DNA from: Kineothrix sp. IPX-CK
Lineage (GTDB): Bacteria > Bacillota > Clostridia > Lachnospirales > Lachnospiraceae
Assembly: GCF_039134705.1 (NCBI RefSeq)
Contig: NZ_CP146256.1
Span: forward strand, 1,302,001 to 1,366,000
Direction of reading: 5' to 3'
Length of the DNA: 64,000 nucleotides
Every line of letters begins with the position of its first letter. The first letter of the stretch is position 1. The notes beneath the pieces were generated by a model, which saw only the letters and a program-made list of their open reading frames with translations, was not told the DNA's origin and made no database searches. A program made the translations under genes and the position numbers. Of the stretch, positions 1-64,000 are shown in pieces.

Positions 1-676
1 CACCGTGGAAACCGGCGGCTACAATCTGCCCTTTGATGTGATTTATCAAAAAGAGGATGTCATCGGCAAATACGCCAATGCCGACCTTTACAAAGGCGAT
101 TATATTCTGAAAAGCAAGCTCTCGGATACTCCCCAACTGAAAAACGAATATCTCAGCGGGCTGGACGGCACGAACAGAGCTATTTCCGTCACCATCAAGA
201 GCTTTGCATCCGGTTTGTCCGGCAAACTGGAGCGTGGGGATATTGTTTCTCTGATTGCCAGTGATGTGGGAGAAGCACGAAAAACCCTTATCCCCGATGA
301 ACTGCAATATGTTGAGATTATCGCCACCACCGACAGCAGCGGTAACGACCGCAATATTCAGGAGCAGCCCAAGGGCAGTGAGGACACCGAGCTTGCCAGC
401 ACCATCACCGTTCTTGCAACACCGCAGCAGGCAAGGCTTCTTGCGGAGCTTGAGCAGACAGGAAAACTTCACGCCGCCCTGGTCTACCGTGGCGGTGCTG
501 AGAACGCACAGAAGTTTTTGACCGAGCAAGCCAAGCTGCTGGAGGCCCTGTATCCTGTGAAAAGCGAGGGCTTAACCTATGAAACCGAAAATAATGACAG
601 CACTGTGGCACCGGCTCCCGACAGTGTGGCCGGGGGTGTGTCTGCAAACGGCAATATTCCAGATACACAGGACTAA
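1..676 (+). CDS. CpaB/RcpC-like SAF-domain pilus assembly protein, 5' end outside window
   Basis: The reading frame is open to the left edge, so the gene starts upstream; the first in-window start (GTG at 5) has no ribosome-binding site. The visible part has the layout of CpaB/RcpC proteins, which act in the periplasmic or outer part of Flp/Tad pili: a beta-rich SAF-like segment at its start (YNLPFDVIYQKEDVIGKYA, then YILKSKL), a central region with GDIVSLIAS, and a C-terminal section resembling the RcpC domain (TITVLATPQQARLLAELEQTGKLHAALVYRG). The tail is low-complexity and acidic. It heads a run of Tad-like genes with short spacing, which supports the assignment. The family call rests on pattern and context, not alignment. 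Confidence 0.7.
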   Translation, partial: TVETGGYNLPFDVIYQKEDVIGKYANADLYKGDYILKSKLSDTPQLKNEYLSGLDGTNRAISVTIKSFASGLSGKLERGDIVSLIASDVGEARKTLIPDELQYVEIIATTDSSGNDRNIQEQPKGSEDTELASTITVLATPQQARLLAELEQTGKLHAALVYRGGAENAQKFLTEQAKLLEALYPVKSEGLTYETENNDSTVAPAPDSVAGGVSANGNIPDTQD

Positions 677-694
677 GAAAGGGAGGCCAAAACC

Positions 695-1546
695 ATGGAA
701 GAAAGCAAAATCATTGCCGTCATGGGCAGTCAGGGCAGCGGTAAAACCACCGCTGCCCTAAAACTTGCCCTTGCGCTTTCGGCGGCGAAGAAGAATGTGA
801 TTGTGGTATTTTGCGACCCCTTTACGCCGGTGATCCCTGCCGTACTTCCCGCCCATGTGACCCATGATACCTCGCTGGGAAGTCTTTTAACGGCTCCTGC
901 GCTTACACAGACCACTATCCTGAACGCCTGTGTGCCTACGGAAAAAAGCGATTATATCAGTCTGCTGGGGTATTGCGCAGGAGAAAGCCTGATGCACTAT
1001 CCGCAGATCACAAGGGAAAAAGCAGTGGAGTTTTTTGTCTTGCTCCGCTATCTGGCAGATTACATCATCGTTGACTGCACATCAACCTTTGAAGCAGACC
1101 CGGCATCCATCGTAGCCATTGAACTGGCGGACAGGGTGCTAAAGCTGGGAACCGCCAATCTGAAAGGTGTTTCCTATTATCTGACCCACAATCCCATGCT
1201 GGCGGACAGCCGGTTCCGTAAGGATACCCACAGCACCGTTATCGGAAATCTCAAAACAGGACAGGATTGGGAGGCTGCGGCACAGCAGCTCGGCGGTGCA
1301 GATTTTGTGCTGCCCTATGCACCTGAACTGGAACAGCAATTTGACGAACTTGCCCTGCTGATGCCACTGACACAGACGGAAAGTGCAGGGTATTCGGCGG
1401 CAATCGGGCGCATTTTGGGGATACAGCCGGAGAAATCCAAGCCCAAGGTCACATCTGAAGCTGCCCCGGCATCACAATCCCCCAAAAAAGCAAAGAGCAA
1501 GATAGCCTTTCGACTTCCCTTCGCCAAAGGCCGGGGGGAGTTTTGA
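695..1546 (+). CDS. ParA/CpaE(TadZ)-like P-loop ATPase
   Basis: A 283-residue protein that starts with a canonical Walker A motif (GSQGSGKTT, residues 11-19) and a Walker-B-like strand (DYIIVDCTSTFEADP), as in MinD/ParA-type ATPases that position Tad pilus machines (TadZ/CpaE). The C-terminal 35 residues are rich in Lys, Pro and Ala and probably disordered. The ATG follows GGGAGG by a normal distance, and the stop overlaps the next start (TGATG), so translation is probably coupled. It lies between CpaB-like and CpaF-like genes, the usual company of TadZ. An assembly or localisation role for the secretion apparatus is inferred. Confidence 0.75.
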   Translation: MEESKIIAVMGSQGSGKTTAALKLALALSAAKKNVIVVFCDPFTPVIPAVLPAHVTHDTSLGSLLTAPALTQTTILNACVPTEKSDYISLLGYCAGESLMHYPQITREKAVEFFVLLRYLADYIIVDCTSTFEADPASIVAIELADRVLKLGTANLKGVSYYLTHNPMLADSRFRKDTHSTVIGNLKTGQDWEAAAQQLGGADFVLPYAPELEQQFDELALLMPLTQTESAGYSAAIGRILGIQPEKSKPKVTSEAAPASQSPKKAKSKIAFRLPFAKGRGEF

Positions 1547-2019
1547 TGCTCTCCACCGGGCATATAGAGCTAAAGGACGCCAATGCCTATGTGACGCAGC
1601 ACCACCGCCACCATAAAGCCGTAAGAGGACACCGCTTTTCTCTTGCCTGCTATGAAAATGGCAGGCTCTGCGGTGTTGCCATTGTAGGCAGACCTCGATC
1701 ACGCCGTATTGACCAGCACATGACCGTGGAGGTTCTGCGGCTTTGTACGGACGGAACACGCAATGCCTGCTCCAAGCTGTACGGAGCCTGCCGCCGTGCG
1801 GCGAGGGCATTGGGTTATAGCAGGCTCATCACTTATATTTTGGATGGAGAAACCGGAAAAAGCCTTTTGGCAAGCGGCTTTTCCTATTGCTACACCAATA
1901 AAGGCGGGAGCTGGAACCAACCGGGCAGACCGAGAACCGATAAGGCTCCGGTCTGCCCGAAACATTTATATGAAATCATCCTGAATCGAAGGGAGGACGT
2001 AAATTGCAAAATATCTTAA
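1546..2019 (+). CDS. XF1762-like putative acetyltransferase
   Basis: A 157-residue soluble protein. I recognise the pattern of the XF1762 family, GNAT-like proteins common on plasmids and phages: an N-terminal HHRHHKAVRGHRFSLAC segment, then a beta strand with GVAIVGRPRSR, EVLRLCTDGTRNACSKLYGA and a C-terminal YCYTNKGGSW element. The ATG at 1546 overlaps the upstream stop codon. Its own end overlaps the next gene by 16 bases. A role for an acetyltransferase-like protein inside a Tad-type operon is unknown; it may be element cargo that is co-translated. Substrate not predictable. Confidence 0.7.
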   Translation: MLSTGHIELKDANAYVTQHHRHHKAVRGHRFSLACYENGRLCGVAIVGRPRSRRIDQHMTVEVLRLCTDGTRNACSKLYGACRRAARALGYSRLITYILDGETGKSLLASGFSYCYTNKGGSWNQPGRPRTDKAPVCPKHLYEIILNRREDVNCKIS

Positions 2020-3359
2020 ATATTCATAACAATGCGGGCTTGATGGGCGGAGAAATCCGCCTGCGCCCCTTTGCCGAGGTCTTGAAGGATGTGCAGGAGT
2101 ACATCACCAAGAACTATGCAGACCAGTTAAAAGATGACCCGGAGCAGAGCCGGACGCTGATCGGCAGCTACATCCGCAAATATCTTGAGGAAAAGCAGCT
2201 CGGCGTGGACGGTACGGAACCGGAGGAGCTTGCCGAACTCCTGTATGGTGAAATGACCGGCTTTTCCTTTCTCTCTAAGTACCTCTATCGTGATGATGTA
2301 GAGGAAGTGAACATCAACCAATGGGACGATGTGAAGGTCATCTATGCAAGCGGCGAGGTACTCCCCACCAAGGAGTCCTTTACCTCACCCCAGCACGCCC
2401 TTGATGTCATCAAGCGTATGCTGCACAAGTCCGGCATGATACTGGACAATGCCAAGCCCTATGTGATCGGCCATCTTTCCAATAAAATCCGTATTACCGC
2501 CACATCCTCCGGCATTGTGGACGAGGACAAGGGGCTGTCCGTGTCTATCCGTATTGTCAACCCCCGAAAGCTCAAAAAAGAGGAATTTGTCAGCTATGGA
2601 ACTGCCACCGCCGAAATGCTGGATATGCTTTCGGTGTTTTTTAATTATGGCGTTTCCATGTGCATGACCGGGGCGACTTCCTCCGGCAAAACGACGCTGA
2701 TGAGCTGGATACTCGATCAGATACCCAACGACAAGCGCCTGATTACCATTGAAAAAGGCTGCCGTGAGTTTGACAGCGTAAAGCGTGATGAATCGGGCAG
2801 GGTCCTTAATAATGTCATTCACTTCATTACCAAGGAGTCCGACGATCCCAAACAGGTGGTGTCCATGGTAAAGCTCTTGGAGCTTGCCCTTACCATGCAT
2901 CCTGATTTTCTTGTGGTGGCGGAAATGAAAAGCGAGGAAAGCCTGCAAGCCATTAAAGCGGCAAACACCGGCCATACCTCCCTGACCACCATTCACGCCA
3001 ACGGCTGCGAGGATACCTATTACCGCATGGCGGCGCTGTGCAAAGAAAGCAGCTCCATGGATGACGCTACCTTGATGGGACTTGCCACAAGGGGCTTTCC
3101 CGTGGTGGCCTTTGCCAAGAAGCTGGAGGACAACAGCCGCCGCCTGATGGAGATTGCCGAATGTGTGAGTGTAAAGGCGGGCGCGCCCATGATGCGTACC
3201 CTGTACCGGTTCAATATTACCGATACCCTCACGGAGAATGGAAAGCCCAAAATCATCGGCCACTATGAAAAGGTCCACGAACCGTCTGAGAGCCTGTGCA
3301 AGCGGCTCCGAGAAAACGGTATGCCGCTGAAATTACAGCAGCGGCTTTTAAGTGCGTAA
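2004..3359 (+). CDS. cpaF: CpaF/TadA-family secretion ATPase
   Basis: A 451-residue hexameric secretion ATPase of the VirB11/TadA (GspE-like) superfamily that would power pilus or secretion assembly at the inner face of the membrane. Walker A GATSSGKTT spans residues 223-231 (K229). An Asp/His-box region (RLITIEKGCREF) and a Walker-B/His-box segment (LTMHPDFLVVAEMKSEES and GHTSLTTIHANG) follow in family order. Length is typical. The start is TTG at 2004, chosen because GGGAGG lies 8 bases upstream; it overlaps the preceding gene. TadB/TadC-like genes follow, as in classical Tad loci. Confidence 0.9.
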   Translation: MQNILNIHNNAGLMGGEIRLRPFAEVLKDVQEYITKNYADQLKDDPEQSRTLIGSYIRKYLEEKQLGVDGTEPEELAELLYGEMTGFSFLSKYLYRDDVEEVNINQWDDVKVIYASGEVLPTKESFTSPQHALDVIKRMLHKSGMILDNAKPYVIGHLSNKIRITATSSGIVDEDKGLSVSIRIVNPRKLKKEEFVSYGTATAEMLDMLSVFFNYGVSMCMTGATSSGKTTLMSWILDQIPNDKRLITIEKGCREFDSVKRDESGRVLNNVIHFITKESDDPKQVVSMVKLLELALTMHPDFLVVAEMKSEESLQAIKAANTGHTSLTTIHANGCEDTYYRMAALCKESSSMDDATLMGLATRGFPVVAFAKKLEDNSRRLMEIAECVSVKAGAPMMRTLYRFNITDTLTENGKPKIIGHYEKVHEPSESLCKRLRENGMPLKLQQRLLSA

Positions 3360-3373
3360 GGGAGGTGCATTTG

Positions 3374-4243
3374 ATGAGTATGGTAGCCTATAAAGCGCCC
3401 TATCTTCTGCAAATTATGATGGATGATGAACCGATGAACCCCCGCACCGACTACGATAACTTCGGGCATATGATTTGCTGGCACAGCCGGTATAACCTTG
3501 GGGATCAGCATAATTTCGAGGACACCAATGATTTTCTCAAGGAGCTGGTGCGTGACAGTGTTTCGCCCGACACCCTCATTGCCTATGTGAAATCCGGCAA
3601 GACAGACAAGGTGAAGCTGGAGTATGACCGTTCGGCGGCAAGCTGGAAAATCAAGAGCTTCGATACCTATTTTAAGAAATGGTATCACGAGGCTTCTATT
3701 GAGGGCAGGCTGGAAGTAAATCGGCAGGAGATTTTTGAAAGCCTTGTGGACGCCCTGCCAAACGCTGACCTCTATACGCTGGCTGCGGAGAGGAACATCA
3801 TTCTGCCCCTGAACCTGTACGACCACTCCATGCTCAGTATGTCGGTCAGCTCTTTTATCGGAAGGGCGCAGCACGCCGAATGGGATTCCGGTCAGGTAGG
3901 CTGGATTTACGCCACACCGGAGGACATGGAAAAGGAATACGGCAGCCTGACGCCGGAGAGCCGCGAGAAAGCCAACGCGCTTTTGAAATCCGAGGTGGAG
4001 TGTTACGACTACTACCTTTCCGGTCAGTGCTATGGCTTTCGGCTTTATGAAAATGGAGAGGAAACCGATAGCTGCTGGGGTTTCTTGGGGAGCTTTTCTG
4101 ATATGGCAAAGGAGATTGCATCCCAAAGCCTGCCGGAAACCCATCAGGATATGGTGGATAATTTGCAGGAAGTGTCCGATACCGTGACGAGGTATAAAGG
4201 CTATGAGGACTTGATGGAAGATTTAGAGGAAATGGAGGTTTAG
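3374..4243 (+). CDS. Conserved element protein of unknown function, 289 aa
   Basis: A soluble protein with no membrane segments that begins MSMVAYKAPYLLQIMMDDEP and carries a distinctive DNFGHMICWHSRYNLGD block near residue 30. The ATG at 3374 follows GGAGGTG by 6 bases; longer versions would run into cpaF. The C-terminal half is acidic and helical, ending EDLMEDLEEMEV. I recognise it only as a type of protein found on integrative elements of Firmicutes; no catalytic motif can be named. It lies between cpaF and tadB in the same transcription unit, so an accessory or regulatory role is possible but unproven. Confidence 0.65.
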   Translation: MSMVAYKAPYLLQIMMDDEPMNPRTDYDNFGHMICWHSRYNLGDQHNFEDTNDFLKELVRDSVSPDTLIAYVKSGKTDKVKLEYDRSAASWKIKSFDTYFKKWYHEASIEGRLEVNRQEIFESLVDALPNADLYTLAAERNIILPLNLYDHSMLSMSVSSFIGRAQHAEWDSGQVGWIYATPEDMEKEYGSLTPESREKANALLKSEVECYDYYLSGQCYGFRLYENGEETDSCWGFLGSFSDMAKEIASQSLPETHQDMVDNLQEVSDTVTRYKGYEDLMEDLEEMEV

Positions 4244-4247
4244 CACA

Positions 4248-5180
4248 GTGACAATACTCATAACGATTGCGTTTTTACTGGCGGTAACGGGCAGCTTTAT
4301 CCTGCTTTCATTATCGCCCTTTTCTTTTTTGGAGGGGCTTGCGGCTTATGTGAGGCCCCGAAACACCACACTCAAAAGCAGGATTGCCAAAAGCCGAAAG
4401 AATAAGCAGCCCAAAGGACTGAAGCTGCTTTTCCTTGAAACCAAGGAGATTTTGCGTATCACCGGAAAAAGCGGACAATTTACGGCACTTTGTATCCTGT
4501 CCATGTTTCTGTTTGTGGTGGGGGCTATGATTGCCCTCACCATGAAAAACAGCTTTCTTGTGCCGGTACTGGCGGTGGGGCTTGCGCTTTTGCCGTTCTA
4601 CTTTGTGAAGCTGACCGCAGGCAGGCATAAGAAGCAGATCAACACCGAACTGGAAACGGCGCTGTCCATCATTACCACCAGCTATCTTCGGGGGAAAAAC
4701 ACGATTATCCGTGCCATTGAGGAAAACCAGCCGTACCTAAATCCCCCGGTGGCCGAGGTGTTCCGGGGCTTCTTGTTGCAGGCAAAGCTCATCAACTCCA
4801 ATACCAAGGAAGCCTTGGAGGACTTGAAAGCCGGAATTGACAACAGTGTTTTCCATGAATGGGTGGATGCGGTGATAGCGTGTCAGGATGATTATAACTT
4901 GAAAAATATTCTGCCGCCTATTGTCGCCAAATTGTCGGATATGCGTGTGGTATCGGCTGAATTGGACTTGCTTTTGTTTGAACCGGTCAAGGAGTACATC
5001 ACGATGGTGGTGCTCCTTTTCGGCAGTATCCCATTGATGTACTTTTTGAATAAGGACTGGTATCACACCTTGATGTTTACCAGCTTTGGGAAGATACTGC
5101 TGGCAATCTGCGCCGGAATGATTTTTGTATCGGTGGCGGCCGTTGCGAAACACACACGCCCCATTGAATACAAGCGATAA
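4248..5180 (+). CDS. tadB: TadB-like inner-membrane platform protein
   Basis: A 310-residue membrane protein with an N-terminal hydrophobic segment (residues 1-25), two central hydrophobic segments (about 84-130) and two C-terminal ones (about 245-300), the arrangement of type II secretion F-domain (GspF/TadB) proteins. The cytoplasmic F domain would hold ELETALSIITTSYLRGKNTIIRAIEE and the following helices. GTG start at 4248, GGAGG 8-12 bases upstream. It would form the membrane platform with the following TadC-like protein and contact the CpaF ATPase. Confidence 0.75.
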   Translation: MTILITIAFLLAVTGSFILLSLSPFSFLEGLAAYVRPRNTTLKSRIAKSRKNKQPKGLKLLFLETKEILRITGKSGQFTALCILSMFLFVVGAMIALTMKNSFLVPVLAVGLALLPFYFVKLTAGRHKKQINTELETALSIITTSYLRGKNTIIRAIEENQPYLNPPVAEVFRGFLLQAKLINSNTKEALEDLKAGIDNSVFHEWVDAVIACQDDYNLKNILPPIVAKLSDMRVVSAELDLLLFEPVKEYITMVVLLFGSIPLMYFLNKDWYHTLMFTSFGKILLAICAGMIFVSVAAVAKHTRPIEYKR

Positions 5181-5194
5181 GGAGGCGCTATACA

Positions 5195-6070
5195 ATGCAG
5201 AATATGATCTTAATTCTCTTTGCCCTGCTTCTGACCGCAGGGCTTTATCTTATTTCGGCGGAACTTCTCAGTGTACCGACCTATAAGGCAACCAAGGCAA
5301 TTCTCGGCATGGGTAAAAAGACGAGAAAACAGGCACGGGATTCCGATGCCTTTATCATGGAACTGGCGGTTAAGCTGTCAAAAATCCTGCCCATGGACGA
5401 CTACAAAAAACGTAAGCTGACCGCAATTCTCAAATCCGCTGAAATCCCCATGACTGCCGAGGTGTATGCGGCACAGGCAATCGTAAAGGCAGGAATGATC
5501 TTTTTAGGTGTTGTTCCATGCCTGCTGTTTCTGCCAATCCTGTCGCCGGTGTTCGTGATTATTGGGATTGCCGTGTACTTTACGGAAAGCACCAAGGCGG
5601 AAAAGCTCATTACAGCAAGGCGGCAGGACATTGAATATGAGTTGCCCCGCTTTGTGTCTACGCTGGTACAGGAGCTGAAAGCAAGCCGTGATGTGCTTTC
5701 TATTTTGGAGCATTATCAGAAGAACGCAGGAAAAGCCATGAAAAACGAGCTTGCCATTACCACCTCGGATATGCGTACCGGTAATTTCGAGGGGGCGCTG
5801 ACCCGGTTTGAGGCCAGAGTGTCCAGTGCCATGCTGTCAGACATTGTGCGGGGATTGATTGGCGTACTCCGGGGTGACGACGGTGTGGTATTCTTTCAAA
5901 TGCTCTCCCATGATCTCAAGCAACTGGAATTGCAGAGATTGAAACGGCTGGCTATGGAACGCCCACCGAAAATCCGCAAGTTTTCCTTCCTGCTCCTTGG
6001 CTGTATGCTGCTCCTGTATATGGGGGTCATGGGGTATCAGATTCTCGGCGCCATGTCGGGAATGTTTTAG
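5195..6070 (+). CDS. tadC: TadC-like inner-membrane platform protein
   Basis: A 291-residue partner of the TadB-like protein. It has an N-terminal membrane anchor (residues 3-22), a paired hydrophobic stretch about 95-130, a cytoplasmic F-domain (YELPRFVSTLVQELKASRDVLSILEHYQ and GNFEGALTRFEARV) and a C-terminal membrane segment (FSFLLLGCMLLLYMGVMGY). GGAGG precedes the ATG at 5195. In Tad systems such proteins form a heteromeric platform with TadB. Known family, inferred role in this element. Confidence 0.75.
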   Translation: MQNMILILFALLLTAGLYLISAELLSVPTYKATKAILGMGKKTRKQARDSDAFIMELAVKLSKILPMDDYKKRKLTAILKSAEIPMTAEVYAAQAIVKAGMIFLGVVPCLLFLPILSPVFVIIGIAVYFTESTKAEKLITARRQDIEYELPRFVSTLVQELKASRDVLSILEHYQKNAGKAMKNELAITTSDMRTGNFEGALTRFEARVSSAMLSDIVRGLIGVLRGDDGVVFFQMLSHDLKQLELQRLKRLAMERPPKIRKFSFLLLGCMLLLYMGVMGYQILGAMSGMF

Positions 6071-6081
6071 GGGGTGCGGCT

Positions 6082-6483
6082 ATGCTTAGAAAAACACTGA
6101 AATCAAAACGAGGCGAGGGCTATTTAGATGTGGCCGTGGGTATTCTCTGCCTGCTGTTGGTGGTATCCTTTGCCGTTTCCCTGTTTCCGGTCTTTACCAC
6201 AAAGCAGCAGCTTGATATTTTCGCCGCGGAGATTGTGCGTGAAGCGGAAATCAAGGGAAGCACCAGCGTGGAGTCCCGTATCTTGGATATGCGGGAGCAG
6301 ACCGGCCTTGACCCGGACATCCGCTGGGATTGTGACTATTACAGCGGACGAAAGGTACAGCTTAACGGAGATATTGAGGTGGTTCTGACCGATACGGTGG
6401 ACATTGGCTTTTTCATCTTTGGTCCGTTCCCCATCGAGCTTCAGGCCAAGGCAACCGGAAAATCCGAAGTCTATTACAAGTAA
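6082..6483 (+). CDS. DUF4320-like pseudopilin (TadE-type)
   Basis: A 133-residue protein beginning with a short positively charged leader (MLRKTLKSKRGEGYLDVAVG), then one hydrophobic segment (ILCLLLVVSFAVSLFPVF) and a soluble beta-rich domain (QLNGDIEVVLTDTVDIGFFIFGPFPIELQAKATGKSEVYYK). This fits DUF4320, a TadE-like pseudopilin-type family found in Firmicutes elements. The glycine-glutamate boundary before the hydrophobic helix looks like a prepilin-type cleavage region, but no prepilin peptidase gene is visible here. Start ATG at 6082, preceded by GGGGTGCGG. Confidence 0.7.
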   Translation: MLRKTLKSKRGEGYLDVAVGILCLLLVVSFAVSLFPVFTTKQQLDIFAAEIVREAEIKGSTSVESRILDMREQTGLDPDIRWDCDYYSGRKVQLNGDIEVVLTDTVDIGFFIFGPFPIELQAKATGKSEVYYK

Positions 6484-6497
6484 AGGGGGCAGAGCTT

Positions 6498-7034
6498 ATG
6501 CGACTAAAAAAAATCATAAAAAATAAAAATGGCGGTTCAACGCCCCTGACGGTTGCCTTAATTTTAGGGCTGCTGCTTCTGATCTGTGCCATCTCGGAGT
6601 TTTTCAGGCTGGGTATCATCGTGCAGGGTGTCCGTGACGGACTCCAGCAGGCAGTTATCACCGTAGTCACCACCAATTATGACGAAGCCTACAACGGACT
6701 GCGTGAGGGGTATTCCGGCGGTTATATCCTGTCCGGCGATAGCTGGCAGGAGAACCTTGACTATGATGATGTGTATTACCGCCTTAACAATCTGCTTGGC
6801 ACGGATGAGCAGGACGGCTACCACATCAAGCGGCAGGCCGAGGGCTACGAATACCGCCTGTCAGGGCTTTGGGTGGAATTGTCCAACGCACCCCTGACGC
6901 CGGGGAACGCCGACAACAATCTGGAGGCGGACGCCCGCATTACGATTGAAATTCCTCTGTCCTTCGGCTGGGGGAAGCTCCCGCCGTTACAGATGGAATT
7001 GCGTACACGGTCAGCCTATATGCCTAAATTCTAA
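6498..7034 (+). CDS. TadE/TadG-like membrane-anchored protein
   Basis: A 178-residue protein with a basic N-terminus (MRLKKIIKNKNGGSTPLTVAL), one transmembrane helix (about residues 16-38) and an extracellular domain rich in Tyr, Asp and Gly (EAYNGLREGYSGGYILSGDSW). The start resembles TadE-like proteins (short basic leader, GG-S/T-polar, hydrophobic helix). It closes the first gene block, 15 bases after the DUF4320-like gene. Probably a minor pilin or anchor; function inferred. Confidence 0.65.
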   Translation: MRLKKIIKNKNGGSTPLTVALILGLLLLICAISEFFRLGIIVQGVRDGLQQAVITVVTTNYDEAYNGLREGYSGGYILSGDSWQENLDYDDVYYRLNNLLGTDEQDGYHIKRQAEGYEYRLSGLWVELSNAPLTPGNADNNLEADARITIEIPLSFGWGKLPPLQMELRTRSAYMPKF

Positions 7035-7062
7035 AATGACGGTTTCTGCCCCCTGAAATGTC

Positions 7063-7091
7063 TGGACGCGCAGGAAGATTCAGGATATAAT
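7063..7091 (+). promoter_or_regulatory. Candidate promoter, TGGACG-N17-TATAAT
   Basis: TGGACG at 7063-7068, 17-base spacer, perfect TATAAT at 7086-7091, 75 bases before the gene at 7166. The same CTGGACGC core and spacer recur at 28942-28970 before the recombinases. Confidence 0.55.
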
Positions 7092-7165
7092 GAAGTTGGG
7101 TAAAAACAGCGATATGGGTAAATAGGGCTGAACCATTCATAACAATATGAAAGTGAGGCCATCAT

Positions 7166-7690
7166 ATGAAAAAGAGTTATACAGCCAAGAAAAAAGCGGT
7201 TATTACCGCATTGTCCCTTGCGGCAGTCTGCCTTGCAGGAGGACTTTTCTATTACATCAGCAATATGGGAGGTCAACCGCCGGAAACCCCTGCGGAAAGT
7301 ACTCCCCCTGCCGAGGTTGAGGTTTTTGTGCCGGAGATTAAGCCGGAAACAACGCCAGAGGTCAAACAGGATGGTAACACATCTGAGGTCACGCCGTCAG
7401 AAACACCGGAACAGCCTGCGCCGCCTGCCGGCAATGAACCGCAGGGACAGGTAAGCAAGCCGTCTGATGGAAAACCGAAGTCGCCGTCAGAGGCCGTTCC
7501 TCCGTCCAGTCCTCCGCCAGCCAATTCTCCTAAAACTGAACCGAAACAGGAGCAGCCGCAGGGCGGAGAAAAGCGTTCAGATGGCGCAATCTATGTTCCG
7601 GGATTTGGTTGGGTTGAAGATAGCGGAGAAGAAAACGAAACAAAAACTGCCCCCAACGCCGGAACCGGTGAGCCGGTTGGCGATATGTAA
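7166..7690 (+). CDS. Membrane-anchored Pro/Glu-rich protein (DUF6550-like)
   Basis: A 174-residue protein: cytoplasmic basic tip (MKKSYTAKKKAV), one membrane helix (about residues 13-33), then a long low-complexity extracellular stalk of Pro, Glu, Thr and Ser, ending in a short ordered-looking tail (DGAIYVPGFGWVEDSGEE) that is probably the functional part. This layout matches DUF6550 proteins, which are frequent in such elements; I rely on memory of the pattern. It has its own promoter and a terminator behind it. Likely spans the wall as part of the secretion apparatus, by inference. Confidence 0.6.
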   Translation: MKKSYTAKKKAVITALSLAAVCLAGGLFYYISNMGGQPPETPAESTPPAEVEVFVPEIKPETTPEVKQDGNTSEVTPSETPEQPAPPAGNEPQGQVSKPSDGKPKSPSEAVPPSSPPPANSPKTEPKQEQPQGGEKRSDGAIYVPGFGWVEDSGEENETKTAPNAGTGEPVGDM

Positions 7691-7707
7691 AACGGAATAA
7701 CCTATCC

Positions 7708-7741
7708 AAAGGGATACAGCGATTGATGGCTGTATCCCTTT
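7708..7741 (+). terminator. Rho-independent terminator
   Basis: Perfect 13-bp stem (7708-7720 with 7729-7741), 8-base loop, T-rich end. Lies between the genes at 7166 and 7761. Confidence 0.75.
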
Positions 7742-7760
7742 TCACTTTGGAGGTGAGAAC

Positions 7761-9440
7761 TTGAAACGATTGATTTGTGCATTGCTTTTACTGGCAATGC
7801 TTTTTTCTTTGTCTGTTCCCGCTTTTGCCGCAGACCCCAACATTGACGGCGGCGGTGGCGGCATGAATCAGGGAACCAGTCAGAACTCATGGACGCCGGG
7901 ACGCGATGGTGTCCGTATCACGATTATTCGTGACAGCGACAACACACCAGTATCAACGCCAATTGATTTGTCGAATGGCTCAAATGGAGATATAGCTATT
8001 CATTTTCAATATCAAAGCAAAATCAGCTATAAAAATGGTTCTACACTGTCACCAAAGCAAAACGGCTACACATCTTTTAAGCCAGCAAACGCCATGCCCC
8101 GCATTATCAGCTCAAACGGCTCCAGCAACATTACAGCTATCCGAAACTATTTTTGTCGTGAAGGAACCATTCGGGACATAGCGAATGCCGCAGGCTTTGA
8201 CTATGACACCCTGATCGGCGGGGAGTACAAAATTCTTTTGGAGCCGATAGCGTATTTTAAGTACAACAGCGTTATGTTTGCCATGACTGCAACCGAAGCG
8301 GCTCTTTACAACAAACAGGTGGGAAACGGCCTGCGGAGCAAGATGGTATCCCTATCTCACAAAAATCTGCCGCTGTCCATGTTCCTTGAAACCCCGGATT
8401 TGGGCTTCCCTGCATGGGGTGGGTCTACCACACAGGCGCAGAATGATGAAACCATTATTGCAAACTTGGGGCTGGGCATTATCCGTTTTTCCGAGCCTGA
8501 CCCTGAACCGCCAAGGGAAAACAATGTGATTTACCGCTGTGATACCGAGGTGGTCACGGCTGTTACGCTTTCGACCGGTTCACAAAAAACGCCGGATAAT
8601 CCTGCATACGCACGGTTTTCCATCAACGGAAGCACCTATTCCCATAACAGTATCTATATCCCTGACGGCGGTTCGCAGCTTGCGTGGGTAAAATGGCGTA
8701 CCCCAAAGGAGCCGGGATATATCACGATTACCGTTTCCAGTAACTGCTCTGTGAGCAGCAGCGAGATTGTGGCACAAATTGTAGACCTCGATAAGAATCC
8801 TCCACCCGATCCGCAGGCCAATGACCGCAATGACGGGTTTTCTATCCCATCCAAGCCCAACAAGCCGAACGTGACTTCCCTGACATGGGGGGAATGGGAC
8901 TGCTGGTGGCATGAGTATTGGGTATGGCACAGCGGCGGCGAGGATGAGGATGGTTGGTGGGAAGATGAGGGATGGTGGGAATACGCCTGGCTCTCTTATT
9001 CGGCCAGCCTGACCGCAGAGATGCAGACCAAGCCGGATGCAAAATCGCCTACGGCTTCTGGCAAGACAATGAAAAGCGGATATGGACTAAATGCCAACGT
9101 GTCGGCACAGGTCCGTTCCTCCGCACCCAGCAGTCACATCACTGGTGCGCAGAACGTGGTGGCATACTTCCCTGAGTTTAACTATACGACTTATTGGAGG
9201 TTGCTCAAACGGCTGAATACCGGATATTCCAGTACCTTTGAATTTCAGAAAAACAAGTACAGCACCTATGGCCGCCCCTGCCACTTTTCCCCGGTTTGGT
9301 TTCCTGACGGACGATACACGACCTATGCGGAATGTATCGACGCATGGACACCGGCCGGAATGCTGCAAATCAACCTGACGGATGACTTGACCATTCGAGA
9401 TTCACTTTTCAGTGATTGGCATATTCGTCCGATAAAGTGA
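7761..9440 (+). CDS. Secreted surface protein of the element, 559 aa
   Basis: TTG start at 7761 with GGAGGTGAG 12 bases upstream. A clear signal peptide (KRLICALLLLAMLFSLSVPAFAA, cleavage after AFA) is followed by a Gly-rich linker and large beta-rich regions. A Trp-rich patch about residues 380-415 (WGEWDCWWHEYWVWHSGGED, then DGWWEDEGWWEYAW) is striking and might bind a surface ligand. No membrane anchor or sorting signal is visible. Position between Tad-like genes and VirB4 suggests it is an exported part of the conjugation or adhesion apparatus. I do not recognise a named family. Confidence 0.65.
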   Translation: MKRLICALLLLAMLFSLSVPAFAADPNIDGGGGGMNQGTSQNSWTPGRDGVRITIIRDSDNTPVSTPIDLSNGSNGDIAIHFQYQSKISYKNGSTLSPKQNGYTSFKPANAMPRIISSNGSSNITAIRNYFCREGTIRDIANAAGFDYDTLIGGEYKILLEPIAYFKYNSVMFAMTATEAALYNKQVGNGLRSKMVSLSHKNLPLSMFLETPDLGFPAWGGSTTQAQNDETIIANLGLGIIRFSEPDPEPPRENNVIYRCDTEVVTAVTLSTGSQKTPDNPAYARFSINGSTYSHNSIYIPDGGSQLAWVKWRTPKEPGYITITVSSNCSVSSSEIVAQIVDLDKNPPPDPQANDRNDGFSIPSKPNKPNVTSLTWGEWDCWWHEYWVWHSGGEDEDGWWEDEGWWEYAWLSYSASLTAEMQTKPDAKSPTASGKTMKSGYGLNANVSAQVRSSAPSSHITGAQNVVAYFPEFNYTTYWRLLKRLNTGYSSTFEFQKNKYSTYGRPCHFSPVWFPDGRYTTYAECIDAWTPAGMLQINLTDDLTIRDSLFSDWHIRPIK

Positions 9441-9448
9441 GGTGGCTT

Positions 9449-10090
9449 ATGGGAAACCGAGCAATTTACATCATTCGGGAAAGTGGCGAAAACAACTACT
9501 TTTCGGCTCACTATGGGGCTAATGCCTTATCCCCGCTATTGCGTATGCTTCAGGCGCAGGAGCTTCAAAAGACATTTTCTCCGTCACAGCCCATACACCG
9601 GGTTTTTGAACATTTGGACTATGCCGGACAATATCAGAATCCCCGGCTGGATGATGCGGATATGTTCTGCCAAAGGATTGCTCCCACAGAAATATCCCAA
9701 TACAATAAGTCTTATGCGGAGCGCAGCGAACTTGAAATGCGTATGGTATTTGACCTTGATCAGAATTGCTTTATGATGGAATACAACCCCAACTGCCCGT
9801 GGTATCGCACCATGGGCAGTTTTTCCATCGACCTTGATGTGGGGCTGGATAACGTGCGAAAGCTCCTTGCCCATGCGGAAGAACGAGGAATCGAGGATTT
9901 TGGCAGGATGCTTACCATCTATCAGCGCAGTACCGGCCTTGAGGAAAAGCTGGAGTCTGCCCGTGGAGATATGAGGCTGACGGAATACCTAAATTCACCG
10001 CAGGCACAGCAGGACAGAGAACGCTACCGGCGGCTGCTCGATCAGGAGGCTTTTGACGAGGAAGCCGCCGAAGAAATGGAGGAACGATAA
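9449..10090 (+). CDS. Conserved element protein of unknown function, 213 aa
   Basis: Start ATG at 9449 with GAGGTGG just upstream; an earlier in-frame start would overlap the preceding gene. The protein begins MGNRAIYIIRESGENNYFSAHYGANALSP and ends in a charged helix (QQDRERYRRLLDQEAFDEEAAEEMEER). No membrane segment, no nucleotide-binding motif. It abuts the split VirB4 genes, so it is probably a cytosolic component that works with them. Not recognised beyond that. Confidence 0.6.
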   Translation: MGNRAIYIIRESGENNYFSAHYGANALSPLLRMLQAQELQKTFSPSQPIHRVFEHLDYAGQYQNPRLDDADMFCQRIAPTEISQYNKSYAERSELEMRMVFDLDQNCFMMEYNPNCPWYRTMGSFSIDLDVGLDNVRKLLAHAEERGIEDFGRMLTIYQRSTGLEEKLESARGDMRLTEYLNSPQAQQDRERYRRLLDQEAFDEEAAEEMEER

Positions 10091-10786
10091 ATGGAGGGAC
10101 TTTTATTCCCGATTATTATGCTGACCGTCACCCTTGTGGGTGGCGGTCTTTTGCTTTTGTTCTTGAAAACGGCGAAGAAACGGCCGGTGTCAGACGAAAC
10201 AGCAATCGCCATTCAGACCGCACAGCAGTTTATCAACGTGCGGGATGTAAAAGACAAATACCTATACACCAAGGATGGCTTGGTATTGGTTTATCTGCGT
10301 GTCCATGCAATCAGCATTGATTTATACAGCAAAGCCGAAAAAAACAATCTAATCAAGCAGATCACCGCCGAGCTATCGGACATTCAGTACCCGTTCAAAT
10401 TTATGGCGGTAAGCCGCCCTGTAGATATTTCCCCCTTGATTTCCGATATGCAGGGAATGTTAAAAACCGCTGATGATAAGCGGAAAGAGCTTTTACGGCA
10501 GGAAATTTTGCAGATGAGCAGTTTTGCCCTGTCCGGCGAAATTGTAGAACGCCAGTTTTATATTTCTGTTTGGGATCGCTATGAGGACGGCGTGGAAAAG
10601 GATTTACTCAAACGGGCATCCCTGCTGGCGGAGAAGTTTACCACCAATGGAGTCGGCTGCGACATACTGACGGAAAAGGAAATCATGCGGCTTTTGAACC
10701 TTGTCAACAACCCCTCCTATACCCATTTAGAGGATACGGACTTTGAGGCCAGCATCCCCGCGCTAAAGGAGGATATTTATGCTTAA
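10091..10786 (+). CDS. VirB4/TraC N-terminal-like membrane protein
   Basis: A 231-residue protein starting one base after the previous stop. It has one N-terminal membrane helix (residues 4-25), then a domain resembling the N-terminal, non-ATPase part of VirB4/TrsE proteins (VRDVKDKYLYTKDGLVLVYLRVHAISIDLYSKAEKNNLIKQI, then QFYISVWDRYEDGVEKDLLKRASLLAEKF). The next gene begins with the remaining VirB4 part and overlaps by 8 bases, so a typical VirB4 appears to be split over two co-translated genes, with the N-terminal half anchored to the membrane. Confidence 0.65.
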   Translation: MEGLLFPIIMLTVTLVGGGLLLLFLKTAKKRPVSDETAIAIQTAQQFINVRDVKDKYLYTKDGLVLVYLRVHAISIDLYSKAEKNNLIKQITAELSDIQYPFKFMAVSRPVDISPLISDMQGMLKTADDKRKELLRQEILQMSSFALSGEIVERQFYISVWDRYEDGVEKDLLKRASLLAEKFTTNGVGCDILTEKEIMRLLNLVNNPSYTHLEDTDFEASIPALKEDIYA

Positions 10787-12617
10787 AAAACAAGCAGTAC
10801 AGGAACGTGATATTGTAAATTCAGCCCTGCTCAATGTGATTACCCCTGTGGGGCTGGAATTTACCAAGAACAGCCTTTCCGTGGGGGAAAACCTCGGTAA
10901 GATTTACGGCCTGATCCGTTATCCTCAAAAGGTGGAAACGGAGTGGCTTTCTAAAATAACCAATATCCCATCAACCATTGTATCCATTGGATTTAAGCCG
11001 GTGGACAATGCCACTCTCATCAACGCCATTTCCCGAAGCGTGGTACAGCAGAGAGGACTTGCGGAAGGAGCCAAAGACCCCTTATCGCGCCAGCGTGCGG
11101 AAAAGGCTGCCGAGGACGGCGAAAAAATCATCATGCAGATTGACCGTGAGGGGGAAACCGTGGGGCTGATGAGTGTATCCGTCATGCCGATTTCTAAGGA
11201 CGAGCGTACTTTCAAAAAGGTATGCCGCCGTGCGGAGAGTATCATCAGTGTTCTCAAATGCAAAATGCGGGTCATTCCCAATCTGCAAAAAGAGTGCTTT
11301 CAGCATATTTCTCCGTCTTTTCCCACCAATGGAAAAATCGAAAGTATCCTGCAAAAAATCGTACCGCTTTCCACCTTCGTAGGCGGCTTTCCCTTTGCCA
11401 GCTCCGGTTTCAATGATGGAGAGGGTTACTACCTTGCACTGGACGCCAGCGGCAGCCTTGTTATTGTTGACATCTGGCGGCGCGGCAGCGATAGGACAAA
11501 CAGCAACTTTGTCATCATGGGCAATTCCGGGGTAGGCAAAAGCACCGCCATCAAGCATATTATCATGTCGGAATACATGAAAGGCACAAAAATTATTGTA
11601 ATCGATCCTGAAAGCGAATATAAAGACCTCTGCTATAATCTCGGCTGCGGCGGCGATTGGGTCAACGCTGTGGGAGGCGCCGGTGGCCGTTTTAATCCTC
11701 TCCAGGTCCGTCCATCTCCCCGTGATGATGAGCAGGAAAAGGAAGCTGACAGGCTGTACCGTGATGAAGGCTACGGCATGAATGACCTGGCTCTCCACAT
11801 GAAGAACCTTGAAATTTTCTTCAGCCTTTACATTCCGTCACTGACCGATATGCAAAAGGCGGTTCTCAAAAAGAGCCTTGTGGAGTTGTACCGCAATTTC
11901 AATATCACATGGGACACTGATGTGGCGGCACTTTCTCCAGAGGACTTTCCCATCTTTTCCGACCTCTATAAGCTGGTAAAGGAAAAAGCGGATACCGAAC
12001 AGGACAGGCAGGCTTATGCCGATCTCTCCCTGCTGCTCTATGACATTGCCGAAGGTTCCGACAGCTTCATTTGGAATGGTCACACCACTATTACGAGCGA
12101 AAGCCAATTCGTTTGTCTGGATACAAATGCACTGCAAGGAACCAGCGATAATGTTAAACGAACACAGTATTTTAATCTCCTGACCTACTGCTGGGAGCAG
12201 ATGAGTCGGAACCGGGAGGAACGAGTGCTTTTGATTTGTGACGAGGCTTATTTGATGATTGACCAAAAAGTGCCGCAATCCCTCGTTTATCTGAGAAACG
12301 CCATGAAGCGTGCCAGAAAGTATGAAGCAGCCTTGGCTATTATCTCCCACAGCGTTATTGACTTCCTCTCTGAAAGCATCAAGCAGTATGGGCAGGCTCT
12401 CCTTGATATTCCTTGCTACAAGCTCCTGATGGGAACAGACGGCCCCAATCTAAAAGAAACGGCCAAGCTATACGACCTCACCGAAGCAGAACAGGAACTT
12501 TTGCTGGCTCGGAAGCGAGGACACGCACTCTTTATGGTGGGTGCAAAGCGCCTGCATATTAACTTTGAGATTCCGGATTACAAGATGATGTATATGGGTA
12601 AGGCGGGTGGGCGCTGA
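10779..12617 (+). CDS. virB4: VirB4-family conjugation ATPase
   Basis: A 612-residue AAA+-type ATPase that energises type IV secretion. Walker A GNSGVGKST spans residues 248-256 (K254); Walker B is VLLICDEAYLMID with D488/E489. A VirB4 hallmark, CLDTNALQGTSDNVKRTQYFNLLTYCWEQ, lies between them, and the late RNAMKRARKYEAALAIISHSV segment is family-typical. It starts inside the preceding gene (ATG at 10779, AAAGGAGG upstream). With no VirD4 or relaxase in the window, the coupling protein and DNA-processing genes would have to lie to the left. Confidence 0.9.
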   Translation: MLKKQAVQERDIVNSALLNVITPVGLEFTKNSLSVGENLGKIYGLIRYPQKVETEWLSKITNIPSTIVSIGFKPVDNATLINAISRSVVQQRGLAEGAKDPLSRQRAEKAAEDGEKIIMQIDREGETVGLMSVSVMPISKDERTFKKVCRRAESIISVLKCKMRVIPNLQKECFQHISPSFPTNGKIESILQKIVPLSTFVGGFPFASSGFNDGEGYYLALDASGSLVIVDIWRRGSDRTNSNFVIMGNSGVGKSTAIKHIIMSEYMKGTKIIVIDPESEYKDLCYNLGCGGDWVNAVGGAGGRFNPLQVRPSPRDDEQEKEADRLYRDEGYGMNDLALHMKNLEIFFSLYIPSLTDMQKAVLKKSLVELYRNFNITWDTDVAALSPEDFPIFSDLYKLVKEKADTEQDRQAYADLSLLLYDIAEGSDSFIWNGHTTITSESQFVCLDTNALQGTSDNVKRTQYFNLLTYCWEQMSRNREERVLLICDEAYLMIDQKVPQSLVYLRNAMKRARKYEAALAIISHSVIDFLSESIKQYGQALLDIPCYKLLMGTDGPNLKETAKLYDLTEAEQELLLARKRGHALFMVGAKRLHINFEIPDYKMMYMGKAGGR

Positions 12618-13441
12618 TGGCAGTAGACCCATTGACCGCAAAAATATTGACACAGATAGCGGCTCAGGCCGCAACCGATGAGCAGGCACGGAAGCGCCTG
12701 CTCATTATTATTTTGGTCCCGGCAGTTACCTTTTTAATGCTCATTGCCTTAATCCTCTACCTGATTACCAGTCCATTTTCCGTACTGGCGCAGTGGCTGA
12801 TCGGTGATGAATTGTCGGTGGTGGAGGATTTTCAAAAGGAGTATGGCTACAATCAGATGTTGGGTATTCACGAACAGGATTATATGGATGGCATCGGGCA
12901 GTCCTACGAAGGAATTGTGTTTACAGACGGCGGCATGGAGGTGGTTTACTACAACCAGCTTGATGAACGCTGGGCGAACACCATGTATGGAACATCCGGC
13001 ACCATCGGGGAGGGCGGCTGCGGTCCAACAGCTATGTCGATTGCCATATCCACCTTGACAGGAGAACCCCATGATCCCGTGGAACTGGCAAACTGGTCCG
13101 TGGCAAACGGACACCGCTGCGAAGGTAACGGCTCCTATCACAGCCTGATACCAGCAGCCGCTAAAGGATATGGACTATCCTGCAAAGGGAATTTGTCCGC
13201 ACAGGATATTGTGGATACCCTTTCGTCCGGCAAGCTGGTGGTTGCCATTATGAGCAAGGGGCATTTTACAAACAGCGGGCACTTTATCGTCCTCCGGGGT
13301 GTTACCAGCGAGGGGAAAATCCTTGTGGCTGACCCTGCCAGCCACAAACGCAGCCAACAGGAGTGGGATCTGTCACTGATAATAAACGAGGCTCGGAAAG
13401 GCGCCGCCGCAGGAGGCCCATTTTGGGCGATTGGAAACTGA
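12617..13441 (+). CDS. Membrane-anchored C39-like cysteine peptidase
   Basis: A 274-residue protein with a cytoplasmic N-terminus, one membrane helix (about residues 33-58) and an extracellular peptidase-C39-like domain: YNQLDERWANTMYG, then GEGGCGPTAMSIAIS with the probable nucleophile C135, GHFIVLRGV with H222 and VADPAS with D239. These three residues form a plausible triad. ATG overlaps the virB4 stop. In conjugative elements of Gram-positive bacteria, anchored wall hydrolases or peptidases open the cell wall for the channel; which bond this one cleaves is not clear from the sequence. Confidence 0.75.
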   Translation: MAVDPLTAKILTQIAAQAATDEQARKRLLIIILVPAVTFLMLIALILYLITSPFSVLAQWLIGDELSVVEDFQKEYGYNQMLGIHEQDYMDGIGQSYEGIVFTDGGMEVVYYNQLDERWANTMYGTSGTIGEGGCGPTAMSIAISTLTGEPHDPVELANWSVANGHRCEGNGSYHSLIPAAAKGYGLSCKGNLSAQDIVDTLSSGKLVVAIMSKGHFTNSGHFIVLRGVTSEGKILVADPASHKRSQQEWDLSLIINEARKGAAAGGPFWAIGN

Positions 13442-13455
13442 CAGGGAGGCTAAAC

Positions 13456-14460
13456 ATGATTTTATATCTTTCATCTACGCAGCACACCAATCTGCTGGAT
13501 TTTACCGGCTTGTATCATGCTGACAGTGAAATGCCCATCAAAAAAATGGTGGGCAATTTTGTTCTGAAGCAATTTATTGTCTATGATATGCGGAACTTTT
13601 CCCATGTGACCGAAGTTGTTCTGGATCGTGTTGCCTTTGGGGACAGCGATGAAGAATTTGCCGAGGCCATAGAAGAATTTCTGACCATGTATAACCCTCG
13701 CATTAGCGTAATCTGCGAGGGGCTTGCGGAGAATAGTCCTCTATTCCGTTCTCTGCTGGAAAGCGGTGTGGGCAATATCGTCTGCTCTACTGATATTGCG
13801 GAAATCCAGCTTGAGATTTTAGAGTGCCTGAGTAAACAGGGCATGGTGCGTTACGCTGCCAAGGAGAGAACGAAAAAAACAGGATGCAGGAAAACCTATC
13901 GTTTTGACTGTGAGAATGTCCATATCGCCGTGCTTTCCTCACAGCCGAGAATGGGAGCAACCACAACCGCAATCGGTCTTTGTGCGTGGCTGGCGGCTGT
14001 GGGGGCTTCTGTCTGCTATGTGGAGGAAAGTGAAAGCAGTATTTTAACCGCCATGGCTGCCGCCTATGAAATGGAACAGACCGGGGAGGGTTGGCGGCTG
14101 GATGGAGTCCGGTACGGTATGGAACCATCGGCAGAGCCTGTGAACTTTATCGTCCATGATTTTGGCTATCAGCCAAATCCAAATGAAAGGGCGAATGGTG
14201 TGGGACTGCTGCTCATCGTATGCGGCACAAAGCCTTATGAGTTGCCCAATTCTATGCGGTTTTTGAAACGATTGGAAGCCGCAGATGCCTATGTACTCTG
14301 CCCCTTTACCCATGAAGCCGTCAGGAGTGACTATGCGGCTATTCTGCAAAGTGATTTTCACAAGGTGCTGTTTTTGGACTATCAGCCTGAACCTACGGAC
14401 GGCATGAGTAATTCCAAACAGTACAAAACGATGATGACAAAGTATATCGCCGGGGCATAA
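13456..14460 (+). CDS. CpaE/ParA-like protein with degenerate P-loop
   Basis: ATG at 13456 with GGGAGG 7 bases upstream. The 334-residue protein has an N-terminal receiver-like or CpaE-like region (about residues 1-135) and a C-terminal ParA-like region beginning NVHIAVLSSQPRMGATTTAIGL. Where an active P-loop has GKT/GKTT, this one reads GATTT, so the catalytic lysine is missing and ATP hydrolysis is doubtful. Fold and length still fit the CpaE/TadZ family, in which atypical Walker motifs are known. It is the second such protein in the cluster (compare 695), suggesting a pair of positioning factors. Confidence 0.65.
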   Translation: MILYLSSTQHTNLLDFTGLYHADSEMPIKKMVGNFVLKQFIVYDMRNFSHVTEVVLDRVAFGDSDEEFAEAIEEFLTMYNPRISVICEGLAENSPLFRSLLESGVGNIVCSTDIAEIQLEILECLSKQGMVRYAAKERTKKTGCRKTYRFDCENVHIAVLSSQPRMGATTTAIGLCAWLAAVGASVCYVEESESSILTAMAAAYEMEQTGEGWRLDGVRYGMEPSAEPVNFIVHDFGYQPNPNERANGVGLLLIVCGTKPYELPNSMRFLKRLEAADAYVLCPFTHEAVRSDYAAILQSDFHKVLFLDYQPEPTDGMSNSKQYKTMMTKYIAGA

Positions 14461-14470
14461 CGCCCCGGCG
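14448..14470 (+). other. GC-rich hairpin at gene junction
   Basis: Nine-bp perfect stem (14448-14456 with 14462-14470) overlapping the stop of the upstream gene and lying just before the AAGGAGG of the next. There is no T-run, so it may tune mRNA stability or translation rather than terminate. Confidence 0.45.
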
Positions 14471-14484
14471 TAAGGAGGATTTCG

Positions 14485-15117
14485 ATGATGACCAAGCAAG
14501 CTGAACTGAAAAAACAGGCGTATGCCAGCAATCTGAAAAGCCGTGCGCTTTCCGTGTTGATTTACCTGATTGACCGGTCCAACAAAGACCTGACCTGTTT
14601 TCCGGCCATCCCGACCATGGCCAAGCAGCTTCATATATCTGTATCTACGGTAAAGCGTGCCCTAAAGGAGCTGGCTGACGCAGGCTACATTCAAAAGGAA
14701 GCACGTTTTCGTGAAAGAAACCGTGGGCAAAGCTCTAACCTGTATATCCTGCTTTTTGTAGAGCAGATGCCTATGCCCGACAACGATAATACCCTCGCAC
14801 ATGAGGATTACATAGAGCCTGCCATTACAGGATCAGTGACAGGTGAGTATAAGGCCGAGGTGATACATATCACCTTTGATACCTTGAAAAGTGAAACGCA
14901 AGAGAAACAGATAACCACAGAGGCGAGAACTGAGCTTGTTTCTACCGCACGTTCCACAAAGAAAAAAACAACCACCCCCGTTCATTCTGAAATATCAGGA
15001 ATGCCGACCTTCCATCATTTATCAGACAAAATAAGAGAAGCGGCAGGGCAGTTTCTTCCTTGCTTTACATCTGCTTTTCAGTGGACGGGGGTGGGGGTCA
15101 TTTTGCAGCCCCCTTGA
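14485..15117 (+). CDS. Winged-helix DNA-binding protein (HTH_36-like)
   Basis: A 210-residue protein with an N-terminal winged helix-turn-helix: RALSVLIYLIDRSN, FPAIPTMAKQLHISVSTVKRALKELADAGYIQKE, then the wing with RERNRGQSSNLY. Such domains occur in replication-initiator-like and regulatory proteins of plasmids and integrative elements. The C-terminal half is low in recognisable structure and ends TGVGVILQPP. AAGGAGG precedes ATG 14485. It is the last gene of the left transfer block, behind a GC-rich hairpin. Probably regulates transfer or replication genes; inferred. Confidence 0.65.
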   Translation: MMTKQAELKKQAYASNLKSRALSVLIYLIDRSNKDLTCFPAIPTMAKQLHISVSTVKRALKELADAGYIQKEARFRERNRGQSSNLYILLFVEQMPMPDNDNTLAHEDYIEPAITGSVTGEYKAEVIHITFDTLKSETQEKQITTEARTELVSTARSTKKKTTTPVHSEISGMPTFHHLSDKIREAAGQFLPCFTSAFQWTGVGVILQPP

Positions 15118-15143
15118 ACTACTCATGTGAACTGGTATAAATA

Positions 15144-15197
15144 GCGGAAAATAAGTATTTACATACTTGCTTTAGATAATCATTTCCCGCTTTTTTT
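15144..15197 (+). terminator. Probable terminator between convergent genes
   Basis: Outer stem 15144-15152 with 15182-15190 (one mismatch), an inner AAGTA/TACTT stem, then seven T. It separates the + strand transfer block from the minus-strand TetR gene. Confidence 0.6.
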
Positions 15198-15216
15198 CTC
15201 ATCCGTTATGAGAGTC

Positions 15217-15774
15217 TCACTCCCCCCAAACCAGCAGCCGGATCGCCCCGAACTGCACCGAAAAGCTCTCCCTTGATTTTTTCAGGATATAGTCATTTAC
15301 CGTGCTGTTGAGCAGAAAGGCCGCTCCGGTCGCCGCCTCCTGCGTCAGTCCTTGCCTTTCCCGCAGCAGCCCTGCCACCTCCATGATATGCTCCTCCACC
15401 TGACGTCCGCTCTCATCCATCATGGCGCAGTAGGTCGGGTGCGCCATCACCTGCAATAAAAACCGACAGATGTCAATCACACTGTCGATGTATTGCAGTA
15501 TCCGGTCGGGCATTTCCTCCGGCCGGTCGATGCAGCGAAAAATAATACCGGTCAGCTCTCGCTGAATCCGTTCATGATAGTGTAGGGTACACTGGCGAAT
15601 GATGTCGTCCTTGTCCTCAAAATATTGGTATAACAGCGCCAGAGATACACCGGCGGCAGGCGCCAGCTTTCGCATAAACGCCCCGTCCAGTCCCTGCTCA
15701 CAAAATATCTTCATAAAACAGGGAATCATCGAGAGTTTCCTTTCCTCTCGTTTGCTTTTATTTTTTTCACTCAC
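15217..15774 (-). CDS. TetR-family transcriptional regulator
   Basis: A 185-residue regulator with the TetR N-terminal helix-turn-helix (KIFCEQGLDGAFMRKLAPAAGVSLALLYQYFEDKDDIIRQC) and a ligand-binding C-terminal helical domain. It is divergent from the histidine kinase gene; a promoter and a TAAACG-N2-CGTTTA palindrome lie between them, so it probably represses the kinase/regulator operon and perhaps itself. Ligand unknown. Confidence 0.85.
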   Translation of the reverse strand: MSEKNKSKREERKLSMIPCFMKIFCEQGLDGAFMRKLAPAAGVSLALLYQYFEDKDDIIRQCTLHYHERIQRELTGIIFRCIDRPEEMPDRILQYIDSVIDICRFLLQVMAHPTYCAMMDESGRQVEEHIMEVAGLLRERQGLTQEAATGAAFLLNSTVNDYILKKSRESFSVQFGAIRLLVWGE

Positions 15775-15858
15775 GACATTCCCTCCTATTTTTTTATTCT
15801 AACATATCAACCGAAAAAAGCCTATGCTTTCAGGTGCAAAATATCGACGGCCAAATGA

Positions 15859-15908
15859 TTGACGGAAACGGTACTTCCCTGTATAATTAAAACATAAACG
15901 CTCGTTTA
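15859..15908 (+). promoter_or_regulatory. Promoter plus candidate TetR operator
   Basis: TTGACG at 15859-15864, 17-base spacer, TATAAT at 15882-15887, then a 6-2-6 palindrome TAAACG-CT-CGTTTA at 15895-15908 over the expected transcription start. Probably the operator of the divergent TetR protein. Confidence 0.6.
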
Positions 15909-15949
15909 CAAAATATTTTAAGTAAAGAATGGATGGAGGTAAAAGCACT

Positions 15950-17965
15950 GTGCGCAGCATAAATCAGAATAAAAATCATGAGTTCAAAGGGATGCTTTCG
16001 GTGACGGTGTATCTGTTGGCAGCGGCGCTGGTGTGCGTACTCGTTACCCGCCTGTGCGCCATACACTTTGAAGTGGTGAACGCCCAGCAGCCCGGCCTGA
16101 CAGACCTGACGGACTTCGATTTTGACAGCAGTATTGCACAGGTCGCCACAGAGTCAACCGGCTCCATCTACATATACGCTGGCGCGTTCTACACTTCGGA
16201 GGATTTTGCCGCCGGAAACATTTCCGTGGACGGCATATTATATGACCGTACTGAGGGCGCACAGGGAGATTACGGCACGCTGCGGATGGAGCTTCGGCTT
16301 CCGCCCGGTGAGGTCTACGCCATCGCCGCCAAGAACCCCTCCTATGCCCAGCGCCTGTTCATCGACGGCAAGGAATATTCCGCCATCGGTATTCCCGGTG
16401 ACAGCGCAGAAACAACCGTGCCTAAAACCGCCCGCTTTGTGGAAGCCTTTCTGCCCCAAGGGGACACCACCGAGATTATCTTCCACTATTCCAACTTCGT
16501 CCACGCGGACGGCGGCGGTTTGTACCCCATTGATATCGGCAAAGTAACAAGTATTGTCCGAAACGAACAGCTTTCTACCATCCAGACCACGGCGGTGATC
16601 GCTGGACTGACCGCAATTATGCTGTTTTTCTTCGGGCTATTCCTGTTTTTCGAGCGATACAAATATCTGCTTTGGTTTTCGCTGCTCTGCGGCTGCATCG
16701 CCCTGCGGGTTATAGGCTCCGGCCTCCTGCCGATTCTGCTGCCGGAGCTGAGCTGGGCTCTGGAAATTCGTCTGTCTTACATCGGCACCTGTCTGATGGC
16801 GCTCTTTGCATCGCTGTACATCGCCAGTCTGTTCCCCGGTGCGGCAAACAAATGGGCGATGCGCAGCTTCGCTGTGTTCTGCGGCGGCTGTGTTATGTTT
16901 ATTTGCCTTGCTCCCACCACGGTGTTTACCCGGTATCCGGTGGAGCTGTCCCTTGCCTACATAGGCTTTGTGGCATATCTGCTGCTCACGATGCTGTGGC
17001 GTGCCCTGCGGGGAACACTGTCCTTTGCACTGTCAAAGCCGGAGCGGCGGCTCCTGCTGCTGGGGCTGATCCTGTTTGCCTTACTTTCGGCGGCGGATAT
17101 TTTCGCCCACCAGCGGGCTTTGCTGCTGTTCGGGCTTTCCTATCAGGCGGTGGGCATGGTGGTGTTTCTGTTCCTCAACATGTTGGCGCTGGTGATGAGC
17201 TTTTCCCGCACAGAGCAGGAGCTGGATGCAGTGAGGGAAAGCCAGCGGGAAATTCAGGAAACCAACCGGATGCTGGAGCGGTTGAACCGTGCCAGAATCG
17301 ACTTTTTAAACAACATCAGCCACGAAATGAAAACCCCCCTCGCGGTCATCAGCAGCTATGCGGGGCTGACCATCAGCCAGCTTCGCAGGAATGCCATGGA
17401 TGAGCAGACCGAGGAGAATTTAGACCGTGTCCAGCAGGAAGCGGTGCGGCTGGGACGGCTGGTGGAACAGCTCATGAAGGTGTCGCTGGAAAAGGAGCGC
17501 CAGCTTACCCTGACCGACACCGACGCGAATACACTGCTCCACCGTGCGGCGGACTACTGCGAGGCTCTCTGCCGTGGGCATAACAATCAGATTACCGTAG
17601 CGTGCCATCCGGCGCACATTCCTTTGCGGGTCAATCCGGATGAACTCTTTCAGGTGCAGTTAAACCTGATTACCAACGCTAACCGGCAGATGCGGGACGG
17701 TGTCATTGCCCTGTCCGCCCAGCAGGACGAACAGAACGGGCAGACGGTGTTCTGTGTGGCCGACAGCGGCAAGGGCATTCCCCCGGAGCTGTTGGCACAG
17801 GTGTTTGAGCGGGGTGTTTCGGGAAACGGCGGCACCGGCCTCGGCCTTGCCATTTGCAGGGAAATTGTGCGGGAGCATGGCGGACAAATCGACATACAAA
17901 GCGGCGGCAGCGGCACCACGGTACGCTTTACGCTGCCCCTTGCGAAAGGAGGGAACCAACCATGA
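15950..17965 (+). CDS. Membrane sensor histidine kinase (7TM-DISM-like)
   Basis: GTG at 15950 is preferred over ATG at 15929 because GGAGG (15935-15939) lies between them, 10 bases before the GTG. The 671-residue protein has one N-terminal membrane helix, an extracellular beta-rich domain of about 170 residues, about seven membrane helices, a coiled-coil ([33 protein letters not shown] in pieces), a HisKA box [13 protein letters not shown] with H458, and an HATPase_c domain (GKGIPPELL and [13 protein letters not shown]). The layout matches 7TMR-DISM sensor kinases. It overlaps the following response regulator by 4 bases. Signal unknown. Confidence 0.85.
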
Positions 17966-18666
17966 CAAGTAAAGCGACAATTTTGATGATCGAAGATAAC
18001 CCGGATATTCTGCGAGCCAATGCCGCTGAACTCAGGATGGAGAACTATCGTGTGCTGGAGGCGGACACGTTGGAGGCAGGACGAGTGCTGGCACAGCGGG
18101 AGCAACCCGACCTGCTCCTGCTGGATATTCTGCTGCCGGACGGCAGCGGGCTGGACTACTGCCGGGAGATATTCGGGCAGAACGCGCCACGGATTCTGTT
18201 CCTCTCCGCCATGAACGCCCCGGAGGACGTGATTGCCGGGTTGCGGGCAGGGGGCGACGATTACATGACAAAGCCCTATCTCATGCAGGAGCTGCTGGCG
18301 CGTGTTGAAGCCCTCCTGCGCCGCACGCAAATAGGGCAGCCTGTGCCGGAGTCTTTGCGCGTCGGTTCACTGGAGCTGAACGGCACCGCCGGGCGAGCGT
18401 ATCTTGCCGGACAGGATTTGCTGCTGACGCACATGGAATATACCCTGCTGGAGTATCTGGCGCGTAACATGGACAGGTATCTGTCTGCGGAGGAATTGTA
18501 TCAGAAGCTGTGGGATATGGAAACGGTCAGCGATGTCCGCACAGTATGGGAGCATATCTCCCGTCTGCGCAAAAAGCTGGTGGCAGGCACGGCGGCGGAT
18601 ATTGAGTCGGTACGAGGCAGGGGATACCGGCTGCTGGCGGCACAATCCGACCTTGCGAAAAGTTGA
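17962..18666 (+). CDS. OmpR-family response regulator
   Basis: ATG at 17962 (AAAGGAGGG upstream) overlaps the kinase stop, so the two are translationally coupled. The receiver domain has the acidic pair E11/D12, phospho-acceptor D55 ([13 protein letters not shown]) and K at the end of MTKPY. A winged-helix Trans_reg_C domain follows ([16 protein letters not shown], then [15 protein letters not shown] and VRGRGYRLL). 234 residues, full length. It pairs with the upstream kinase. Possible targets in the window are the surface protein genes; there is no direct evidence. Confidence 0.9.
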
Positions 18667-18732
18667 GGTTCAAAAAAGTGTGTTTCTTTGTAATTGTATG
18701 ATAAAATGAATAGCGACAGGCAAAACAGCGAA

Positions 18733-18775
18733 AAACCGGCTGAATCAGTAATGATTCAAGCCGGTTTCGCCTTTT
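18733..18775 (+). terminator. Rho-independent terminator
   Basis: Long stem built from 18733-18747 and 18752-18767 with one bulge, followed by a T-rich stretch. It ends the kinase/regulator operon. Confidence 0.75.
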
Positions 18776-18894
18776 CTTGGAGAGGTTGCAGGGCAGGAAT
18801 GCTGTCCAGTGGAACAAGTGTTTTGGATTTGTCAAGCCTTTTTTGAAAAAGCGGTGCCGTCCAGACCGATACAAAGTGGAGGGAGGAATCGGAC

Positions 18895-19278
18895 ATGGAA
18901 CCCTGTAAAATCCTAATAATCGACGACAGCGACGAACTGCGGCGGGTACTGCGCATGGCCTTTGCCGCCATGCGGACAGAGTATCAAATGCTGGAGGCGG
19001 GCAGCCTTGCGGCAGGCCGCACGCTGCTGGAATCCGAAACGCCCGATCTCCTGCTGCTGGACGCGGAGCTGCCCGACGGCTCCGGCTTCGACTTCTGCCG
19101 GGAGGTGCGGCTGTACAGCGACATCCCCATCCTGCTGTCCAGCGGTCTTGCCGAAAAGGCGCGCATTGCCGAGGGCTACGGCGCCGGGTGCAGCGATTAT
19201 CTGGTGAAGCCCTATCTGCTGGATACCCTGCTGGAGCGGATTGAGGCACTGCGGAGATATCAGCCGGGGTCCCGATGA
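18895..19278 (+). CDS. Response regulator receiver domain without output domain
   Basis: A 127-residue receiver domain with D10/D11, phospho-acceptor D56 (LLLLDAELPDGSG) and the KPY motif, closely similar to the receiver of the regulator at 17962 (both share LLLLD.xLPDGSGxD and CRE). The protein stops at the point where the interdomain linker would begin, right before a reverse-transcriptase remnant, so loss of an original DNA-binding domain by rearrangement is likely. It could still act as a single-domain regulator or phosphate sink for the upstream kinase. GGAGGGAGG precedes the ATG. Confidence 0.75.
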   Translation: MEPCKILIIDDSDELRRVLRMAFAAMRTEYQMLEAGSLAAGRTLLESETPDLLLLDAELPDGSGFDFCREVRLYSDIPILLSSGLAEKARIAEGYGAGCSDYLVKPYLLDTLLERIEALRRYQPGSR

Positions 19279-19287
19279 CGAAAGGGG

Positions 19288-19629
19288 GTGGGCTATATAG
19301 CGAAACAAATCGAGTTTAACGAAAAGACCAACCTTTTCCCTGTGAAAAACGGCGTGGATTATCTCGGCTGGCACTTCTATCTGACGGATACCGGTAAGGT
19401 AGTAAAGCGGCTGCGGACACAGAATAAGAAACGGCTGAAACGCCGCTTGAAGGGACTACAAAAGGGTTACGCCGAGGGAAAGCTCGATTGGGAGGATGTC
19501 AAGCGCAGCATGGCGGCAACACAGGGGCATTTAATACACGGCCACACTTATCGCCTGCGTGCGAAGCTATATAACAAAACGGTGTTTGTACGAAGCACCT
19601 TGAACGAAACGGAGGAAACGAGCATATGA
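19288..19629 (+). pseudogene. C-terminal remnant of a DGR-type reverse transcriptase
   Basis: The 113-residue frame from GTG 19288 reads NEKTNLFPVKNGVDYLGWHF, YLTDTGKVVKRLR, KKRLKRRLKGLQKGYAEGKL and a late GHLIHGHTYRL. This is the C-terminal 'thumb'-side pattern of diversity-generating-retroelement reverse transcriptases (FPLKNGxDFLGFHTYLT-TGKVIRK in the family). The catalytic palm with the xADD box and all upstream parts are absent, so it cannot polymerise DNA. Its stop codon overlaps the start of the target-like surface protein (ATGA). Group II intron RTs also share LGF-like motifs, but the TGKVxxxxR pattern and the downstream variable protein favour a DGR. Confidence 0.75.
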
Positions 19630-22600
19630 ACAAAACAATCAACAAGCCCGGCAAACGGCTGCTTTCCCTTGCGCTGGCAATGCTGCTGGCGCTGGGAACG
19701 CTGCCGCAGACGGTGTTTGCGGTGGGCGAAAGCGAGGGCGGCACAATCACCGCCTTTGAACCGCTGGAGGACAGCGTAAAAAATCAGGCAGTGCCGCTTG
19801 GCACATCCTTGGAGAATTTGAATCTTCCCGCGTCCCTGACGGCGACGGTGGAGGTGAAAACTTCCACAGAGCAGACCGGCAGCGATTCCGGCAGCGTGCA
19901 GGATTCGGGAACACCGGCACAGGAGAATGCGGAAACCGATTTGCAGGACGGTGATACGACCGGTGAGGATTCCGTCAGCGGCAACAATGCGCCCGGCTCC
20001 GATGCGGACGAACAGCAGAACGGCACGCCGTCTGACGCACAACCGTCTGACGATGGGGCTTCGCTGCGGGTACAATCCGTTACCGGTTCCGCCATAACGC
20101 TGGGCAGCAGCGGTGCGGACGATACCGTAGGCACACAGGAAACAGTATCCGTACCGGTACTGGAATGGATATCGGAGCCAACCTATGACCCGGAAACCAC
20201 GGGAACCTATGTCTTTACGCCGGTGCTGGAGAAAGCCTACACGTTTGCGGAGGGTGTAGAATTACCGATTGTCACCGTGGAGATTACTACTCCTGTCATA
20301 ACTGTTGCCCTGAACGCGGCGATACAGGGCGGAACCCCGACTTTTACATTAAACGGAAATGATATCAGTGTCGTGGGCTTTGGTGGGCACGAGTGGGTGG
20401 TAATCGGGGATGAAAATAATGGTGTAAAAACCGATAATGCCGATATCATCACGCTGCTGCTCAAAAACGATGATGCGGGCGGCGGTTACGATGCCACACA
20501 ATTCCATGGCAGCAGCAACCACTACAGCGGCTCTACCCTGCAAGACAAAATGGATGAAGCCTACGACAGCTTGCCGGACGGGGAAAAAGAGCTTGTGGCA
20601 GAACGCGCACTGGAGGGCGGCAGTGCAAATTATGGCTACTCTGGATACGATGATAACAAAGTTGCCGGAGATGCTGTATCCGGCGCTCACTTCTGGCCGT
20701 TGTCGGTAAGCGAAGCTAACTCGGTGGATAATTCCGTACGGGTGTTCGGCGGCCTTTGGTGGCTGCGGTCGCCGGGCTCCTGCAATGACTTCGCGGCGGT
20801 CGTTAACTTCGACGGCCTCGTCAGCGCGTACGGCTACTACGTGAGCAGCGCGTGGGCTGTTCGCCCCGCTTTTAAGCTGAATCTGGCATCTGTCCTCTTT
20901 ACATCTGACGCGAGCGGAGCGAGCGCAAAGCCCACAACAGTGGGCGCATCTTTGTCGTCGGCTACGCCGCCGACCGGCGCGGTGAAATTCACGATGAAGG
21001 ACGATAATCTGAATTTGACCGTTTCCAATACCGGTGCAATCACCGCAGCACCGGGCGGAACGGTGAGCATCCCCTACACCGATGCGGTAACCGGCACGAA
21101 CAAATATGTTTCTGCTGTGCTGACAGATGGCGATACGGAAGAGGTGCTGTACTATGGCAAGCTGGTGGATTTAACGGGCGACAGTGGAGCCAGCGGCACC
21201 GCCAACTTTGACGTGCCGGACGGTCTTGCGCTGGGCAGCTATACCCTCAAGCTGTTCAACGAGGAATGCAATGGTGATAATGAAACCGACTTTGCCAGCG
21301 AGCCGGTGGAGATTAACCTGACAGTAACAAGCGGCGGGAATGACAATTTCCCGGAGGGTACATGGACAGGCGCAAACGGCCACCGCTATGTGGAATTTGG
21401 CGGCATGATTTGGCGGGTGCTGGAGGTAACAGAGAACGATGCGGAAGCATCGGGATGCACTACCGCCCTGCTGCTGGCGGAGGAATCGGTGGGCTCAAGA
21501 CAGTTTCACACCACATGGAATAGCGGTGGAGATAACGACTGGAACACTTCTGACATTAAGGCATGGTTGAATAATGAAATTTGCACAAAAAACAGCAATG
21601 ACTATACCTCTAATGGTTTTATGAGCCGATTTAGTGACGATGAAAAAGGCTCCATTGTAACGGCAAACTACACCTACGGCGGCAATTATACAGGCAGTGG
21701 AACAACTGGCAGCTCCAAGGTGTTTTTGTTAAGCGTGAATGAGGCAAGTAAATCCGACTATTTTGCCGGTGACGCTGACCGTGCGATTGGCGACTATTGG
21801 TGGCTGCGGTCGCCGGGCAACTACAGGCCCAACGCGGCGGGCGTTAACGACGACGGCTACGTCCTCGCGAACGGCTACTACGTGGATATCTACTCTGTCG
21901 CAGTTCGCCCCGCTTTGAAGATCAATCTGGCATCTGACATCTTCACATCTAAAAATCCTTTGGTGCAGGCGGAGATTACGGTGACAAGCAGCGACAGTCC
22001 GGTTGAGGACGCCAGCATCTCCTTTTCGGGCGCGTCAGCGCCCGACGGCGCAATTTTGTCCGGCGGCGAGGGTAAGGCCACCGCATATTTGGAGCGGGAC
22101 GAAAGCTATACCATGACCGTGAGCAAGACCGGATATGAGCCTTACACCGCTACAATAGAAATCACGCAGGCAGATCAGGCAATCCCTGTGAATTTAACGC
22201 TAAGCGACGCTATCCGGCCAACGGTAGAAAGCATCACCCCGGCAAACGGCGCGGAGAATGTTAACGTCAGCGGAGAGCTTGAGATTACATTTAGTGAACC
22301 CATGAAAACAAGTGAAGGAACAGTATCGCTGGATAATAGTATTGGCACTCTTTCAGGAACTTGGAACATACCGACAAATACAATTTTCACTGTGCCATAT
22401 TCTGGTCTTGACTATAGCGAAACATACACAATTACGGTTGCGGACTTTGAGGACGCGGCGGGCAATACGATTGACCCTGACCCTGCAACCTATTCCTTTA
22501 CCACCAAAGCCCAGCCCGCAGGCCCGGATGTTTCGCCGCAAACCCTCAATCTGGATTTGAACGGCAACTCAACCGGAACACTGGATATCTTCCTTGGGCA

Positions 22601-24686
22601 ATCTGGGAATCGGGCGGCGCAAGCGGATATTGCGGTGGATTCTGGGTCCGAAAGCGATATCTCGGTAAATTTGGCGACCCTGACCTCTGATGGAACCGTC
22701 ACCGTTACCGGCTTGCAAACTGTGAGCGGCGCGGGCATTACAGTCAGCTTTTCCGGGGGTACGGCCACACCTGCGGATATTCCCGTAATCGTGAATGTCA
22801 CCGACAGTACGCCGCCACCGGCGACTGCCCATACCATAACCGTCCTGACCGGCGGCAACGGCACAGCCGCTGCGAATAAGACGTCCGCAACCCAAGGCGA
22901 AACGGTGACACTTACCGCAACGCCCGCCAGCGGCAGCTACTATTTTGCCCGTTGGGAAGTGGTCAGCGGCGGAGCCATTCTTTCCGGCAATAGCTTTGTG
23001 ATGCCAGATAACGAAGTTACGGTAAAGGCATATTTTAGCAGGTACAGCAGTGGCGGCAGTTCGGACAGCTCCGATTCCAATCGGGGCACAACCGTTATCA
23101 TTCCTCCCGTGATCCAGCCTGATTGGCCCACCATTGGCAGCGTTTCCGGCAAGGTGGCGGGAACCAATACGCAGAGAACCTTCACCGTAACCGACAGCCT
23201 TGTGAAAGCCGCCCTTGAAAAGGCGCAGGCGGAAGCAAAGAAGCAGAACCGTACCACCTACGGTGTGGGCGCACAGATCGCGCTGGACGCTCCCGCAGTC
23301 GCGGGGCTGACCCTCACGCTGGAGCGCGCCGCCCTGAACCGGCTGGTGAACGAAAAGGCAAAGCAGTTTGAACTCACAGGTGCGCCGATTTCCCTCACTT
23401 TTGACGCGCAGGCGCTTTCGGAGCTGCAAAAGCAGGGCACAGGCAACGTGACCATTACCGTCAAGCCGGTAACGGTTAAGAATGTTCGCAATGCCTACGA
23501 TATCACCCTGAACACCGTAAAGGACGGCAAAACCGTGAGCATCACAAGCCTTGGAACCGGCAACGTTACTCTGTCCATTCCCAGCACACCGGGCAAAAGC
23601 GAAGCGGCTGGCTATCTCTACGCCGTGTATGTGGATGGAAACGGCAAGCTAAACCGGATTGCAGATTCGACCTATGACGCAAACAGCGGCAGTGTGATTT
23701 TCAGCACCAATCATTTTTCCGTGTATGGCGTGGGTTATACGGCTCCGTCTGCTAAATTTACCGACATTGAGAAGCATTGGGCGAAGGAATCCATTGATTA
23801 TGTAGTCGGCAGAGGGCTTCTCTCCGGTACATCCGATGCCGCCTTCGCACCTGACACCGCCATGACCCGTGGAATGCTGGTAACGGCTCTCGGCAGACTG
23901 GCAGGTGTGGACACGAAAGCCTATACCACCAACAGCTTCACCGATGTGAAAGCTGACAGCGCATTTCGCCCCTATATTGAATGGGCGTACAAAAAAGGCA
24001 TCATTCAGGGCATTGGCAACCAGCAGTTTGCGCCTGACCGGGCGATTACCCGTGAGGAAATCGCGGTCATCTTCGCAAACTATGCAAAAGCTACCGGCTA
24101 CAAGCTGCCCATTACCCGTGAGGCGACAACCTATGCGGACGCGGCCAGTATCGGCAGCGCCTACAAAACAGCGGTTACATCCATGCAGCAGGCGGGAATC
24201 ATGATGGGCGGCACAGGCAACAAGTTTAATCCAAAATCCAGCGCCACCCGTGCAGAGGTTTCCTCCATGCTCCACCGCTACATCAAGCTGACCATCGACC
24301 CCGACACAGCGCAGGGCTGGGCGAAAAATGACGATGGCCAGTTCCTGTACTACAAGGGCGGTAAGCCGGTTGCCAAGACACAGAACATCGACGGTGTAAA
24401 GTATTACTTCAACGACAATGGCACGCTGAAAACCGGCTGGGTAAAGGACGATGCCGGAAACTGGCACTTCTACTCCGGCAATACCATGCTGGTAGGCTTT
24501 TGGGATTTAGGTGCAAATGGCGAAAGCAAGCGCTACTACTTCACAAAGGACGGCATCATGATTGCCGGAAAATGGCTGGAGATTGATGGAAAATGGTATT
24601 ACTTCAATGCCGACGGCTCTCTTGCCAAGAGTACCAAAATCGACGGCTATGAGGTTGACAAAAACGGCGTGAGAAAAACAAAGTAG
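19626..24686 (+). CDS. Giant SLH/cell-wall-binding surface protein with two DGR variable-region-like domains
   Basis: A 1686-residue secreted protein. Order: signal peptide (1-32); Ser/Thr/Asp-rich segment; first DUF6273/C-type-lectin-like domain ending in WWLRSPG (W378) to VRPAFKLNL; second such domain (WWLRSPG from W725 to VRPALKINL); a PEGA/carboxypeptidase-regulatory-like repeat (DASISFSG to YEPYTATIEI); a Big_5 Ig-like domain (VESITPANGAENV); an InlB-like repeat (HTITVLTGGNGTAAANKTSA); a long beta region; three SLH repeats (FTDIEKHWAKESIDYV, FTDVKADSAFRPYIEWA, YADAASIGSAYKTAV); and C-terminal choline/cell-wall-binding repeats (GVKYYFNDNGTLKTGW, GKWYYFNADGSL). It should be displayed on the wall through SLH and CW repeats, with the variable lectin domains binding ligands. 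The start overlaps the RT remnant stop. Confidence 0.85.
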   Translation: MNKTINKPGKRLLSLALAMLLALGTLPQTVFAVGESEGGTITAFEPLEDSVKNQAVPLGTSLENLNLPASLTATVEVKTSTEQTGSDSGSVQDSGTPAQENAETDLQDGDTTGEDSVSGNNAPGSDADEQQNGTPSDAQPSDDGASLRVQSVTGSAITLGSSGADDTVGTQETVSVPVLEWISEPTYDPETTGTYVFTPVLEKAYTFAEGVELPIVTVEITTPVITVALNAAIQGGTPTFTLNGNDISVVGFGGHEWVVIGDENNGVKTDNADIITLLLKNDDAGGGYDATQFHGSSNHYSGSTLQDKMDEAYDSLPDGEKELVAERALEGGSANYGYSGYDDNKVAGDAVSGAHFWPLSVSEANSVDNSVRVFGGLWWLRSPGSCNDFAAVVNFDGLVSAYGYYVSSAWAVRPAFKLNLASVLFTSDASGASAKPTTVGASLSSATPPTGAVKFTMKDDNLNLTVSNTGAITAAPGGTVSIPYTDAVTGTNKYVSAVLTDGDTEEVLYYGKLVDLTGDSGASGTANFDVPDGLALGSYTLKLFNEECNGDNETDFASEPVEINLTVTSGGNDNFPEGTWTGANGHRYVEFGGMIWRVLEVTENDAEASGCTTALLLAEESVGSRQFHTTWNSGGDNDWNTSDIKAWLNNEICTKNSNDYTSNGFMSRFSDDEKGSIVTANYTYGGNYTGSGTTGSSKVFLLSVNEASKSDYFAGDADRAIGDYWWLRSPGNYRPNAAGVNDDGYVLANGYYVDIYSVAVRPALKINLASDIFTSKNPLVQAEITVTSSDSPVEDASISFSGASAPDGAILSGGEGKATAYLERDESYTMTVSKTGYEPYTATIEITQADQAIPVNLTLSDAIRPTVESITPANGAENVNVSGELEITFSEPMKTSEGTVSLDNSIGTLSGTWNIPTNTIFTVPYSGLDYSETYTITVADFEDAAGNTIDPDPATYSFTTKAQPAGPDVSPQTLNLDLNGNSTGTLDIFLGQSGNRAAQADIAVDSGSESDISVNLATLTSDGTVTVTGLQTVSGAGITVSFSGGTATPADIPVIVNVTDSTPPPATAHTITVLTGGNGTAAANKTSATQGETVTLTATPASGSYYFARWEVVSGGAILSGNSFVMPDNEVTVKAYFSRYSSGGSSDSSDSNRGTTVIIPPVIQPDWPTIGSVSGKVAGTNTQRTFTVTDSLVKAALEKAQAEAKKQNRTTYGVGAQIALDAPAVAGLTLTLERAALNRLVNEKAKQFELTGAPISLTFDAQALSELQKQGTGNVTITVKPVTVKNVRNAYDITLNTVKDGKTVSITSLGTGNVTLSIPSTPGKSEAAGYLYAVYVDGNGKLNRIADSTYDANSGSVIFSTNHFSVYGVGYTAPSAKFTDIEKHWAKESIDYVVGRGLLSGTSDAAFAPDTAMTRGMLVTALGRLAGVDTKAYTTNSFTDVKADSAFRPYIEWAYKKGIIQGIGNQQFAPDRAITREEIAVIFANYAKATGYKLPITREATTYADAASIGSAYKTAVTSMQQAGIMMGGTGNKFNPKSSATRAEVSSMLHRYIKLTIDPDTAQGWAKNDDGQFLYYKGGKPVAKTQNIDGVKYYFNDNGTLKTGWVKDDAGNWHFYSGNTMLVGFWDLGANGESKRYYFTKDGIMIAGKWLEIDGKWYYFNADGSLAKSTKIDGYEVDKNGVRKTK
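20757..20885 (+). repeat. Variable-region-like sequence 1 (VR1)
   Basis: Encodes residues 378-420 of the surface protein. Flanks are almost identical to VR2 (21 identical bases at the 5' end, and matching GTTCGCCCCGCTT and AATCTGGCATCTG near the 3' end), while isolated codons differ as TCC/AAC, TGC/TAC, TTC/AAC, CTC/TAC, TAC/AAC, the pattern of adenine mutagenesis of AAC template codons. Confidence 0.7.
21798..21929 (+). repeat. Variable-region-like sequence 2 (VR2)
   Basis: Encodes residues 725-768. Aligns codon for codon with VR1, with one extra codon near the end. It keeps unmutated-looking AAC at several variable positions. No matching template repeat is visible elsewhere in the window. 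Confidence 0.7.
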
Positions 24687-24699
24687 CAACAACATTTTA

Positions 24700-24788
24700 A
24701 TACAGCTATGGGCAAACCCGGCAAAAGCCGGGGACGCAAAGCCGAGGGTCTAAGGCACTTAATGTGCTATGATAGTCTGGCTGCCAAA
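24700..24788 (+). promoter_or_regulatory. Cyclic di-GMP-I (GEMM) riboswitch
   Basis: The sequence shows the GEMM-I signature in order: GGGCAAACC, a short stem closed by a purine-rich loop, GGGACGCAAAGCC, a second stem (AGCAC-like, GGCAC/GTGC), and CTATGATAGTCTGGCTGCC. A terminator follows 8 bases later, as in off-switch expression platforms. It lies downstream of the surface protein and no gene follows closely, so its original target seems to be missing. Confidence 0.85.
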
Positions 24789-24795
24789 AACCGCA

Positions 24796-24840
24796 AAGGG
24801 TCTGCCCTCTCTCAAGAGGGCAGACCCTTGCCATTTCTTT
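24796..24840 (+). terminator. Terminator / riboswitch expression platform
   Basis: Perfect 15-bp stem (24796-24810 with 24815-24829), 4-base loop, T-rich tail. Placed right behind the riboswitch. Between here and 25015 only a 13-codon frame (24915) after a GAGAGG is seen; it may be the start of a lost gene. Confidence 0.8.
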
Positions 24841-25015
24841 ACGGCTTTTGACGGATAATTTGGGGTATCAGGATACCGGCTTTCATTGGGCTATGGCGAG
24901 AGAGGTATCCATATGAATTTATTTAGTCTTTATCCCTTTTGGGAGTGTAAATAAAGTTGAAGCAACCTATACATACCACTCATCACTCTTACAACCTAAT
25001 CATGCAAGTCTAAGT

Positions 25016-25058
25016 AAGACAACATTTCGCTGCGGGCGAAGTGCTGTCTTATTTTTTT
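25016..25058 (+). terminator. Terminator before the sigma factor gene
   Basis: A 15-position stem (25016-25030 with 25036-25050, one mismatch and one GU) and seven T. Reading frames that start inside it (25041) are unlikely. Confidence 0.65.
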
Positions 25059-25144
25059 CGACAAATTTCCTATTTGTTTTACAAATTATCCCATTTTCGG
25101 GATTGTGCAGCAACCTTTCCACCAATCCACGATGCCGTTCCCCA

Positions 25145-25185
25145 CCTCCGATCTGTTTTCGCATTTCAGCAAAACAGATTGGAGG
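25145..25185 (+). promoter_or_regulatory. Hairpin sequestering the sigma factor ribosome-binding site
   Basis: Fifteen consecutive pairs (one GU) join 25145-25159 to 25171-25185 around an 11-base loop. The 3' arm ends in the GGAGG that serves ATG 25194, so the folded mRNA should hide the site. Confidence 0.65.
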
Positions 25186-25193
25186 AAAGGAAC

Positions 25194-25688
25194 ATGAAAA
25201 ATTATAGGGACAGTGATTATGCCCTAAATAAGTTCAGCGAGGGCATTGTATATAAGTTTGCAGACCGCATTGTAGAAATCACGCTGGAGGATTATCTTGC
25301 GGAAAACCCCGGCAAGACAGCACAGGACTTTTTGGAGCTGAAAGCCTTGTCGGATGAAATCTATCATGAGCAAGTCATACATGAAAATCGGACAAGCCGT
25401 TTAGATGTGAGTATCAACGGGCTGGAGGAAACAGAGCAGCTTGCCGCACCGCCCCTTGATTTGGACTTGATACATAAAAGCGATACCACAAAAGCTATGC
25501 AAGCCGCAAAGCGGTTGCTGGACAGCGGAGAATTGACAGAAATCCAGCGGCGCCGGTTTATTCTGCATTTCGTGGAGGGCTTATCCTACCGGCAGATCGC
25601 CAGCCGTGAAGGGGTGCACTTTACCTCTATCCACGAAAGCATAGAGGCGGCTACGGCAAAGCTGCAAAAGTTTTTCAAAAAAATTTAA
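25194..25688 (+). CDS. Element-type sigma-70-like factor
   Basis: ATG at 25194 with GGAGG at 25181-25185. The 164-residue protein has a C-terminal region-4-like helix-turn-helix (LTEIQRRRFILHFVEGLSYRQIASREGVHFTSIHESIEAATAKLQKFF) and an N-terminal part that does not look like a full region 2. Proteins of this kind occur on many Firmicutes conjugative elements and control transfer or excision genes. The ribosome-binding site is buried in a hairpin, so translation is probably conditional. Confidence 0.8.
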   Translation: MKNYRDSDYALNKFSEGIVYKFADRIVEITLEDYLAENPGKTAQDFLELKALSDEIYHEQVIHENRTSRLDVSINGLEETEQLAAPPLDLDLIHKSDTTKAMQAAKRLLDSGELTEIQRRRFILHFVEGLSYRQIASREGVHFTSIHESIEAATAKLQKFFKKI

Positions 25689-25725
25689 TTTCATACCCCT
25701 ACACCCCCCTGTTTTTTTGACATTG

Positions 25726-26105
25726 GGTGAAAGGATTTTCCAATTCCCTTTCGCCTGAACATTGAAAACAGAATATGGGTGTGATGGGTACATCACCGGC
25801 AGGGGGAGCGACACACCGGGACACGCCAAGACGGGGGCAATGCCCTCCGAGCGATTATGTCTGCGGCAGTTACGCCCCGTGGTGGGACGGATTGCGACGA
25901 TCCCTGCCGGTCATCATGGTACTTCTGCTTTGAACGCTTCACCGCATTGAGCAGCCCGGCAGACGGCCGGGAAAACGCATCACCCTCGTTTGAGATAGAA
26001 TGAGGGGCGGCTTTTATGGAGTCCGGCAGCACCAGCCGGATCGCTTGTCACACCTTTGCTTTGAAATAAAAATCTATCGTGCTCTATCGGAGCGATAGAA
26101 ACCAT
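25726..26105 (+). other. Structured intergenic region, possible ncRNA or transfer origin
   Basis: No convincing gene fills 25689-26207. Several pairings are visible: 25726-25734 with 25747-25755; a perfect 10-bp long-range stem ACCGGCAGGG (25795-25804) with CCCTGCCGGT (25902-25911); CCCGGC/GCCGGG at 25955-25971; TCCGGC/GCCGGA near 26020-26041; and CTATCG/CGATAG near 26073-26098. Identity unknown. Confidence 0.35.
25775..25933 (+). CDS. Possible small protein, 52 aa
   Basis: A frame from ATG 25775 to TGA 25931-25933 gives MGVMGTSPAGGATHRDTPRR then a Cys/Trp-containing middle (CGSYAPWWDG) and a hydrophobic end (SLPVIMVLLL). No clear ribosome-binding site precedes it. The same stretch forms RNA-like pairings, so it may be noncoding. 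Listed because the gap is otherwise empty. Confidence 0.25.
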   Translation: MGVMGTSPAGGATHRDTPRRGQCPPSDYVCGSYAPWWDGLRRSLPVIMVLLL

Positions 26106-26207
26106 GCGGCGGAACAGGTCTTTTGAGTCATCAAACTTTCAAACCGTTTCCTGATTCCGCCGCATTCTTGTGTCGCTCCTTTAGGCAAGCAAAGGAGGCA
26201 AAACGAT

Positions 26208-28469
26208 ATGAACCAACCTGTCTATATGGCAGATATTCAAAATAAGATTTACGAAGCAGGCTTAATCCGGCAAGAGGAACGCATTGTACTGACAGCCGAT
26301 AATTGCGTGCTTTTGGAATACTACACCGGAAAAACATACAGCTACCGCATGGTGGAGCTTACCACCTTAAAGGCAAAGCGGCTCTTTTCCAAAGCGGCGC
26401 CGCTGAATGAAAGCGGATACCAAAAAGCGATGGAAAAAATGCTTTCACAAGCAGGATCGGAATCGGAAAACACATTTTCCATCAAGCCTGCCATGAGAGC
26501 AAAAAATCTTCTGGAACACATTTTTTCAAACATCCTGCCGGAACATGGTATGGACTTTCGGGAAAATCAGGCGGCTCTTGCGCTGGAAATGCTGGAGTCC
26601 TTGCAGGGAAACCGACTGGCGCTCTGTGAGGCCGAGGTGGGTACAGGAAAAACTCATGCCTACATATTGGCCGTAACGGTCCACAATCTGTTCAGCACCA
26701 ATAAGCTGCCGACAATTATCTCTACTTCCACCATTGCGCTGCAAAAGGCATTGACAGAAGAATATATCCCTCAGATTTCCGATATTCTGATGGAACACCG
26801 GATTATTGACAAGCCCCTGTCCTTTGTGGTTCGCAAAGGGAAGTCCCATTACGCCTGCGACAGCCGGGTAAAGGGGTATCGTTCCTCTATCGCACACAAT
26901 GACCGCCATGAGGACGAGGAACTGCTTTCTGTCCTGACCGGACTTTTCACCGGAGCCTGCCCCCTTGATTTGGATAAGCTCCCTTTAACGGACTATGTGA
27001 AATCCTGCATCAATGTGGAGCGCTGCCATCTGAACTGCCCGCTGTCCTCGGTCTGCCGATACCGTGACTTTATCCGAAAGGCACAATCTCTTGGATATGA
27101 CTTTCAGATTGCCAACCACAATCTTGTGCTGGCGGATGTCCTTGGCAGGAAGAACGGGAGAAGGTCCTTGTTCCCGCCCCGTGGAGTGGTGATTTTTGAC
27201 GAGGCTCACAAGCTCCTTGACGCAGCCCGACAGATGTACGGTATGACAATGGAAAACGTGGAATTGGAACGGCTGGTGGCAAGTATCTACCATGCCATAG
27301 GCACAGGCAATCCCGACAAAGCGGAGATCGTCAGGCTGTGTGAAACCATACAGGAACAAAATGTCTTGCTCTTTGAAGCCCTGCGATATGCCGCAGGCAC
27401 AAGCTATGATAGAAACTGCTATGCCGTGCAGATTGACCTAAACTGCATACGGGCTTTGAAAACACTGATGGCTGTACTGCGCAGACTGTCAGTGCTTTTT
27501 TATACGACTGACCGTGAGAAAAGGGAGCGTTACGATCGGCTGGTAAACCGCATGGAACAGCAGGAAATCAAGCTATTCATCCTGTTTCATCATGCAAGTT
27601 CTATTCTTTGGCTGGAAATGACCGGAGCAACAGCCTGCCGGGTCTGCGCTTTGCCAAAGCAGCTTGATTTTCTATTATCGGAGGATATTTGGCAGGAAAA
27701 AATTCCGTATATCCTGACCTCCGGCACGCTCTCTGTGGGGGGCGATTTTTCACATTTCAAGCGAAATAACGGAATTATACTGGCGGAGAAACGCCGCATC
27801 TTTGAAACCAGCAAGGCTTCTCCCTTTGATTATCCGAACCATGCCCTTCTGTATCTCCCGCAGGATATGCCCACTCCTTCAGACAAAGACAGCGGTTATT
27901 TTCAGGCGGTGGTCAATCGGCTGGCGGAGCTGATTGAAGTGACCCATGGGCATACACTGATCCTGTTTACATCCTACCGCATGATGGAACAGGCATATGA
28001 CGAGCTGTGCGGGAGAATCACTTCGTTTCCCATGTTCCGTATGGGCAAAGGCCGTCTGGACGCCATCGACGCTTTTCGCAGAAGCGGTAACGGTGTCCTT
28101 TGTGCCAGTGACAGCGCCGGAGAGGGCATTGACCTTGCCGGAGATATTTTATCTTCCCTCATTGTGGTACGGCTGCCGTTTCCGGCTCCCGACCCGGTGT
28201 TGGAATATGAAAAGACCCTGTATCCTGACTTCTACGGCTATTTGAACGAGGTCATTGTACCGGGTATGCTCATCAAACTGCGCCAATGGTTTGGCCGGGG
28301 CATCCGCAGAGAAACGGATACCTGTGTTTTTTCTATTCTCGACAGTCGGGCGAGCAGACGCTACCGGAATGATATATTGGCGGCCTTGCCTGATATGCCG
28401 GTTACGCACCAGCTTTCTGACGTGAACCGCTTTATTGCGGCCAAGAAGTCGGGCGCCTACTTTGAATGA
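26208..28469 (+). CDS. DinG/XPD-like superfamily 2 DNA helicase
   Basis: A 753-residue helicase. Walker A CEAEVGTGKTHAYILA lies near residue 140; DEAH box VVIFDEAHKLLD near residue 330; between them are Cys-rich stretches (YACDSR, CPLDLDKL, then CHLNCPLSSVCRYRDF) that could hold the iron-sulfur cluster of XPD/DinG proteins. Motifs V/VI are SAGEGIDLAGDILSSLIVVRLPFP and LRQWFGRGIRRETDTCVF. It should unwind DNA 5' to 3', perhaps during transfer or replication of the element. Start ATG after AAAGGAGG. A short 130-residue N-terminal extension has no known motif. Confidence 0.85.
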   Translation: MNQPVYMADIQNKIYEAGLIRQEERIVLTADNCVLLEYYTGKTYSYRMVELTTLKAKRLFSKAAPLNESGYQKAMEKMLSQAGSESENTFSIKPAMRAKNLLEHIFSNILPEHGMDFRENQAALALEMLESLQGNRLALCEAEVGTGKTHAYILAVTVHNLFSTNKLPTIISTSTIALQKALTEEYIPQISDILMEHRIIDKPLSFVVRKGKSHYACDSRVKGYRSSIAHNDRHEDEELLSVLTGLFTGACPLDLDKLPLTDYVKSCINVERCHLNCPLSSVCRYRDFIRKAQSLGYDFQIANHNLVLADVLGRKNGRRSLFPPRGVVIFDEAHKLLDAARQMYGMTMENVELERLVASIYHAIGTGNPDKAEIVRLCETIQEQNVLLFEALRYAAGTSYDRNCYAVQIDLNCIRALKTLMAVLRRLSVLFYTTDREKRERYDRLVNRMEQQEIKLFILFHHASSILWLEMTGATACRVCALPKQLDFLLSEDIWQEKIPYILTSGTLSVGGDFSHFKRNNGIILAEKRRIFETSKASPFDYPNHALLYLPQDMPTPSDKDSGYFQAVVNRLAELIEVTHGHTLILFTSYRMMEQAYDELCGRITSFPMFRMGKGRLDAIDAFRRSGNGVLCASDSAGEGIDLAGDILSSLIVVRLPFPAPDPVLEYEKTLYPDFYGYLNEVIVPGMLIKLRQWFGRGIRRETDTCVFSILDSRASRRYRNDILAALPDMPVTHQLSDVNRFIAAKKSGAYFE

Positions 28470-28621
28470 GTGGGCGCCCGTCTTTTCCCCAAGAAAAAGG
28501 ACGGAGCCTATTCATTGCTTTTTCCGCTCGGCTGTCACCTGACAAGCTGAACCGGAATACACTGTATCAGGGCGGTAAGGCAGGGAGCCTTATCGCCCTA
28601 TGCCCCGAAAGGAGTGATTGG

Positions 28622-28879
28622 GTGGACTCTTTACCAGATATAGACTTTGAAGCGATGAAAAACATAGACATCCGAACGGTCAACCCGGATACTCTGGTTG
28701 ACATTAACGATACGAAAGTCAATGCAAAACTGCCCATGGAAGAACGGATACTGGATTTTATCCAGCAAATAAGAAATCCATATTGCTACAAGTGCGGAAA
28801 AGTAGTAGTCAAAATCAGCTTTAACGATACCGACGCCACGCTGGAGGACAGGATGGAAAGTGTTTTGAGGATGATGTGA
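28622..28879 (+). CDS. DUF6870-like small protein
   Basis: GTG at 28622 follows AAAGGAG by 7 bases; the longer frame from 28466 overlaps the helicase and lacks a site. The 85-residue product reads DSLPDIDFEAMKNIDIRTVN, LVDINDTKVNAKLPMEERILDFIQ, NPYCYKCGKVVVKISF. This fits DUF6870, small proteins regularly placed before serine recombinases of such elements. The CYKC pair might bind a metal. Function unknown. Confidence 0.65.
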   Translation: MDSLPDIDFEAMKNIDIRTVNPDTLVDINDTKVNAKLPMEERILDFIQQIRNPYCYKCGKVVVKISFNDTDATLEDRMESVLRMM

Positions 28880-28941
28880 TATGGGTGGTTTGCTTTGGGC
28901 AGAGCCTGGCCGTATGGGTTCGGATAAATGGTAATATTGTC

Positions 28942-28970
28942 TGGACGCATCCTGAAAGGGGTGCTATAAT
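28942..28970 (+). promoter_or_regulatory. Candidate promoter for the recombinase operon
   Basis: TGGACG at 28942-28947, 17-base spacer, TATAAT at 28965-28970. Same -35 context (CTGGACGC) and spacing as the promoter at 7063. Confidence 0.6.
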
Positions 28971-29051
28971 TATACATGGACTAATATTAGCGAACGCCCA
29001 TTGATTAGGTCAGGTTTTGCTTCTTGACTTTTTCAATCGGGAGGTTTCGTT

Positions 29052-30719
29052 ATGCCATTAAATAAGGATACAATCATATACAATGCTGCTCTCTATTTGC
29101 GCCTTTCTAAAGAAGATGGCGATAAAGCAGAAAGTGACAGCATTGCCAATCAAAGAGATTTAATAACCAATTTTGTGAAGTCAATGCCCGAAATCCGCCT
29201 CTGTGCCGAAAGAATAGATGACGGATTTAGTGGTGTTGACTTTAATCGTCCTGCCTTTAATTTGATGATGGAGGATGTAAGAGCTGGGCGGATCAACTGT
29301 ATCATAGTCAAAGACCTGTCACGTTTCGGCAGAAACTACATCGAAGCAGGACGATACATTGAACGGATTTTTCCGTTTTTAGGTGTGCGTTTCATTGCTA
29401 TCAACGACGGTTACGACAGCGCAAAGGAAAAATCACCGTCAGACGATATTATCATTCCTTTTAAGAACCTTGTCAACGATGCGTATTGCAGGGACATCTC
29501 CGTTAAAATCAGGAGTCAGCTTGATGTAAAGCGTAAAAATGGTGAGTTTATCGGTTCCTTTGCCGTTTACGGCTACATGAAATCAGAAGAGAACAAAAAT
29601 CAACTGGTGATAGACCCCTATGCCGCAAAGATTGTGCGGGATATTTTTGCATGGAAGCTGGACGGACTCAGCCAGCAAGGGATAGCCGACAGGCTGAATG
29701 AGATCAGCGAGCCATCCCCAATGGAATATAAACGCTTTTTAGGACTTAACTTTGCCACCAGCTTTCAGGTAAACCCCAAGGCAAAATGGACTGCGGTGGC
29801 GGTTGGCCGCATTTTGAAAAACCCTATCTACGCAGGGCATCTTGTGCAGGGTAAGGAAAGCACTCCAAACTATAAAATTAAGCAGCGGTTTATGAAGCCG
29901 GAGGATAAATGGGTTCGGGTGGAAAACACCCATGAGCCTATTGTCCCACAGGAGATTTTTGACACTGTGAACCGTGTGCTGGCACAGGACACCCGTATTG
30001 CTCCAGACGGAGAAGCTGTCTATCCGTTTTCCGGCCTGCTTTTTTGTGCTGACTGCAAAAGCGGTATGGTGCGAAAGATTGTACCCGCAGGCGGAAAGAA
30101 GTACGCCTACTATTATTGTTCAAAGAATAAGGCTGGGGATGGCTGTACCACTCACTGCATCAGCGAAAAGGTATTAGAAAAGGCAGTCCTGCAAGCACTT
30201 CAAAATCACATCGCTTCTATTCTCGACATTGAACGGATTCTCTCGTTTATCGACACCCTTCCTATGCAGCAGGAGGAAATCCGAAAAATTGATACTCAAC
30301 TGCTGATGAAACAGGAGGAAATCGAAAAGTATAAAAACCTCAAAGTGTCTATCTATGAGGACTTGAAAAGCGGTGTCATTGATGCAGATGAGTACCGGGA
30401 ATTTAAGGTCATATACGGGAAAAAGTGTGAGGAAGCGGAGAAAGCTGCCGAACGGCTGAAACAGGACATTGCCCTGATCCTTGCTGGTAAGGGGGCAAAC
30501 AGCGTTTGGATTGAAGCCTTTAAGAAGAATCGGAATATCACCGAGCTGTCCCGAAAGGTAGTTGTTTCCCTGATTGAGTGGGTCAATATCTATTCCGGCA
30601 GCCGGGTGGAAATCCGATTCCGCTATCAGTATGAATATGAAAGAGCTTTGTTCTTTGCCGAGAACGCAAAAGACCTAATTGCATCAGCTTCACCGGTTCC
30701 TATAAAGGGGGTGGTGTGA
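29052..30719 (+). CDS. Large serine recombinase 1
   Basis: A 555-residue site-specific recombinase. The resolvase domain has nucleophile S19 (YLRLSKEDGD), the SIANQRDLI helix, and KDLSRFGRNYIEAGRYIE; a recombinase domain and zinc-ribbon domain (CADCKSG, then YYYCSKNKAGDGC) follow, and a coiled coil near residues 410-480. The ATG has GGGAGG upstream. It begins an operon of three such enzymes that overlap or abut. Together they should insert and excise the element. Confidence 0.9.
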   Translation: MPLNKDTIIYNAALYLRLSKEDGDKAESDSIANQRDLITNFVKSMPEIRLCAERIDDGFSGVDFNRPAFNLMMEDVRAGRINCIIVKDLSRFGRNYIEAGRYIERIFPFLGVRFIAINDGYDSAKEKSPSDDIIIPFKNLVNDAYCRDISVKIRSQLDVKRKNGEFIGSFAVYGYMKSEENKNQLVIDPYAAKIVRDIFAWKLDGLSQQGIADRLNEISEPSPMEYKRFLGLNFATSFQVNPKAKWTAVAVGRILKNPIYAGHLVQGKESTPNYKIKQRFMKPEDKWVRVENTHEPIVPQEIFDTVNRVLAQDTRIAPDGEAVYPFSGLLFCADCKSGMVRKIVPAGGKKYAYYYCSKNKAGDGCTTHCISEKVLEKAVLQALQNHIASILDIERILSFIDTLPMQQEEIRKIDTQLLMKQEEIEKYKNLKVSIYEDLKSGVIDADEYREFKVIYGKKCEEAEKAAERLKQDIALILAGKGANSVWIEAFKKNRNITELSRKVVVSLIEWVNIYSGSRVEIRFRYQYEYERALFFAENAKDLIASASPVPIKGVV

Positions 30720-30720
30720 G

Positions 30721-32397
30721 ATGGCGAGAACAAGCAGAAAACAAATAGATAATTTTGCCCAGGTTCCCCTTGAAACGATATGGAACACCTGTGTTTACGG
30801 GCGGCTGTCGGAGGAAGATGAGCGAAAAAAAGAAAGTGATTCCATCGGCAATCAAATCTCCATGTTGGAACGCTATATCGCTGAAAGGCCGTACCTGAAA
30901 CTCATATCTGTTTTTAAGGATGTCAATCAGACAGGAACGAACTTCGACCGTCCCGGCTTCAATGAAATGATGGACGCCATCAAGGGTGGAAAAATCAACT
31001 GCATTGTGGTCAAAGACCTGTCCCGTTTCGGCAGAAACTACATTGAAACCGGAACTTATCTTGAAAAAATACTGCCATTCTTTCATGTTCGCTTTATCTC
31101 CGTGAACGATGGATATGACAGTCTGAATGCCAGCAGTCAGGATGAAGGGTATGCCGTTCCTCTGAAAAACCTGATCCATGATGTGTACGCCAGGGATATA
31201 TCAAAAAAGATAAAATCCGGGCTTGCAGTCAAGAGAAGTAGAGGGGAATTTACCGGCTGTGTCGCAGCCTACGGCTATCAAAAGGCGGATAACGGCAGAT
31301 TGGTAATTGACGAGGAAACCGCACCGATTGTCAGGGATATTTTTAAGTGGGCAGCGGACGGCATGGGCGATATGCGTATCGTTCAAAAGCTCAATGAGCT
31401 GGGCATTCCCTCCCCAAGCCAGTATCGCTATGAAAAGGGCATCTTAAAAAGTGAGCGTTATGCCAATATGCGGTATTGGTACAAAAGTGCCGTCCGCAGA
31501 ATTTTAATCAACCCGGTTTATCTCGGACATATGGTGCAGGGAAAAACAAAATCTGACCTATGGGGCAAGGGTGGCAGTGTGGAGCTGCCGCAGGATCAGT
31601 GGGTGGAAATCAAGAACACCCATGAACCCTTGATTGATGAAGAAACCTTTTTGGCTATACGGCAAATCAAACAGGAACGGGAGTCCGGCGAGAGACAAGA
31701 AGTGAAACCCGGGCGGTCAAATATCTTGAAAGGGCTTGTGTTCTGCGGTGATTGCAAACGGAGCATGAAATGGCGTAAAATGCCCAAATCAAACGGTTCG
31801 GCACTCTATTACTTTAGCTGTGCCACATACGAGGATATTGCCAAGAATGACTGTATCAAAAAGCGTATGGACGAACCGGATTTGCTCTCTATTCTTTATA
31901 CGGCTATCCGCAAGCAGATTGACCTGGCCGTTGATATAGACCGAATGGTGTCTAAGCTCAATGCAAAGGAAGGCTTCTGCCAGCAGCAGAGTGAGGTGGA
32001 CACAGAGATTTCCGAAACGGAAAAGAAACTGTCCAGACTGTCCATGCTCAGAAGCTCCTTGTATGAGGACTATCAGGAAAAGCTGCTTGATGAAGCAGAA
32101 TATCTCTTTACAAAAGCCAAGTACGAGAAAGATGTAAATGCCTTACGGCGCCGACTTGATGAGTTGTCCATGCAAAAGCACCGGATTGATACCATGCTGA
32201 CACCTCAAAATCCATGGCTGGTAGCCTTGAAAAAATTTAAGAAGAACAAAGCCATAACGGGAGAAATGATTTCCGAGTTGATAGAACGGGTGGAAATATT
32301 CAGCGATCAAAGCGTATCCATCTGCTTTCGGTATCGGGATGAGTTTGAAAGTTTGCTCGGCTTTATTGAGGCGGAGAGTGAGGTGAGGGTTTCGTGA
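30721..32397 (+). CDS. Large serine recombinase 2
   Basis: A 558-residue enzyme that starts one base after recombinase 1 ends. Nucleophile S30 (YGRLSEEDER), the SRFGRNYIETGTYLE motif, a zinc ribbon (CGDCKRS, then YFSCATYEDIAKNDC) and a coiled coil near residues 415-490. Clearly paralogous to its neighbours but diverged, so the three probably act together rather than being recent duplicates. It has a 15-20 residue longer N-terminus than the other two. Confidence 0.9.
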   Translation: MARTSRKQIDNFAQVPLETIWNTCVYGRLSEEDERKKESDSIGNQISMLERYIAERPYLKLISVFKDVNQTGTNFDRPGFNEMMDAIKGGKINCIVVKDLSRFGRNYIETGTYLEKILPFFHVRFISVNDGYDSLNASSQDEGYAVPLKNLIHDVYARDISKKIKSGLAVKRSRGEFTGCVAAYGYQKADNGRLVIDEETAPIVRDIFKWAADGMGDMRIVQKLNELGIPSPSQYRYEKGILKSERYANMRYWYKSAVRRILINPVYLGHMVQGKTKSDLWGKGGSVELPQDQWVEIKNTHEPLIDEETFLAIRQIKQERESGERQEVKPGRSNILKGLVFCGDCKRSMKWRKMPKSNGSALYYFSCATYEDIAKNDCIKKRMDEPDLLSILYTAIRKQIDLAVDIDRMVSKLNAKEGFCQQQSEVDTEISETEKKLSRLSMLRSSLYEDYQEKLLDEAEYLFTKAKYEKDVNALRRRLDELSMQKHRIDTMLTPQNPWLVALKKFKKNKAITGEMISELIERVEIFSDQSVSICFRYRDEFESLLGFIEAESEVRVS

Positions 32398-34013
32398 GTA
32401 TCAAGAAAATTCTTGCCAAGTATATCCGGTTATCCCAAGAGGACGAGAACGAGGGTGAAAGCAACAGTATCAGAAACCAGCGGGAGCTTCTGAACGCCTT
32501 TGTGGAAAGCTCCCCTGACCTCTCACAGTATGAAGTGGTTGAGTTTTGCGACGATGGTTACAGCGGTACAAATTTTGACCGTCCGGGCGTGAAAGCCCTG
32601 CTGGATGAAGTGCGTGCGGGAAACATACAGTGTATCATCGTAAAAGACCTGTCCCGTTTCGGAAGAAACTACATTGACATTGGAGATTATTTGGAGCAGA
32701 TATTTCCCTTTTTAGGGGTACGTTTTATCTCCGTCAATGACCGCTTTGACAGCAATGACTTTGACGGTACGACCGGTGGGCTTGATGTGGGTTTCAGAAA
32801 CTTGATTTATTCTCTTTACAGTAAAGACCTTTCGCAAAAGGTGCGGAGTGCAAAGAAAACCCGCATGGAGAAAGGCGAATTCATCGGCAGCCATGCCCCT
32901 TATGGCTATGCGAAATCATCGGAAAACCGCAAGAAACTTGTAATTGATGAAAAGGCTGCCGCCGTTGTCAGGCGTATCTTTGCCATGGCGGATGAGGGCA
33001 AAAATGCAGTCCGGATTGCCGCCATCCTAAATGCAGAGAATATCCCGACACCATATGGCTATAAGCGGCTTATGGGCTGTGACCGTAAATACAATGTTGT
33101 TGGAAATACAAATCACTGGCATAATACGACCATCCTGACCATTATCCGTGACGAACGCTACACCGGGAAAATGGTAAACGGTAAAAATCGCAGCCCTTTT
33201 GTCGGGAGTAAGCACGGGAAACGCATCCCCAAAAGTGAGTGGATTGTCGTACCCAACACCCATGAAGCCATTGTTTCGGAAGAATTATTTGCTTCGGTTC
33301 AGGAGCGTTTCTCTGCCCCTACGAGGATAAGGACAGAACCGACCGAGATCAGACCACTGATGGGTAAAGTGAAATGTGGGGTTTGTCGGCACGTTATGCG
33401 AAGAAGCAACAGCACTCCAGCGACTGCATATTATTTCTGTGAAAGCCACCAGTATGTAGCCAACAGCGACTGCACCAAAGACAGGATTTCCGAAAGCGGC
33501 TTGATACAGACTGTTTTATCTGTGATACATACGCAGATGGAGGTCATGCTTGATATGGCACGGCTTTTGGACAGAGTGAAAACGCAAAGCCATCAAGATA
33601 TGACTGCCCTGACAGAGCAGATCAGGCAGTTACAATCCATCCTTTCCAAACTGAGAGCATCTAAAGTTAAGGCATATGAAAAATACAAGGATGGGACTTT
33701 GGACAGGGACAGCTACATAAGCCGAAAAGCCGATATTGGCAAGCAGATTGCGGAAACAGAATCCCAAATCGTTGAACTTGAAACGACATTGCAAAGTCGC
33801 TATCAGGAAAACGGACAGCCGGTTTCCATTATTGAGAGCTTCAAACGATATGAGGGAATTACGGAGCTTTCAAAAGAAATGGCAGATGAACTAATCGACA
33901 GCATCTATATCTACGGAAGTGAAGCGATTGAAATTGTGTGGAACCATATAGATGAGTATATGAGGCTTGTCCAGTATGTCAAAAAAGGAGTGTGCATAGA
34001 TGGAAACAGATAA
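32394..34013 (+). CDS. Large serine recombinase 3
   Basis: GTG start overlaps the stop of recombinase 2. The 539-residue protein has S14 (YIRLSQEDEN), SRFGRNYIDIGDYLEQ, a zinc ribbon (CGVCRHV, then YFCESHQYVANSDC) and a coiled coil near residues 395-460. It is the last gene before the cassette-like array, which is where the element's attachment end would be expected. Which of the three is catalytically leading cannot be told; all keep the serine and arginine residues. Confidence 0.9.
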   Translation: MSIKKILAKYIRLSQEDENEGESNSIRNQRELLNAFVESSPDLSQYEVVEFCDDGYSGTNFDRPGVKALLDEVRAGNIQCIIVKDLSRFGRNYIDIGDYLEQIFPFLGVRFISVNDRFDSNDFDGTTGGLDVGFRNLIYSLYSKDLSQKVRSAKKTRMEKGEFIGSHAPYGYAKSSENRKKLVIDEKAAAVVRRIFAMADEGKNAVRIAAILNAENIPTPYGYKRLMGCDRKYNVVGNTNHWHNTTILTIIRDERYTGKMVNGKNRSPFVGSKHGKRIPKSEWIVVPNTHEAIVSEELFASVQERFSAPTRIRTEPTEIRPLMGKVKCGVCRHVMRRSNSTPATAYYFCESHQYVANSDCTKDRISESGLIQTVLSVIHTQMEVMLDMARLLDRVKTQSHQDMTALTEQIRQLQSILSKLRASKVKAYEKYKDGTLDRDSYISRKADIGKQIAETESQIVELETTLQSRYQENGQPVSIIESFKRYEGITELSKEMADELIDSIYIYGSEAIEIVWNHIDEYMRLVQYVKKGVCIDGNR

Positions 34014-34065
34014 TAAAAAGAGCGTTCCGAGGAACGCTTGGCAGATACTTGGAGTATAGCAAGAA

Positions 34066-34104
34066 AAGGCACTGTACTAAATCAAATATTACAGTGCCTT
34101 ATTT
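34066..34104 (+). terminator. Terminator behind the recombinases
   Basis: Perfect 11-bp stem, 34066-34076 with 34090-34100. A smaller perfect stem (AGCGTTCC/GGAACGCT, 34021-34038) lies before it. Confidence 0.65.
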
Positions 34105-34115
34105 GCGTAATTAGA

Positions 34116-34167
34116 TAGATTTTATTGGGTGGGTGAAATTAGTCACCGATGGAGGGTATGCTCATTC
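34116..34167 (-). repeat. Array repeat, right half (copy R0)
   Basis: Aligns with 34897-34950 and 37680-37733: shared core ATT-N1-TATTG/GATTG, GTGAA-N-TTA-N2-CAC, and GAGG followed by CTCAT. It ends just behind the stop codon of the minus-strand gene at 34171. Confidence 0.65.
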
Positions 34168-34170
34168 GCT

Positions 34171-34623
34171 TTATGAAAGGCTTTGTATATCATTTAAGCA
34201 TTTTTGGATATCCTTTACCACCAACGATTGCATACTTTCCTTGTATCTTGATGGATTAGCACGATGCAGTGCATTTATGATGTCCAGCCTCAAATCTGGC
34301 TTGAATTTTGCTACAATAGGCAACACCTTAATGCATTGCCGTGCAGCAATCGGCTTATCGTCTGTGATATGTATGAGGAATTTGTCAATAATTTCATCTA
34401 TTTTATAGTCATTATCCCACTGCGCATTTGCAGCAACCAAAATAATGCCTCTTGTTCTGATATAAGAATTTTCATGATCAAGCATATCTGCAAACACGCC
34501 AAAGAAAGGGTACACGACATTAGATTGGTTACTTTCATTTTTCAGTTGCTTTAAACATTGATAGGCCTTTTTATCATCACTATCTATCAGGCCATTAACC
34601 AAGTCTTGAATATAATCCACCAT
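34171..34623 (-). CDS. HEAT-repeat protein, SufBD-like
   Basis: A 150-residue all-helical protein with repeated helix pairs (NSYIRTRGIILVAANAQWD, then DDKPIAARQCIKVLPIVAKF and PDLRLDIINALHRAN), matching small HEAT-repeat proteins that are often annotated as 'SufBD' in Firmicutes; no Fe-S assembly domain is present. Its upstream region belongs to the shared repeat, so it should be expressed from the same promoter type as the other array genes. The start is close to GAGGTG on the minus strand. Role unknown; HEAT repeats bind proteins or DNA. Confidence 0.65.
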   Translation of the reverse strand: MVDYIQDLVNGLIDSDDKKAYQCLKQLKNESNQSNVVYPFFGVFADMLDHENSYIRTRGIILVAANAQWDNDYKIDEIIDKFLIHITDDKPIAARQCIKVLPIVAKFKPDLRLDIINALHRANPSRYKESMQSLVVKDIQKCLNDIQSLS

Positions 34624-34627
34624 ATCA

Positions 34628-34760
34628 CCTCGTTGCTAATATAAATTCGCTCCCTAAGCGGTCAATTTCCTTACTACCGTTTCAAAAAAGTTTTCTTCGG
34701 TAGTTATATGGAATGAGTTTACCATATTAAAGTGACAGCTTCAACTCACAAATTATTAAA
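34628..34760 (-). repeat. Array repeat, left half (copy L1): promoter region of minus-strand cargo
   Basis: Aligns from the ribosome-binding site outwards with 38093-38222, and partly with 37463-37550. It contains the dyad CTACCG...CGGTAG and, on the minus strand, a TATGGT box next to TAAACT. Confidence 0.7.
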
Positions 34761-34779
34761 AATAGAAAGGATAATCACT

Positions 34780-34872
34780 ATGAAACCTAAAATCAGAACA
34801 CTGCCCTTACGCAAGGATCGACTGGACGATTTTGGGGATGTAGATACAGCAAGAGCCGTTGCATCTAAGTAA
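34780..34872 (+). CDS. Possible 30-residue peptide inside the repeat
   Basis: ATG 34780 with GAAAGG 9 bases upstream encodes MKPKIRTLPLRKDRLDDFGD plus ten residues. The copy at 37564 starts MKIKIRSPSLCKH and then stops. Divergent to the cargo genes. Could be a decayed gene fragment or a leader peptide; not recognised. Confidence 0.3.
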   Translation: MKPKIRTLPLRKDRLDDFGDVDTARAVASK

Positions 34873-34950
34873 GGTGCAACGGCTCAATTTAGTGGCAAGT
34901 CACATTTGATTGTGTAGGTGAACTTAGTCACCAAAAGAGGGATTTCTCAT
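34853..34950 (+). repeat. Array repeat, hairpin plus right half (copy 1)
   Basis: Hairpin GAGCCGTTGCA-type (34853-34865 with 34873-34885) followed by the R1 sequence (34897-34950). The unit is repeated at 37637-37733. The whole gap 34624-35012 consists of this repeat unit plus about 60 bases. Confidence 0.7.
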
Positions 34951-35012
34951 TTGGTTCGTTCAGAACATTCATGAAGTAAAATAGGCAATAATGCTTTACT
35001 CCATTGATTTGA

Positions 35013-35735
35013 TCAGAACAACCTTTTCCCATCTGAAATATCAATATTGAGCTCTTTTGCCACACTGTTTTGCTTAAATGGATTTATTTTTTCCACTACA
35101 CCGTTGCGTTTGAAAAGTGAGCCTGTATTCTTGAACCAAAAGGTTACATCTGCTTTTACGCATTGTTCACGGATATTAAGTACCCAATCATAATCGCACA
35201 TACGGGCTTCTCGTCCTGTTTCGCCGCCAACGGTAACATGGTCTACTCCATGAAGATAGGGCGTTAAATCTATCATTTCTAAAAGTGGAGCACAAGCAAT
35301 AAACCTCCTCTTTATCGGATAGGATAAAAAGAGTGGAAGCCTGTAATCGGCGAGTGTTTGATTTTCGACAGTACAGCCAATATTCACATTGTCATAGCCT
35401 GACCCCCAATCAGACGGAAGCGATTGGGGGAAGCGGTCAATTCGCTTTGTCAAAATCAAAAACTCAATATCTGTTCTTTCCTTGATGATCGCCCAAGCCT
35501 CTTTACGCCATTCATCCGCTTCGGGAAGAAAAAAGTCCGTCGCAAAGCAGGTTGCAAGAATTTTGTTGCCTTTGATATTGTATTCGCCCTTTGCATTTTT
35601 TCTTACAGGCCAATCGAATTTATCTGTTTTTTGTATTGTGCTTTGACCATAGCGTTTTGCATACGGTCCATAAAAATAGCAATTTGTACAGCCATCACTT
35701 ATTTTGTAACAGCCTGTCCATGGTTCCCAGTTCAT
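35013..35735 (-). CDS. DUF5131 / phage Gp37-Gp68-like protein
   Basis: A 240-residue protein beginning MNWEPWTGCYKISDGCTNCY, the Cys motif (C-x6-C-x2-C) of the Gp37/Gp68 family, which resembles radical-SAM cluster-binding sites. Later blocks (FLILTKRIDRFP, NIGCTVENQ, VTVGGETGREARMCDYDWVLNIREQC, FWFKNTGS) are also family-typical. Function of the family is uncertain; it is common on phages and mobile elements. First module gene of the second cassette. Confidence 0.75.
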   Translation of the reverse strand: MNWEPWTGCYKISDGCTNCYFYGPYAKRYGQSTIQKTDKFDWPVRKNAKGEYNIKGNKILATCFATDFFLPEADEWRKEAWAIIKERTDIEFLILTKRIDRFPQSLPSDWGSGYDNVNIGCTVENQTLADYRLPLFLSYPIKRRFIACAPLLEMIDLTPYLHGVDHVTVGGETGREARMCDYDWVLNIREQCVKADVTFWFKNTGSLFKRNGVVEKINPFKQNSVAKELNIDISDGKRLF

Positions 35736-35790
35736 AGTGTTCCTCCTCTTGGATGGGTGAAGCCGATGATAGCAGAAACGCAGCTGCTTG

Positions 35791-35994
35791 TCAGCAGCGT
35801 TTGAACGTCACCGTCTGTGCCTTCATGGTGATCTTACCCACCTCGTAGCCGTAGGCGGGCAGCTCCTTCTTGAAGGTTAAAAAGGCGTGGTCGATGGGAA
35901 AGCCCAGAATCTGTTCAATCTCGGCATAGGTCAGCGCGAAGCTGTTCTCCGTGCGTTGACCTATCGCCTTCCAGAGCGGCTTATATTTACTCAT
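35791..35994 (-). CDS. Small conserved protein, 67 aa
   Basis: ATG at 35994 with GGAGAGGG-like site upstream; a longer frame to 36063 would overlap the VOC gene. The product MSKYKPLWKAIGQRTENSFA continues LTYAEIEQILGFPIDHAFLT and ends in a beta-rich KAQTVTFKRC. It resembles DUF7662-like small proteins with an 'LTF/LTYxEIExILG' signature. No catalytic residues can be named. It follows the VOC gene closely on the minus strand. Confidence 0.6.
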   Translation of the reverse strand: MSKYKPLWKAIGQRTENSFALTYAEIEQILGFPIDHAFLTFKKELPAYGYEVGKITMKAQTVTFKRC

Positions 35995-36059
35995 TCTCCC
36001 TCTCCTCCGATCTTGTTTGGAATAAAATAGCGGCTTTGATTTACCAAAGCCGCCGTGTA

Positions 36060-36530
36060 TCACATACCAAAGCCTAACGCATACTGTTTTACAACCTCAA
36101 GAGGAAACATTGTGCGTGTAGCGACTTCTTCTGACGACATACCCTGATTAAAAAAGCGTTTGATAACCGTATTCATATCCTCTGCAATCTCCACAATATG
36201 CTTGTCTGGGTCATATACCCGAATGTCACGCTGCCCCCATGGGTATTCTTTTATTTCATGTACCCATTGCAAACCGGATATGCTTTTCAGTTCAGTATAC
36301 ACTTTGTCTAAATCTTCCACTTCAAAATAGACTTGAAAGTTGTGTGACTGTTCTTTCACACTATCGACGGCCAATCCAACGAGTTCAGCATAACCTTGTT
36401 GCAGAGAAAAGCCCTTAAGGGTTACATGCACGCCAATATCCATGACCGAATTTTGATGAAGCACATTTTCATAAAAATGCTTAGAAGCGGATATATCTTT
36501 AACCGCTAAGAGACAACCTTGATATTTCAT
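36060..36530 (-). CDS. VOC-family (glyoxalase/bleomycin-resistance-like) protein
   Basis: A 156-residue protein. Residues 1-120 form the paired beta-alpha-beta-beta-beta fold of the vicinal-oxygen-chelate superfamily (YQGCLLAVKDISASKHFYEN, EVEDLDKVYTELKS, DIRVYDPDKHIVEIAED); metal-ligand candidates are the late H and E in DKHIVEIAED. The C-terminal part (MNTVIKRFFNQGMSSEEVATRTMFPLEVVKQY, in pieces) looks like an added helix-turn-helix-like tail. Stands 3 bases from the AraC gene, so it is co-transcribed. Substrate unknown. Confidence 0.75.
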   Translation of the reverse strand: MKYQGCLLAVKDISASKHFYENVLHQNSVMDIGVHVTLKGFSLQQGYAELVGLAVDSVKEQSHNFQVYFEVEDLDKVYTELKSISGLQWVHEIKEYPWGQRDIRVYDPDKHIVEIAEDMNTVIKRFFNQGMSSEEVATRTMFPLEVVKQYALGFGM

Positions 36531-36533
36531 TTT

Positions 36534-37355
36534 TTAATCCTCCTTTGAGGATATTGTATCGTATATCTCTGTTCCGTCATAGTAAAAATCCGACATTGTT
36601 TTCAGATACTTTTGAGGGGTAACACCGCTGATAGCCTTGAAATCTTTATCAAAATGGGCTTGGTCAAAATATCCGGCTTGTTGCGATAATGCCGCAAAAA
36701 AGCAAGGCGACGTTTGAATGTGTTTTAACACGTAGTTAAAACGGGTTAAACGAGCATAGTTTTTAATATTCATTCCGATTTGTGTAAGAAACAAGCGGTT
36801 TAGCTGTCGCTCACTATAACCGGATTGTCGGGCGACTTCTTTCACTTGTACTTGTCCATGACTATCAGAAATCACAGTAGACGCTAATAACAAAGCGTCC
36901 GAAATAACGTACTTTTCCATACGCCTGTATAAAATCTTTTCACAAATATTTGCTAAATCTGTCGCGGTTCTAGACATTACAAAGGCTTGATACAGCAAAT
37001 GAAATAGCTCGTTGTCAATGTCTTCAAGCGAAAGGCGTTTGTCTGCAAACTCCGCTTGGCTTTGGCGTGTGATTTGATACAAACCATAGGGCGAAAGTTG
37101 GATAAGCAACAGGACCTGATAACTATTTGGTTCCATTCCTAACAAAACAGGGGTTAGGGATGCTCCCCATAGTTCAACAATTACAGCGGTTCCATCAAAG
37201 GCAAGGGACAATGTTCCGCAAGCGTTAGGCATAAGCGTATAGTGCGCTGTAAACGTATCATTTTCTGGAAATACGATATTGTAATATAGAATATATTTTC
37301 TCAGCCCTGCATGTGAGGGAAACATATTGAATTGCTTGCCACTTTTGGTAATCAA
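36534..37355 (-). CDS. AraC-family regulator
   Basis: A 273-residue regulator with an N-terminal ligand-binding-like domain (DUF6597-type: LRKYILYYNIVFPEND, GTLSLAFDG) and a C-terminal double helix-turn-helix (VKEVARQSGYSERQLNRLFLTQIG and AALSQQAGYFDQAHFDKDFKAISGVTPQKYLK). It is the first gene of a minus-strand operon with the VOC gene and probably 35791 and 35013. It likely controls that operon. The upstream gap to 37737 is the repeat unit plus a CCCC-TTCG-GGGG hairpin (37432-37444). Confidence 0.85.
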   Translation of the reverse strand: MITKSGKQFNMFPSHAGLRKYILYYNIVFPENDTFTAHYTLMPNACGTLSLAFDGTAVIVELWGASLTPVLLGMEPNSYQVLLLIQLSPYGLYQITRQSQAEFADKRLSLEDIDNELFHLLYQAFVMSRTATDLANICEKILYRRMEKYVISDALLLASTVISDSHGQVQVKEVARQSGYSERQLNRLFLTQIGMNIKNYARLTRFNYVLKHIQTSPCFFAALSQQAGYFDQAHFDKDFKAISGVTPQKYLKTMSDFYYDGTEIYDTISSKED

Positions 37356-37462
37356 ATTGTTCCCTCCTCATTTTCAAAGTAAAGTTTTCATTATGCTGAT
37401 CCGCCGAATGCGAATCAAGCAAATATCAACACACCCCTTCGGGGCATTTTTCTTCACTGCCA

Positions 37463-37550
37463 TTTGAAAAAAGTTTTACTCGGTGAATATAAAAACAAGT
37501 TTACCATAGCAAAATAGAAGTTTCAATCAATCAAATATAGACAATAGAGA
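37463..37550 (-). repeat. Array repeat, left half (copy L2)
   Basis: Aligns with L1 and L3 from TTTGAAAAAAGTTTT to GTTTACCATAG; the CTACCG dyad half is degraded to CTGCCA/CGGTGA. Confidence 0.6.
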
Positions 37551-37636
37551 GGCAGTCGGTGCTATGAAAATTAAAATCCGTTCACCGTCTTTATGCAAGC
37601 ATTGACTGGACTATTCTTGGCATGTAGACAAAGCAA

Positions 37637-37733
37637 GAGCCGTTGCGTCAAGTTAGATGCAACGGCTCAATTTCGTGATAAGTCGGATTTTATTGTGTAG
37701 GTGAAGTTAAACACTAACAGAGGATGTGCTCAT
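37637..37733 (+). repeat. Array repeat, hairpin plus right half (copy 2)
   Basis: Hairpin 37637-37646 with 37659-37668, then the R2 sequence. Matches 34853-34950 along its whole length with scattered differences. Confidence 0.7.
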
Positions 37734-37737
37734 ACCC

Positions 37738-38085
37738 TTACACAATGTTTTCACCCAAAATAATTTTTGGCATAGTGGTTAAGCATCTGTTCCACCGCTT
37801 GTAAAAATGCTCTAACCCTAACTTTGACACCCTTGCGTGAGTTTCTTCATCTCTAACAGTCCAATGTAAAACATAAGTGACTTTGCCTACATTGCGTGTG
37901 AGGCGAACAGGCAATGCCCCTTCTTTAACGGCATTAAAATCTGTTTGGCGGTGGGTGCGTTTGATATATCTAACTTCAATAACACCATCCTGCTCCATAT
38001 AAAAGGCGGCAACCTCTTTCATAAGTTGCTCAATTTCCTCTTGCTTTTCAATCTTTGCCTCATAGATACAAATTTCATTAAACAT
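37738..38085 (-). CDS. ABM-family (antibiotic biosynthesis monooxygenase-like) protein
   Basis: A 115-residue ferredoxin-like fold protein: MFNEICIYEAKIEKQEEIEQ, MKEVAAFYMEQDGVIEVRYIKR, VTYVLHWTVRDEETHARVSK. This is the pattern of small ABM-domain proteins that act as dimers. Catalytic function cannot be inferred. It forms a single-gene cassette between R2 and L3, with the shared promoter region upstream. Confidence 0.7.
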   Translation of the reverse strand: MFNEICIYEAKIEKQEEIEQLMKEVAAFYMEQDGVIEVRYIKRTHRQTDFNAVKEGALPVRLTRNVGKVTYVLHWTVRDEETHARVSKLGLEHFYKRWNRCLTTMPKIILGENIV

Positions 38086-38092
38086 TTATTGC

Positions 38093-38222
38093 ACCACCTC
38101 GCACATTATATAAACTTGCTCACCGAGCGTTAATTTCCCATGCTACCGTTTCACAAAAGTTTTACACGGTAGATATATAAAGTAAGTTTACCATAGTAAA
38201 GCAGAACTTTCAATCAAACAAA
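38093..38222 (-). repeat. Array repeat, left half (copy L3)
   Basis: Aligns with L1 including the CTACCG...CGGTAG dyad (38142-38171). On the minus strand TTGATT, 16 bases and TATGGT make a good promoter for the gene at 37738. Homology stops near 38222, close to the start of the collagen-like remnant. Confidence 0.7.
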
Positions 38223-38260
38223 TATGAATGGATAGATTGAAAAGGTGCCAATAAGGATAA

Positions 38261-39064
38261 ATATTTTTTAGTCCTGACTTGACACCAGCAGGAGCAACAG
38301 GCCCTACGGGAGCAACAGGAGCAACCGGGGCGACAGGTCCTACGGGAGCGACAGGAGCAGACGGTGCGGCCGGAGCGACAGGCCCTACGGGAGCAACAGG
38401 AGCAACCGGGGCGACAGGTCCTACGGGAGCGACAGGAGCAGACGGAGCAGCCGGAGCGACAGGCCCTACGGGAGCAACAGGAGCAACCGGGGCGACAGGT
38501 CCTACGGGAGCAACAGGAGCGACAGGAGCAACGGGTCCTACCGGGCCAACAGGTGCGGGAGCAATTATCCCATTTGCATCAGGTGGTCCAGTTACCTTAA
38601 CTACTGTACTCGGAGGATTGCTTAATGCTTCCAGTGCAATTGGCTTTGGCACTAACCTTCCTGGTATTTCAGCAGCCAGCGGAACAATTAGTCTGCTTGG
38701 GCTGACGAACCTCGCGTTCTCCGTGCCCAGAGATGGAGTTATTACCTCTCTGGCTGGTTATTTAAGCATTAGTGCCGCTGTTAGCTTAATAGGTTCTACT
38801 GTTACAGTAACTGCCCAGTTATTCCAATCCCCCACACCTGATGATACTTTCGTCGCAGTACCGGGTGCAGTAGTCACGCTGGCACCTCCTCTCACTGGTT
38901 TAATATCTATCGGCGATATCACTAGCGGTATTACTTCGGGACTAAATATTCCTGTTACCGCAGGAACCAGATTACTCTTGGTATTCTCTGCAGCGGTTAC
39001 GGCAGGACTTGATCTGGCTACTGTTATTGACGGTTATGCCAGTGCCGGTCTTGGAATTTCCTAG
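38261..39064 (+). pseudogene. Collagen-like exosporium protein (BclA/BclB-type), 5' end missing
   Basis: The frame enters directly into Gly-X-Y repeats ([13 protein letters not shown]...) with no usable start: an in-frame stop lies at 38258, and the only candidate, TTG at 38279, has no ribosome-binding site. The C-terminal 165 residues ([20 protein letters not shown], then [17 protein letters not shown] and [10 protein letters not shown]) match the BclB-like C-terminal domain of exosporium glycoproteins. The N-terminal targeting part is therefore lost or lies on the other side of the element. Genes like this are hair-like surface filaments of spores. It may be a remnant. Confidence 0.75.
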
Positions 39065-39141
39065 GAGAAGTTCATAAAAAGACCTTTGCAGCTGTATAGT
39101 TCCGAATTGACAACACTGCTTTGAATGAATCATATCATAGG

Positions 39142-39176
39142 AAACGGGACGTCTGTTCACAGACGTCTCGTTTTTC
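39142..39176 (+). terminator. Rho-independent terminator
   Basis: Fourteen-bp stem (39142-39155 with 39160-39173), TTCA loop, T-run. The rest of the gap to 39381 is AT-rich and shows no gene. Confidence 0.85.
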
Positions 39177-39381
39177 ATATATGGAGATGAATGGGCTGCA
39201 TGGTTTTTCAGGCGACGAAATGATTATTATAAAAAAATATTGCCAAAAAAAGAAAGGTACTATCGATATTTTTCTAAATATGATATGCTATCTTTTGTAA
39301 TGAATGGATATAATAGGAAGCCGGCAGAGCACGGTAAATTTGTATATCCTACAACCCAAAATAAAATAATGGAGGTATGCT

Positions 39382-42033
39382 GTGAAGAAGTATTTTAACC
39401 TATCCGCCTCAGAGACCGCGGAAGACCTACAAGTCGATCTGTCCACCGGCCTTTCCGGTAAGGAAGCCACAGAGCGAAGTCAGAAGTATGGGCAAAACCG
39501 CCTGGAAGGCGGCAAAGAAAAGTCCATTCTGGCAATGGCACTAGATCAGCTCAAAGATTTTTTAGTTCTGATTCTGATTGTTGCTGCAGTGATTTCGATT
39601 CTTCTTGGAGAGGAATTGGAAGGCATCGTTATTCTGGCAATTGTTGTACTCAACACATTTCTTGGTGTATATCAGGAAAATAAAGCCAGCAATGCGCTAA
39701 AGGCACTCAAAGAAATGGCAAGCCCGCATGCAAAAGCGCTGCGTGACGGTCAAGTCGTTGAGATTGCCTCTCACGAAGTGGTTCCCGGAGATGTGGTTAT
39801 TTTGGAGGCAGGCGACTATATACCAGCCGATCTGCGTCTGGTGGAATCCATCAACCTGAAAATCGATGAAGCTGCCCTGACTGGAGAATCGGTCCCGGTA
39901 GAAAAAGATGCAAAAGCAGTTCTGCCCGAGGATGCGAGCCTGGGGGATCGCATTAACAGCGCTTACATGGGCACCGTAATCACATATGGACGAGGAAAAG
40001 GTGTTATCACCGACATCGGAATGAAGACCCAGATGGGAAATATAGCAGGTATGCTCAACAGCAGCAGCGATGAGGCTACTCCGCTTCAGAAGAAGCTGGA
40101 CAGCCTTGGCAAGCTGCTGGGTATTGTTTGCCTGTCGATCTGCGGAATCATTTTCCTGCTCGGCCTTCTTCGGGGAATGGAACTTTTTGATATATTCATG
40201 ACATCCGTATCCTTGGCAGTTGCGGCTATTCCGGAAGGTCTTACCGTAGTTGTTACCGTAGTTCTGGCTATGGGTATGCAGAGGATGGTAAAATGCAATG
40301 CGATAATCAAGCGTCTGAGCGCCGTTGAGACGTTAGGAAGCACCACTGTTATCTGTTCGGACAAGACGGGTACGCTGACCCAGAACAAGATGACTATCCA
40401 GCGGATTTACGACGGTAAAGAACTGTATGATGTAAGCGGTACGGGTTATAGTCCCGCGGGAGATATTCTCGATGCATCCGGCAATAAGAGGGCTGATGCG
40501 GTACAGAAGATCCTGGAATGTGTTTTGTTATGCAACGATGCGATTTATGACCCCGAGAAAGAATCTATCGTAGGCGATCCTACGGAAGGTGCGATGGTAG
40601 TACTCTCACACAAGGCAGGAATGGTAAAAGATCAGTGGGAGAAAAAATATCCCCGTCTTCAGGAGATCCCTTTCGACTCCGACAGAAAGCTTATGTCTAC
40701 ATTCCACAATATAGATGACAAGACGGTAATGTATACCAAAGGTGCTCCCGATGAACTGCTTCGCCGCTGTATTTCGATAGATTTGAACGGAACGGTGGAA
40801 GAACTGTCGGAAGAAAAGCGTCAGGAAATCCTTGCGGCAAATCAGGGCTTTGCAGAAGATGCGCTTCGTGTTATCGGAGCAGCGTACAAGCAGGTAGAGC
40901 AAGTGGATATTTCCTTCGAAGCGGAGAACGATTTGATCTTTGTAGGCCTCGTTGGAATGATCGACCCGCCCAGAGAAGAAGCAAAGGATGCGATCAATGT
41001 TTGTAAGAAAGCCGGCATTCAGGTAAAAATGATTACCGGAGACCATAAAATCACGGCTACCGCAATCGGCCGCCAGCTCGGCATTGTTGAAGAGGGTGCT
41101 GTTGCTGTGGAGGGGCGTGAGATTTCCGAGATGGACGATGAACAGCTTAGAGAGCGTGTGAGGACCGTCAATGTATTCGCCCGCGTTTCTCCGGAACATA
41201 AGGTACGTTTAGTAGATGCTGTCAGAGCTAACGGAGACATCGCAGCCATGACAGGCGACGGTGTTAATGATGCTCCGTCCTTGAAGCACGCCGATATCGG
41301 TGTTGCCATGGGTATTACCGGTACCGATGTATCCAAGGAAGCTGCAGATATGATTCTGACGGACGATAACTTTGCAAGTATCGTAAGAGCGGTTGCCGAA
41401 GGACGTACCATTTACAGCAACATCCGTAAGGTTGTAGGCTTTTTGCTCTCTTGTAACATCGGAGAAATTCTTGTTATTTTCATCGCTATGCTGGCAGGAA
41501 TGCCCGTACCGCTTGTTGCGATACAGCTTCTTTCTATTAACTTAATTACGGATGCGTTCCCGGCGTTTGCTCTCGGAATGGAAAAAGAAGAACCCGGAGT
41601 GATGGACCGTCACCCCAGAGATCCATCCGAACCTATCGTGGACAAGAAGATGGCGATCGCCGTCGGAATTCAGAGTATCGCGCTGGCCATAGGTACGCTG
41701 GGAGCATTTTCTTACGGATACTTTGCGCATCAGGATCTCGATGTGGCACGTACCGCTTGCTTCCTCACCTTAGTTTTAGGCGAGCTGCTTCGTGCTTATT
41801 CTTCTCGCTCCGAGAAGGTGTCTATTTTCAAGATGCGTATTTTCGAGAACAGCTATCTCAATAAATGTGTTATCGCTTCCTTAGCCTTTTTGCTGGCAAG
41901 TATTTATATACCGGTGCTCAATCCGATCTTCGGAACTGTAACGCTTACATTTGACGAAATAATCGTTTCCTTAGTTCTGGCATTGGTTCCTATGCTCGGC
42001 GGCGAGTTAGCGAAGAAAATCACCAACAGATAA
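39382..42033 (+). CDS. P-type calcium ATPase (PMCA/SERCA type)
   Basis: An 883-residue ion pump of the membrane. GTG start 6 bases behind GGAGG. Motifs in order: LTGES near residue 172, PEGL in transmembrane helix 4, phosphorylation site DKTGTLT with D327, KGAPD, MITGDH, TGDGVNDAPSLKHADIGVAMG, and about ten membrane segments. NIGE and SINLITDAFPAFALG in helices 5 and 6 carry the acidic and asparagine residues of calcium sites, as in bacterial LMCA1-like pumps. It exports calcium. It stands alone with a terminator behind it. Confidence 0.9.
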   Translation: MKKYFNLSASETAEDLQVDLSTGLSGKEATERSQKYGQNRLEGGKEKSILAMALDQLKDFLVLILIVAAVISILLGEELEGIVILAIVVLNTFLGVYQENKASNALKALKEMASPHAKALRDGQVVEIASHEVVPGDVVILEAGDYIPADLRLVESINLKIDEAALTGESVPVEKDAKAVLPEDASLGDRINSAYMGTVITYGRGKGVITDIGMKTQMGNIAGMLNSSSDEATPLQKKLDSLGKLLGIVCLSICGIIFLLGLLRGMELFDIFMTSVSLAVAAIPEGLTVVVTVVLAMGMQRMVKCNAIIKRLSAVETLGSTTVICSDKTGTLTQNKMTIQRIYDGKELYDVSGTGYSPAGDILDASGNKRADAVQKILECVLLCNDAIYDPEKESIVGDPTEGAMVVLSHKAGMVKDQWEKKYPRLQEIPFDSDRKLMSTFHNIDDKTVMYTKGAPDELLRRCISIDLNGTVEELSEEKRQEILAANQGFAEDALRVIGAAYKQVEQVDISFEAENDLIFVGLVGMIDPPREEAKDAINVCKKAGIQVKMITGDHKITATAIGRQLGIVEEGAVAVEGREISEMDDEQLRERVRTVNVFARVSPEHKVRLVDAVRANGDIAAMTGDGVNDAPSLKHADIGVAMGITGTDVSKEAADMILTDDNFASIVRAVAEGRTIYSNIRKVVGFLLSCNIGEILVIFIAMLAGMPVPLVAIQLLSINLITDAFPAFALGMEKEEPGVMDRHPRDPSEPIVDKKMAIAVGIQSIALAIGTLGAFSYGYFAHQDLDVARTACFLTLVLGELLRAYSSRSEKVSIFKMRIFENSYLNKCVIASLAFLLASIYIPVLNPIFGTVTLTFDEIIVSLVLALVPMLGGELAKKITNR

Positions 42034-42094
42034 ATCTTCTGATTTTAAAAGACGATACAGCTTATACCAATGTTATAGAGTTAAGATTACACTT

Positions 42095-42135
42095 AAAGAG
42101 CAGAGCGTGTAGAAATACATACTCTGCTCTTTTGC
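42095..42135. terminator. Bidirectional terminator
   Basis: Perfect 11-bp stem AAAGAGCAGAG/CTCTGCTCTTT (42095-42105, 42122-42132), with T on one side and A on the other; serves both the calcium ATPase and the convergent ABC remnant. Confidence 0.8.
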
Positions 42136-42142
42136 TTTTGCA

Positions 42143-42914
42143 TTACTTATTGTTTTGGCTAACTCTGCTTTGGAGCTTCCATCCGCCTGCCTTTTTCCGT
42201 TTTTCCCATAGACTTGCATATCTTCCGTTGCGATTCACTAACTCTTCATGAGTTCCCCGTTCCACAATTTGTTTATTTTCTACCACCAAAATCTGATCGG
42301 CGTATTGAATGGTTGACAAGCGGTGCGCTATGATGACCAACGTTTTTTCCTGAATCAGCGCTCCGATTGCCTGCTGGATGTCCATTTCATTATCCGGGTC
42401 CACACTTGCGGTTGCTTCATCCAAAATAATGATAGGCGCATCCTTCAAAATTGCGCGCGCAATGGATACCCGCTGGCGTTCTCCGCCGGATAGCAGGCCG
42501 CCGTTTTCGCCGACTATTGTATTGTATCCCTCTGGCAGCGCCATAATAAAATCATGGCATTTTGCTTTTTTTGCGGCTTCTTTGATTTCATCCCGGGTGG
42601 CATCCGGTTTTCCAAAACGGATGTTATTTTCTACTGTATCATTAAACAAATGCACATCTTGAAAAACCACACTGATTTTAGATAATAAATCCGAGCTGTT
42701 CATCTGCCTGATATCGGTTCCGCCGATGCGGACACAGCCTCCGCTCACATCCCAGAAGCGCATGATTAAGTTGGCAATCGTTGTTTTTCCTCCCCCCGAG
42801 GGGCCTACCAATGCGGTGACGGTCTTTTCTTTCACGAAAAAACTGACATTCTCCAGAATTCGTTCCTGCTCATAAGAAAAGCTTACGTTATCGAACTCGA
42901 TATGATAATGCTAT
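42143..42914 (-). pseudogene. ATP-binding half of an ABC exporter, truncated
   Basis: Homology to exporter-type ABC ATPases begins at about 42914 (HYHIEFDNVSFSYEQERILE), directly behind an in-frame stop, and continues with Walker A GPSGGGKTT, Q-loop VFQDVHLFN, signature LLSGGERQRVSIARAI, Walker B IIILDEATASVD and H-loop AHRLST. The six-helix membrane domain that should precede it is missing, and no ribosome-binding site is seen at the only late start (GTG near 42835). Probably a remnant of a multidrug-type exporter. Confidence 0.8.
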
Positions 42915-43127
42915 TTCCTGTCCCAGGATATGGCGCTGGCTTTTTGTTTGCTCAAAAGACGATTCCGGCTGAGGTTTTGCCGAGGGCATTCATTTCAAAT
43001 GACTTGTAAATGCATTTGGTTTGCATTTGAATATTATTATATGAGGGAAATCATACGAAATTAAGAAAGGAAAGACCTCATGATTTTAAGTGTATATCTT
43101 GTGTACCAATAAATTTTATCAACTAAT

Positions 43128-43199
43128 TGCGAATGATACGCAAATGCATTGACAATACAAAAGCTTTACTTTATAATATCAAATTGAGAATCATTCGCA
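43128..43199 (+). promoter_or_regulatory. Promoter with two Zur-box-like palindromes
   Basis: TTGACA (43149-43154), 17 bases, TATAAT (43172-43177). Palindromes TGCGAAT-G-ATACGCA (43128-43142) and TGAGAAT-C-ATTCGCA (43185-43199) flank it in the 7-1-7 layout of Firmicutes Zur boxes. The gap 42915-43127 also holds TGCATTTGGTTTGCA (43011-43025), a weaker match, and a short frame that ends at once. Confidence 0.75.
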
Positions 43200-43226
43200 A
43201 ATTAAATATTAAAGGAGATAGTAATT

Positions 43227-43412
43227 ATGGCTAAATGTAGATACACAGGTAAATCAGTGATGTTTGGAAATAAGGTAAGTCACTCTAACAGAAAAACGAA
43301 GCATATGCAGAAAGTAAATATGAAACGCGTCAAAGCAATAGAAAATGGGACAATCAAAAAAGTCTGGGTTTCAACATCTGCTTTGAAATCAGGTTTAGTA
43401 AAAAGAGTTTAG
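43227..43412 (+). CDS. rpmB: Ribosomal protein L28, cysteine-poor (zinc-independent) form
   Basis: A 61-residue L28 (MAKCRYTGKSVMFGNKVSHS, NRKTKHMQKVNMKRV). The zinc-binding Cys pairs of the C+ form are absent; only C4 remains, and the late 'CxxxG' position reads SALKSG. In Firmicutes such C- paralogues replace the zinc-containing protein when zinc is scarce, releasing zinc. AAAGGAG precedes the ATG, and two Zur-box-like sites overlap the promoter. Opens an operon with the COG0523 genes. Confidence 0.85.
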   Translation: MAKCRYTGKSVMFGNKVSHSNRKTKHMQKVNMKRVKAIENGTIKKVWVSTSALKSGLVKRV

Positions 43413-43502
43413 GTAAAGGAGGAAAGAAAGTAAAACAATTTTTGAGTCTGCTATTAGATCCATTCTTTATGAAATGTACAACGACTGCAGGGAGGTAAAA
43501 TA

Positions 43503-44636
43503 ATGAGTGGTTTCGGAAAAAAGATAAAAAAGCCGGTGACGCTAATAACCGGCTATTTGGGCTCGGGAAAAACTACAGTTATGAATGAACTTTTAAGAAA
43601 TGAAGTCAGTAAGAAAGTAGCATTGATCGTAAATGATATGGGAAGTATTAATCTGGATGCAGACTTGTTAAAAAAAGGCAGTATTTCCCGGATGGATACG
43701 ACAATGATTGAGTTACAGAATGGTTGTATTTGCTGTACTTTACGGGATGAGTTCATGGAACAGATAGAGCAGCTTTCTAAAGAAGATGATATAGAGGCAA
43801 TACTGGTGGAGGCTTCTGGTATCAGTGATCCGGCAGCCATTGCAGACGGATTTCTTGCCTATGAAGAGATGCATAAGAAATCATCCGTCTTTTTGAACAC
43901 CATTGTTACTGTTGTTGACGCTGACAGGATTTATACGGAATTCTTAGCAGAAATAGAAGAGCTGCAGAATCAGATGGATGAAGAGTATGATCCGGATATT
44001 ATAAACTTGGTCATAGATCAGATAGAGTTTTGTAATGTGATTATATTAAATAAATGTGATTTACTGAATAAGAAGCAATTAGAGAAAGTGAAGATGGTTA
44101 TAAGGCAGCTGCAGCCGGAAGCGGAGATGATCGAAACAGTACATGGGAAAGTAGATGCAAAATTAATACTTAACAAAAAACGTTTTGATTATGCTAAGGT
44201 GAATAATTCTTCTGCCATCCAGAAAGCATTAGCCAGAGAGGCGAGAGCAGAAGAAGACGGACGAAAAGAATATGGTATTGAATCTTTTGTCTTTGAAGAA
44301 CGTAGACCTTTTGAATATAATGCATTTATAAATTATATAGAGCAGGAGTATCCGGCAAGTATAATTCGTGCAAAAGGATATGTCTGGTTTGCTGATGATG
44401 ATATCCATGTACAGCTTTTTGAACAGGCGGGAAGAAATGCATCTGTTACGGAAGTGTCAAACTGGATTGCAGCATTTAGCGCGGAAGAACAAAAAGAGGT
44501 ATTTGAAGAGTATCCGGAAACCTTAGATGACTGGGATGAGGCCTATGGGGACAGAATGAATCAGATTGTATTTATAGGAAGAGAATATGATGAGGCTGAA
44601 ATAAGAAGGCAGCTTAACCGTTGTATCGCAGGTTGA
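43503..44636 (+). CDS. COG0523 (CobW/ZigA-type) GTPase 1
   Basis: A 377-residue G3E GTPase: Walker A GYLGSGKTT near residue 17, metal motif GCICCTL (CxCC), base-specificity motif LNKCDLL, then a CobW C-terminal domain (ESFVFEERRPFEYNAFINYI, IRAKGYVWFADDD). COG0523 proteins bind zinc or related metals and are proposed to act as metal chaperones; Zur-controlled members deliver zinc under starvation. GGGAGG 7 bases before the ATG. Clear paralogue of the next gene. The 90-base spacer to rpmB has an extra AAAGGAGG (43417) without a start. Confidence 0.85.
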   Translation: MSGFGKKIKKPVTLITGYLGSGKTTVMNELLRNEVSKKVALIVNDMGSINLDADLLKKGSISRMDTTMIELQNGCICCTLRDEFMEQIEQLSKEDDIEAILVEASGISDPAAIADGFLAYEEMHKKSSVFLNTIVTVVDADRIYTEFLAEIEELQNQMDEEYDPDIINLVIDQIEFCNVIILNKCDLLNKKQLEKVKMVIRQLQPEAEMIETVHGKVDAKLILNKKRFDYAKVNNSSAIQKALAREARAEEDGRKEYGIESFVFEERRPFEYNAFINYIEQEYPASIIRAKGYVWFADDDIHVQLFEQAGRNASVTEVSNWIAAFSAEEQKEVFEEYPETLDDWDEAYGDRMNQIVFIGREYDEAEIRRQLNRCIAG

Positions 44637-44659
44637 TTGAGTTCAGCAAGGAGGAAGAA

Positions 44660-45775
44660 ATGAAAACGAATATTGTGCCTATTACTTTATTGACAGGATA
44701 TCTTGGAGCAGGAAAAACAACGTTACTCAATCATATATTGAAAAATCAGGAAGGATATAAAGTAGCAGTTATTGTCAATGATATTGGAGAGGTAAACATT
44801 GATGCAGATCTTATTGAAAAAGGCGGCAGTGTAACACAGAAGGATGACAGTTTGATCTCTTTATCCAATGGTTGCATTTGCTGTACCCTAAAAGTAGACC
44901 TAATCAGGCAGATAATGAGCCTCATAAAAATGAAACGATTTGATTATATATTGATTGAAGCGAGTGGAATATGTGAACCATTACCGATTGCCCAGACCAT
45001 TACATTGTTGGACGGTTCTCTGGAAAACTCAAAGCTGCCTGAAGTTTGCTGTCTGGACAATATTGTAACTGTTGTAGATGCGAAGAGGTTGGTTGACGAA
45101 TTTATCAGCGGGCAGAGTTTATTGAAGGAAAACATGGATGAAGAAGATATAGAAAATCTTCTTATACAACAGATAGAATTCTGCAATTTAATTGTTCTTA
45201 ATAAAATTGATGATATATCAGAGGAAGAAAAGAATATGGTAATTAGGGTGATCCGCACACTGCAGCCGGAAGCGGAGATAATTGAAACCAATTATGCAAA
45301 AGTAGATATTGGGAAGGTGATTAATACACATAAATTTGATTTTGAAGAAGCCAGTATGTCAGCTGGTTGGGTACTGGAACTGACGAAGGAAGATGAGGAA
45401 CCGGAAACAGAGGAGTATGGAATTGGTACATTTGTTTATAAAAGAACACGTCCATTTATCCAGGAAAAATTTGAAAATTTTGTAAATTATAAATTTCATT
45501 CCAATATAATCCGGTGTAAGGGGATCGTCTGGTTTGAGAATCTGAGAAAGGAAGCATATATATTTGAGCAGTCCGGCCGGCAAAAGACAGCCGCCATGTC
45601 CGGTAAATGGATCGCATCAGCACCGAGGGAACAACAAAAACGATATTTGCGAGAGAATCCTGATATAGAATGGGATGAGAGATACGGTGACAGATGCATT
45701 AAATTAGTTTTTATCGGACAAAAAATGGACAAGGAAAAAATAACAAAAGAGTTGGATGAATGCCTGGGTGAGTAA
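44660..45775 (+). CDS. COG0523 (CobW/ZigA-type) GTPase 2
   Basis: ATG at 44660 behind AAGGAGG; the longer frame overlaps the previous gene. The 371-residue protein has GYLGAGKTT, GCICCTLKVDL, VLNKIDD and the CobW C-terminal domain (FVYKRTRPFIQEKFENFV, RCKGIVWFENL). It shares the order and many residues with GTPase 1, so this is a local duplication. Acting with GTPase 1 in zinc allocation is likely. Confidence 0.85.
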   Translation: MKTNIVPITLLTGYLGAGKTTLLNHILKNQEGYKVAVIVNDIGEVNIDADLIEKGGSVTQKDDSLISLSNGCICCTLKVDLIRQIMSLIKMKRFDYILIEASGICEPLPIAQTITLLDGSLENSKLPEVCCLDNIVTVVDAKRLVDEFISGQSLLKENMDEEDIENLLIQQIEFCNLIVLNKIDDISEEEKNMVIRVIRTLQPEAEIIETNYAKVDIGKVINTHKFDFEEASMSAGWVLELTKEDEEPETEEYGIGTFVYKRTRPFIQEKFENFVNYKFHSNIIRCKGIVWFENLRKEAYIFEQSGRQKTAAMSGKWIASAPREQQKRYLRENPDIEWDERYGDRCIKLVFIGQKMDKEKITKELDECLGE

Positions 45776-45796
45776 AATAAAAGGAAGCGGTGGGTT

Positions 45797-46606
45797 ATGA
45801 AAGAGAAACTTACAAAAGAGTATCGATCCTATATTGATCATCCTGAAAGATATGGTTATGAGCAGCTGACAGAATTGATAGATAAGCTTTCCGAGGAACA
45901 TAGAAAATACGGAGAAAAATGGTTTTCTCCCAATCATAATCTGGAGATTTACCTGTATGAATATTGGGTGAATCAGGAGGAATACGAATGTACTTCTTAT
46001 CAGCTGAATGTTTTGTACAAGCAGCAAGGAGTTGCCGAGGAAAAAAGAGGGATGTTTGAAAAAGCAGAACAATCTTTTCTGAGTGCTTTGGAATGGAATC
46101 CTGTAGACATAGAAATTTATTTAAATTTATGTGAGAACTATGTTAAAAGAATGGAATGGTTTGTTTTAAAAGAAATTGTCCGGAAGATGTATCATTACTG
46201 TTATACATGTGTTGATCTGTCAAGATATTACCGGTATTTAGGACGTTATTTTCTTGAAATCTATCAGCCGGAAATATCAGCCTGTTTATACCGATACAGT
46301 AATTACTGGTATCAAACGAAGACTGCGGATAAAGAACTGGATTTCTTAAAAGCAGCAACAGCAGGTGTGTTTGCCGATCATACTTTGGAAGAAGATAAAA
46401 AACTATTATTGGAACACGATATACCATTGCGGCCGGAAGCGGAGACTCTGGCGCTATGCTATCATGCAGCAAAAGAAGAAAAAGATTGTGAAATCCAAAA
46501 ATTATATTTTTCTATGCTGTATCAGGTAACAGGAGATGTGGAAATAGAAAAAATCTTAATCAATAGAAAGGATAAACGTAATCCGAAACTTCTTCTGCCG
46601 GAGTAA
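45797..46606 (+). CDS. Tetratrico-like helical protein
   Basis: A 269-residue helical protein. Residues 60-150 form TPR-like pairs (GVAEEKRGMFEKAEQSFLSA, LEWNPVDIEIYLNLCENYVK), and residues 140-200 continue as further helices. No membrane segment or enzyme motif. GGAAGCGG precedes the ATG. It ends the L28/GTPase operon; its last 47 bases overlap the convergent gene on the other strand. A scaffold role for the GTPases or client proteins is only a guess. Confidence 0.65.
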   Translation: MKEKLTKEYRSYIDHPERYGYEQLTELIDKLSEEHRKYGEKWFSPNHNLEIYLYEYWVNQEEYECTSYQLNVLYKQQGVAEEKRGMFEKAEQSFLSALEWNPVDIEIYLNLCENYVKRMEWFVLKEIVRKMYHYCYTCVDLSRYYRYLGRYFLEIYQPEISACLYRYSNYWYQTKTADKELDFLKAATAGVFADHTLEEDKKLLLEHDIPLRPEAETLALCYHAAKEEKDCEIQKLYFSMLYQVTGDVEIEKILINRKDKRNPKLLLPE

Positions 46607-47471
46607 TTTGTGTTACAGAAATTTGTGGTTCCTCATATTGTTCCCCGTCATACTCATATTGACCGACATGAAGGGTACCCTCAACGGTTACCCAGGAACC
46701 TTCTTCTAATTCAGAAACATTGTCATATTTACAAGTAAGTCCTACAGGTACTAAATCTGCAACACAGCATGACATCATCAGACGTGCAGGTACAAATTCA
46801 TCATCATTATAATAATCCGGATTTTTAAAGACATATCCTGTTATATCAATAGTATATCCTGTATATTTCTCTATATTTATGTATATTTCTGTAAGCCACA
46901 TGCTAAAGTCATCGTTTGATACAATAATTTTTTTGTTCGCAGTATCCAACCCTGGAAGAACAACGGAAGCTTGTTCCTCCGGTATCGCGGATTGTGCGTC
47001 GGCGACAGCAGTATCAACGGTATCTGACACTGCCGTGTCAGCGGATGAAAGCTCATCTTCAGCCGGAGAAGAGGTATCTGTCTGGTCGATGCTATCTTCA
47101 AGAGAAGCTTCATCAGGTTTACTATATAATTCCTGACCGGCTGAAGCAGAAAATGCATTTTTATTACTATAATTTCCGGTAAGGCTGGAAGTAGTCAGAG
47201 GACTATGAGGGAGCAGCAGTAATAAAATAGGGATTCCCACCACAAGGCAATGAGAGGAACGTAATCTGTGCTGGGGACGAAAAAGTCTGCAGAATCCTGT
47301 CAGAGCCCATATACCCATCACGATGGACGCAAAATAAATATAGGGTTCCATTCTGGGAGTAACATAAGATAGATATTTTCCGCTTTTGGCCAGATAAAGC
47401 AGCAGACCGCCAAATATGAAAAAGCATAGAAATTCTAAGAAAGCTTGAGAATTAAACGCTTTTGCCTGCAT
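46560..47471 (-). CDS. TIGR03943/DUF1980 (YcgQ-like) membrane protein
   Basis: A 303-residue protein with two N-terminal hydrophobic segments (residues 8-60) plus one near 80, a long Ser/Asp/Ala-rich linker, and a C-terminal beta domain (VVLPGLDTANKKIIVSNDDF, GYVFKNPDYYNDDEFVPARLMMSCCVADLVPVG split in pieces, VEGTLHVGQYEYDG). It matches the DUF1980 family, which is regularly encoded next to DUF318 permeases in Zur regulons. The next gene is exactly such a permease, 2 bases away, so the two should form a metal transport unit. Confidence 0.8.
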   Translation of the reverse strand: MQAKAFNSQAFLEFLCFFIFGGLLLYLAKSGKYLSYVTPRMEPYIYFASIVMGIWALTGFCRLFRPQHRLRSSHCLVVGIPILLLLLPHSPLTTSSLTGNYSNKNAFSASAGQELYSKPDEASLEDSIDQTDTSSPAEDELSSADTAVSDTVDTAVADAQSAIPEEQASVVLPGLDTANKKIIVSNDDFSMWLTEIYINIEKYTGYTIDITGYVFKNPDYYNDDEFVPARLMMSCCVADLVPVGLTCKYDNVSELEEGSWVTVEGTLHVGQYEYDGEQYEEPQISVTQITPAEEVSDYVYPFY

Positions 47472-47473
47472 AT

Positions 47474-49051
47474 TTATTTTCCTCCTATGCTATAAAGTAA
47501 GAATACCACGAAAAAACATGTAATAAATGTTACAAATAATAACTTGCAAATAAAACGTTTTGAAAAACCTGAAGAAAGCATTAAAACGTTTTTTATATCC
47601 ATCATTGGTCCAAATACCAAAAAGCCCATAATTGCACCCATCGGGAACTGATTAGCAAAGCTGCGTGCGATGACTGCATCTGAGGAGGAACATAAAGAAA
47701 GAACAAATGCCATTATCATCATAATTAAAATGGATAATGCCAGTCCGGTATTATTCTGGGCGATTGTAAATAAATTGGAGCCATAAACCTGAAAAAGCGA
47801 AGCAATAAACGTCCCTATCAGCATATATTTCCCAATGTTAAAAAACTCTGCCTGGGAATGTCGAAGAAACAAACCGAGTTTACCTTTTATAGTTGTAATT
47901 GATTCGGCGTCTTCGTAACAGCCGCAGCTGCACATAAGCCTGTCAAGTATTCCTCCGGATAATATATTGCCTTTTGGAGGAAAGGCTGCAAATGCGAGTC
48001 CGATCAGGATGGAAACAATAATTCCGTAGCATACGCGTTCGATAACAATGGTTATGTCGGTATTGAACGCATAATAAGTCGACAGCATGACCACCGGATT
48101 GATTACTGGAGTAGCGGTCATAAAGGTAATAGCCACAGGGAGGGGAATTCCTTTTTTGACTAAGCTCTTAAAGATAGGGATAGAGGCACAGTCACAAACC
48201 GGAAGGCAGAAACCACCTATAATCGCCACCAGCATTCCCAAACCAAGTGATTTAGGGAATCTGCGCTCGATGACACCTTGCGGGATAAAAATTTGTATGG
48301 CGGATGAGATCAGTACACCAATCAGTAAAAAAGGAATAGCTTGCAGGATGATTCCTAAAAATATATTGATAAATGCATTGAATGGAATTTTAAGTATTCC
48401 ATAAGCAGGATCACAAATCCAATACAGCATGAAAATCATAAGTACAGTTAAGAAGAAAGAATGGACAGGGGAGTCATTCTTTGTATAAAGCTGTCTGCAT
48501 AAAGCGTTATATGCCTTTGTATCGTAGACAGCAACGCCTGGATTAATATTTCTTAACAGGTTCCGTGTCTGTTTAAAAGCTTTTGGTGAGGGTGTATTAT
48601 GTACAACTATAAAATCACTGCTCGAAATCTGTTCAGGCAGAGCGCTGCCTGTCCTGCCGAGTAAGTTTGTGATAGCTGTGCTGTCTGCAATATGCATTAC
48701 TTTTTGAATCTTGCATGATTTGTTTAATGGGGGATTTAAAAGCAATGCCTGCAGTTGAGAAAAAGGGACGACCCCGTTCCATTCAATCCAAATTTCATCA
48801 AAATGATGACTCGTAACAGAGTTTTGAATTTGCTCCATAATAAGCTTGGGCATTTGCTCAAGTACTTTTTTGGGAAAACTGAGGCTATAGCAGTTATGAT
48901 AATGATTCTGCAATTCCATTTCCCCGGTTTCAAATTGTATGACAAGTATTGTAGCATCCCGCCATTCATGTTTGTTCATCAGAGAATTCAGAAAAGTGGT
49001 TTTTCCGGAATCTAAAAAGCCGGTGACAACAAAAACAGGTATTGGATTCAT
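47474..49051 (-). CDS. P-loop GTPase domain fused to DUF318/YraQ-like permease
   Basis: Start ATG at 49051, one base after the upstream stop. The 525-residue protein first shows a CobW-like P-loop (VVTGFLDSGKTTFLNSLM) with no CxCC motif and no NKxD, then from about residue 215 a permease with about eight membrane helices, including GFCLPVCDCASIPIFKSLV and TATPVINPVV, hallmarks of the DUF318 family. YcgR-like permeases with a DUF1980 partner are known; a GTPase fused to the permease would couple a metal-delivery step to transport. ATG choice gives 525 residues; a longer N-terminus overlaps the upstream gene. Confidence 0.8.
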   Translation of the reverse strand: MNPIPVFVVTGFLDSGKTTFLNSLMNKHEWRDATILVIQFETGEMELQNHYHNCYSLSFPKKVLEQMPKLIMEQIQNSVTSHHFDEIWIEWNGVVPFSQLQALLLNPPLNKSCKIQKVMHIADSTAITNLLGRTGSALPEQISSSDFIVVHNTPSPKAFKQTRNLLRNINPGVAVYDTKAYNALCRQLYTKNDSPVHSFFLTVLMIFMLYWICDPAYGILKIPFNAFINIFLGIILQAIPFLLIGVLISSAIQIFIPQGVIERRFPKSLGLGMLVAIIGGFCLPVCDCASIPIFKSLVKKGIPLPVAITFMTATPVINPVVMLSTYYAFNTDITIVIERVCYGIIVSILIGLAFAAFPPKGNILSGGILDRLMCSCGCYEDAESITTIKGKLGLFLRHSQAEFFNIGKYMLIGTFIASLFQVYGSNLFTIAQNNTGLALSILIMMIMAFVLSLCSSSDAVIARSFANQFPMGAIMGFLVFGPMMDIKNVLMLSSGFSKRFICKLLFVTFITCFFVVFLLYSIGGK

Positions 49052-49052
49052 A

Positions 49053-50057
49053 TTACTCACCGTTAAACAGGGTGCAGAGTTCCTGACGGTTAAGGTTTTG
49101 GCCGATGATACAGAGCATATTGCCGTCTGCCGCACATTTTGTAATCTGGATATCACCAGGCAGATATTGCAGATTAATATATCCATTTGTACTATGTACA
49201 ATTCCTTTGGCCCTTAGTACAGTTCCTTTCGAGAGCCGTTCCATAGCCAATGCACGCGTTTTTAAATCTTCCATGCTGAATATCTGTTTTGTTCGTATGG
49301 TAACAGTATCAAAAACATTCTCAGCCGAATGATTATGCTCACAATTACAGTGGTGATCATGGCTGCAATTACCATGATGATGAATGCCGTTATGGTTTTT
49401 CTGCGTAAGGATGCTATGATGACAGGGTTTATTATTATGGCTGTAGCGGTTTGTGATCCTGGCGAAATTATTACTGGAATATATGAGTTCTGTCACATTA
49501 ATCTGATGCCAGGGGCTTGAAACAATAATGGAATGTGAGTTTAAACCATTTATTAGCTTTTGAGCCGCATCCACCTTATCGGGAAAGTCTTCCGTATGGC
49601 TCAATATTATGATATCAGCGCTTTTGATCTGGTCTTCAAAGAATTCACCAAAATTGTCAAGATACATTTTGCATCGCTTTACATCTACAACGGTTATTTT
49701 GGATTTTATCCTGGCAAAGGGCTGAATGCGGATATCTGAGCAAGATTTTACGATGTCTGACAGCTTGCCTACACCCGAGGGCTCAATTACAATCTTATCA
49801 GGATGGAAACGATCCAGGACCTCTTTGAGAGCTTTGATAAAATCCCCTGAAAGGCTGCAGCAAATACATCCGGAATTTATCTCTTTTACTTCCACACTGC
49901 CTGATCCCAGCAAGGCAGCATCTACGCTTATTTCACCAAAGTCATTTTCAATAAGAACAATTTTTTCTTTTGGGGATGTCTCTCCTAATAGCTTTTGAAT
50001 GAGGGTTGTTTTTCCTGCACCTAAAAAGCCTGATATTACGTATATTTCTGTCAACAT
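49053..50057 (-). CDS. COG0523 GTPase 3 with histidine-rich loop
   Basis: A 334-residue G3E GTPase: GFLGAGKTTLIQKL, SGCICCSLSGDF, and a C-terminal CobW domain (KGIVHSTNGYINLQYLPGDI). A His-rich segment near residues 205-245 (HNGIHHHGNCSHDHHCNCEH) is a strong zinc-binding feature. The base-recognition site reads SHTED instead of NKxD, so nucleotide preference may differ. Begins a minus-strand operon with the permease fusion and DUF1980 gene, with Zur upstream. Zinc metallochaperone by inference. Confidence 0.85.
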   Translation of the reverse strand: MLTEIYVISGFLGAGKTTLIQKLLGETSPKEKIVLIENDFGEISVDAALLGSGSVEVKEINSGCICCSLSGDFIKALKEVLDRFHPDKIVIEPSGVGKLSDIVKSCSDIRIQPFARIKSKITVVDVKRCKMYLDNFGEFFEDQIKSADIIILSHTEDFPDKVDAAQKLINGLNSHSIIVSSPWHQINVTELIYSSNNFARITNRYSHNNKPCHHSILTQKNHNGIHHHGNCSHDHHCNCEHNHSAENVFDTVTIRTKQIFSMEDLKTRALAMERLSKGTVLRAKGIVHSTNGYINLQYLPGDIQITKCAADGNMLCIIGQNLNRQELCTLFNGE

Positions 50058-50094
50058 GTAATACCTCCACTAAGTTTGATGTTGGTAATAATAG

Positions 50095-50508
50095 TCAGTT
50101 GGTCTTACAATCTTTGCAGAACCCAAATATTTCAAGATTATGACCCATTACATAAAAATCTTCGTCCTCCAGTTTTGGTATGAATTTTTCCATCGGACAA
50201 TTAACCATTGTTATGATTTTGTGACAATTCATACAGACGGCGTAATGCTTATGCTTAAAACGATTAAGCTCGTATACTGCCATTTCGTTATTTAGTATGC
50301 TGGTTTTGACAACAATATCTTTTTTTAAAAAAAGCTCTAATATGCGATAGACTGTTGACAGCCAGGCCGTATCTCCGCTTATTCCCATTTTAGAACAAAT
50401 ATCTGCCGCACTTAAGGGTTTCTCCGACTCTTCAAGAATTGAGAGCACATGTTCACGTTGTTTTGTTCTTTTGATTCCTGCAGGCCAGTTATTTTGTACC
50501 TCTTTCAT
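50095..50508 (-). CDS. zur: Fur-family zinc regulator (Zur)
   Basis: ATG at 50508 is preceded by GAGGTG with a 6-base spacer; GTG at 50517 is a weaker choice. The 137-residue protein has the Fur winged helix (ICSKMGISGDTAWLSTVYRILELFL), the H-rich regulatory site (KHKHYAVCMNCHKII) and a second Cys pair (CKDCK) for the structural zinc. Zur rather than Fur is inferred from the neighbours (ZnuABC, COG0523, L28) and the palindromes. A 7-1-7 palindrome lies in its own upstream region. Confidence 0.8.
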   Translation of the reverse strand: MKEVQNNWPAGIKRTKQREHVLSILEESEKPLSAADICSKMGISGDTAWLSTVYRILELFLKKDIVVKTSILNNEMAVYELNRFKHKHYAVCMNCHKIITMVNCPMEKFIPKLEDEDFYVMGHNLEIFGFCKDCKTN

Positions 50509-50549
50509 CGCATTCACCTCATCCTTAATTTTAGCTTATGTCATGTAAA

Positions 50550-50601
50550 TGCATATTATTCGCATTTGGTTTATTATAGAGTTTCAATACTAGAAAGTCA
50601 A
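50550..50601 (-). promoter_or_regulatory. zur promoter with Zur-box-like site
   Basis: On the minus strand TTGACT (50601-50596), 17 bases, TATAAT (50578-50573); then TGCGAAT-A-ATATGCA (50564-50550), the same 7-1-7 palindrome type as before rpmB. Confidence 0.7.
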
Positions 50602-50627
50602 GGTCTTTGAGAAAGTTGAATAATATA

Positions 50628-51452
50628 CTATTTGCGTCGAGAGACGCGCAGGCCTGCCCGCAGGTTTTTGGTTATTAATACCAGAATAAGAATGCCGACG
50701 GAAACAAGGGCAGTAAATCCTCCGGGAGCGACATTAAGGTAGTATGAAATAAACAGACCAAGCAAAATATCTATTATGCTGAAAACAATGGAAAATATCA
50801 ATGTGGGCCTAAATCCCTTTCCAAGCTGCAGCGCCGTAGCGACGGGAAGGGCAATCATAGAACTGAGAACTAATACGCCTACAACTCTTATTGACACAGA
50901 TATAGCGGCAGCCACAAGAATAGAAAAAATATAGTTGATCAGCTTGACTCTTACGCCGGCTATTTTGGCAGCCTCTTCATCGTAAGCAATATAGAGCATT
51001 TGATGATATAGAAAAATAAGTGTCAATACGGAAATCGCACTAAGAACAGATATCATCAGCATATCGAATCGGGTTACAGTAAGAATACTGCCGAACATAA
51101 AAGAATCAGCGTTCGCACGAAGTTTTCCGGAGCTTATGATGGTAATTGCCGTACCTACGCTTAAGGAAAGGACAATGGTTAAAATCAAGTCCGTATACTT
51201 TTTGAAATAGCTGCGGAGAAACTCGATCAGTGCACCGCAGATAGATGTAAAAACGAATGCACCAATTACAGGATTTTGATTTGATAACAGTCCTATAGTA
51301 ATGCCGGCCAGAGAGGCGTGAGCCAGAGTATCACCAATCATAGAATATCTGCGAAGAACTAAAAAGATACCAATGCTGGGACACAAAATAGAGATAAAGA
51401 GAGAAACAAAAAGTGCATTTTGCATAAAACTGTAATTAAGCATGATTGTCAT
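50628..51452 (-). CDS. znuB: Zinc ABC transporter permease ZnuB
   Basis: A 274-residue membrane protein with about eight to nine helices and the ABC-3 family segments FLVLRRYSMIGDTLAHASLAGITIGLL and AAKIAGVRVKLINYIFSILVAAAISVSIRVVGVLVLSSMIALPVATA (in pieces). Overlaps znuC by 17 bases. ATG 51452 is used; ATG 51443 is the alternative since the site AAAGG lies close to the first. Imports zinc together with ZnuC and ZnuA. Confidence 0.9.
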   Translation of the reverse strand: MTIMLNYSFMQNALFVSLFISILCPSIGIFLVLRRYSMIGDTLAHASLAGITIGLLSNQNPVIGAFVFTSICGALIEFLRSYFKKYTDLILTIVLSLSVGTAITIISSGKLRANADSFMFGSILTVTRFDMLMISVLSAISVLTLIFLYHQMLYIAYDEEAAKIAGVRVKLINYIFSILVAAAISVSIRVVGVLVLSSMIALPVATALQLGKGFRPTLIFSIVFSIIDILLGLFISYYLNVAPGGFTALVSVGILILVLITKNLRAGLRVSRRK

Positions 51453-52116
51453 CAACCTTTCTTTGGGGATTCAAAAATTTGTCGACATATTGTATTGGAG
51501 TGTATATATGTCCTTGACCATCCATCATATGATAGATCAATGTCGAGTTTGAAATGGCGGCATCGAGATTGTGTTCAACAGAAACAATGGTAATGCCGTT
51601 TTCTTTGTTTATTTTCTTTAGGAAGCTATAGATTTCTTTTTGGCTTTTCATATCTACCCCGGTTGAAGGTTCATCCAGAATCAACAAATCAGGGCTTCCC
51701 ATGAGCGCTCTCGCGATCAGTATTTTCTGACCTTGCCCTCCGGACAGGTTTCCCATCAACGCATCTTTATAATCGGACATGCCAATCTGCTCAAGGCTTT
51801 CTGCAATTATATTTTTATTTTTAAGTTTCAATAGTTTCCTATAAGAATTCAGCATTTCGTAAACCGTGATAGGAAAATTAGAATTGGTAAAATCCTTTTT
51901 TTGCGGAACATACCCGATTTTATGTGTTTGAGTTGATATATTTCCGCTTGTAGGTTTTATAAATTTTAATATTAGTCGTATCAGTGTGCTTTTTCCGCTG
52001 CCGTTTTCGCCTACGACCGATATATATTCGCCGTTATGTATATCCAAATTGATATCGTCGAGTACATATGGTGGCAGACCGGAATAAGAAAAAAATAAAT
52101 TTTCTATTTTGACCAT
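51436..52116 (-). CDS. znuC: Zinc ABC transporter ATP-binding protein ZnuC
   Basis: A 226-residue ATPase: Walker A GENGSGKST, Q-loop YVPQKKDF, signature LSGGQGQKILIARAL, Walker B LLILDEPSTGVD, H-loop VEHNLD. Divergent from znuA, with znuB overlapping downstream. Regulation by Zur is likely through the shared upstream palindromes. Confidence 0.9.
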   Translation of the reverse strand: MVKIENLFFSYSGLPPYVLDDINLDIHNGEYISVVGENGSGKSTLIRLILKFIKPTSGNISTQTHKIGYVPQKKDFTNSNFPITVYEMLNSYRKLLKLKNKNIIAESLEQIGMSDYKDALMGNLSGGQGQKILIARALMGSPDLLILDEPSTGVDMKSQKEIYSFLKKINKENGITIVSVEHNLDAAISNSTLIYHMMDGQGHIYTPIQYVDKFLNPQRKVDDNHA

Positions 52117-52159
52117 TATAAGTAACTCCTTTCTCCATGCAAATTATAAAATATTTACT

Positions 52160-52238
52160 TGCAAATGCATATCATTTGCACTTGACAAAAATATTTTTAT
52201 GGACTACTATATATTAATGCAAATAGTAAGCATTTGCA
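52160..52238. promoter_or_regulatory. Divergent znuC/znuA control region with two Zur-box-like sites
   Basis: znuA promoter: TTGACA (52182-52187), 17 bases, TACTAT (52205-52210). TGCAAAT-N7-ATTTGCA occurs twice, at 52160-52180 and 52218-52238, flanking the promoter; the first also contains TGCATAT-C-ATTTGCA (52166-52180) in 7-1-7 form. Confidence 0.75.
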
Positions 52239-52262
52239 AGTAAAAATAGGGAGGTTGATATA

Positions 52263-53219
52263 ATGTTAAAGAAATGGATTACAATGCTATTGTGTTTACT
52301 CGTTATTGCCAGCTTTTCGGCATGCGGCAGTAAAAAACAGGAGAACAAGCCGGATGAAAGCAGTGAAGCGGTCAGCAGCACAGATCAGACAAACCAGTCG
52401 GATGAAAGTCCGCTTAAAGTTTATGTTACCTTTAATGCGATGAAAGAGTTTGTTACAGCAGTTGGAAAAGATAAAGTAGAAGTTGCAACGATCATACCAG
52501 ATGGCATGGAACCACACGACTTTGAGCCCAAAGCGCAGGATATTGCCGGACTCAGTTCAGCTAAGATATTTGTTTACAGCGGTCTGGGAATGGAAGCATG
52601 GGCGGAAGAAGCAATTAAAGCTGCTGATAATACAGATTTAATTATAGTAGAAGCATCTAAAGGAGCTGATGTTATTGAGAATACGGACCAGGAGGAAATA
52701 GAAGAGCACGGGCAGTATGATCCTCATATCTGGCTTAGCTTAAAAGGTGCTGAATCTGAGGTAAAGAATATTAAAGATGCACTTGTTCAAGCAGATCCAT
52801 CCAATAAAGATTATTACGAAGCAAACTGCGATGATTTTATTTCGCAGCTTGAAGATCTTTATAATGAATATAATGAGAAGTTTCAGTCTGTAGAAAAAAA
52901 GAGCTTTGTAACGGGTCATGCCGCATTCGGGTATCTTTGCAGGGATTTTGGATTAGAGCAAAACAGCGTGGAAGATACGTTTGCGGAAGGAGAACCGAGT
53001 GCACAGCAGTTGACGGAACTTGTGGAATATTGTAAAGAAAACGATGTAAGCACTATTTTTGCTGAAGAAATGGCAAGTCAGGAGGTCTCCCAGACATTAG
53101 CCGATGAGGTTGGTGCAAAAGTGGATACTATTTATACTATGGAAAGTAACGAGGATGATATGACGTATCTGGAACGTATGTCAGATAACCTATCTAAGAT
53201 TTATGAAAGTTTAAAATAG
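52263..53219 (+). CDS. znuA: Zinc-binding lipoprotein ZnuA
   Basis: A 318-residue cluster A-I binding protein. Lipoprotein signal with lipobox SFSAC (C21). Metal-ligand histidines are seen in GMEPHDFEPK, YDPHIWLS and VTGHAAFGYL. The His-rich loop of Gram-negative ZnuA is reduced to a short acidic stretch (TDQEEIEEHGQ). GGGAGG precedes the ATG. It delivers zinc to ZnuBC. Confidence 0.9.
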   Translation: MLKKWITMLLCLLVIASFSACGSKKQENKPDESSEAVSSTDQTNQSDESPLKVYVTFNAMKEFVTAVGKDKVEVATIIPDGMEPHDFEPKAQDIAGLSSAKIFVYSGLGMEAWAEEAIKAADNTDLIIVEASKGADVIENTDQEEIEEHGQYDPHIWLSLKGAESEVKNIKDALVQADPSNKDYYEANCDDFISQLEDLYNEYNEKFQSVEKKSFVTGHAAFGYLCRDFGLEQNSVEDTFAEGEPSAQQLTELVEYCKENDVSTIFAEEMASQEVSQTLADEVGAKVDTIYTMESNEDDMTYLERMSDNLSKIYESLK

Positions 53220-53229
53220 ATAACCTGGT

Positions 53230-53256
53230 AAAAAGCTCAATAATATTGAGCTTTTT
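53230..53256 (+). terminator. znuA terminator
   Basis: Stem AAAAAGCTCAATA/TATTGAGCTTTTT just behind the stop codon, T-rich end. Confidence 0.85.
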
Positions 53257-53311
53257 ATTATGTGTTTTATTCTGCCGTTCCATGGAGATTAATCACATCC
53301 GCCCATACTGA

Positions 53312-53344
53312 TTTAAGGTTTATTTAAGGTTCCTTTGGTATAGT
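53312..53344 (+). promoter_or_regulatory. Direct-repeat operator and -10 of the two-component operon
   Basis: TTTAAGGTT at 53312-53320 and again at 53323-53331 (11-base period), then 7 bases and TATAGT (53339-53344). The repeats sit where a -35 would be, as for OmpR/PhoB-type activators. Confidence 0.65.
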
Positions 53345-53433
53345 TTTTATAAAGAAAAAAGATCATGTCGGATTTGAATTTCTGAACCATTTGGATATGA
53401 TGAAAAAAGATGATACGGAGGGAGAATTCGCAT

Positions 53434-54111
53434 ATGAGAATCTTGCTGGCTGAGGACGAAAAGGAACTGTCGAATGCTCTTGTGGCAATTTTAAAGCATA
53501 ATAACTATTCGGTAGACCCGGTATATGATGGAGCCGATGCGTTGGATTACGGATTGTCGGGGAATTACGATGTAATCGTGCTGGATATTATGATGCCTAA
53601 AATGGATGGCATTAAGGTGTTGGAGCAGCTAAGGCAGCAGGGAATCCATACCCCCGTTCTCATGTTAACCGCCAAGACGGAAGTCGAGGACCGGATTCTC
53701 GGGTTAGATAAGGGCGCGGACGATTATTTAAGCAAGCCCTTCGCCATGGGAGAGCTGTTAGCCAGAATACGTGCCATGGGGAGGAGAAAGTCGGAATTTA
53801 CTCCGAATCTTATAGAAGCGGGAAATATCAGCCTGAATAAAGAAAATTACGAGCTGTCCAACGGGCAGTCCATGTTAAGGCTTGGAAATAAGGAATTCCA
53901 GATGATGGAGATGCTGATGGTAAATCCTAAGCGCTTAATTTCTACGGAGCAGTTCATGGAACGAATATGGGGATATGACGCCGAAGCGGAAATCAACGTG
54001 GTATGGGTATACATTTCCTATCTGCGCAAAAAGCTTGCCTCCTTGAATGCAAATGTGAAGATCAAAGCGGTGAGAAGCGTAGGCTACACTCTGGAGGAAA
54101 GCGATGATTAA
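53434..54111 (+). CDS. OmpR-family response regulator
   Basis: ATG 53434 with CGGAGGGAG upstream. The 225-residue protein has a receiver domain with E7/D8, phospho-acceptor D51 (VIVLDIMMPKMDG), K in LSKPF, and a Trans_reg_C winged helix (LGNKEFQMMEMLMVNPKRLIS, VWVYISYLRKKL, VRSVGYTL). Overlaps the kinase gene by 8 bases. Probably binds the direct repeats in front of its own gene and those at 58060. Confidence 0.9.
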   Translation: MRILLAEDEKELSNALVAILKHNNYSVDPVYDGADALDYGLSGNYDVIVLDIMMPKMDGIKVLEQLRQQGIHTPVLMLTAKTEVEDRILGLDKGADDYLSKPFAMGELLARIRAMGRRKSEFTPNLIEAGNISLNKENYELSNGQSMLRLGNKEFQMMEMLMVNPKRLISTEQFMERIWGYDAEAEINVVWVYISYLRKKLASLNANVKIKAVRSVGYTLEESDD

Positions 54112-55330
54112 GAAATTACAGAGAAAATTCATTATGATTACCATGGGCTCGCTGCTTTTGGTCATGCTGCTTCTAATGGGTACCATTAACGGAATTAATC
54201 TGTACCAGATGCAGCAGCGGCTGAATGGGGCCATAGCCATTTTATCGCAGAATCAAGGGAAATTTCCGAAGTTCGAAAAAAAGGAGCCTCCAAAGGGAGG
54301 CTCCCGCTCGGATTTCGAAATGAATGAAGAGACTCAGTTTGCAACAAGGTATTTTGTTGTAAGGATAGGGGAAGCGGGGGATATTATGGAAATCGATACG
54401 AGCCATATCGCCATATCCTCCGAAGCGGCGATGGACTATGCCACACAGGTGCTTTCCTCAGGCAAAGAGAGTGGTTATCTGGACAATTACAAATATTCTC
54501 TCGTTTGGAGTTCGGACGGATATATGCTGATTTTTGTATTTTGTAAGGAGCAGATTGCTACCGTTACGAAGTTCTTGTTCAATTCCTGTGCGGTAGCAGT
54601 CATAACCTTTATTCTAATGTTCCTCATGGTATCCGTATTTTCCAGAAGGGCCATTAAGCCTATTATCGAAAATGCGGAGAAGCAGAAGCAATTCATTACG
54701 GATGCGGGACACGAGATAAAGACACCCATAGCGATCATATCGGCAAATGCGGATGTGCTTGAACTGACAGGGGGGAGCAGCGAATGGATTACCAGCATCC
54801 GCAATCAGATATCCAGACTGGACAAGCTGGTCAAAAACCTGCTCATGCTCTCAAGAATGGAAGAGGATAATCTGAAGCTGGTGCTTACGGACATGAACTT
54901 AAGCAGGACAGTAGAAGAAATCGCGGGTTCTTTTCAGCCGGTAGCAGAGATGCAGGACAAGAAATTTCAACTGGATATCCAGCCCGGACTTATGTTCCAT
55001 GGAGATGAGAACAGTATTCAGCAGTTAGTCTCTACCCTGGTGGATAACGCCATGAAATATTCCAACGAGGGAGGCATCGTAGGGGTCACTCTGTCGGCAG
55101 CCAGGAAAGGCGTGAAGCTGGAGGTATACAATACTGTGTTTGAACTGGATACGAAGAACCTTGATAAGCTGTTCGATCGATTTTACCGGGCGGACGCTTC
55201 CCGCGCCAGAGAGACCGGCGGCTACGGCATCGGACTGTCCATCGCCAAGTCTATTGTGGAGGCCCATCATGGAAAGATCGGAGCCAAAAGTGATGACGGG
55301 CGCTCCATAATATTTACTGTAATTCTATAA
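54104..55330 (+). CDS. Membrane sensor histidine kinase
   Basis: A 408-residue kinase: membrane helix near residues 9-31, an extracellular loop of about 120 residues with a basic and an acidic patch (KFEKKEPPKGGSRSDFEMNE), a second helix near 157-180, HisKA box FITDAGHEIKTPI with H203, and HATPase motifs (NAMKYSN, GGYGIGLSIAKSI). Co-translated with the preceding regulator. Its 3' end overlaps the convergent aldo/keto reductase by 17 bases. Confidence 0.9.
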   Translation: MIKKLQRKFIMITMGSLLLVMLLLMGTINGINLYQMQQRLNGAIAILSQNQGKFPKFEKKEPPKGGSRSDFEMNEETQFATRYFVVRIGEAGDIMEIDTSHIAISSEAAMDYATQVLSSGKESGYLDNYKYSLVWSSDGYMLIFVFCKEQIATVTKFLFNSCAVAVITFILMFLMVSVFSRRAIKPIIENAEKQKQFITDAGHEIKTPIAIISANADVLELTGGSSEWITSIRNQISRLDKLVKNLLMLSRMEEDNLKLVLTDMNLSRTVEEIAGSFQPVAEMQDKKFQLDIQPGLMFHGDENSIQQLVSTLVDNAMKYSNEGGIVGVTLSAARKGVKLEVYNTVFELDTKNLDKLFDRFYRADASRARETGGYGIGLSIAKSIVEAHHGKIGAKSDDGRSIIFTVIL

Positions 55331-56309
55331 TTTTATCGATCCGGGCAAGCTCCTGCGTCGTAAAGGAAGTATTTGCCAGGGCCTTGATATTATCGAGAAT
55401 CTGTGACGGTTTGGATGCGCCGATCAGCACGCTGGTTACCATGCCGTCGCGAAGGATCCAGCTTAACGCCATTTCTGCCAGGGTCTGTCCCCTGTCTTTT
55501 GCCAATTCGTTGAGCATTTGTATCTGTGTCAGCTTTTCCTTGGTCAAAGAGGAGCCCGTAAGGAAGCGTCCGTCTGTCATAATCCGGCTATCCTGCGGAA
55601 TACCATTCAGATATCTGTCGGTGAGCATGCCCTGAGCCAAAGGGCTGAACGCGATAATTCCCTTTTTCAGCTTTACTGCTGTTTTCTTCAGACCATTTTC
55701 CTCGATGGAACGGTCGAAGATAGAATACCGGTTTTGATTGATGATGAACGGGCAGTGCAGCTCGTCCAATATAGCGGAAGCCTTTTTCAAGGTCTCTCCG
55801 TCGTAGTTGGAAAGTCCTACATACAGAGCTTTGCCGCTTGTTACGCACTGTGCCAGCGCGCTCATGGTCTCTTCCAGAGGCGTGTCGGGGTCCATGCGGT
55901 GATGATAGAAGATATCCACATAATCCAGGCCCATGCGCTTTAGGCTTTGGTCCAGACTGGCGATGAGATATTTGCGGCTGCCCCAGTTGCCGTAAGGGCC
56001 TTCCCACATGTCATAGCCGGCCTTCGTACTGATGATCAGCTCATCGCGGTATGCCTTGAAGTTTTCTTCCAGAAGGAGTCCCAGATTTTTTTCGGCGCTG
56101 CCGGGAGCGGGCCCATAGTTGTTCGCCAGATCAAAATGGGTGATGCCGTTATCGAAAGCGGTAAAACATAGCTGTTTCATGTTTTCATAAGAAGCGGTAT
56201 CTCCGAAGTTGTGCCAAAGTCCGAGAGAAATGGCCGGCAATTGCAGGCCGCTGCCGCCGCAATGACAGTAGGTCATAGATTGATAGCGTGAAGATGATGC
56301 TTCGTACAT
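55314..56309 (-). CDS. Aldo/keto reductase (YghZ-like)
   Basis: ATG at 56309 behind AAGGAG; the longer frame is not needed. 331 residues with the AKR barrel signature: GITHFDLANNYGPAPGSAE, KAGYDMWEGPYGNWGSRKYL, DYVDIFYHHRMD, ALYVGLSNY, FSPLAQGMLTDRYL, SVLIGASKPSQI. This pattern fits YghZ/KCNAB-type reductases that reduce aldehydes such as L-glyceraldehyde 3-phosphate with NADPH. Stands alone on the minus strand. Confidence 0.85.
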   Translation of the reverse strand: MYEASSSRYQSMTYCHCGGSGLQLPAISLGLWHNFGDTASYENMKQLCFTAFDNGITHFDLANNYGPAPGSAEKNLGLLLEENFKAYRDELIISTKAGYDMWEGPYGNWGSRKYLIASLDQSLKRMGLDYVDIFYHHRMDPDTPLEETMSALAQCVTSGKALYVGLSNYDGETLKKASAILDELHCPFIINQNRYSIFDRSIEENGLKKTAVKLKKGIIAFSPLAQGMLTDRYLNGIPQDSRIMTDGRFLTGSSLTKEKLTQIQMLNELAKDRGQTLAEMALSWILRDGMVTSVLIGASKPSQILDNIKALANTSFTTQELARIDKIIELQ

Positions 56310-56324
56310 AATTTTTCTCCTTAT

Positions 56325-56345
56325 ATGATTATTGATGATAATCAT
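56325..56345 (-). promoter_or_regulatory. Palindrome upstream of the aldo/keto reductase
   Basis: ATGATTAT-N5-ATAATCAT, perfect arms, 15 bases before the start codon and just behind a possible -35/-10 pair. Resembles Fur/PerR-type boxes; the binding protein is unknown. Confidence 0.45.
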
Positions 56346-56370
56346 AGTATTGCCTTAAATATAAGGGAAG

Positions 56371-57075
56371 TCAAGACCTTTGGGCGAGGTTCTCCAAATC
56401 TGCTTTACGGCTCGCTGTGGTTGAGGCGGTCAATAAGGTAAAAGCGACAATAAGCAAAACGATGCACACCCAGATCCCTGTTATGTCTAAGCTGACCACA
56501 GAAATAAATCCAATAACGACGCCCAAATGATAGAAAATAAGAGTTAACATAAAAAATTTAAATTTCTGCAGCTCTGCGGATTTCTTTGTACGGCAATATT
56601 CGGTGAAAGAATAAACGGTTTGTCTTAAATTATTTGTAGAGAAAATGGTGGAACTGGCATATCCCTTTGCGCCGCTGAAGGTTCCCCATTGTAAGCCGGC
56701 CATAGCAAAGATCGGGTAAAGAGCGACGATAGGATTCATTTCGGCAGGCAAAAAGCCTGCAAATAAAACGCCTATCATTTCCGCAATGATACAAATGTAC
56801 CGCATATCAGTCTTAACATATTTCGGCAGCAGGAAAGCGATAACTAACGTAATTATGTAGATGAGCAGCGAAAATGTGTGAATCAATATTTCACTCATGC
56901 TTCCATGAAGCCAGCCGACCATCAGATATATCATATTTGAAGTTTGTGAGGAACCGAAATTCCCCCCTCTTTCCAGCAGGGCATAAGCACCTAAGAAACC
57001 GCCTACCATCGACATATTATAATGCAAAAGCAAATCTATTTCATTTTTAATCCATTTAACCATGATCATAACCAT
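56371..57075 (-). CDS. YoaK/DUF1275-family membrane protein
   Basis: A 234-residue protein with about six membrane helices; family segments are MVGGFLGAYALLERGGNFGSSQTSN, PIFAMAGLQWGTFSGAKGYASSTIFSTNNLRQTV (in pieces) and FYHLGVVIGFISVV. YoaK-type proteins have an unknown transport or membrane function. Several in-frame starts lie close together (57075, 57069, 57063), so the exact start is open. Divergent from the LysR gene, which may control it. Confidence 0.75.
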   Translation of the reverse strand: MVMIMVKWIKNEIDLLLHYNMSMVGGFLGAYALLERGGNFGSSQTSNMIYLMVGWLHGSMSEILIHTFSLLIYIITLVIAFLLPKYVKTDMRYICIIAEMIGVLFAGFLPAEMNPIVALYPIFAMAGLQWGTFSGAKGYASSTIFSTNNLRQTVYSFTEYCRTKKSAELQKFKFFMLTLIFYHLGVVIGFISVVSLDITGIWVCIVLLIVAFTLLTASTTASRKADLENLAQRS

Positions 57076-57172
57076 GCCTTTCCTATACTACGCACAATAG
57101 AATAGCACATTGACCTGATTATCTAAAATACATATAATATATTTAATATCATACTTGAAAGGTATCATAAAT

Positions 57173-58054
57173 ATGGAGTTAAGGACTTTACGATATTTTC
57201 TCACTGTAGCGCAGGAATTAAATATTACACACGCGGCCAGGAAGCTGAATATTTCCCAGCCGCCTTTAAGCCGTCAGCTGGCACAGCTGGAGGAGGAGCT
57301 TGGCGTTTCACTGTTCATTCGCGGAAAGCGTAAGATTCAACTGACCGAGGAAGGTAAATATTTGGCACAGCAGGCAGAGCATATTTTAAATATGGCTAAT
57401 CATACGACCCAGCAGCTAACGCAAATGAGAGAGCAAATCGTAAAAGGCTTTCTTTCCATCGACGTGACGGAGACCTGCAGCGCCAGTATTCTGCCTGATA
57501 TTATCCCCGCTTTTCAGAAACAGTATCCTCTTATCAGCTATGACATATGGTGCGGCAACAGCAATGATATATGTCAGCGGCTGGAGCAGGGCATAGCCGA
57601 AATCGGCTTTATCCGCGAGCCCTTTAACTCATCAAATTTTGAAGCAGTTTCTCTTAAAAAAGAAACCTGGATAGCGGTTGTAAGCAAGGATCACCCTTTG
57701 GCAGCGCAGACAGAGATTCAATTGGACGAGCTATGTGAGGAGCCTTTGTTTATTCCTTCAAGACAGCCTTTGCAAAGTGAAATTCACAATTGGTTTTTAG
57801 AAATCGCAAAGCCTTGCCATGTGCTCTGTCTATATAATCAGATTGCGAGTATTATACCTTTGGTCATATCTAATATGGGAATCGCTATCAGTCCCATCTC
57901 TGTCAAGCGGTATACCGATAACAGTAAGTTAGCATATTTAAACATCGTTTCCCCAGAACACATTTCCTATTTATCTATGATCCGTAAACGACAGCATGTA
58001 CTGCCCGCCAATGCGGAGGTATTTTGGAATTTTATACTAGGGCAGAATTTATAA
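57173..58054 (+). CDS. LysR-family regulator
   Basis: ATG 57173 (GAAAGG upstream) gives a 293-residue regulator with the N-terminal winged helix (LRYFLTVAQELNITHAARKLNISQPPLSRQLAQLEEEL) and a periplasmic-binding-like effector domain. Divergent from the YoaK-family gene, its likely target. Effector unknown. Confidence 0.85.
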   Translation: MELRTLRYFLTVAQELNITHAARKLNISQPPLSRQLAQLEEELGVSLFIRGKRKIQLTEEGKYLAQQAEHILNMANHTTQQLTQMREQIVKGFLSIDVTETCSASILPDIIPAFQKQYPLISYDIWCGNSNDICQRLEQGIAEIGFIREPFNSSNFEAVSLKKETWIAVVSKDHPLAAQTEIQLDELCEEPLFIPSRQPLQSEIHNWFLEIAKPCHVLCLYNQIASIIPLVISNMGIAISPISVKRYTDNSKLAYLNIVSPEHISYLSMIRKRQHVLPANAEVFWNFILGQNL

Positions 58055-58059
58055 TAAAC

Positions 58060-58114
58060 TTTAAGTAAATTTAAAGTAAAGTTTAAGGTTCGTTTTAGGT
58101 ACAGACGATACAAT
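58060..58114 (+). promoter_or_regulatory. Direct-repeat operator and -10 of the VTC operon
   Basis: TTTAAG-like repeats begin at 58060, 58070, 58082 (TTTAAGGTT) and 58093 (TTTTAGGTA); then 7 bases and TACAAT (58109-58114). The last two copies and the -10 have the same geometry as 53312-53344. Confidence 0.65.
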
Positions 58115-58156
58115 GAACCTATCAAAAGCAGCACGCAAATGATAGGAGGAATTAGG

Positions 58157-58903
58157 ATGAGTCAGTATCAGGGAACCTTTAAACGGTATGAAAAGAAGTA
58201 TTTGCTCAGTGAGAAGACATATAGATTGCTAAGAGGGCGGCTGGAGGATTATATGGTTATCGATCATTTCGGTAAGACTACCATCTGTAATATCTACTTC
58301 GATACGCCAAATCATCAGCTGATTTGCAGCTCGTTAGAGAAGCCGGTCTATAAGGAAAAGCTAAGGCTTAGAAGTTATGGAACACCTGCGGAGGGGACGC
58401 CGGTATTCGTAGAATTGAAGAAGAAGTACAAGGGAGTCGTATACAAGCGCAGAGAGAAAATGGAGCTGACGGAAAGCGAACATTACCTCTACGACAATCT
58501 CCCTGTTCCGAGGACGAGCCAGATTGTCCGTGAAATTAACTGGTTTCTGAATTTTTATAAGAATTTACGGCCAGCAATGTATATTTCCTACAGCAGAATT
58601 GCCATGTATGGCAGCGATGATCCGGAACTGAGGATTACCTTCGACTGCGATATATTATGGAGAGAAGAGGAGTTGTATCTGGAAGCGGGAGTATGGGGCA
58701 GTCCTTTGCTGGAAAAGGGACAGAGGCTCATGGAAATCAAGATTGCGGGATCTATGCCCTTATGGCTTTCCCGTATACTTGGCGAACTGGACATTTATCC
58801 GGTGTCATTTTCAAAATACGGACGGGGCTATCAATTTGCTCAGCAGAATAGAGAAAAGAAAAATGAAATCACGATACGAAAAGGAGAAATGAAATATGCT
58901 TAA
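58157..58903 (+). CDS. VTC-domain protein (polyphosphate polymerase-like)
   Basis: ATG 58157 behind AGGAGG. 248 residues with the VTC tunnel-fold pattern: RYEKKYLLSEKTYRLLRGRL, TICNIYFDTPNHQLI, YKEKLRLRSYG, VFVELKKKYKGVVYKRREKM, LRITFDCDILWR and MEIKIAG. Basic and acidic residues in alternate strands are those that bind triphosphate and metal. Overlaps DUF4956 by 8 bases. VTC proteins of bacteria are thought to make or bind polyphosphate; with DUF4956 they form a conserved pair. Confidence 0.8.
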   Translation: MSQYQGTFKRYEKKYLLSEKTYRLLRGRLEDYMVIDHFGKTTICNIYFDTPNHQLICSSLEKPVYKEKLRLRSYGTPAEGTPVFVELKKKYKGVVYKRREKMELTESEHYLYDNLPVPRTSQIVREINWFLNFYKNLRPAMYISYSRIAMYGSDDPELRITFDCDILWREEELYLEAGVWGSPLLEKGQRLMEIKIAGSMPLWLSRILGELDIYPVSFSKYGRGYQFAQQNREKKNEITIRKGEMKYA

Positions 58904-59561
58904 CTCGATATTAACCGATACATTTTCTATACAGAGCTTTTTGATCTGCATCGCATGCTCACTGATTATGGGTGCTGTCATTGCTTGGATACACAGCAGA
59001 TACAACGACAGCAGCAAGGGTTTCATCATGACACTGGCGCTGTTGCCGGCCATGGTACAGATGGTGATCATGCTGGTGAATGGCAATCTGGGAACCGGAA
59101 TAGCGGTAATGGGTGCCTTCAGTCTCGTGCGTTTCCGCTCCATACCGGGAAGTGCTAAGGAAATCAGCAGTATTTTTCTTTCCATGGCGATAGGTCTTGC
59201 CACCGGTACCGGGTATATTACAGCGGCTATAATTTTTGTAGTAATTGTAGGCGGTGTGAGCATCCTTTATAATATTACCGATTTCGGTGAGCCGGGACAG
59301 AAAGAAAAGGAGCTGAGGGTCACGATACCGGAGGGTCTTAACTATACAGGCATGTTCAACGATTTATTTGAGAAATATACGACGAAATCCCAGCTTGTCA
59401 GGGTGAAGACTGCCAATATGGGCAGTCTCTACAAGCTGGAGTACCGAATCGCCCTGCGGGATACGCAGCAGGAAAAGGAATTTATCGATGATTTGCGATG
59501 CAGAAACGGGAATCTGGAAATAACCTGCGGAAGAATAAGTTCCGGAAGCGAAGAGCTATAA
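58896..59561 (+). CDS. DUF4956 membrane protein
   Basis: A 221-residue protein with three to four N-terminal membrane helices (residues 10-120, with MGAFSLVRFRSIPGSAKEIS in a loop) and a soluble C-terminal domain of about 90 residues. This is the DUF4956 pattern, which in Firmicutes and others is next to VTC genes. Start overlaps VTC. Its role is probably as membrane partner of the VTC protein. Confidence 0.8.
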   Translation: MLNSILTDTFSIQSFLICIACSLIMGAVIAWIHSRYNDSSKGFIMTLALLPAMVQMVIMLVNGNLGTGIAVMGAFSLVRFRSIPGSAKEISSIFLSMAIGLATGTGYITAAIIFVVIVGGVSILYNITDFGEPGQKEKELRVTIPEGLNYTGMFNDLFEKYTTKSQLVRVKTANMGSLYKLEYRIALRDTQQEKEFIDDLRCRNGNLEITCGRISSGSEEL

Positions 59562-59601
59562 TATGCAACCAGCAGAAGAAAAGAAAGGTATGGTTAGTAA
59601 T

Positions 59602-61317
59602 ATGATAAATATAAAAAGAAGAAAGTGGAAAAGCATGGTGGCCGTTCTGGCAGCGGCAGCTTTCATAACGGGCTGCGGGAGCGAACAAGGGAACAATGCC
59701 CAGGAAGTGACCCAGGAGGTGGCTGCCGGCGAGCAGACGGCTTCGGACAGTGCGTCGGGTGTACAGACGCAGGAATCTCTGTCCGCGGAATCACAGATAG
59801 AGATAGATAAGGAATTCACAGCGAGTGATTTAGATGTAGGATATGAAGAAAGCACAGCAGTGAAGGTCACATTAAACGGAGACAGCGCCGAGATATCGGG
59901 AAACGGAGCGAAGGCAGAGGGAAATGTGGTGACGATCAGCGACGAGGGCACCTATGTGCTGTCGGGAGTACTTACGGACGGACAGATCATAGTGGATGCG
60001 GAGGATACCGATAAGGTCCAGTTGGTGTTGAACGGAGTTACGCTGTCCGCCTCAGACAGTGCCCCCATATATATTAAGAATGCGGATAAGGTATTCATTA
60101 CCTTAGAGGAAGGAAGTGAGAATACGCTGACCGACGGGGCGGAGTATGTTCAGACCGACGATAATGAAGTAGATGCGGTCATTTTCAGCAAGGCGGATTT
60201 GACGATTAACGGCAGCGGTGTCCTAAATATCACCGGAAACTATAAGCATGGAATCGCCTCCAAGGACGACCTCGTCATAACCGGAGGTACCTTTAATATT
60301 ACAGCCGTAAAGGATGCTTTGAACGGAAAGGATTGCGTGAAGATCAAGGAAGGAATCTTCAACCTAACCGTAACGGATGGTAACGGGATACAGTCCAAGA
60401 ACGGTGACGATGCCACCAAGGGCTATGTATACATTTGCGGCGGAGAGATTAATGTCTTGAACGGGCAGGAAGGAATCGAAGGAACGGCTCTCGTCATTGA
60501 TGGCGGCACGATAGATATTACAGTTCAGGATGACGGACTGAATGCGGCCAGCGCGAGCAGCTCTGAGGAAACCGAAGAGACCGGCGGTTTTGGCGGGGGA
60601 GGCAGCGAAATGGCAAACGATACGAACTGTTATATCGCCATAAACGGAGGCTCCCTCACGATAGATGCAGGCGGGGATGGAATTGACAGCAACGGCTCCA
60701 TTTATGTAACGGGAGGAACCACTTATGTAACCGGGCCTGCCGACAACGGAAATTCAGGTCTGGATTATAACGGCAGCGCACAGATTACCGGAGGAATCTT
60801 CGTGGTAACCGGAAGTTCCGGCATGGCGCAGGGATTTTCGGACAGCTCTACCCAATATTCCTTATTATATAACCTCGCCTCTGCAGCTTCAGCAGGAACG
60901 GAGACGACGCTTACCGATGCGGACGGCAATGTGATAATATCAGTTACGCCTAAGAAGCAATACCAGTCGGTTTTGATAAGCACTCCTGAGCTTCAGAAGG
61001 ATGCAACTTACACCTTGACTTCTGGTGACCAGACGGCAGAGATTACGTTATCCGGCGTAGTTACGAGCAATGGACAGCAAAGCGGCTTCGGCGGAGGGCA
61101 GGGAAAGATGAACAGGGATGGAGAGAGACCGGACGTAAGTCAGATGCCTCAGGGCGGAGAAAGACCGGATGGAACGCAGACGCCTGCGGACGGAGAAATG
61201 CCGGATATACCTTCGGACGCAGAGATGCCGGAGGATGGCCAGACGCCTCCGGACGGACAGACACCGCCTGAGAACGGCGGACCATCGCAGGATGATGAGA
61301 CTGAACTGCCAGAATAA
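59602..61317 (+). CDS. Cthe_2159-like carbohydrate-binding lipoprotein
   Basis: ATG 59602 gives a lipoprotein leader (AVLAAAAFITGC, lipobox ITGC); ATG 59590 is an alternative and the RBS does not decide. About 571 residues: a Gly/Asn-rich parallel beta-helix-like repeat region (VTISDEGTYVLSGVLTDG, NGKDCVKIKEG, DGLNAASAS, GGDGIDSNGSIYVTGG) as in Cthe_2159 proteins, which bind pectic or cellulosic polymers and calcium, and a Pro/Asp/Gly-rich tail. Third gene of the VTC operon, which often has such a surface protein. Confidence 0.7.
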   Translation: MINIKRRKWKSMVAVLAAAAFITGCGSEQGNNAQEVTQEVAAGEQTASDSASGVQTQESLSAESQIEIDKEFTASDLDVGYEESTAVKVTLNGDSAEISGNGAKAEGNVVTISDEGTYVLSGVLTDGQIIVDAEDTDKVQLVLNGVTLSASDSAPIYIKNADKVFITLEEGSENTLTDGAEYVQTDDNEVDAVIFSKADLTINGSGVLNITGNYKHGIASKDDLVITGGTFNITAVKDALNGKDCVKIKEGIFNLTVTDGNGIQSKNGDDATKGYVYICGGEINVLNGQEGIEGTALVIDGGTIDITVQDDGLNAASASSSEETEETGGFGGGGSEMANDTNCYIAINGGSLTIDAGGDGIDSNGSIYVTGGTTYVTGPADNGNSGLDYNGSAQITGGIFVVTGSSGMAQGFSDSSTQYSLLYNLASAASAGTETTLTDADGNVIISVTPKKQYQSVLISTPELQKDATYTLTSGDQTAEITLSGVVTSNGQQSGFGGGQGKMNRDGERPDVSQMPQGGERPDGTQTPADGEMPDIPSDAEMPEDGQTPPDGQTPPENGGPSQDDETELPE

Positions 61318-61356
61318 TAAATATTTACAGCTTTTAACTCAGCTTATAATACAATG

Positions 61357-62262
61357 CTATAACGCGGGCGGCTCTTGCCCGGCTTTGACAGAAGCTTGAT
61401 ATTCGGAAGGAGTCATGCCCGCGATATGTTTAAACTGTCTGGAAAAATAATGGATGGAATTATACCCCAGCTTGTCGGCGATCTGAGAGAAATTCATTTG
61501 CTGGCCGCATATGAGCTGCTTGGCGGCGTTTATCTTCATAATAGTGAAATAATCGATGATACCGCAGCTCGTATGGTCTTTGAACATCTTCTGCAAAAGT
61601 GAACGTCCCACCAGATTATCCTTGCATATCTGTGGTATCGTCAGTTTGGCGTTGATGTTTTCCTCCATATAGGCGACGATTTTATAAAATAACTCGTCCT
61701 CTCCCCTTTGACGGGAGGACTTGGGAATAGCGGCGATAGAATTATCCACATTGCCGCTTCGTTTAAGCTGGATCAATAGCTGCAGCATATAGAGCTGGAT
61801 AAGCTGTTCGGAAGCAAAGGGAACTGAAGATTCCTCCCTGCGTATGAGTTCCTGACAGCTGGGATCGTCCAGGCGACCGGAATAGGTGAGATAGGCCTCG
61901 CGGATGATATTTCCCAGAAGCGTGCGTCCGGAAGGAATAACCTCTAAAACTTTATGCTTGAAGAAGTCCATGGAAGGAGAGCTGCACTCGAAACCGATGA
62001 TAATCAGATGGGGGACGGCAGAGCCGTTGGAATGAATACTGTGAGGCTCGCCTGGTTCAAGGAATATGATATCGTCCTTATTCAGAGTATGGGTCTTTTG
62101 ATTTACTGTTATGTTGACGGTACCCTTGTCTACGCAGATAAGTTCCCAGAACGGGTGAGTTTCTTCCTTTAGGACAAATGCGCTCATGTATTCGTAGTGG
62201 TGGATAGTAACGAGGTTGTCTATGATAAACTCTTTTTTTAAAGTGATACTTTCGTAAGACAT
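61357..62262 (-). CDS. AraC-family regulator with cupin domain
   Basis: ATG at 62262 behind GGAGG. 301 residues: N-terminal cupin-like sensor (EETHPFWELICVDKGTVNITV, EPGEPHSIHSNG) and C-terminal double helix-turn-helix (TIPQICKDNLVGRSLLQKMF, FSQIADKLGYNSIHYFSRQFKHIAGMTPSEYQ). Convergent to the VTC operon and divergent from the nucleotidyltransferase gene. Probably senses a sugar; target unknown. Confidence 0.85.
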   Translation of the reverse strand: MSYESITLKKEFIIDNLVTIHHYEYMSAFVLKEETHPFWELICVDKGTVNITVNQKTHTLNKDDIIFLEPGEPHSIHSNGSAVPHLIIIGFECSSPSMDFFKHKVLEVIPSGRTLLGNIIREAYLTYSGRLDDPSCQELIRREESSVPFASEQLIQLYMLQLLIQLKRSGNVDNSIAAIPKSSRQRGEDELFYKIVAYMEENINAKLTIPQICKDNLVGRSLLQKMFKDHTSCGIIDYFTIMKINAAKQLICGQQMNFSQIADKLGYNSIHYFSRQFKHIAGMTPSEYQASVKAGQEPPAL

Positions 62263-62460
62263 ATTAGGCCTCCGCAAATAGAATGATTATGTTAAAGTAA
62301 TAATATTAGTGCATTTTTTACAAAAAAGATATACAATAGTATAAAGAATCGACAATATTAAAATTTATAATCAAATTATAATATAAAGTATATCTTATGA
62401 AGGTAGGAAAATAAAGCCTATATTTTATAAAAGAAAAGCGATGAAAGAGGAGGAACTGAG

Positions 62461-63384
62461 ATGAAAAAGCCCGTTCTGATAATAATGGCGGCAGGCATGG
62501 GGAGCCGTTACGGAGGACTGAAACAGATAGACCCCGTAGATGGAAACGGACATATCATTATGGATTTTTCACTGTATGATGCGGTAAAGGCCGGATTCGA
62601 AAAGGTGGTTTTCGTCATCAAAAGGGAAAATGAGAAGGACTTTAGGGAGGTCATCGGTAAGCGCATTGAGCCTTTTATGGAGGTGACTTACGTATTTCAG
62701 GAGGCAGAAAATATTCCGTCGCCATTTACGGTGCCGGAGGGAAGACAGAAGCCGTGGGGAACCGGTCATGCGGTGCTCAGCTGCGCCGAAGTAGTAGATG
62801 GACCTTTTGTTGTCATCAATGCGGATGATTATTACGGAAGAAGCGCATTCGCACAGATTTATGATTATCTGGCCACCCATGAGGACGGCGAGAAATACAA
62901 ATATGCAATGGTTGGCTATGTTCTGGAAAATACGCTGACGGAGAACGGCCATGTGGCGAGAGGCGTATGCGAGACCGATGAAAACAGCCGTTTAAAGGGT
63001 ATTACGGAGCGAACGTATATTGAAAGAAGAGGAGAGGATACTGCGTATACGGAGGATGAGGGGGCATCCTGGCATGTGATTCCCAAGGGCAGCACGGTAT
63101 CCATGAATATGTGGGGGTTTACGGCAAGCTTCATGAAGGAACTCGTTTCCGGCTTTCCGGTTTTCCTCGAAAAGGGCTTGAAAGAAAATCCGCTGAAATG
63201 CGAATATTTTCTTCCCAGCGTGGTAAATGAGCTGCTGGAGAAGAAAAAGGCGGAGGTAACGGTACTAAAATCCTATGACCGCTGGTATGGCGTTACTTAT
63301 AAGGAAGATAAGCAGACTGTAGTAAATGCCATTCAGAGGATGAAGGATGAAGGGGATTATCCGGAGATGTTATGGGAGAAATAA
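62461..63384 (+). CDS. NDP-sugar-type nucleotidyltransferase
   Basis: A 307-residue enzyme with the nucleotidyltransferase start MKKPVLIIMAAGMGSRYGGL, the sugar-phosphate loop PWGTGHAVLSC, metal site VVINADDYYG and a late FLPSVVNELLE. It would join a sugar-1-phosphate to a nucleotide (UTP/GTP/CTP not decided). The ATG follows GAGGAGG. A terminator follows. Confidence 0.8.
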   Translation: MKKPVLIIMAAGMGSRYGGLKQIDPVDGNGHIIMDFSLYDAVKAGFEKVVFVIKRENEKDFREVIGKRIEPFMEVTYVFQEAENIPSPFTVPEGRQKPWGTGHAVLSCAEVVDGPFVVINADDYYGRSAFAQIYDYLATHEDGEKYKYAMVGYVLENTLTENGHVARGVCETDENSRLKGITERTYIERRGEDTAYTEDEGASWHVIPKGSTVSMNMWGFTASFMKELVSGFPVFLEKGLKENPLKCEYFLPSVVNELLEKKKAEVTVLKSYDRWYGVTYKEDKQTVVNAIQRMKDEGDYPEMLWEK

Positions 63385-63410
63385 AAAGTTGGATATGAAA
63401 TAGAAAAAGG

Positions 63411-63453
63411 CTGGTGTGTGCAATAATTATTAATTGCGCACACCAGTTTTTTT
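63411..63453 (+). terminator. Rho-independent terminator
   Basis: Fourteen-position stem (63411-63424 with 63433-63446, one GU) and seven T. Confidence 0.85.
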
Positions 63454-63528
63454 GTTCCCCGATACTTATGGATTGTTACGGACTTTGGGGCCCTGATATC
63501 AAAATTATCAATTTGTGTGAAAAAGATA

Positions 63529-63580
63529 TTGACATATAATTTAAGATTGATATAATGAACATATGAACAATCATTCATAT
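63529..63580 (+). promoter_or_regulatory. Promoter and ArsR/SmtB-type operator
   Basis: TTGACA (63529-63534), 16 bases, TATAAT (63551-63556); then ATATGAACA-N2-ATTCATAT (63561-63580), the classical 12-2-12-type operator half-sites of SmtB/CzrA/ZiaR regulators. The rest of 63454-63528 is AT-rich without a gene. Confidence 0.75.
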
Positions 63581-63681
63581 GAGCAAAGGTGCATATGATA
63601 TATGGAATGAGAATATTGGAATTTTATTTGAAATATAAGAAAAAGATGTAAGGATGTTTTAAGAAAAGGAGGAAGTATACA

Positions 63682-64000
63682 ATGAAGATGCAACAGGAGA
63701 GAGTGGAAGGCTGCGATTATATCCATGTTCACGAAGATATTGTTCGTAAGGTGAATGAGCAGATGCCGGAGGAAGATAAGCTGTATGATCTGGCAGATTT
63801 TTTTAAGGTGTTTGCGGATTCTACGAGAATAAAAATGTTATATGTGCTCATGTGCTCGGAGATGTGCGTGTGCGATATAGCGCAGATTCTGAATATGACT
63901 CAGTCAGCAATTTCCCATCAGCTTCGCACGTTGAAGCAGATGGATCTGGTAAGGAACAGGAGAGAGGGCAAAACTGTATTTTATTCTCTTGCGGATGGAC
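63682..64000 (+). CDS. ArsR/SmtB-family metal sensor, 3' end outside window
   Basis: ATG 63682 behind AAAGGAGG. The visible 106 residues form a winged-helix metal sensor: DLADFFKVFADSTRIKMLYV, the alpha-3 metal motif EMCVCDIA, recognition helix MTQSAISHQLRTLKQMDLV and wing REGKTVFYSLADG. The CxC motif points to a Cd/Pb/Zn or As-type sensor; the His-containing N-terminus (YIHVHED) could add ligands. The reading frame runs to the right edge. It probably controls a metal efflux pump to the right and itself. Confidence 0.85.
   Translation, partial: MKMQQERVEGCDYIHVHEDIVRKVNEQMPEEDKLYDLADFFKVFADSTRIKMLYVLMCSEMCVCDIAQILNMTQSAISHQLRTLKQMDLVRNRREGKTVFYSLADG

Follow-up and report, generated by a model that had tools for sequence, protein, structure and literature searches.

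A probable relic of a diversity-generating retroelement at the gene of an SLH-anchored surface protein with two variable regions in Kineothrix sp. IPX-CK

Described DGR targets and the surface protein of the Kineothrix locus

Diversity-generating retroelements (DGRs) with DUF6273 targets are known from Faecalibacterium prophages and from tentaclins, and the DUF6273 of these phage targets is reported, in the accessible parts of both sources, to have a C-type-lectin-like fold (PMC11792537, PMC10743442). Bacteroides DGRs are reported to diversify pilus tips (Macadangdang 2024, as cited in PMC12632263), and the target gene of crAss-like phages, which encodes a tail collar fibre, is conserved in genomes without a DGR (PMC8867640). 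Several variable regions (VRs) per target reading frame have been described for 31 DGRs (PMC6642488). Within the accessible text of these sources, DGRs, DUF6273 targets, target frames with multiple VRs and phage targets lacking a DGR are already known.

We analyzed a 64,000-nucleotide stretch of the Kineothrix sp. IPX-CK genome (contig NZ_CP146256.1, positions 1,302,001 to 1,366,000; hereafter the window, to whose numbering and forward strand all window coordinates refer). As in the Faecalibacterium prophage and tentaclin DGRs, the VRs of this locus lie at or in DUF6273, but those targets are, in the parts of the reports available, phage proteins accompanied by DGRs, whereas the window encodes a wall-anchored chromosomal protein whose machinery is missing. 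The crAss-like fibre is likewise a target without a DGR; it belongs to a phage, however, and the accessible part of that report mentions no reverse transcriptase (RT) tail beside the target. The Bacteroides pilus-tip DGRs, as far as the citing source describes them, resemble the present locus in that gut bacteria diversify their own adhesins, but they differ in phylum, target type and state. Six intact cassettes of the RT clade represented at this locus (L038, L043, L048, L063, L075, and L087) have the order Avd, template repeat (TR), RT and DUF6273-type target, with the end of the RT at or over the target start; these keep the TR and an open RT, both of which the window has lost.

No paper in the literature searched combined 'diversity-generating retroelement' with 'S-layer homology', and titles and the beginnings of abstracts revealed nothing of the kind on decayed or frozen DGRs. 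The fate of hypermutation systems after a good variant has arisen is little documented in this literature. As far as these searches show, an SLH-anchored target and the recurrent disarming of cassettes with the RT tail left in place are new.

The former target (19626..24686, + strand; reading frame and domain search) is a surface protein of 1686 amino acids. Pfam found in it two DUF6273 stretches, Big_5, Flg_new_2, three SLH domains, and choline-binding repeats, and by our own reading its N-terminus appears signal-like. The first-pass annotation had described a giant surface protein anchored by SLH and cell-wall repeats, containing two variable segments and overlapped at its start by an RT remnant. 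All of these features were recovered: the anchoring domains are those listed above, each variable segment ends a DUF6273 stretch, and the stop codon of the RT stub shares four bases with the ATG of the surface protein, an overlap that is identical in the intact L038 cassette. A structure model was made of the second DUF6273 domain, which contains VR2. Two solved structures are counted among the closest known systems, Treponema denticola variable protein 1 (PDB 2y3c), a DGR target, and the N-terminal part of the Thomasclavelia ramosa IgA peptidase (PDB 9qa6); the latter says nothing on the ligand of the window protein.

There are three other DUF6273 genes elsewhere in the genome. The short DUF6273 genes L015 and L016 (G000:C1:1392359-1392901 and 98328-98855) carry WWLRS...VRP segments, which gave no DNA match to VR1 in the whole-genome search with VR1.

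Adenine-directed differences between the variable regions

DNA search and coordinates placed VR1 (39 codons, about 20757..20873, + strand) in the C-terminal part of the first DUF6273 domain, and VR2 (40 codons, about 21798..21917, + strand) in that of the second. The two repeated segments stand as first proposed, with their ends revised from 20885 and 21929 to about 20873 and 21917. With VR1 as the DNA query against the whole genome, VR2 was found at E 3e-23, and all other matches had E > 1. Since VR2 is one codon longer near the 3' end, the comparison was limited to the first 33 codons, which contain 26 base differences (9, 13, and 4 at codon positions 1, 2, and 3, respectively). The earlier observation that differing codons form NNC pairs holds overall, with four third-position exceptions in these 33 codons.

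Because the lineage's own TR was unavailable, the adenine positions were taken from the TRs of relatives. When the L038 TR was used as the DNA query in the Kineothrix genome, it matched VR2 at E 4e-12 and VR1 at E 7.5e-9, and its four remaining matches had E values of 2 to 7. VR1 and VR2 differ at 18 of the 30 columns where this TR has adenine and at 8 of the 69 columns elsewhere (Fisher p 1.5e-6). The proposed adenine-targeted mutation of a template is thus supported by the concentration of the differences at TR adenines (18 of 26). The same calculation with the TRs of the twenty relatives that hold the WW start and 33 codons gave p < 1e-3 for 19 of them, and p 0.15 for L068 (gap positions uncorrected). 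At the 69 non-adenine columns, the L038 TR mismatches VR1 at 12 and VR2 at 14. As VR1 and VR2 are unequal by one codon, a single template cannot have written both of them in identical form; both lengths are also present among homologous proteins, and therefore more than one template version was at work.

The homologues compared were catalogue proteins from different or unknown organisms rather than from recognized strains of the species; P0001 is the surface protein itself, and VR2 was compared on protein, not DNA. Relative to P0002, P0004, P0005, P0007, P0008, and P0009, the VR2 of P0001 was changed at 0, 9, 14, 12, 13, and 11 of 14 template-Asn sites, respectively, and at none of the 15 fixed sites in any of the six, in a count that omits P0003 and P0006 as well as the two residues ahead of WW and the final codons of the VR, where differences are present too. 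The comparison of homologous genes that had been proposed as a check thus located the variable changes at template-Asn sites. P0004 is identical to P0001 at 58 of 58 residues upstream of VR2 and 36 of 40 downstream; the low upstream values for P0005, P0007, and P0008 (3-4 of 58) stem from a two-residue indel that shifted the register, and they were not used. P0002 is 96% identical to P0001 overall and has exactly the same VR2. These two proteins differ across the first ~450 residues, to just past VR1, and are identical thereafter, a pattern more suggestive of allele exchange than of mutagenic homing. Two properties of DGR targets are accordingly found here: adenine-directed changes relative to a template (with a relative's TR and the six homologues), and a VR at the C-terminus of a published target domain, DUF6273 (by coordinates).

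The end of VR1 and the DNA 3' of it (20865..20907, + strand) are 84% identical over 43 bases to the G032 cassette (query 1578-1620), this being the only DNA match to that cassette among the matches listed, with the best three candidates per genome. The similarity suggests a candidate IMH-like region. Several relatives have TRs ending in GATTT and VRs with GCTTT at the same point. The DNA search of 98 relatives otherwise gave nothing useful, and absence from its best three candidates per genome carries little weight.

The RT stub, intact cassettes, and the search for the machinery

Ahead of the surface protein gene, the reading frame at 19288-19629 contains the C-terminal stub of a DGR-clade RT (106 amino acids, 19309..19629, + strand), recognized by homology to the L038 RT and to the metagenomic RT P0036. 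The RT alignment is confined to 19309-19626, from IEFNEKT to the C-terminus. The stub is 78-79% identical to residues 331-426 of the L038 RT frame, and 96.2% identical over all 106 amino acids to P0036, which is a complete RT of 354 amino acids with GLPMGNQTSQ and YMDD (six catalogue members, one contig). The break in the window lies just ahead of the residue equivalent to I249 of P0036. The stub is joined, with no gap at the junction, to a gene that we read from its sequence as a response regulator (18895..19278, + strand; reading frame and junction sequence) and that stops after its receiver-like part. The catalytic domain is missing, and with it the GNxxSQ-type and YxDD motifs.

A Pfam search of the stub gave no match and an NCBIfam search one match, below the cut-off; a search of solved structures and a scan of the viral collection with the window sequence alone yielded nothing useful. 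On the RT tree, the stub is the sister of the L038 RT (support 88/79). The reading of the remnant as DGR-type is supported by its place in the DGR RT clade, with the RT-matching part trimmed to 19309-19626, and the suggested check against group II introns showed that the best relatives of the stub are RTs with the DGR-type motif and TR/VR pairs.

In the first search, 13 of 98 related genomes matched, that of Kineothrix included, and the best two others (G032 and G073) did so at 57% identity. In both, the next gene downstream of the RT encodes a protein whose N-terminus is signal-like; the one in G032 carries a WFLRS motif, and the G073 contig ends before that point. Scanning the species-genome and viral collections with the alignment of these RTs gave at least 80 clade loci in the former versus 3 in the latter. 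According to the record titles, the clade is mostly from Bacillota, with some Pseudomonadota, Actinomycetota, Chloroflexota, and Synergistota, and with cyanobacteria among the far-out members. Most full-length relatives carry P[LMI]GNQ[TAS]SQ and YMDD. A sizeable DGR clade is now seen beside large surface-type proteins, mostly in gut-derived bacteria.

Adenine-keyed repeat pairs were found in 40 of the 83 loci listed, and C-keyed and G-keyed pairs in 1 of 83 each, these two hits being the same two L064 segments with their roles swapped; the T-keyed scan returned the same 40 loci read from the other strand. The near clade (L038-L106, 69 loci) has 34 pairs with 628 mismatches at adenines versus 31 at other bases. 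Since the finder accepts no pair below 4 to 1, this ratio is itself a product of selection, and the weight lies with the C/G control. L058, whose pair overlaps itself, is not among the 34; divergent pairs, and those truncated at the ends of contigs, escape the finder. The order Avd-TR-RT is present in 32 of the 34 scored pairs; the VR follows the RT in 19 of the 34 and precedes it in 15.

The closest cassette among the loci listed is L038, from Christensenellaceae bacterium OttesenSCG-928-K19. It consists of bAvd at 934-1317 (PF22296, 40.6 bits, cut-off 40), the TR at 1369-1492, an RT with PMGNQTSQ and YMDD that ends at 2730, and a DUF6273 target from 2727, with the VR at 4156-4279. Its TR and VR have 22 mismatches at adenines and none at other bases. 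Pfam found DUF6273 in 9 of 10 targets, including those of L038, L048, L063, and L075, and L045 has the motif only.

Several other loci deserve mention. L025 (G089, 159-2577) has a DGR-type RT with LPIGNMTSQ and YVDD that shares just 31% identity with the stub; this RT overlaps a prepilin-like protein with a variable-looking WLRD...VRPA segment at its end. The open clade RT of Enterococcus sp. 669A (L065, 10288-20261) is followed by a frame of >3300 codons with three WLRS motifs, and the pair finder detected no TR there. The same RT clade is held by L044, L046, and L070 (titled Betaproteobacteria, Accumulibacter, and Zoogloeaceae), which suggests transfer across phyla; in L044 and L046 the VR is on the opposite strand. 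Downstream of the RT, L086 (10451 onward), L068, L082, and L083 carry TR-like, Asn-rich ...VRPA or WLRSPG segments. The segment in L086 persists beside an RT stub, and the pair finder confirmed L068 alone of the four.

The Kineothrix genome is a single contig of 4.72 Mb, 98.08% complete with 0.6% contamination. DNA searches of it with VR1 and the L038 TR gave no TR, VR1 and VR2 being the only matches beyond chance, and searches with the stub and the L038 RT gave no second RT of the stub's clade. The stub found no second RT apart from a 32% match at E 0.34; the L038 RT matched the stub at 71% and L001 at 27%, the latter being another RT of this genome, putatively group II-type by its motifs. 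The L038 Avd had no match in the window, nor in the whole genome in a search without a positive control; Avd is not present in all known DGRs. The pair finder detected no adenine-biased TR/VR pair within the window. The RT motifs, TR, and Avd expected of a functional DGR were not found. The initial statement that no TR and no catalytic RT remain in the window is borne out, and the proposed genome-wide search for a TR and an intact DGR RT found neither.

Origin of the locus and loss of the RT in related cassettes

We consider it very probable that the locus is a DGR relic from which the machinery has been deleted, with the VRs left as frozen alleles. The ancestral cassette would have had the order bAvd, TR, RT, and target, the stop codon of the RT gene sharing bases with the beginning of the target gene. 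The RT would have made its errors at adenines when copying TR RNA, and the products would have been written into the 3' parts of the two DUF6273 domains, changing residues coded AAC/AAT in the template. A deletion, or an equivalent recombination, would then have taken out Avd, TR, and about the first 248 residues of the RT, leaving the RT remainder joined to the upstream response-regulator gene. The VRs may now be kept as ordinary ligand-binding domains with a putative lectin-like role, and any change left to them would be point mutation or recombination with homologues.

The first-pass annotation had left it open whether the diversity is frozen or RT and template act in trans. Since the genome searches yielded no catalytic RT of the clade, no Avd, and no TR, the diversity of VR1 and VR2 is most likely frozen; the identical VR2 of P0001 and P0002 fits this, yet it is one pair. 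Within this genome no TR, Avd, or intact clade RT was found that could act in trans, and rewriting would be possible solely with machinery supplied by another cell or element. That strains or mobile elements of a mixed population occasionally supply RT, Avd, and TR appears unlikely to us: the intact P0036 does match the stub at 96% identity, P0004 has a different VR2 despite its 58 identical residues upstream, and recombinases and a conjugation-type ATPase lie near the locus, but the 98%-complete single-contig genome did not yield the machinery, P0001 and P0002 have the same VR2, and P0004 may represent an older divergence. That the variation arose by ordinary diversifying selection, or by recombination among lectin domains, with the RT stub as an accidental neighbour, is hardly credible and is largely refuted. 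The allele-exchange pattern of P0001 and P0002 and the three further DUF6273 genes would suit it, but not the concentration of changes at template adenines and codon positions 1-2, the 0 of 15 changed fixed sites in six homologues, or the adenine-biased TR/VR pairs in relatives with the same arrangement. We give similarly little credence to an assembly or sampling artefact in which TR, Avd, and the RT N-terminus were collapsed or lost. TR/VR repeats are able to confuse assemblers, but the genome is one contig with the completeness and contamination given above, what adjoins the stub is a response-regulator gene and not a gap, and broken copies are also seen in records without MAG in the title, such as L042 (Flavonifractor sp. 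An10) and L076.

The possibility that the stub is kept as a functional element, either a leader frame for translation of the target or a small binding piece, would add to the relic explanation without excluding it, and we regard it as rather doubtful. It draws on the four-base overlap in the window and in the broken loci L039, L074, and L084, and on the recurrence of frames in which Avd is fused to an RT tail (P0154, P0200, and P0201; L071 and L103; L086 and L092). Deletions from Avd into the RT that are out of frame also occur, however (L042 and L074), several broken loci have no overlap, and in-frame fusions are over-counted because protein searches see only open frames. The fusions of L071 and L103 are in frame by tblastn, whereas those of L086 and L092 are so by eye, with about 14 Avd-like residues not reported by tblastn; among the fusion proteins, P0154 has 12 members on 15 contigs. 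The Avd-RT deletions are too few for testing selection on frame.

In the 70 loci listed, i.e. the near clade and the window, an open-frame rule scored the RT as open in 48, broken in 18, and cut by contig ends in 4. Under this rule L071 and L103 count as open despite the fusion of Avd to the RT; no TR was found in either, and L071 also has no RT N-terminus. TR/VR pairs are present in 32 of the 48 open loci and 2 of the 18 broken ones, leaving 16 of the 48 open loci without a pair (17 with L058 dropped). On a tree of RT tails (48 open and 17 broken rows, 100 columns; L100 and L105 excluded as too short), the open/broken label changes 14 times, with at least 11 changes forced by well-supported branches, and its clustering is no stronger than that of shuffled labels (119 of 500 shuffles were as low). 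This tree is weakly resolved, and draft genomes may contain frameshift errors. The broken cassette L042 likewise has an SLH-anchored DUF6273 target.

We tentatively propose that DGR cassettes on surface proteins of gut Clostridia and allied bacteria are repeatedly disarmed, so that a variant with useful binding is first written, then fixed, and then spread. Deletions that start in Avd or beyond the cassette and reach the RT tail would remove the TR and the catalytic RT, the RT-tail frame coupled to the target would be kept, and the fixed variant would spread by recombination and horizontal transfer. The natural armed/disarmed pairs L043/L042, L077/L074, and P0036/window make the loss and its consequences for the target directly testable.

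Carriage on an integrative element, the remaining claim of the first-pass annotation, was supported by family searches, which found three large serine recombinases in a row (29052..34013, + strand) and a TraG-type P-loop ATPase of a conjugation-like cluster (10779..12617, + strand). A T2SSE ATPase is also within the window, and a relaxase match 12 kb upstream remained below the cut-off. Together, these genes fit an integrative conjugative element. By sequence reading, the window also encodes a spore- or surface-protein-like product with collagen-like GATGPTG repeats (38279-39064), and a cluster resembling CobW-type GTPases, a Fur/Zur-like regulator, and an ABC transporter (43503-52116), possibly for metal acquisition.
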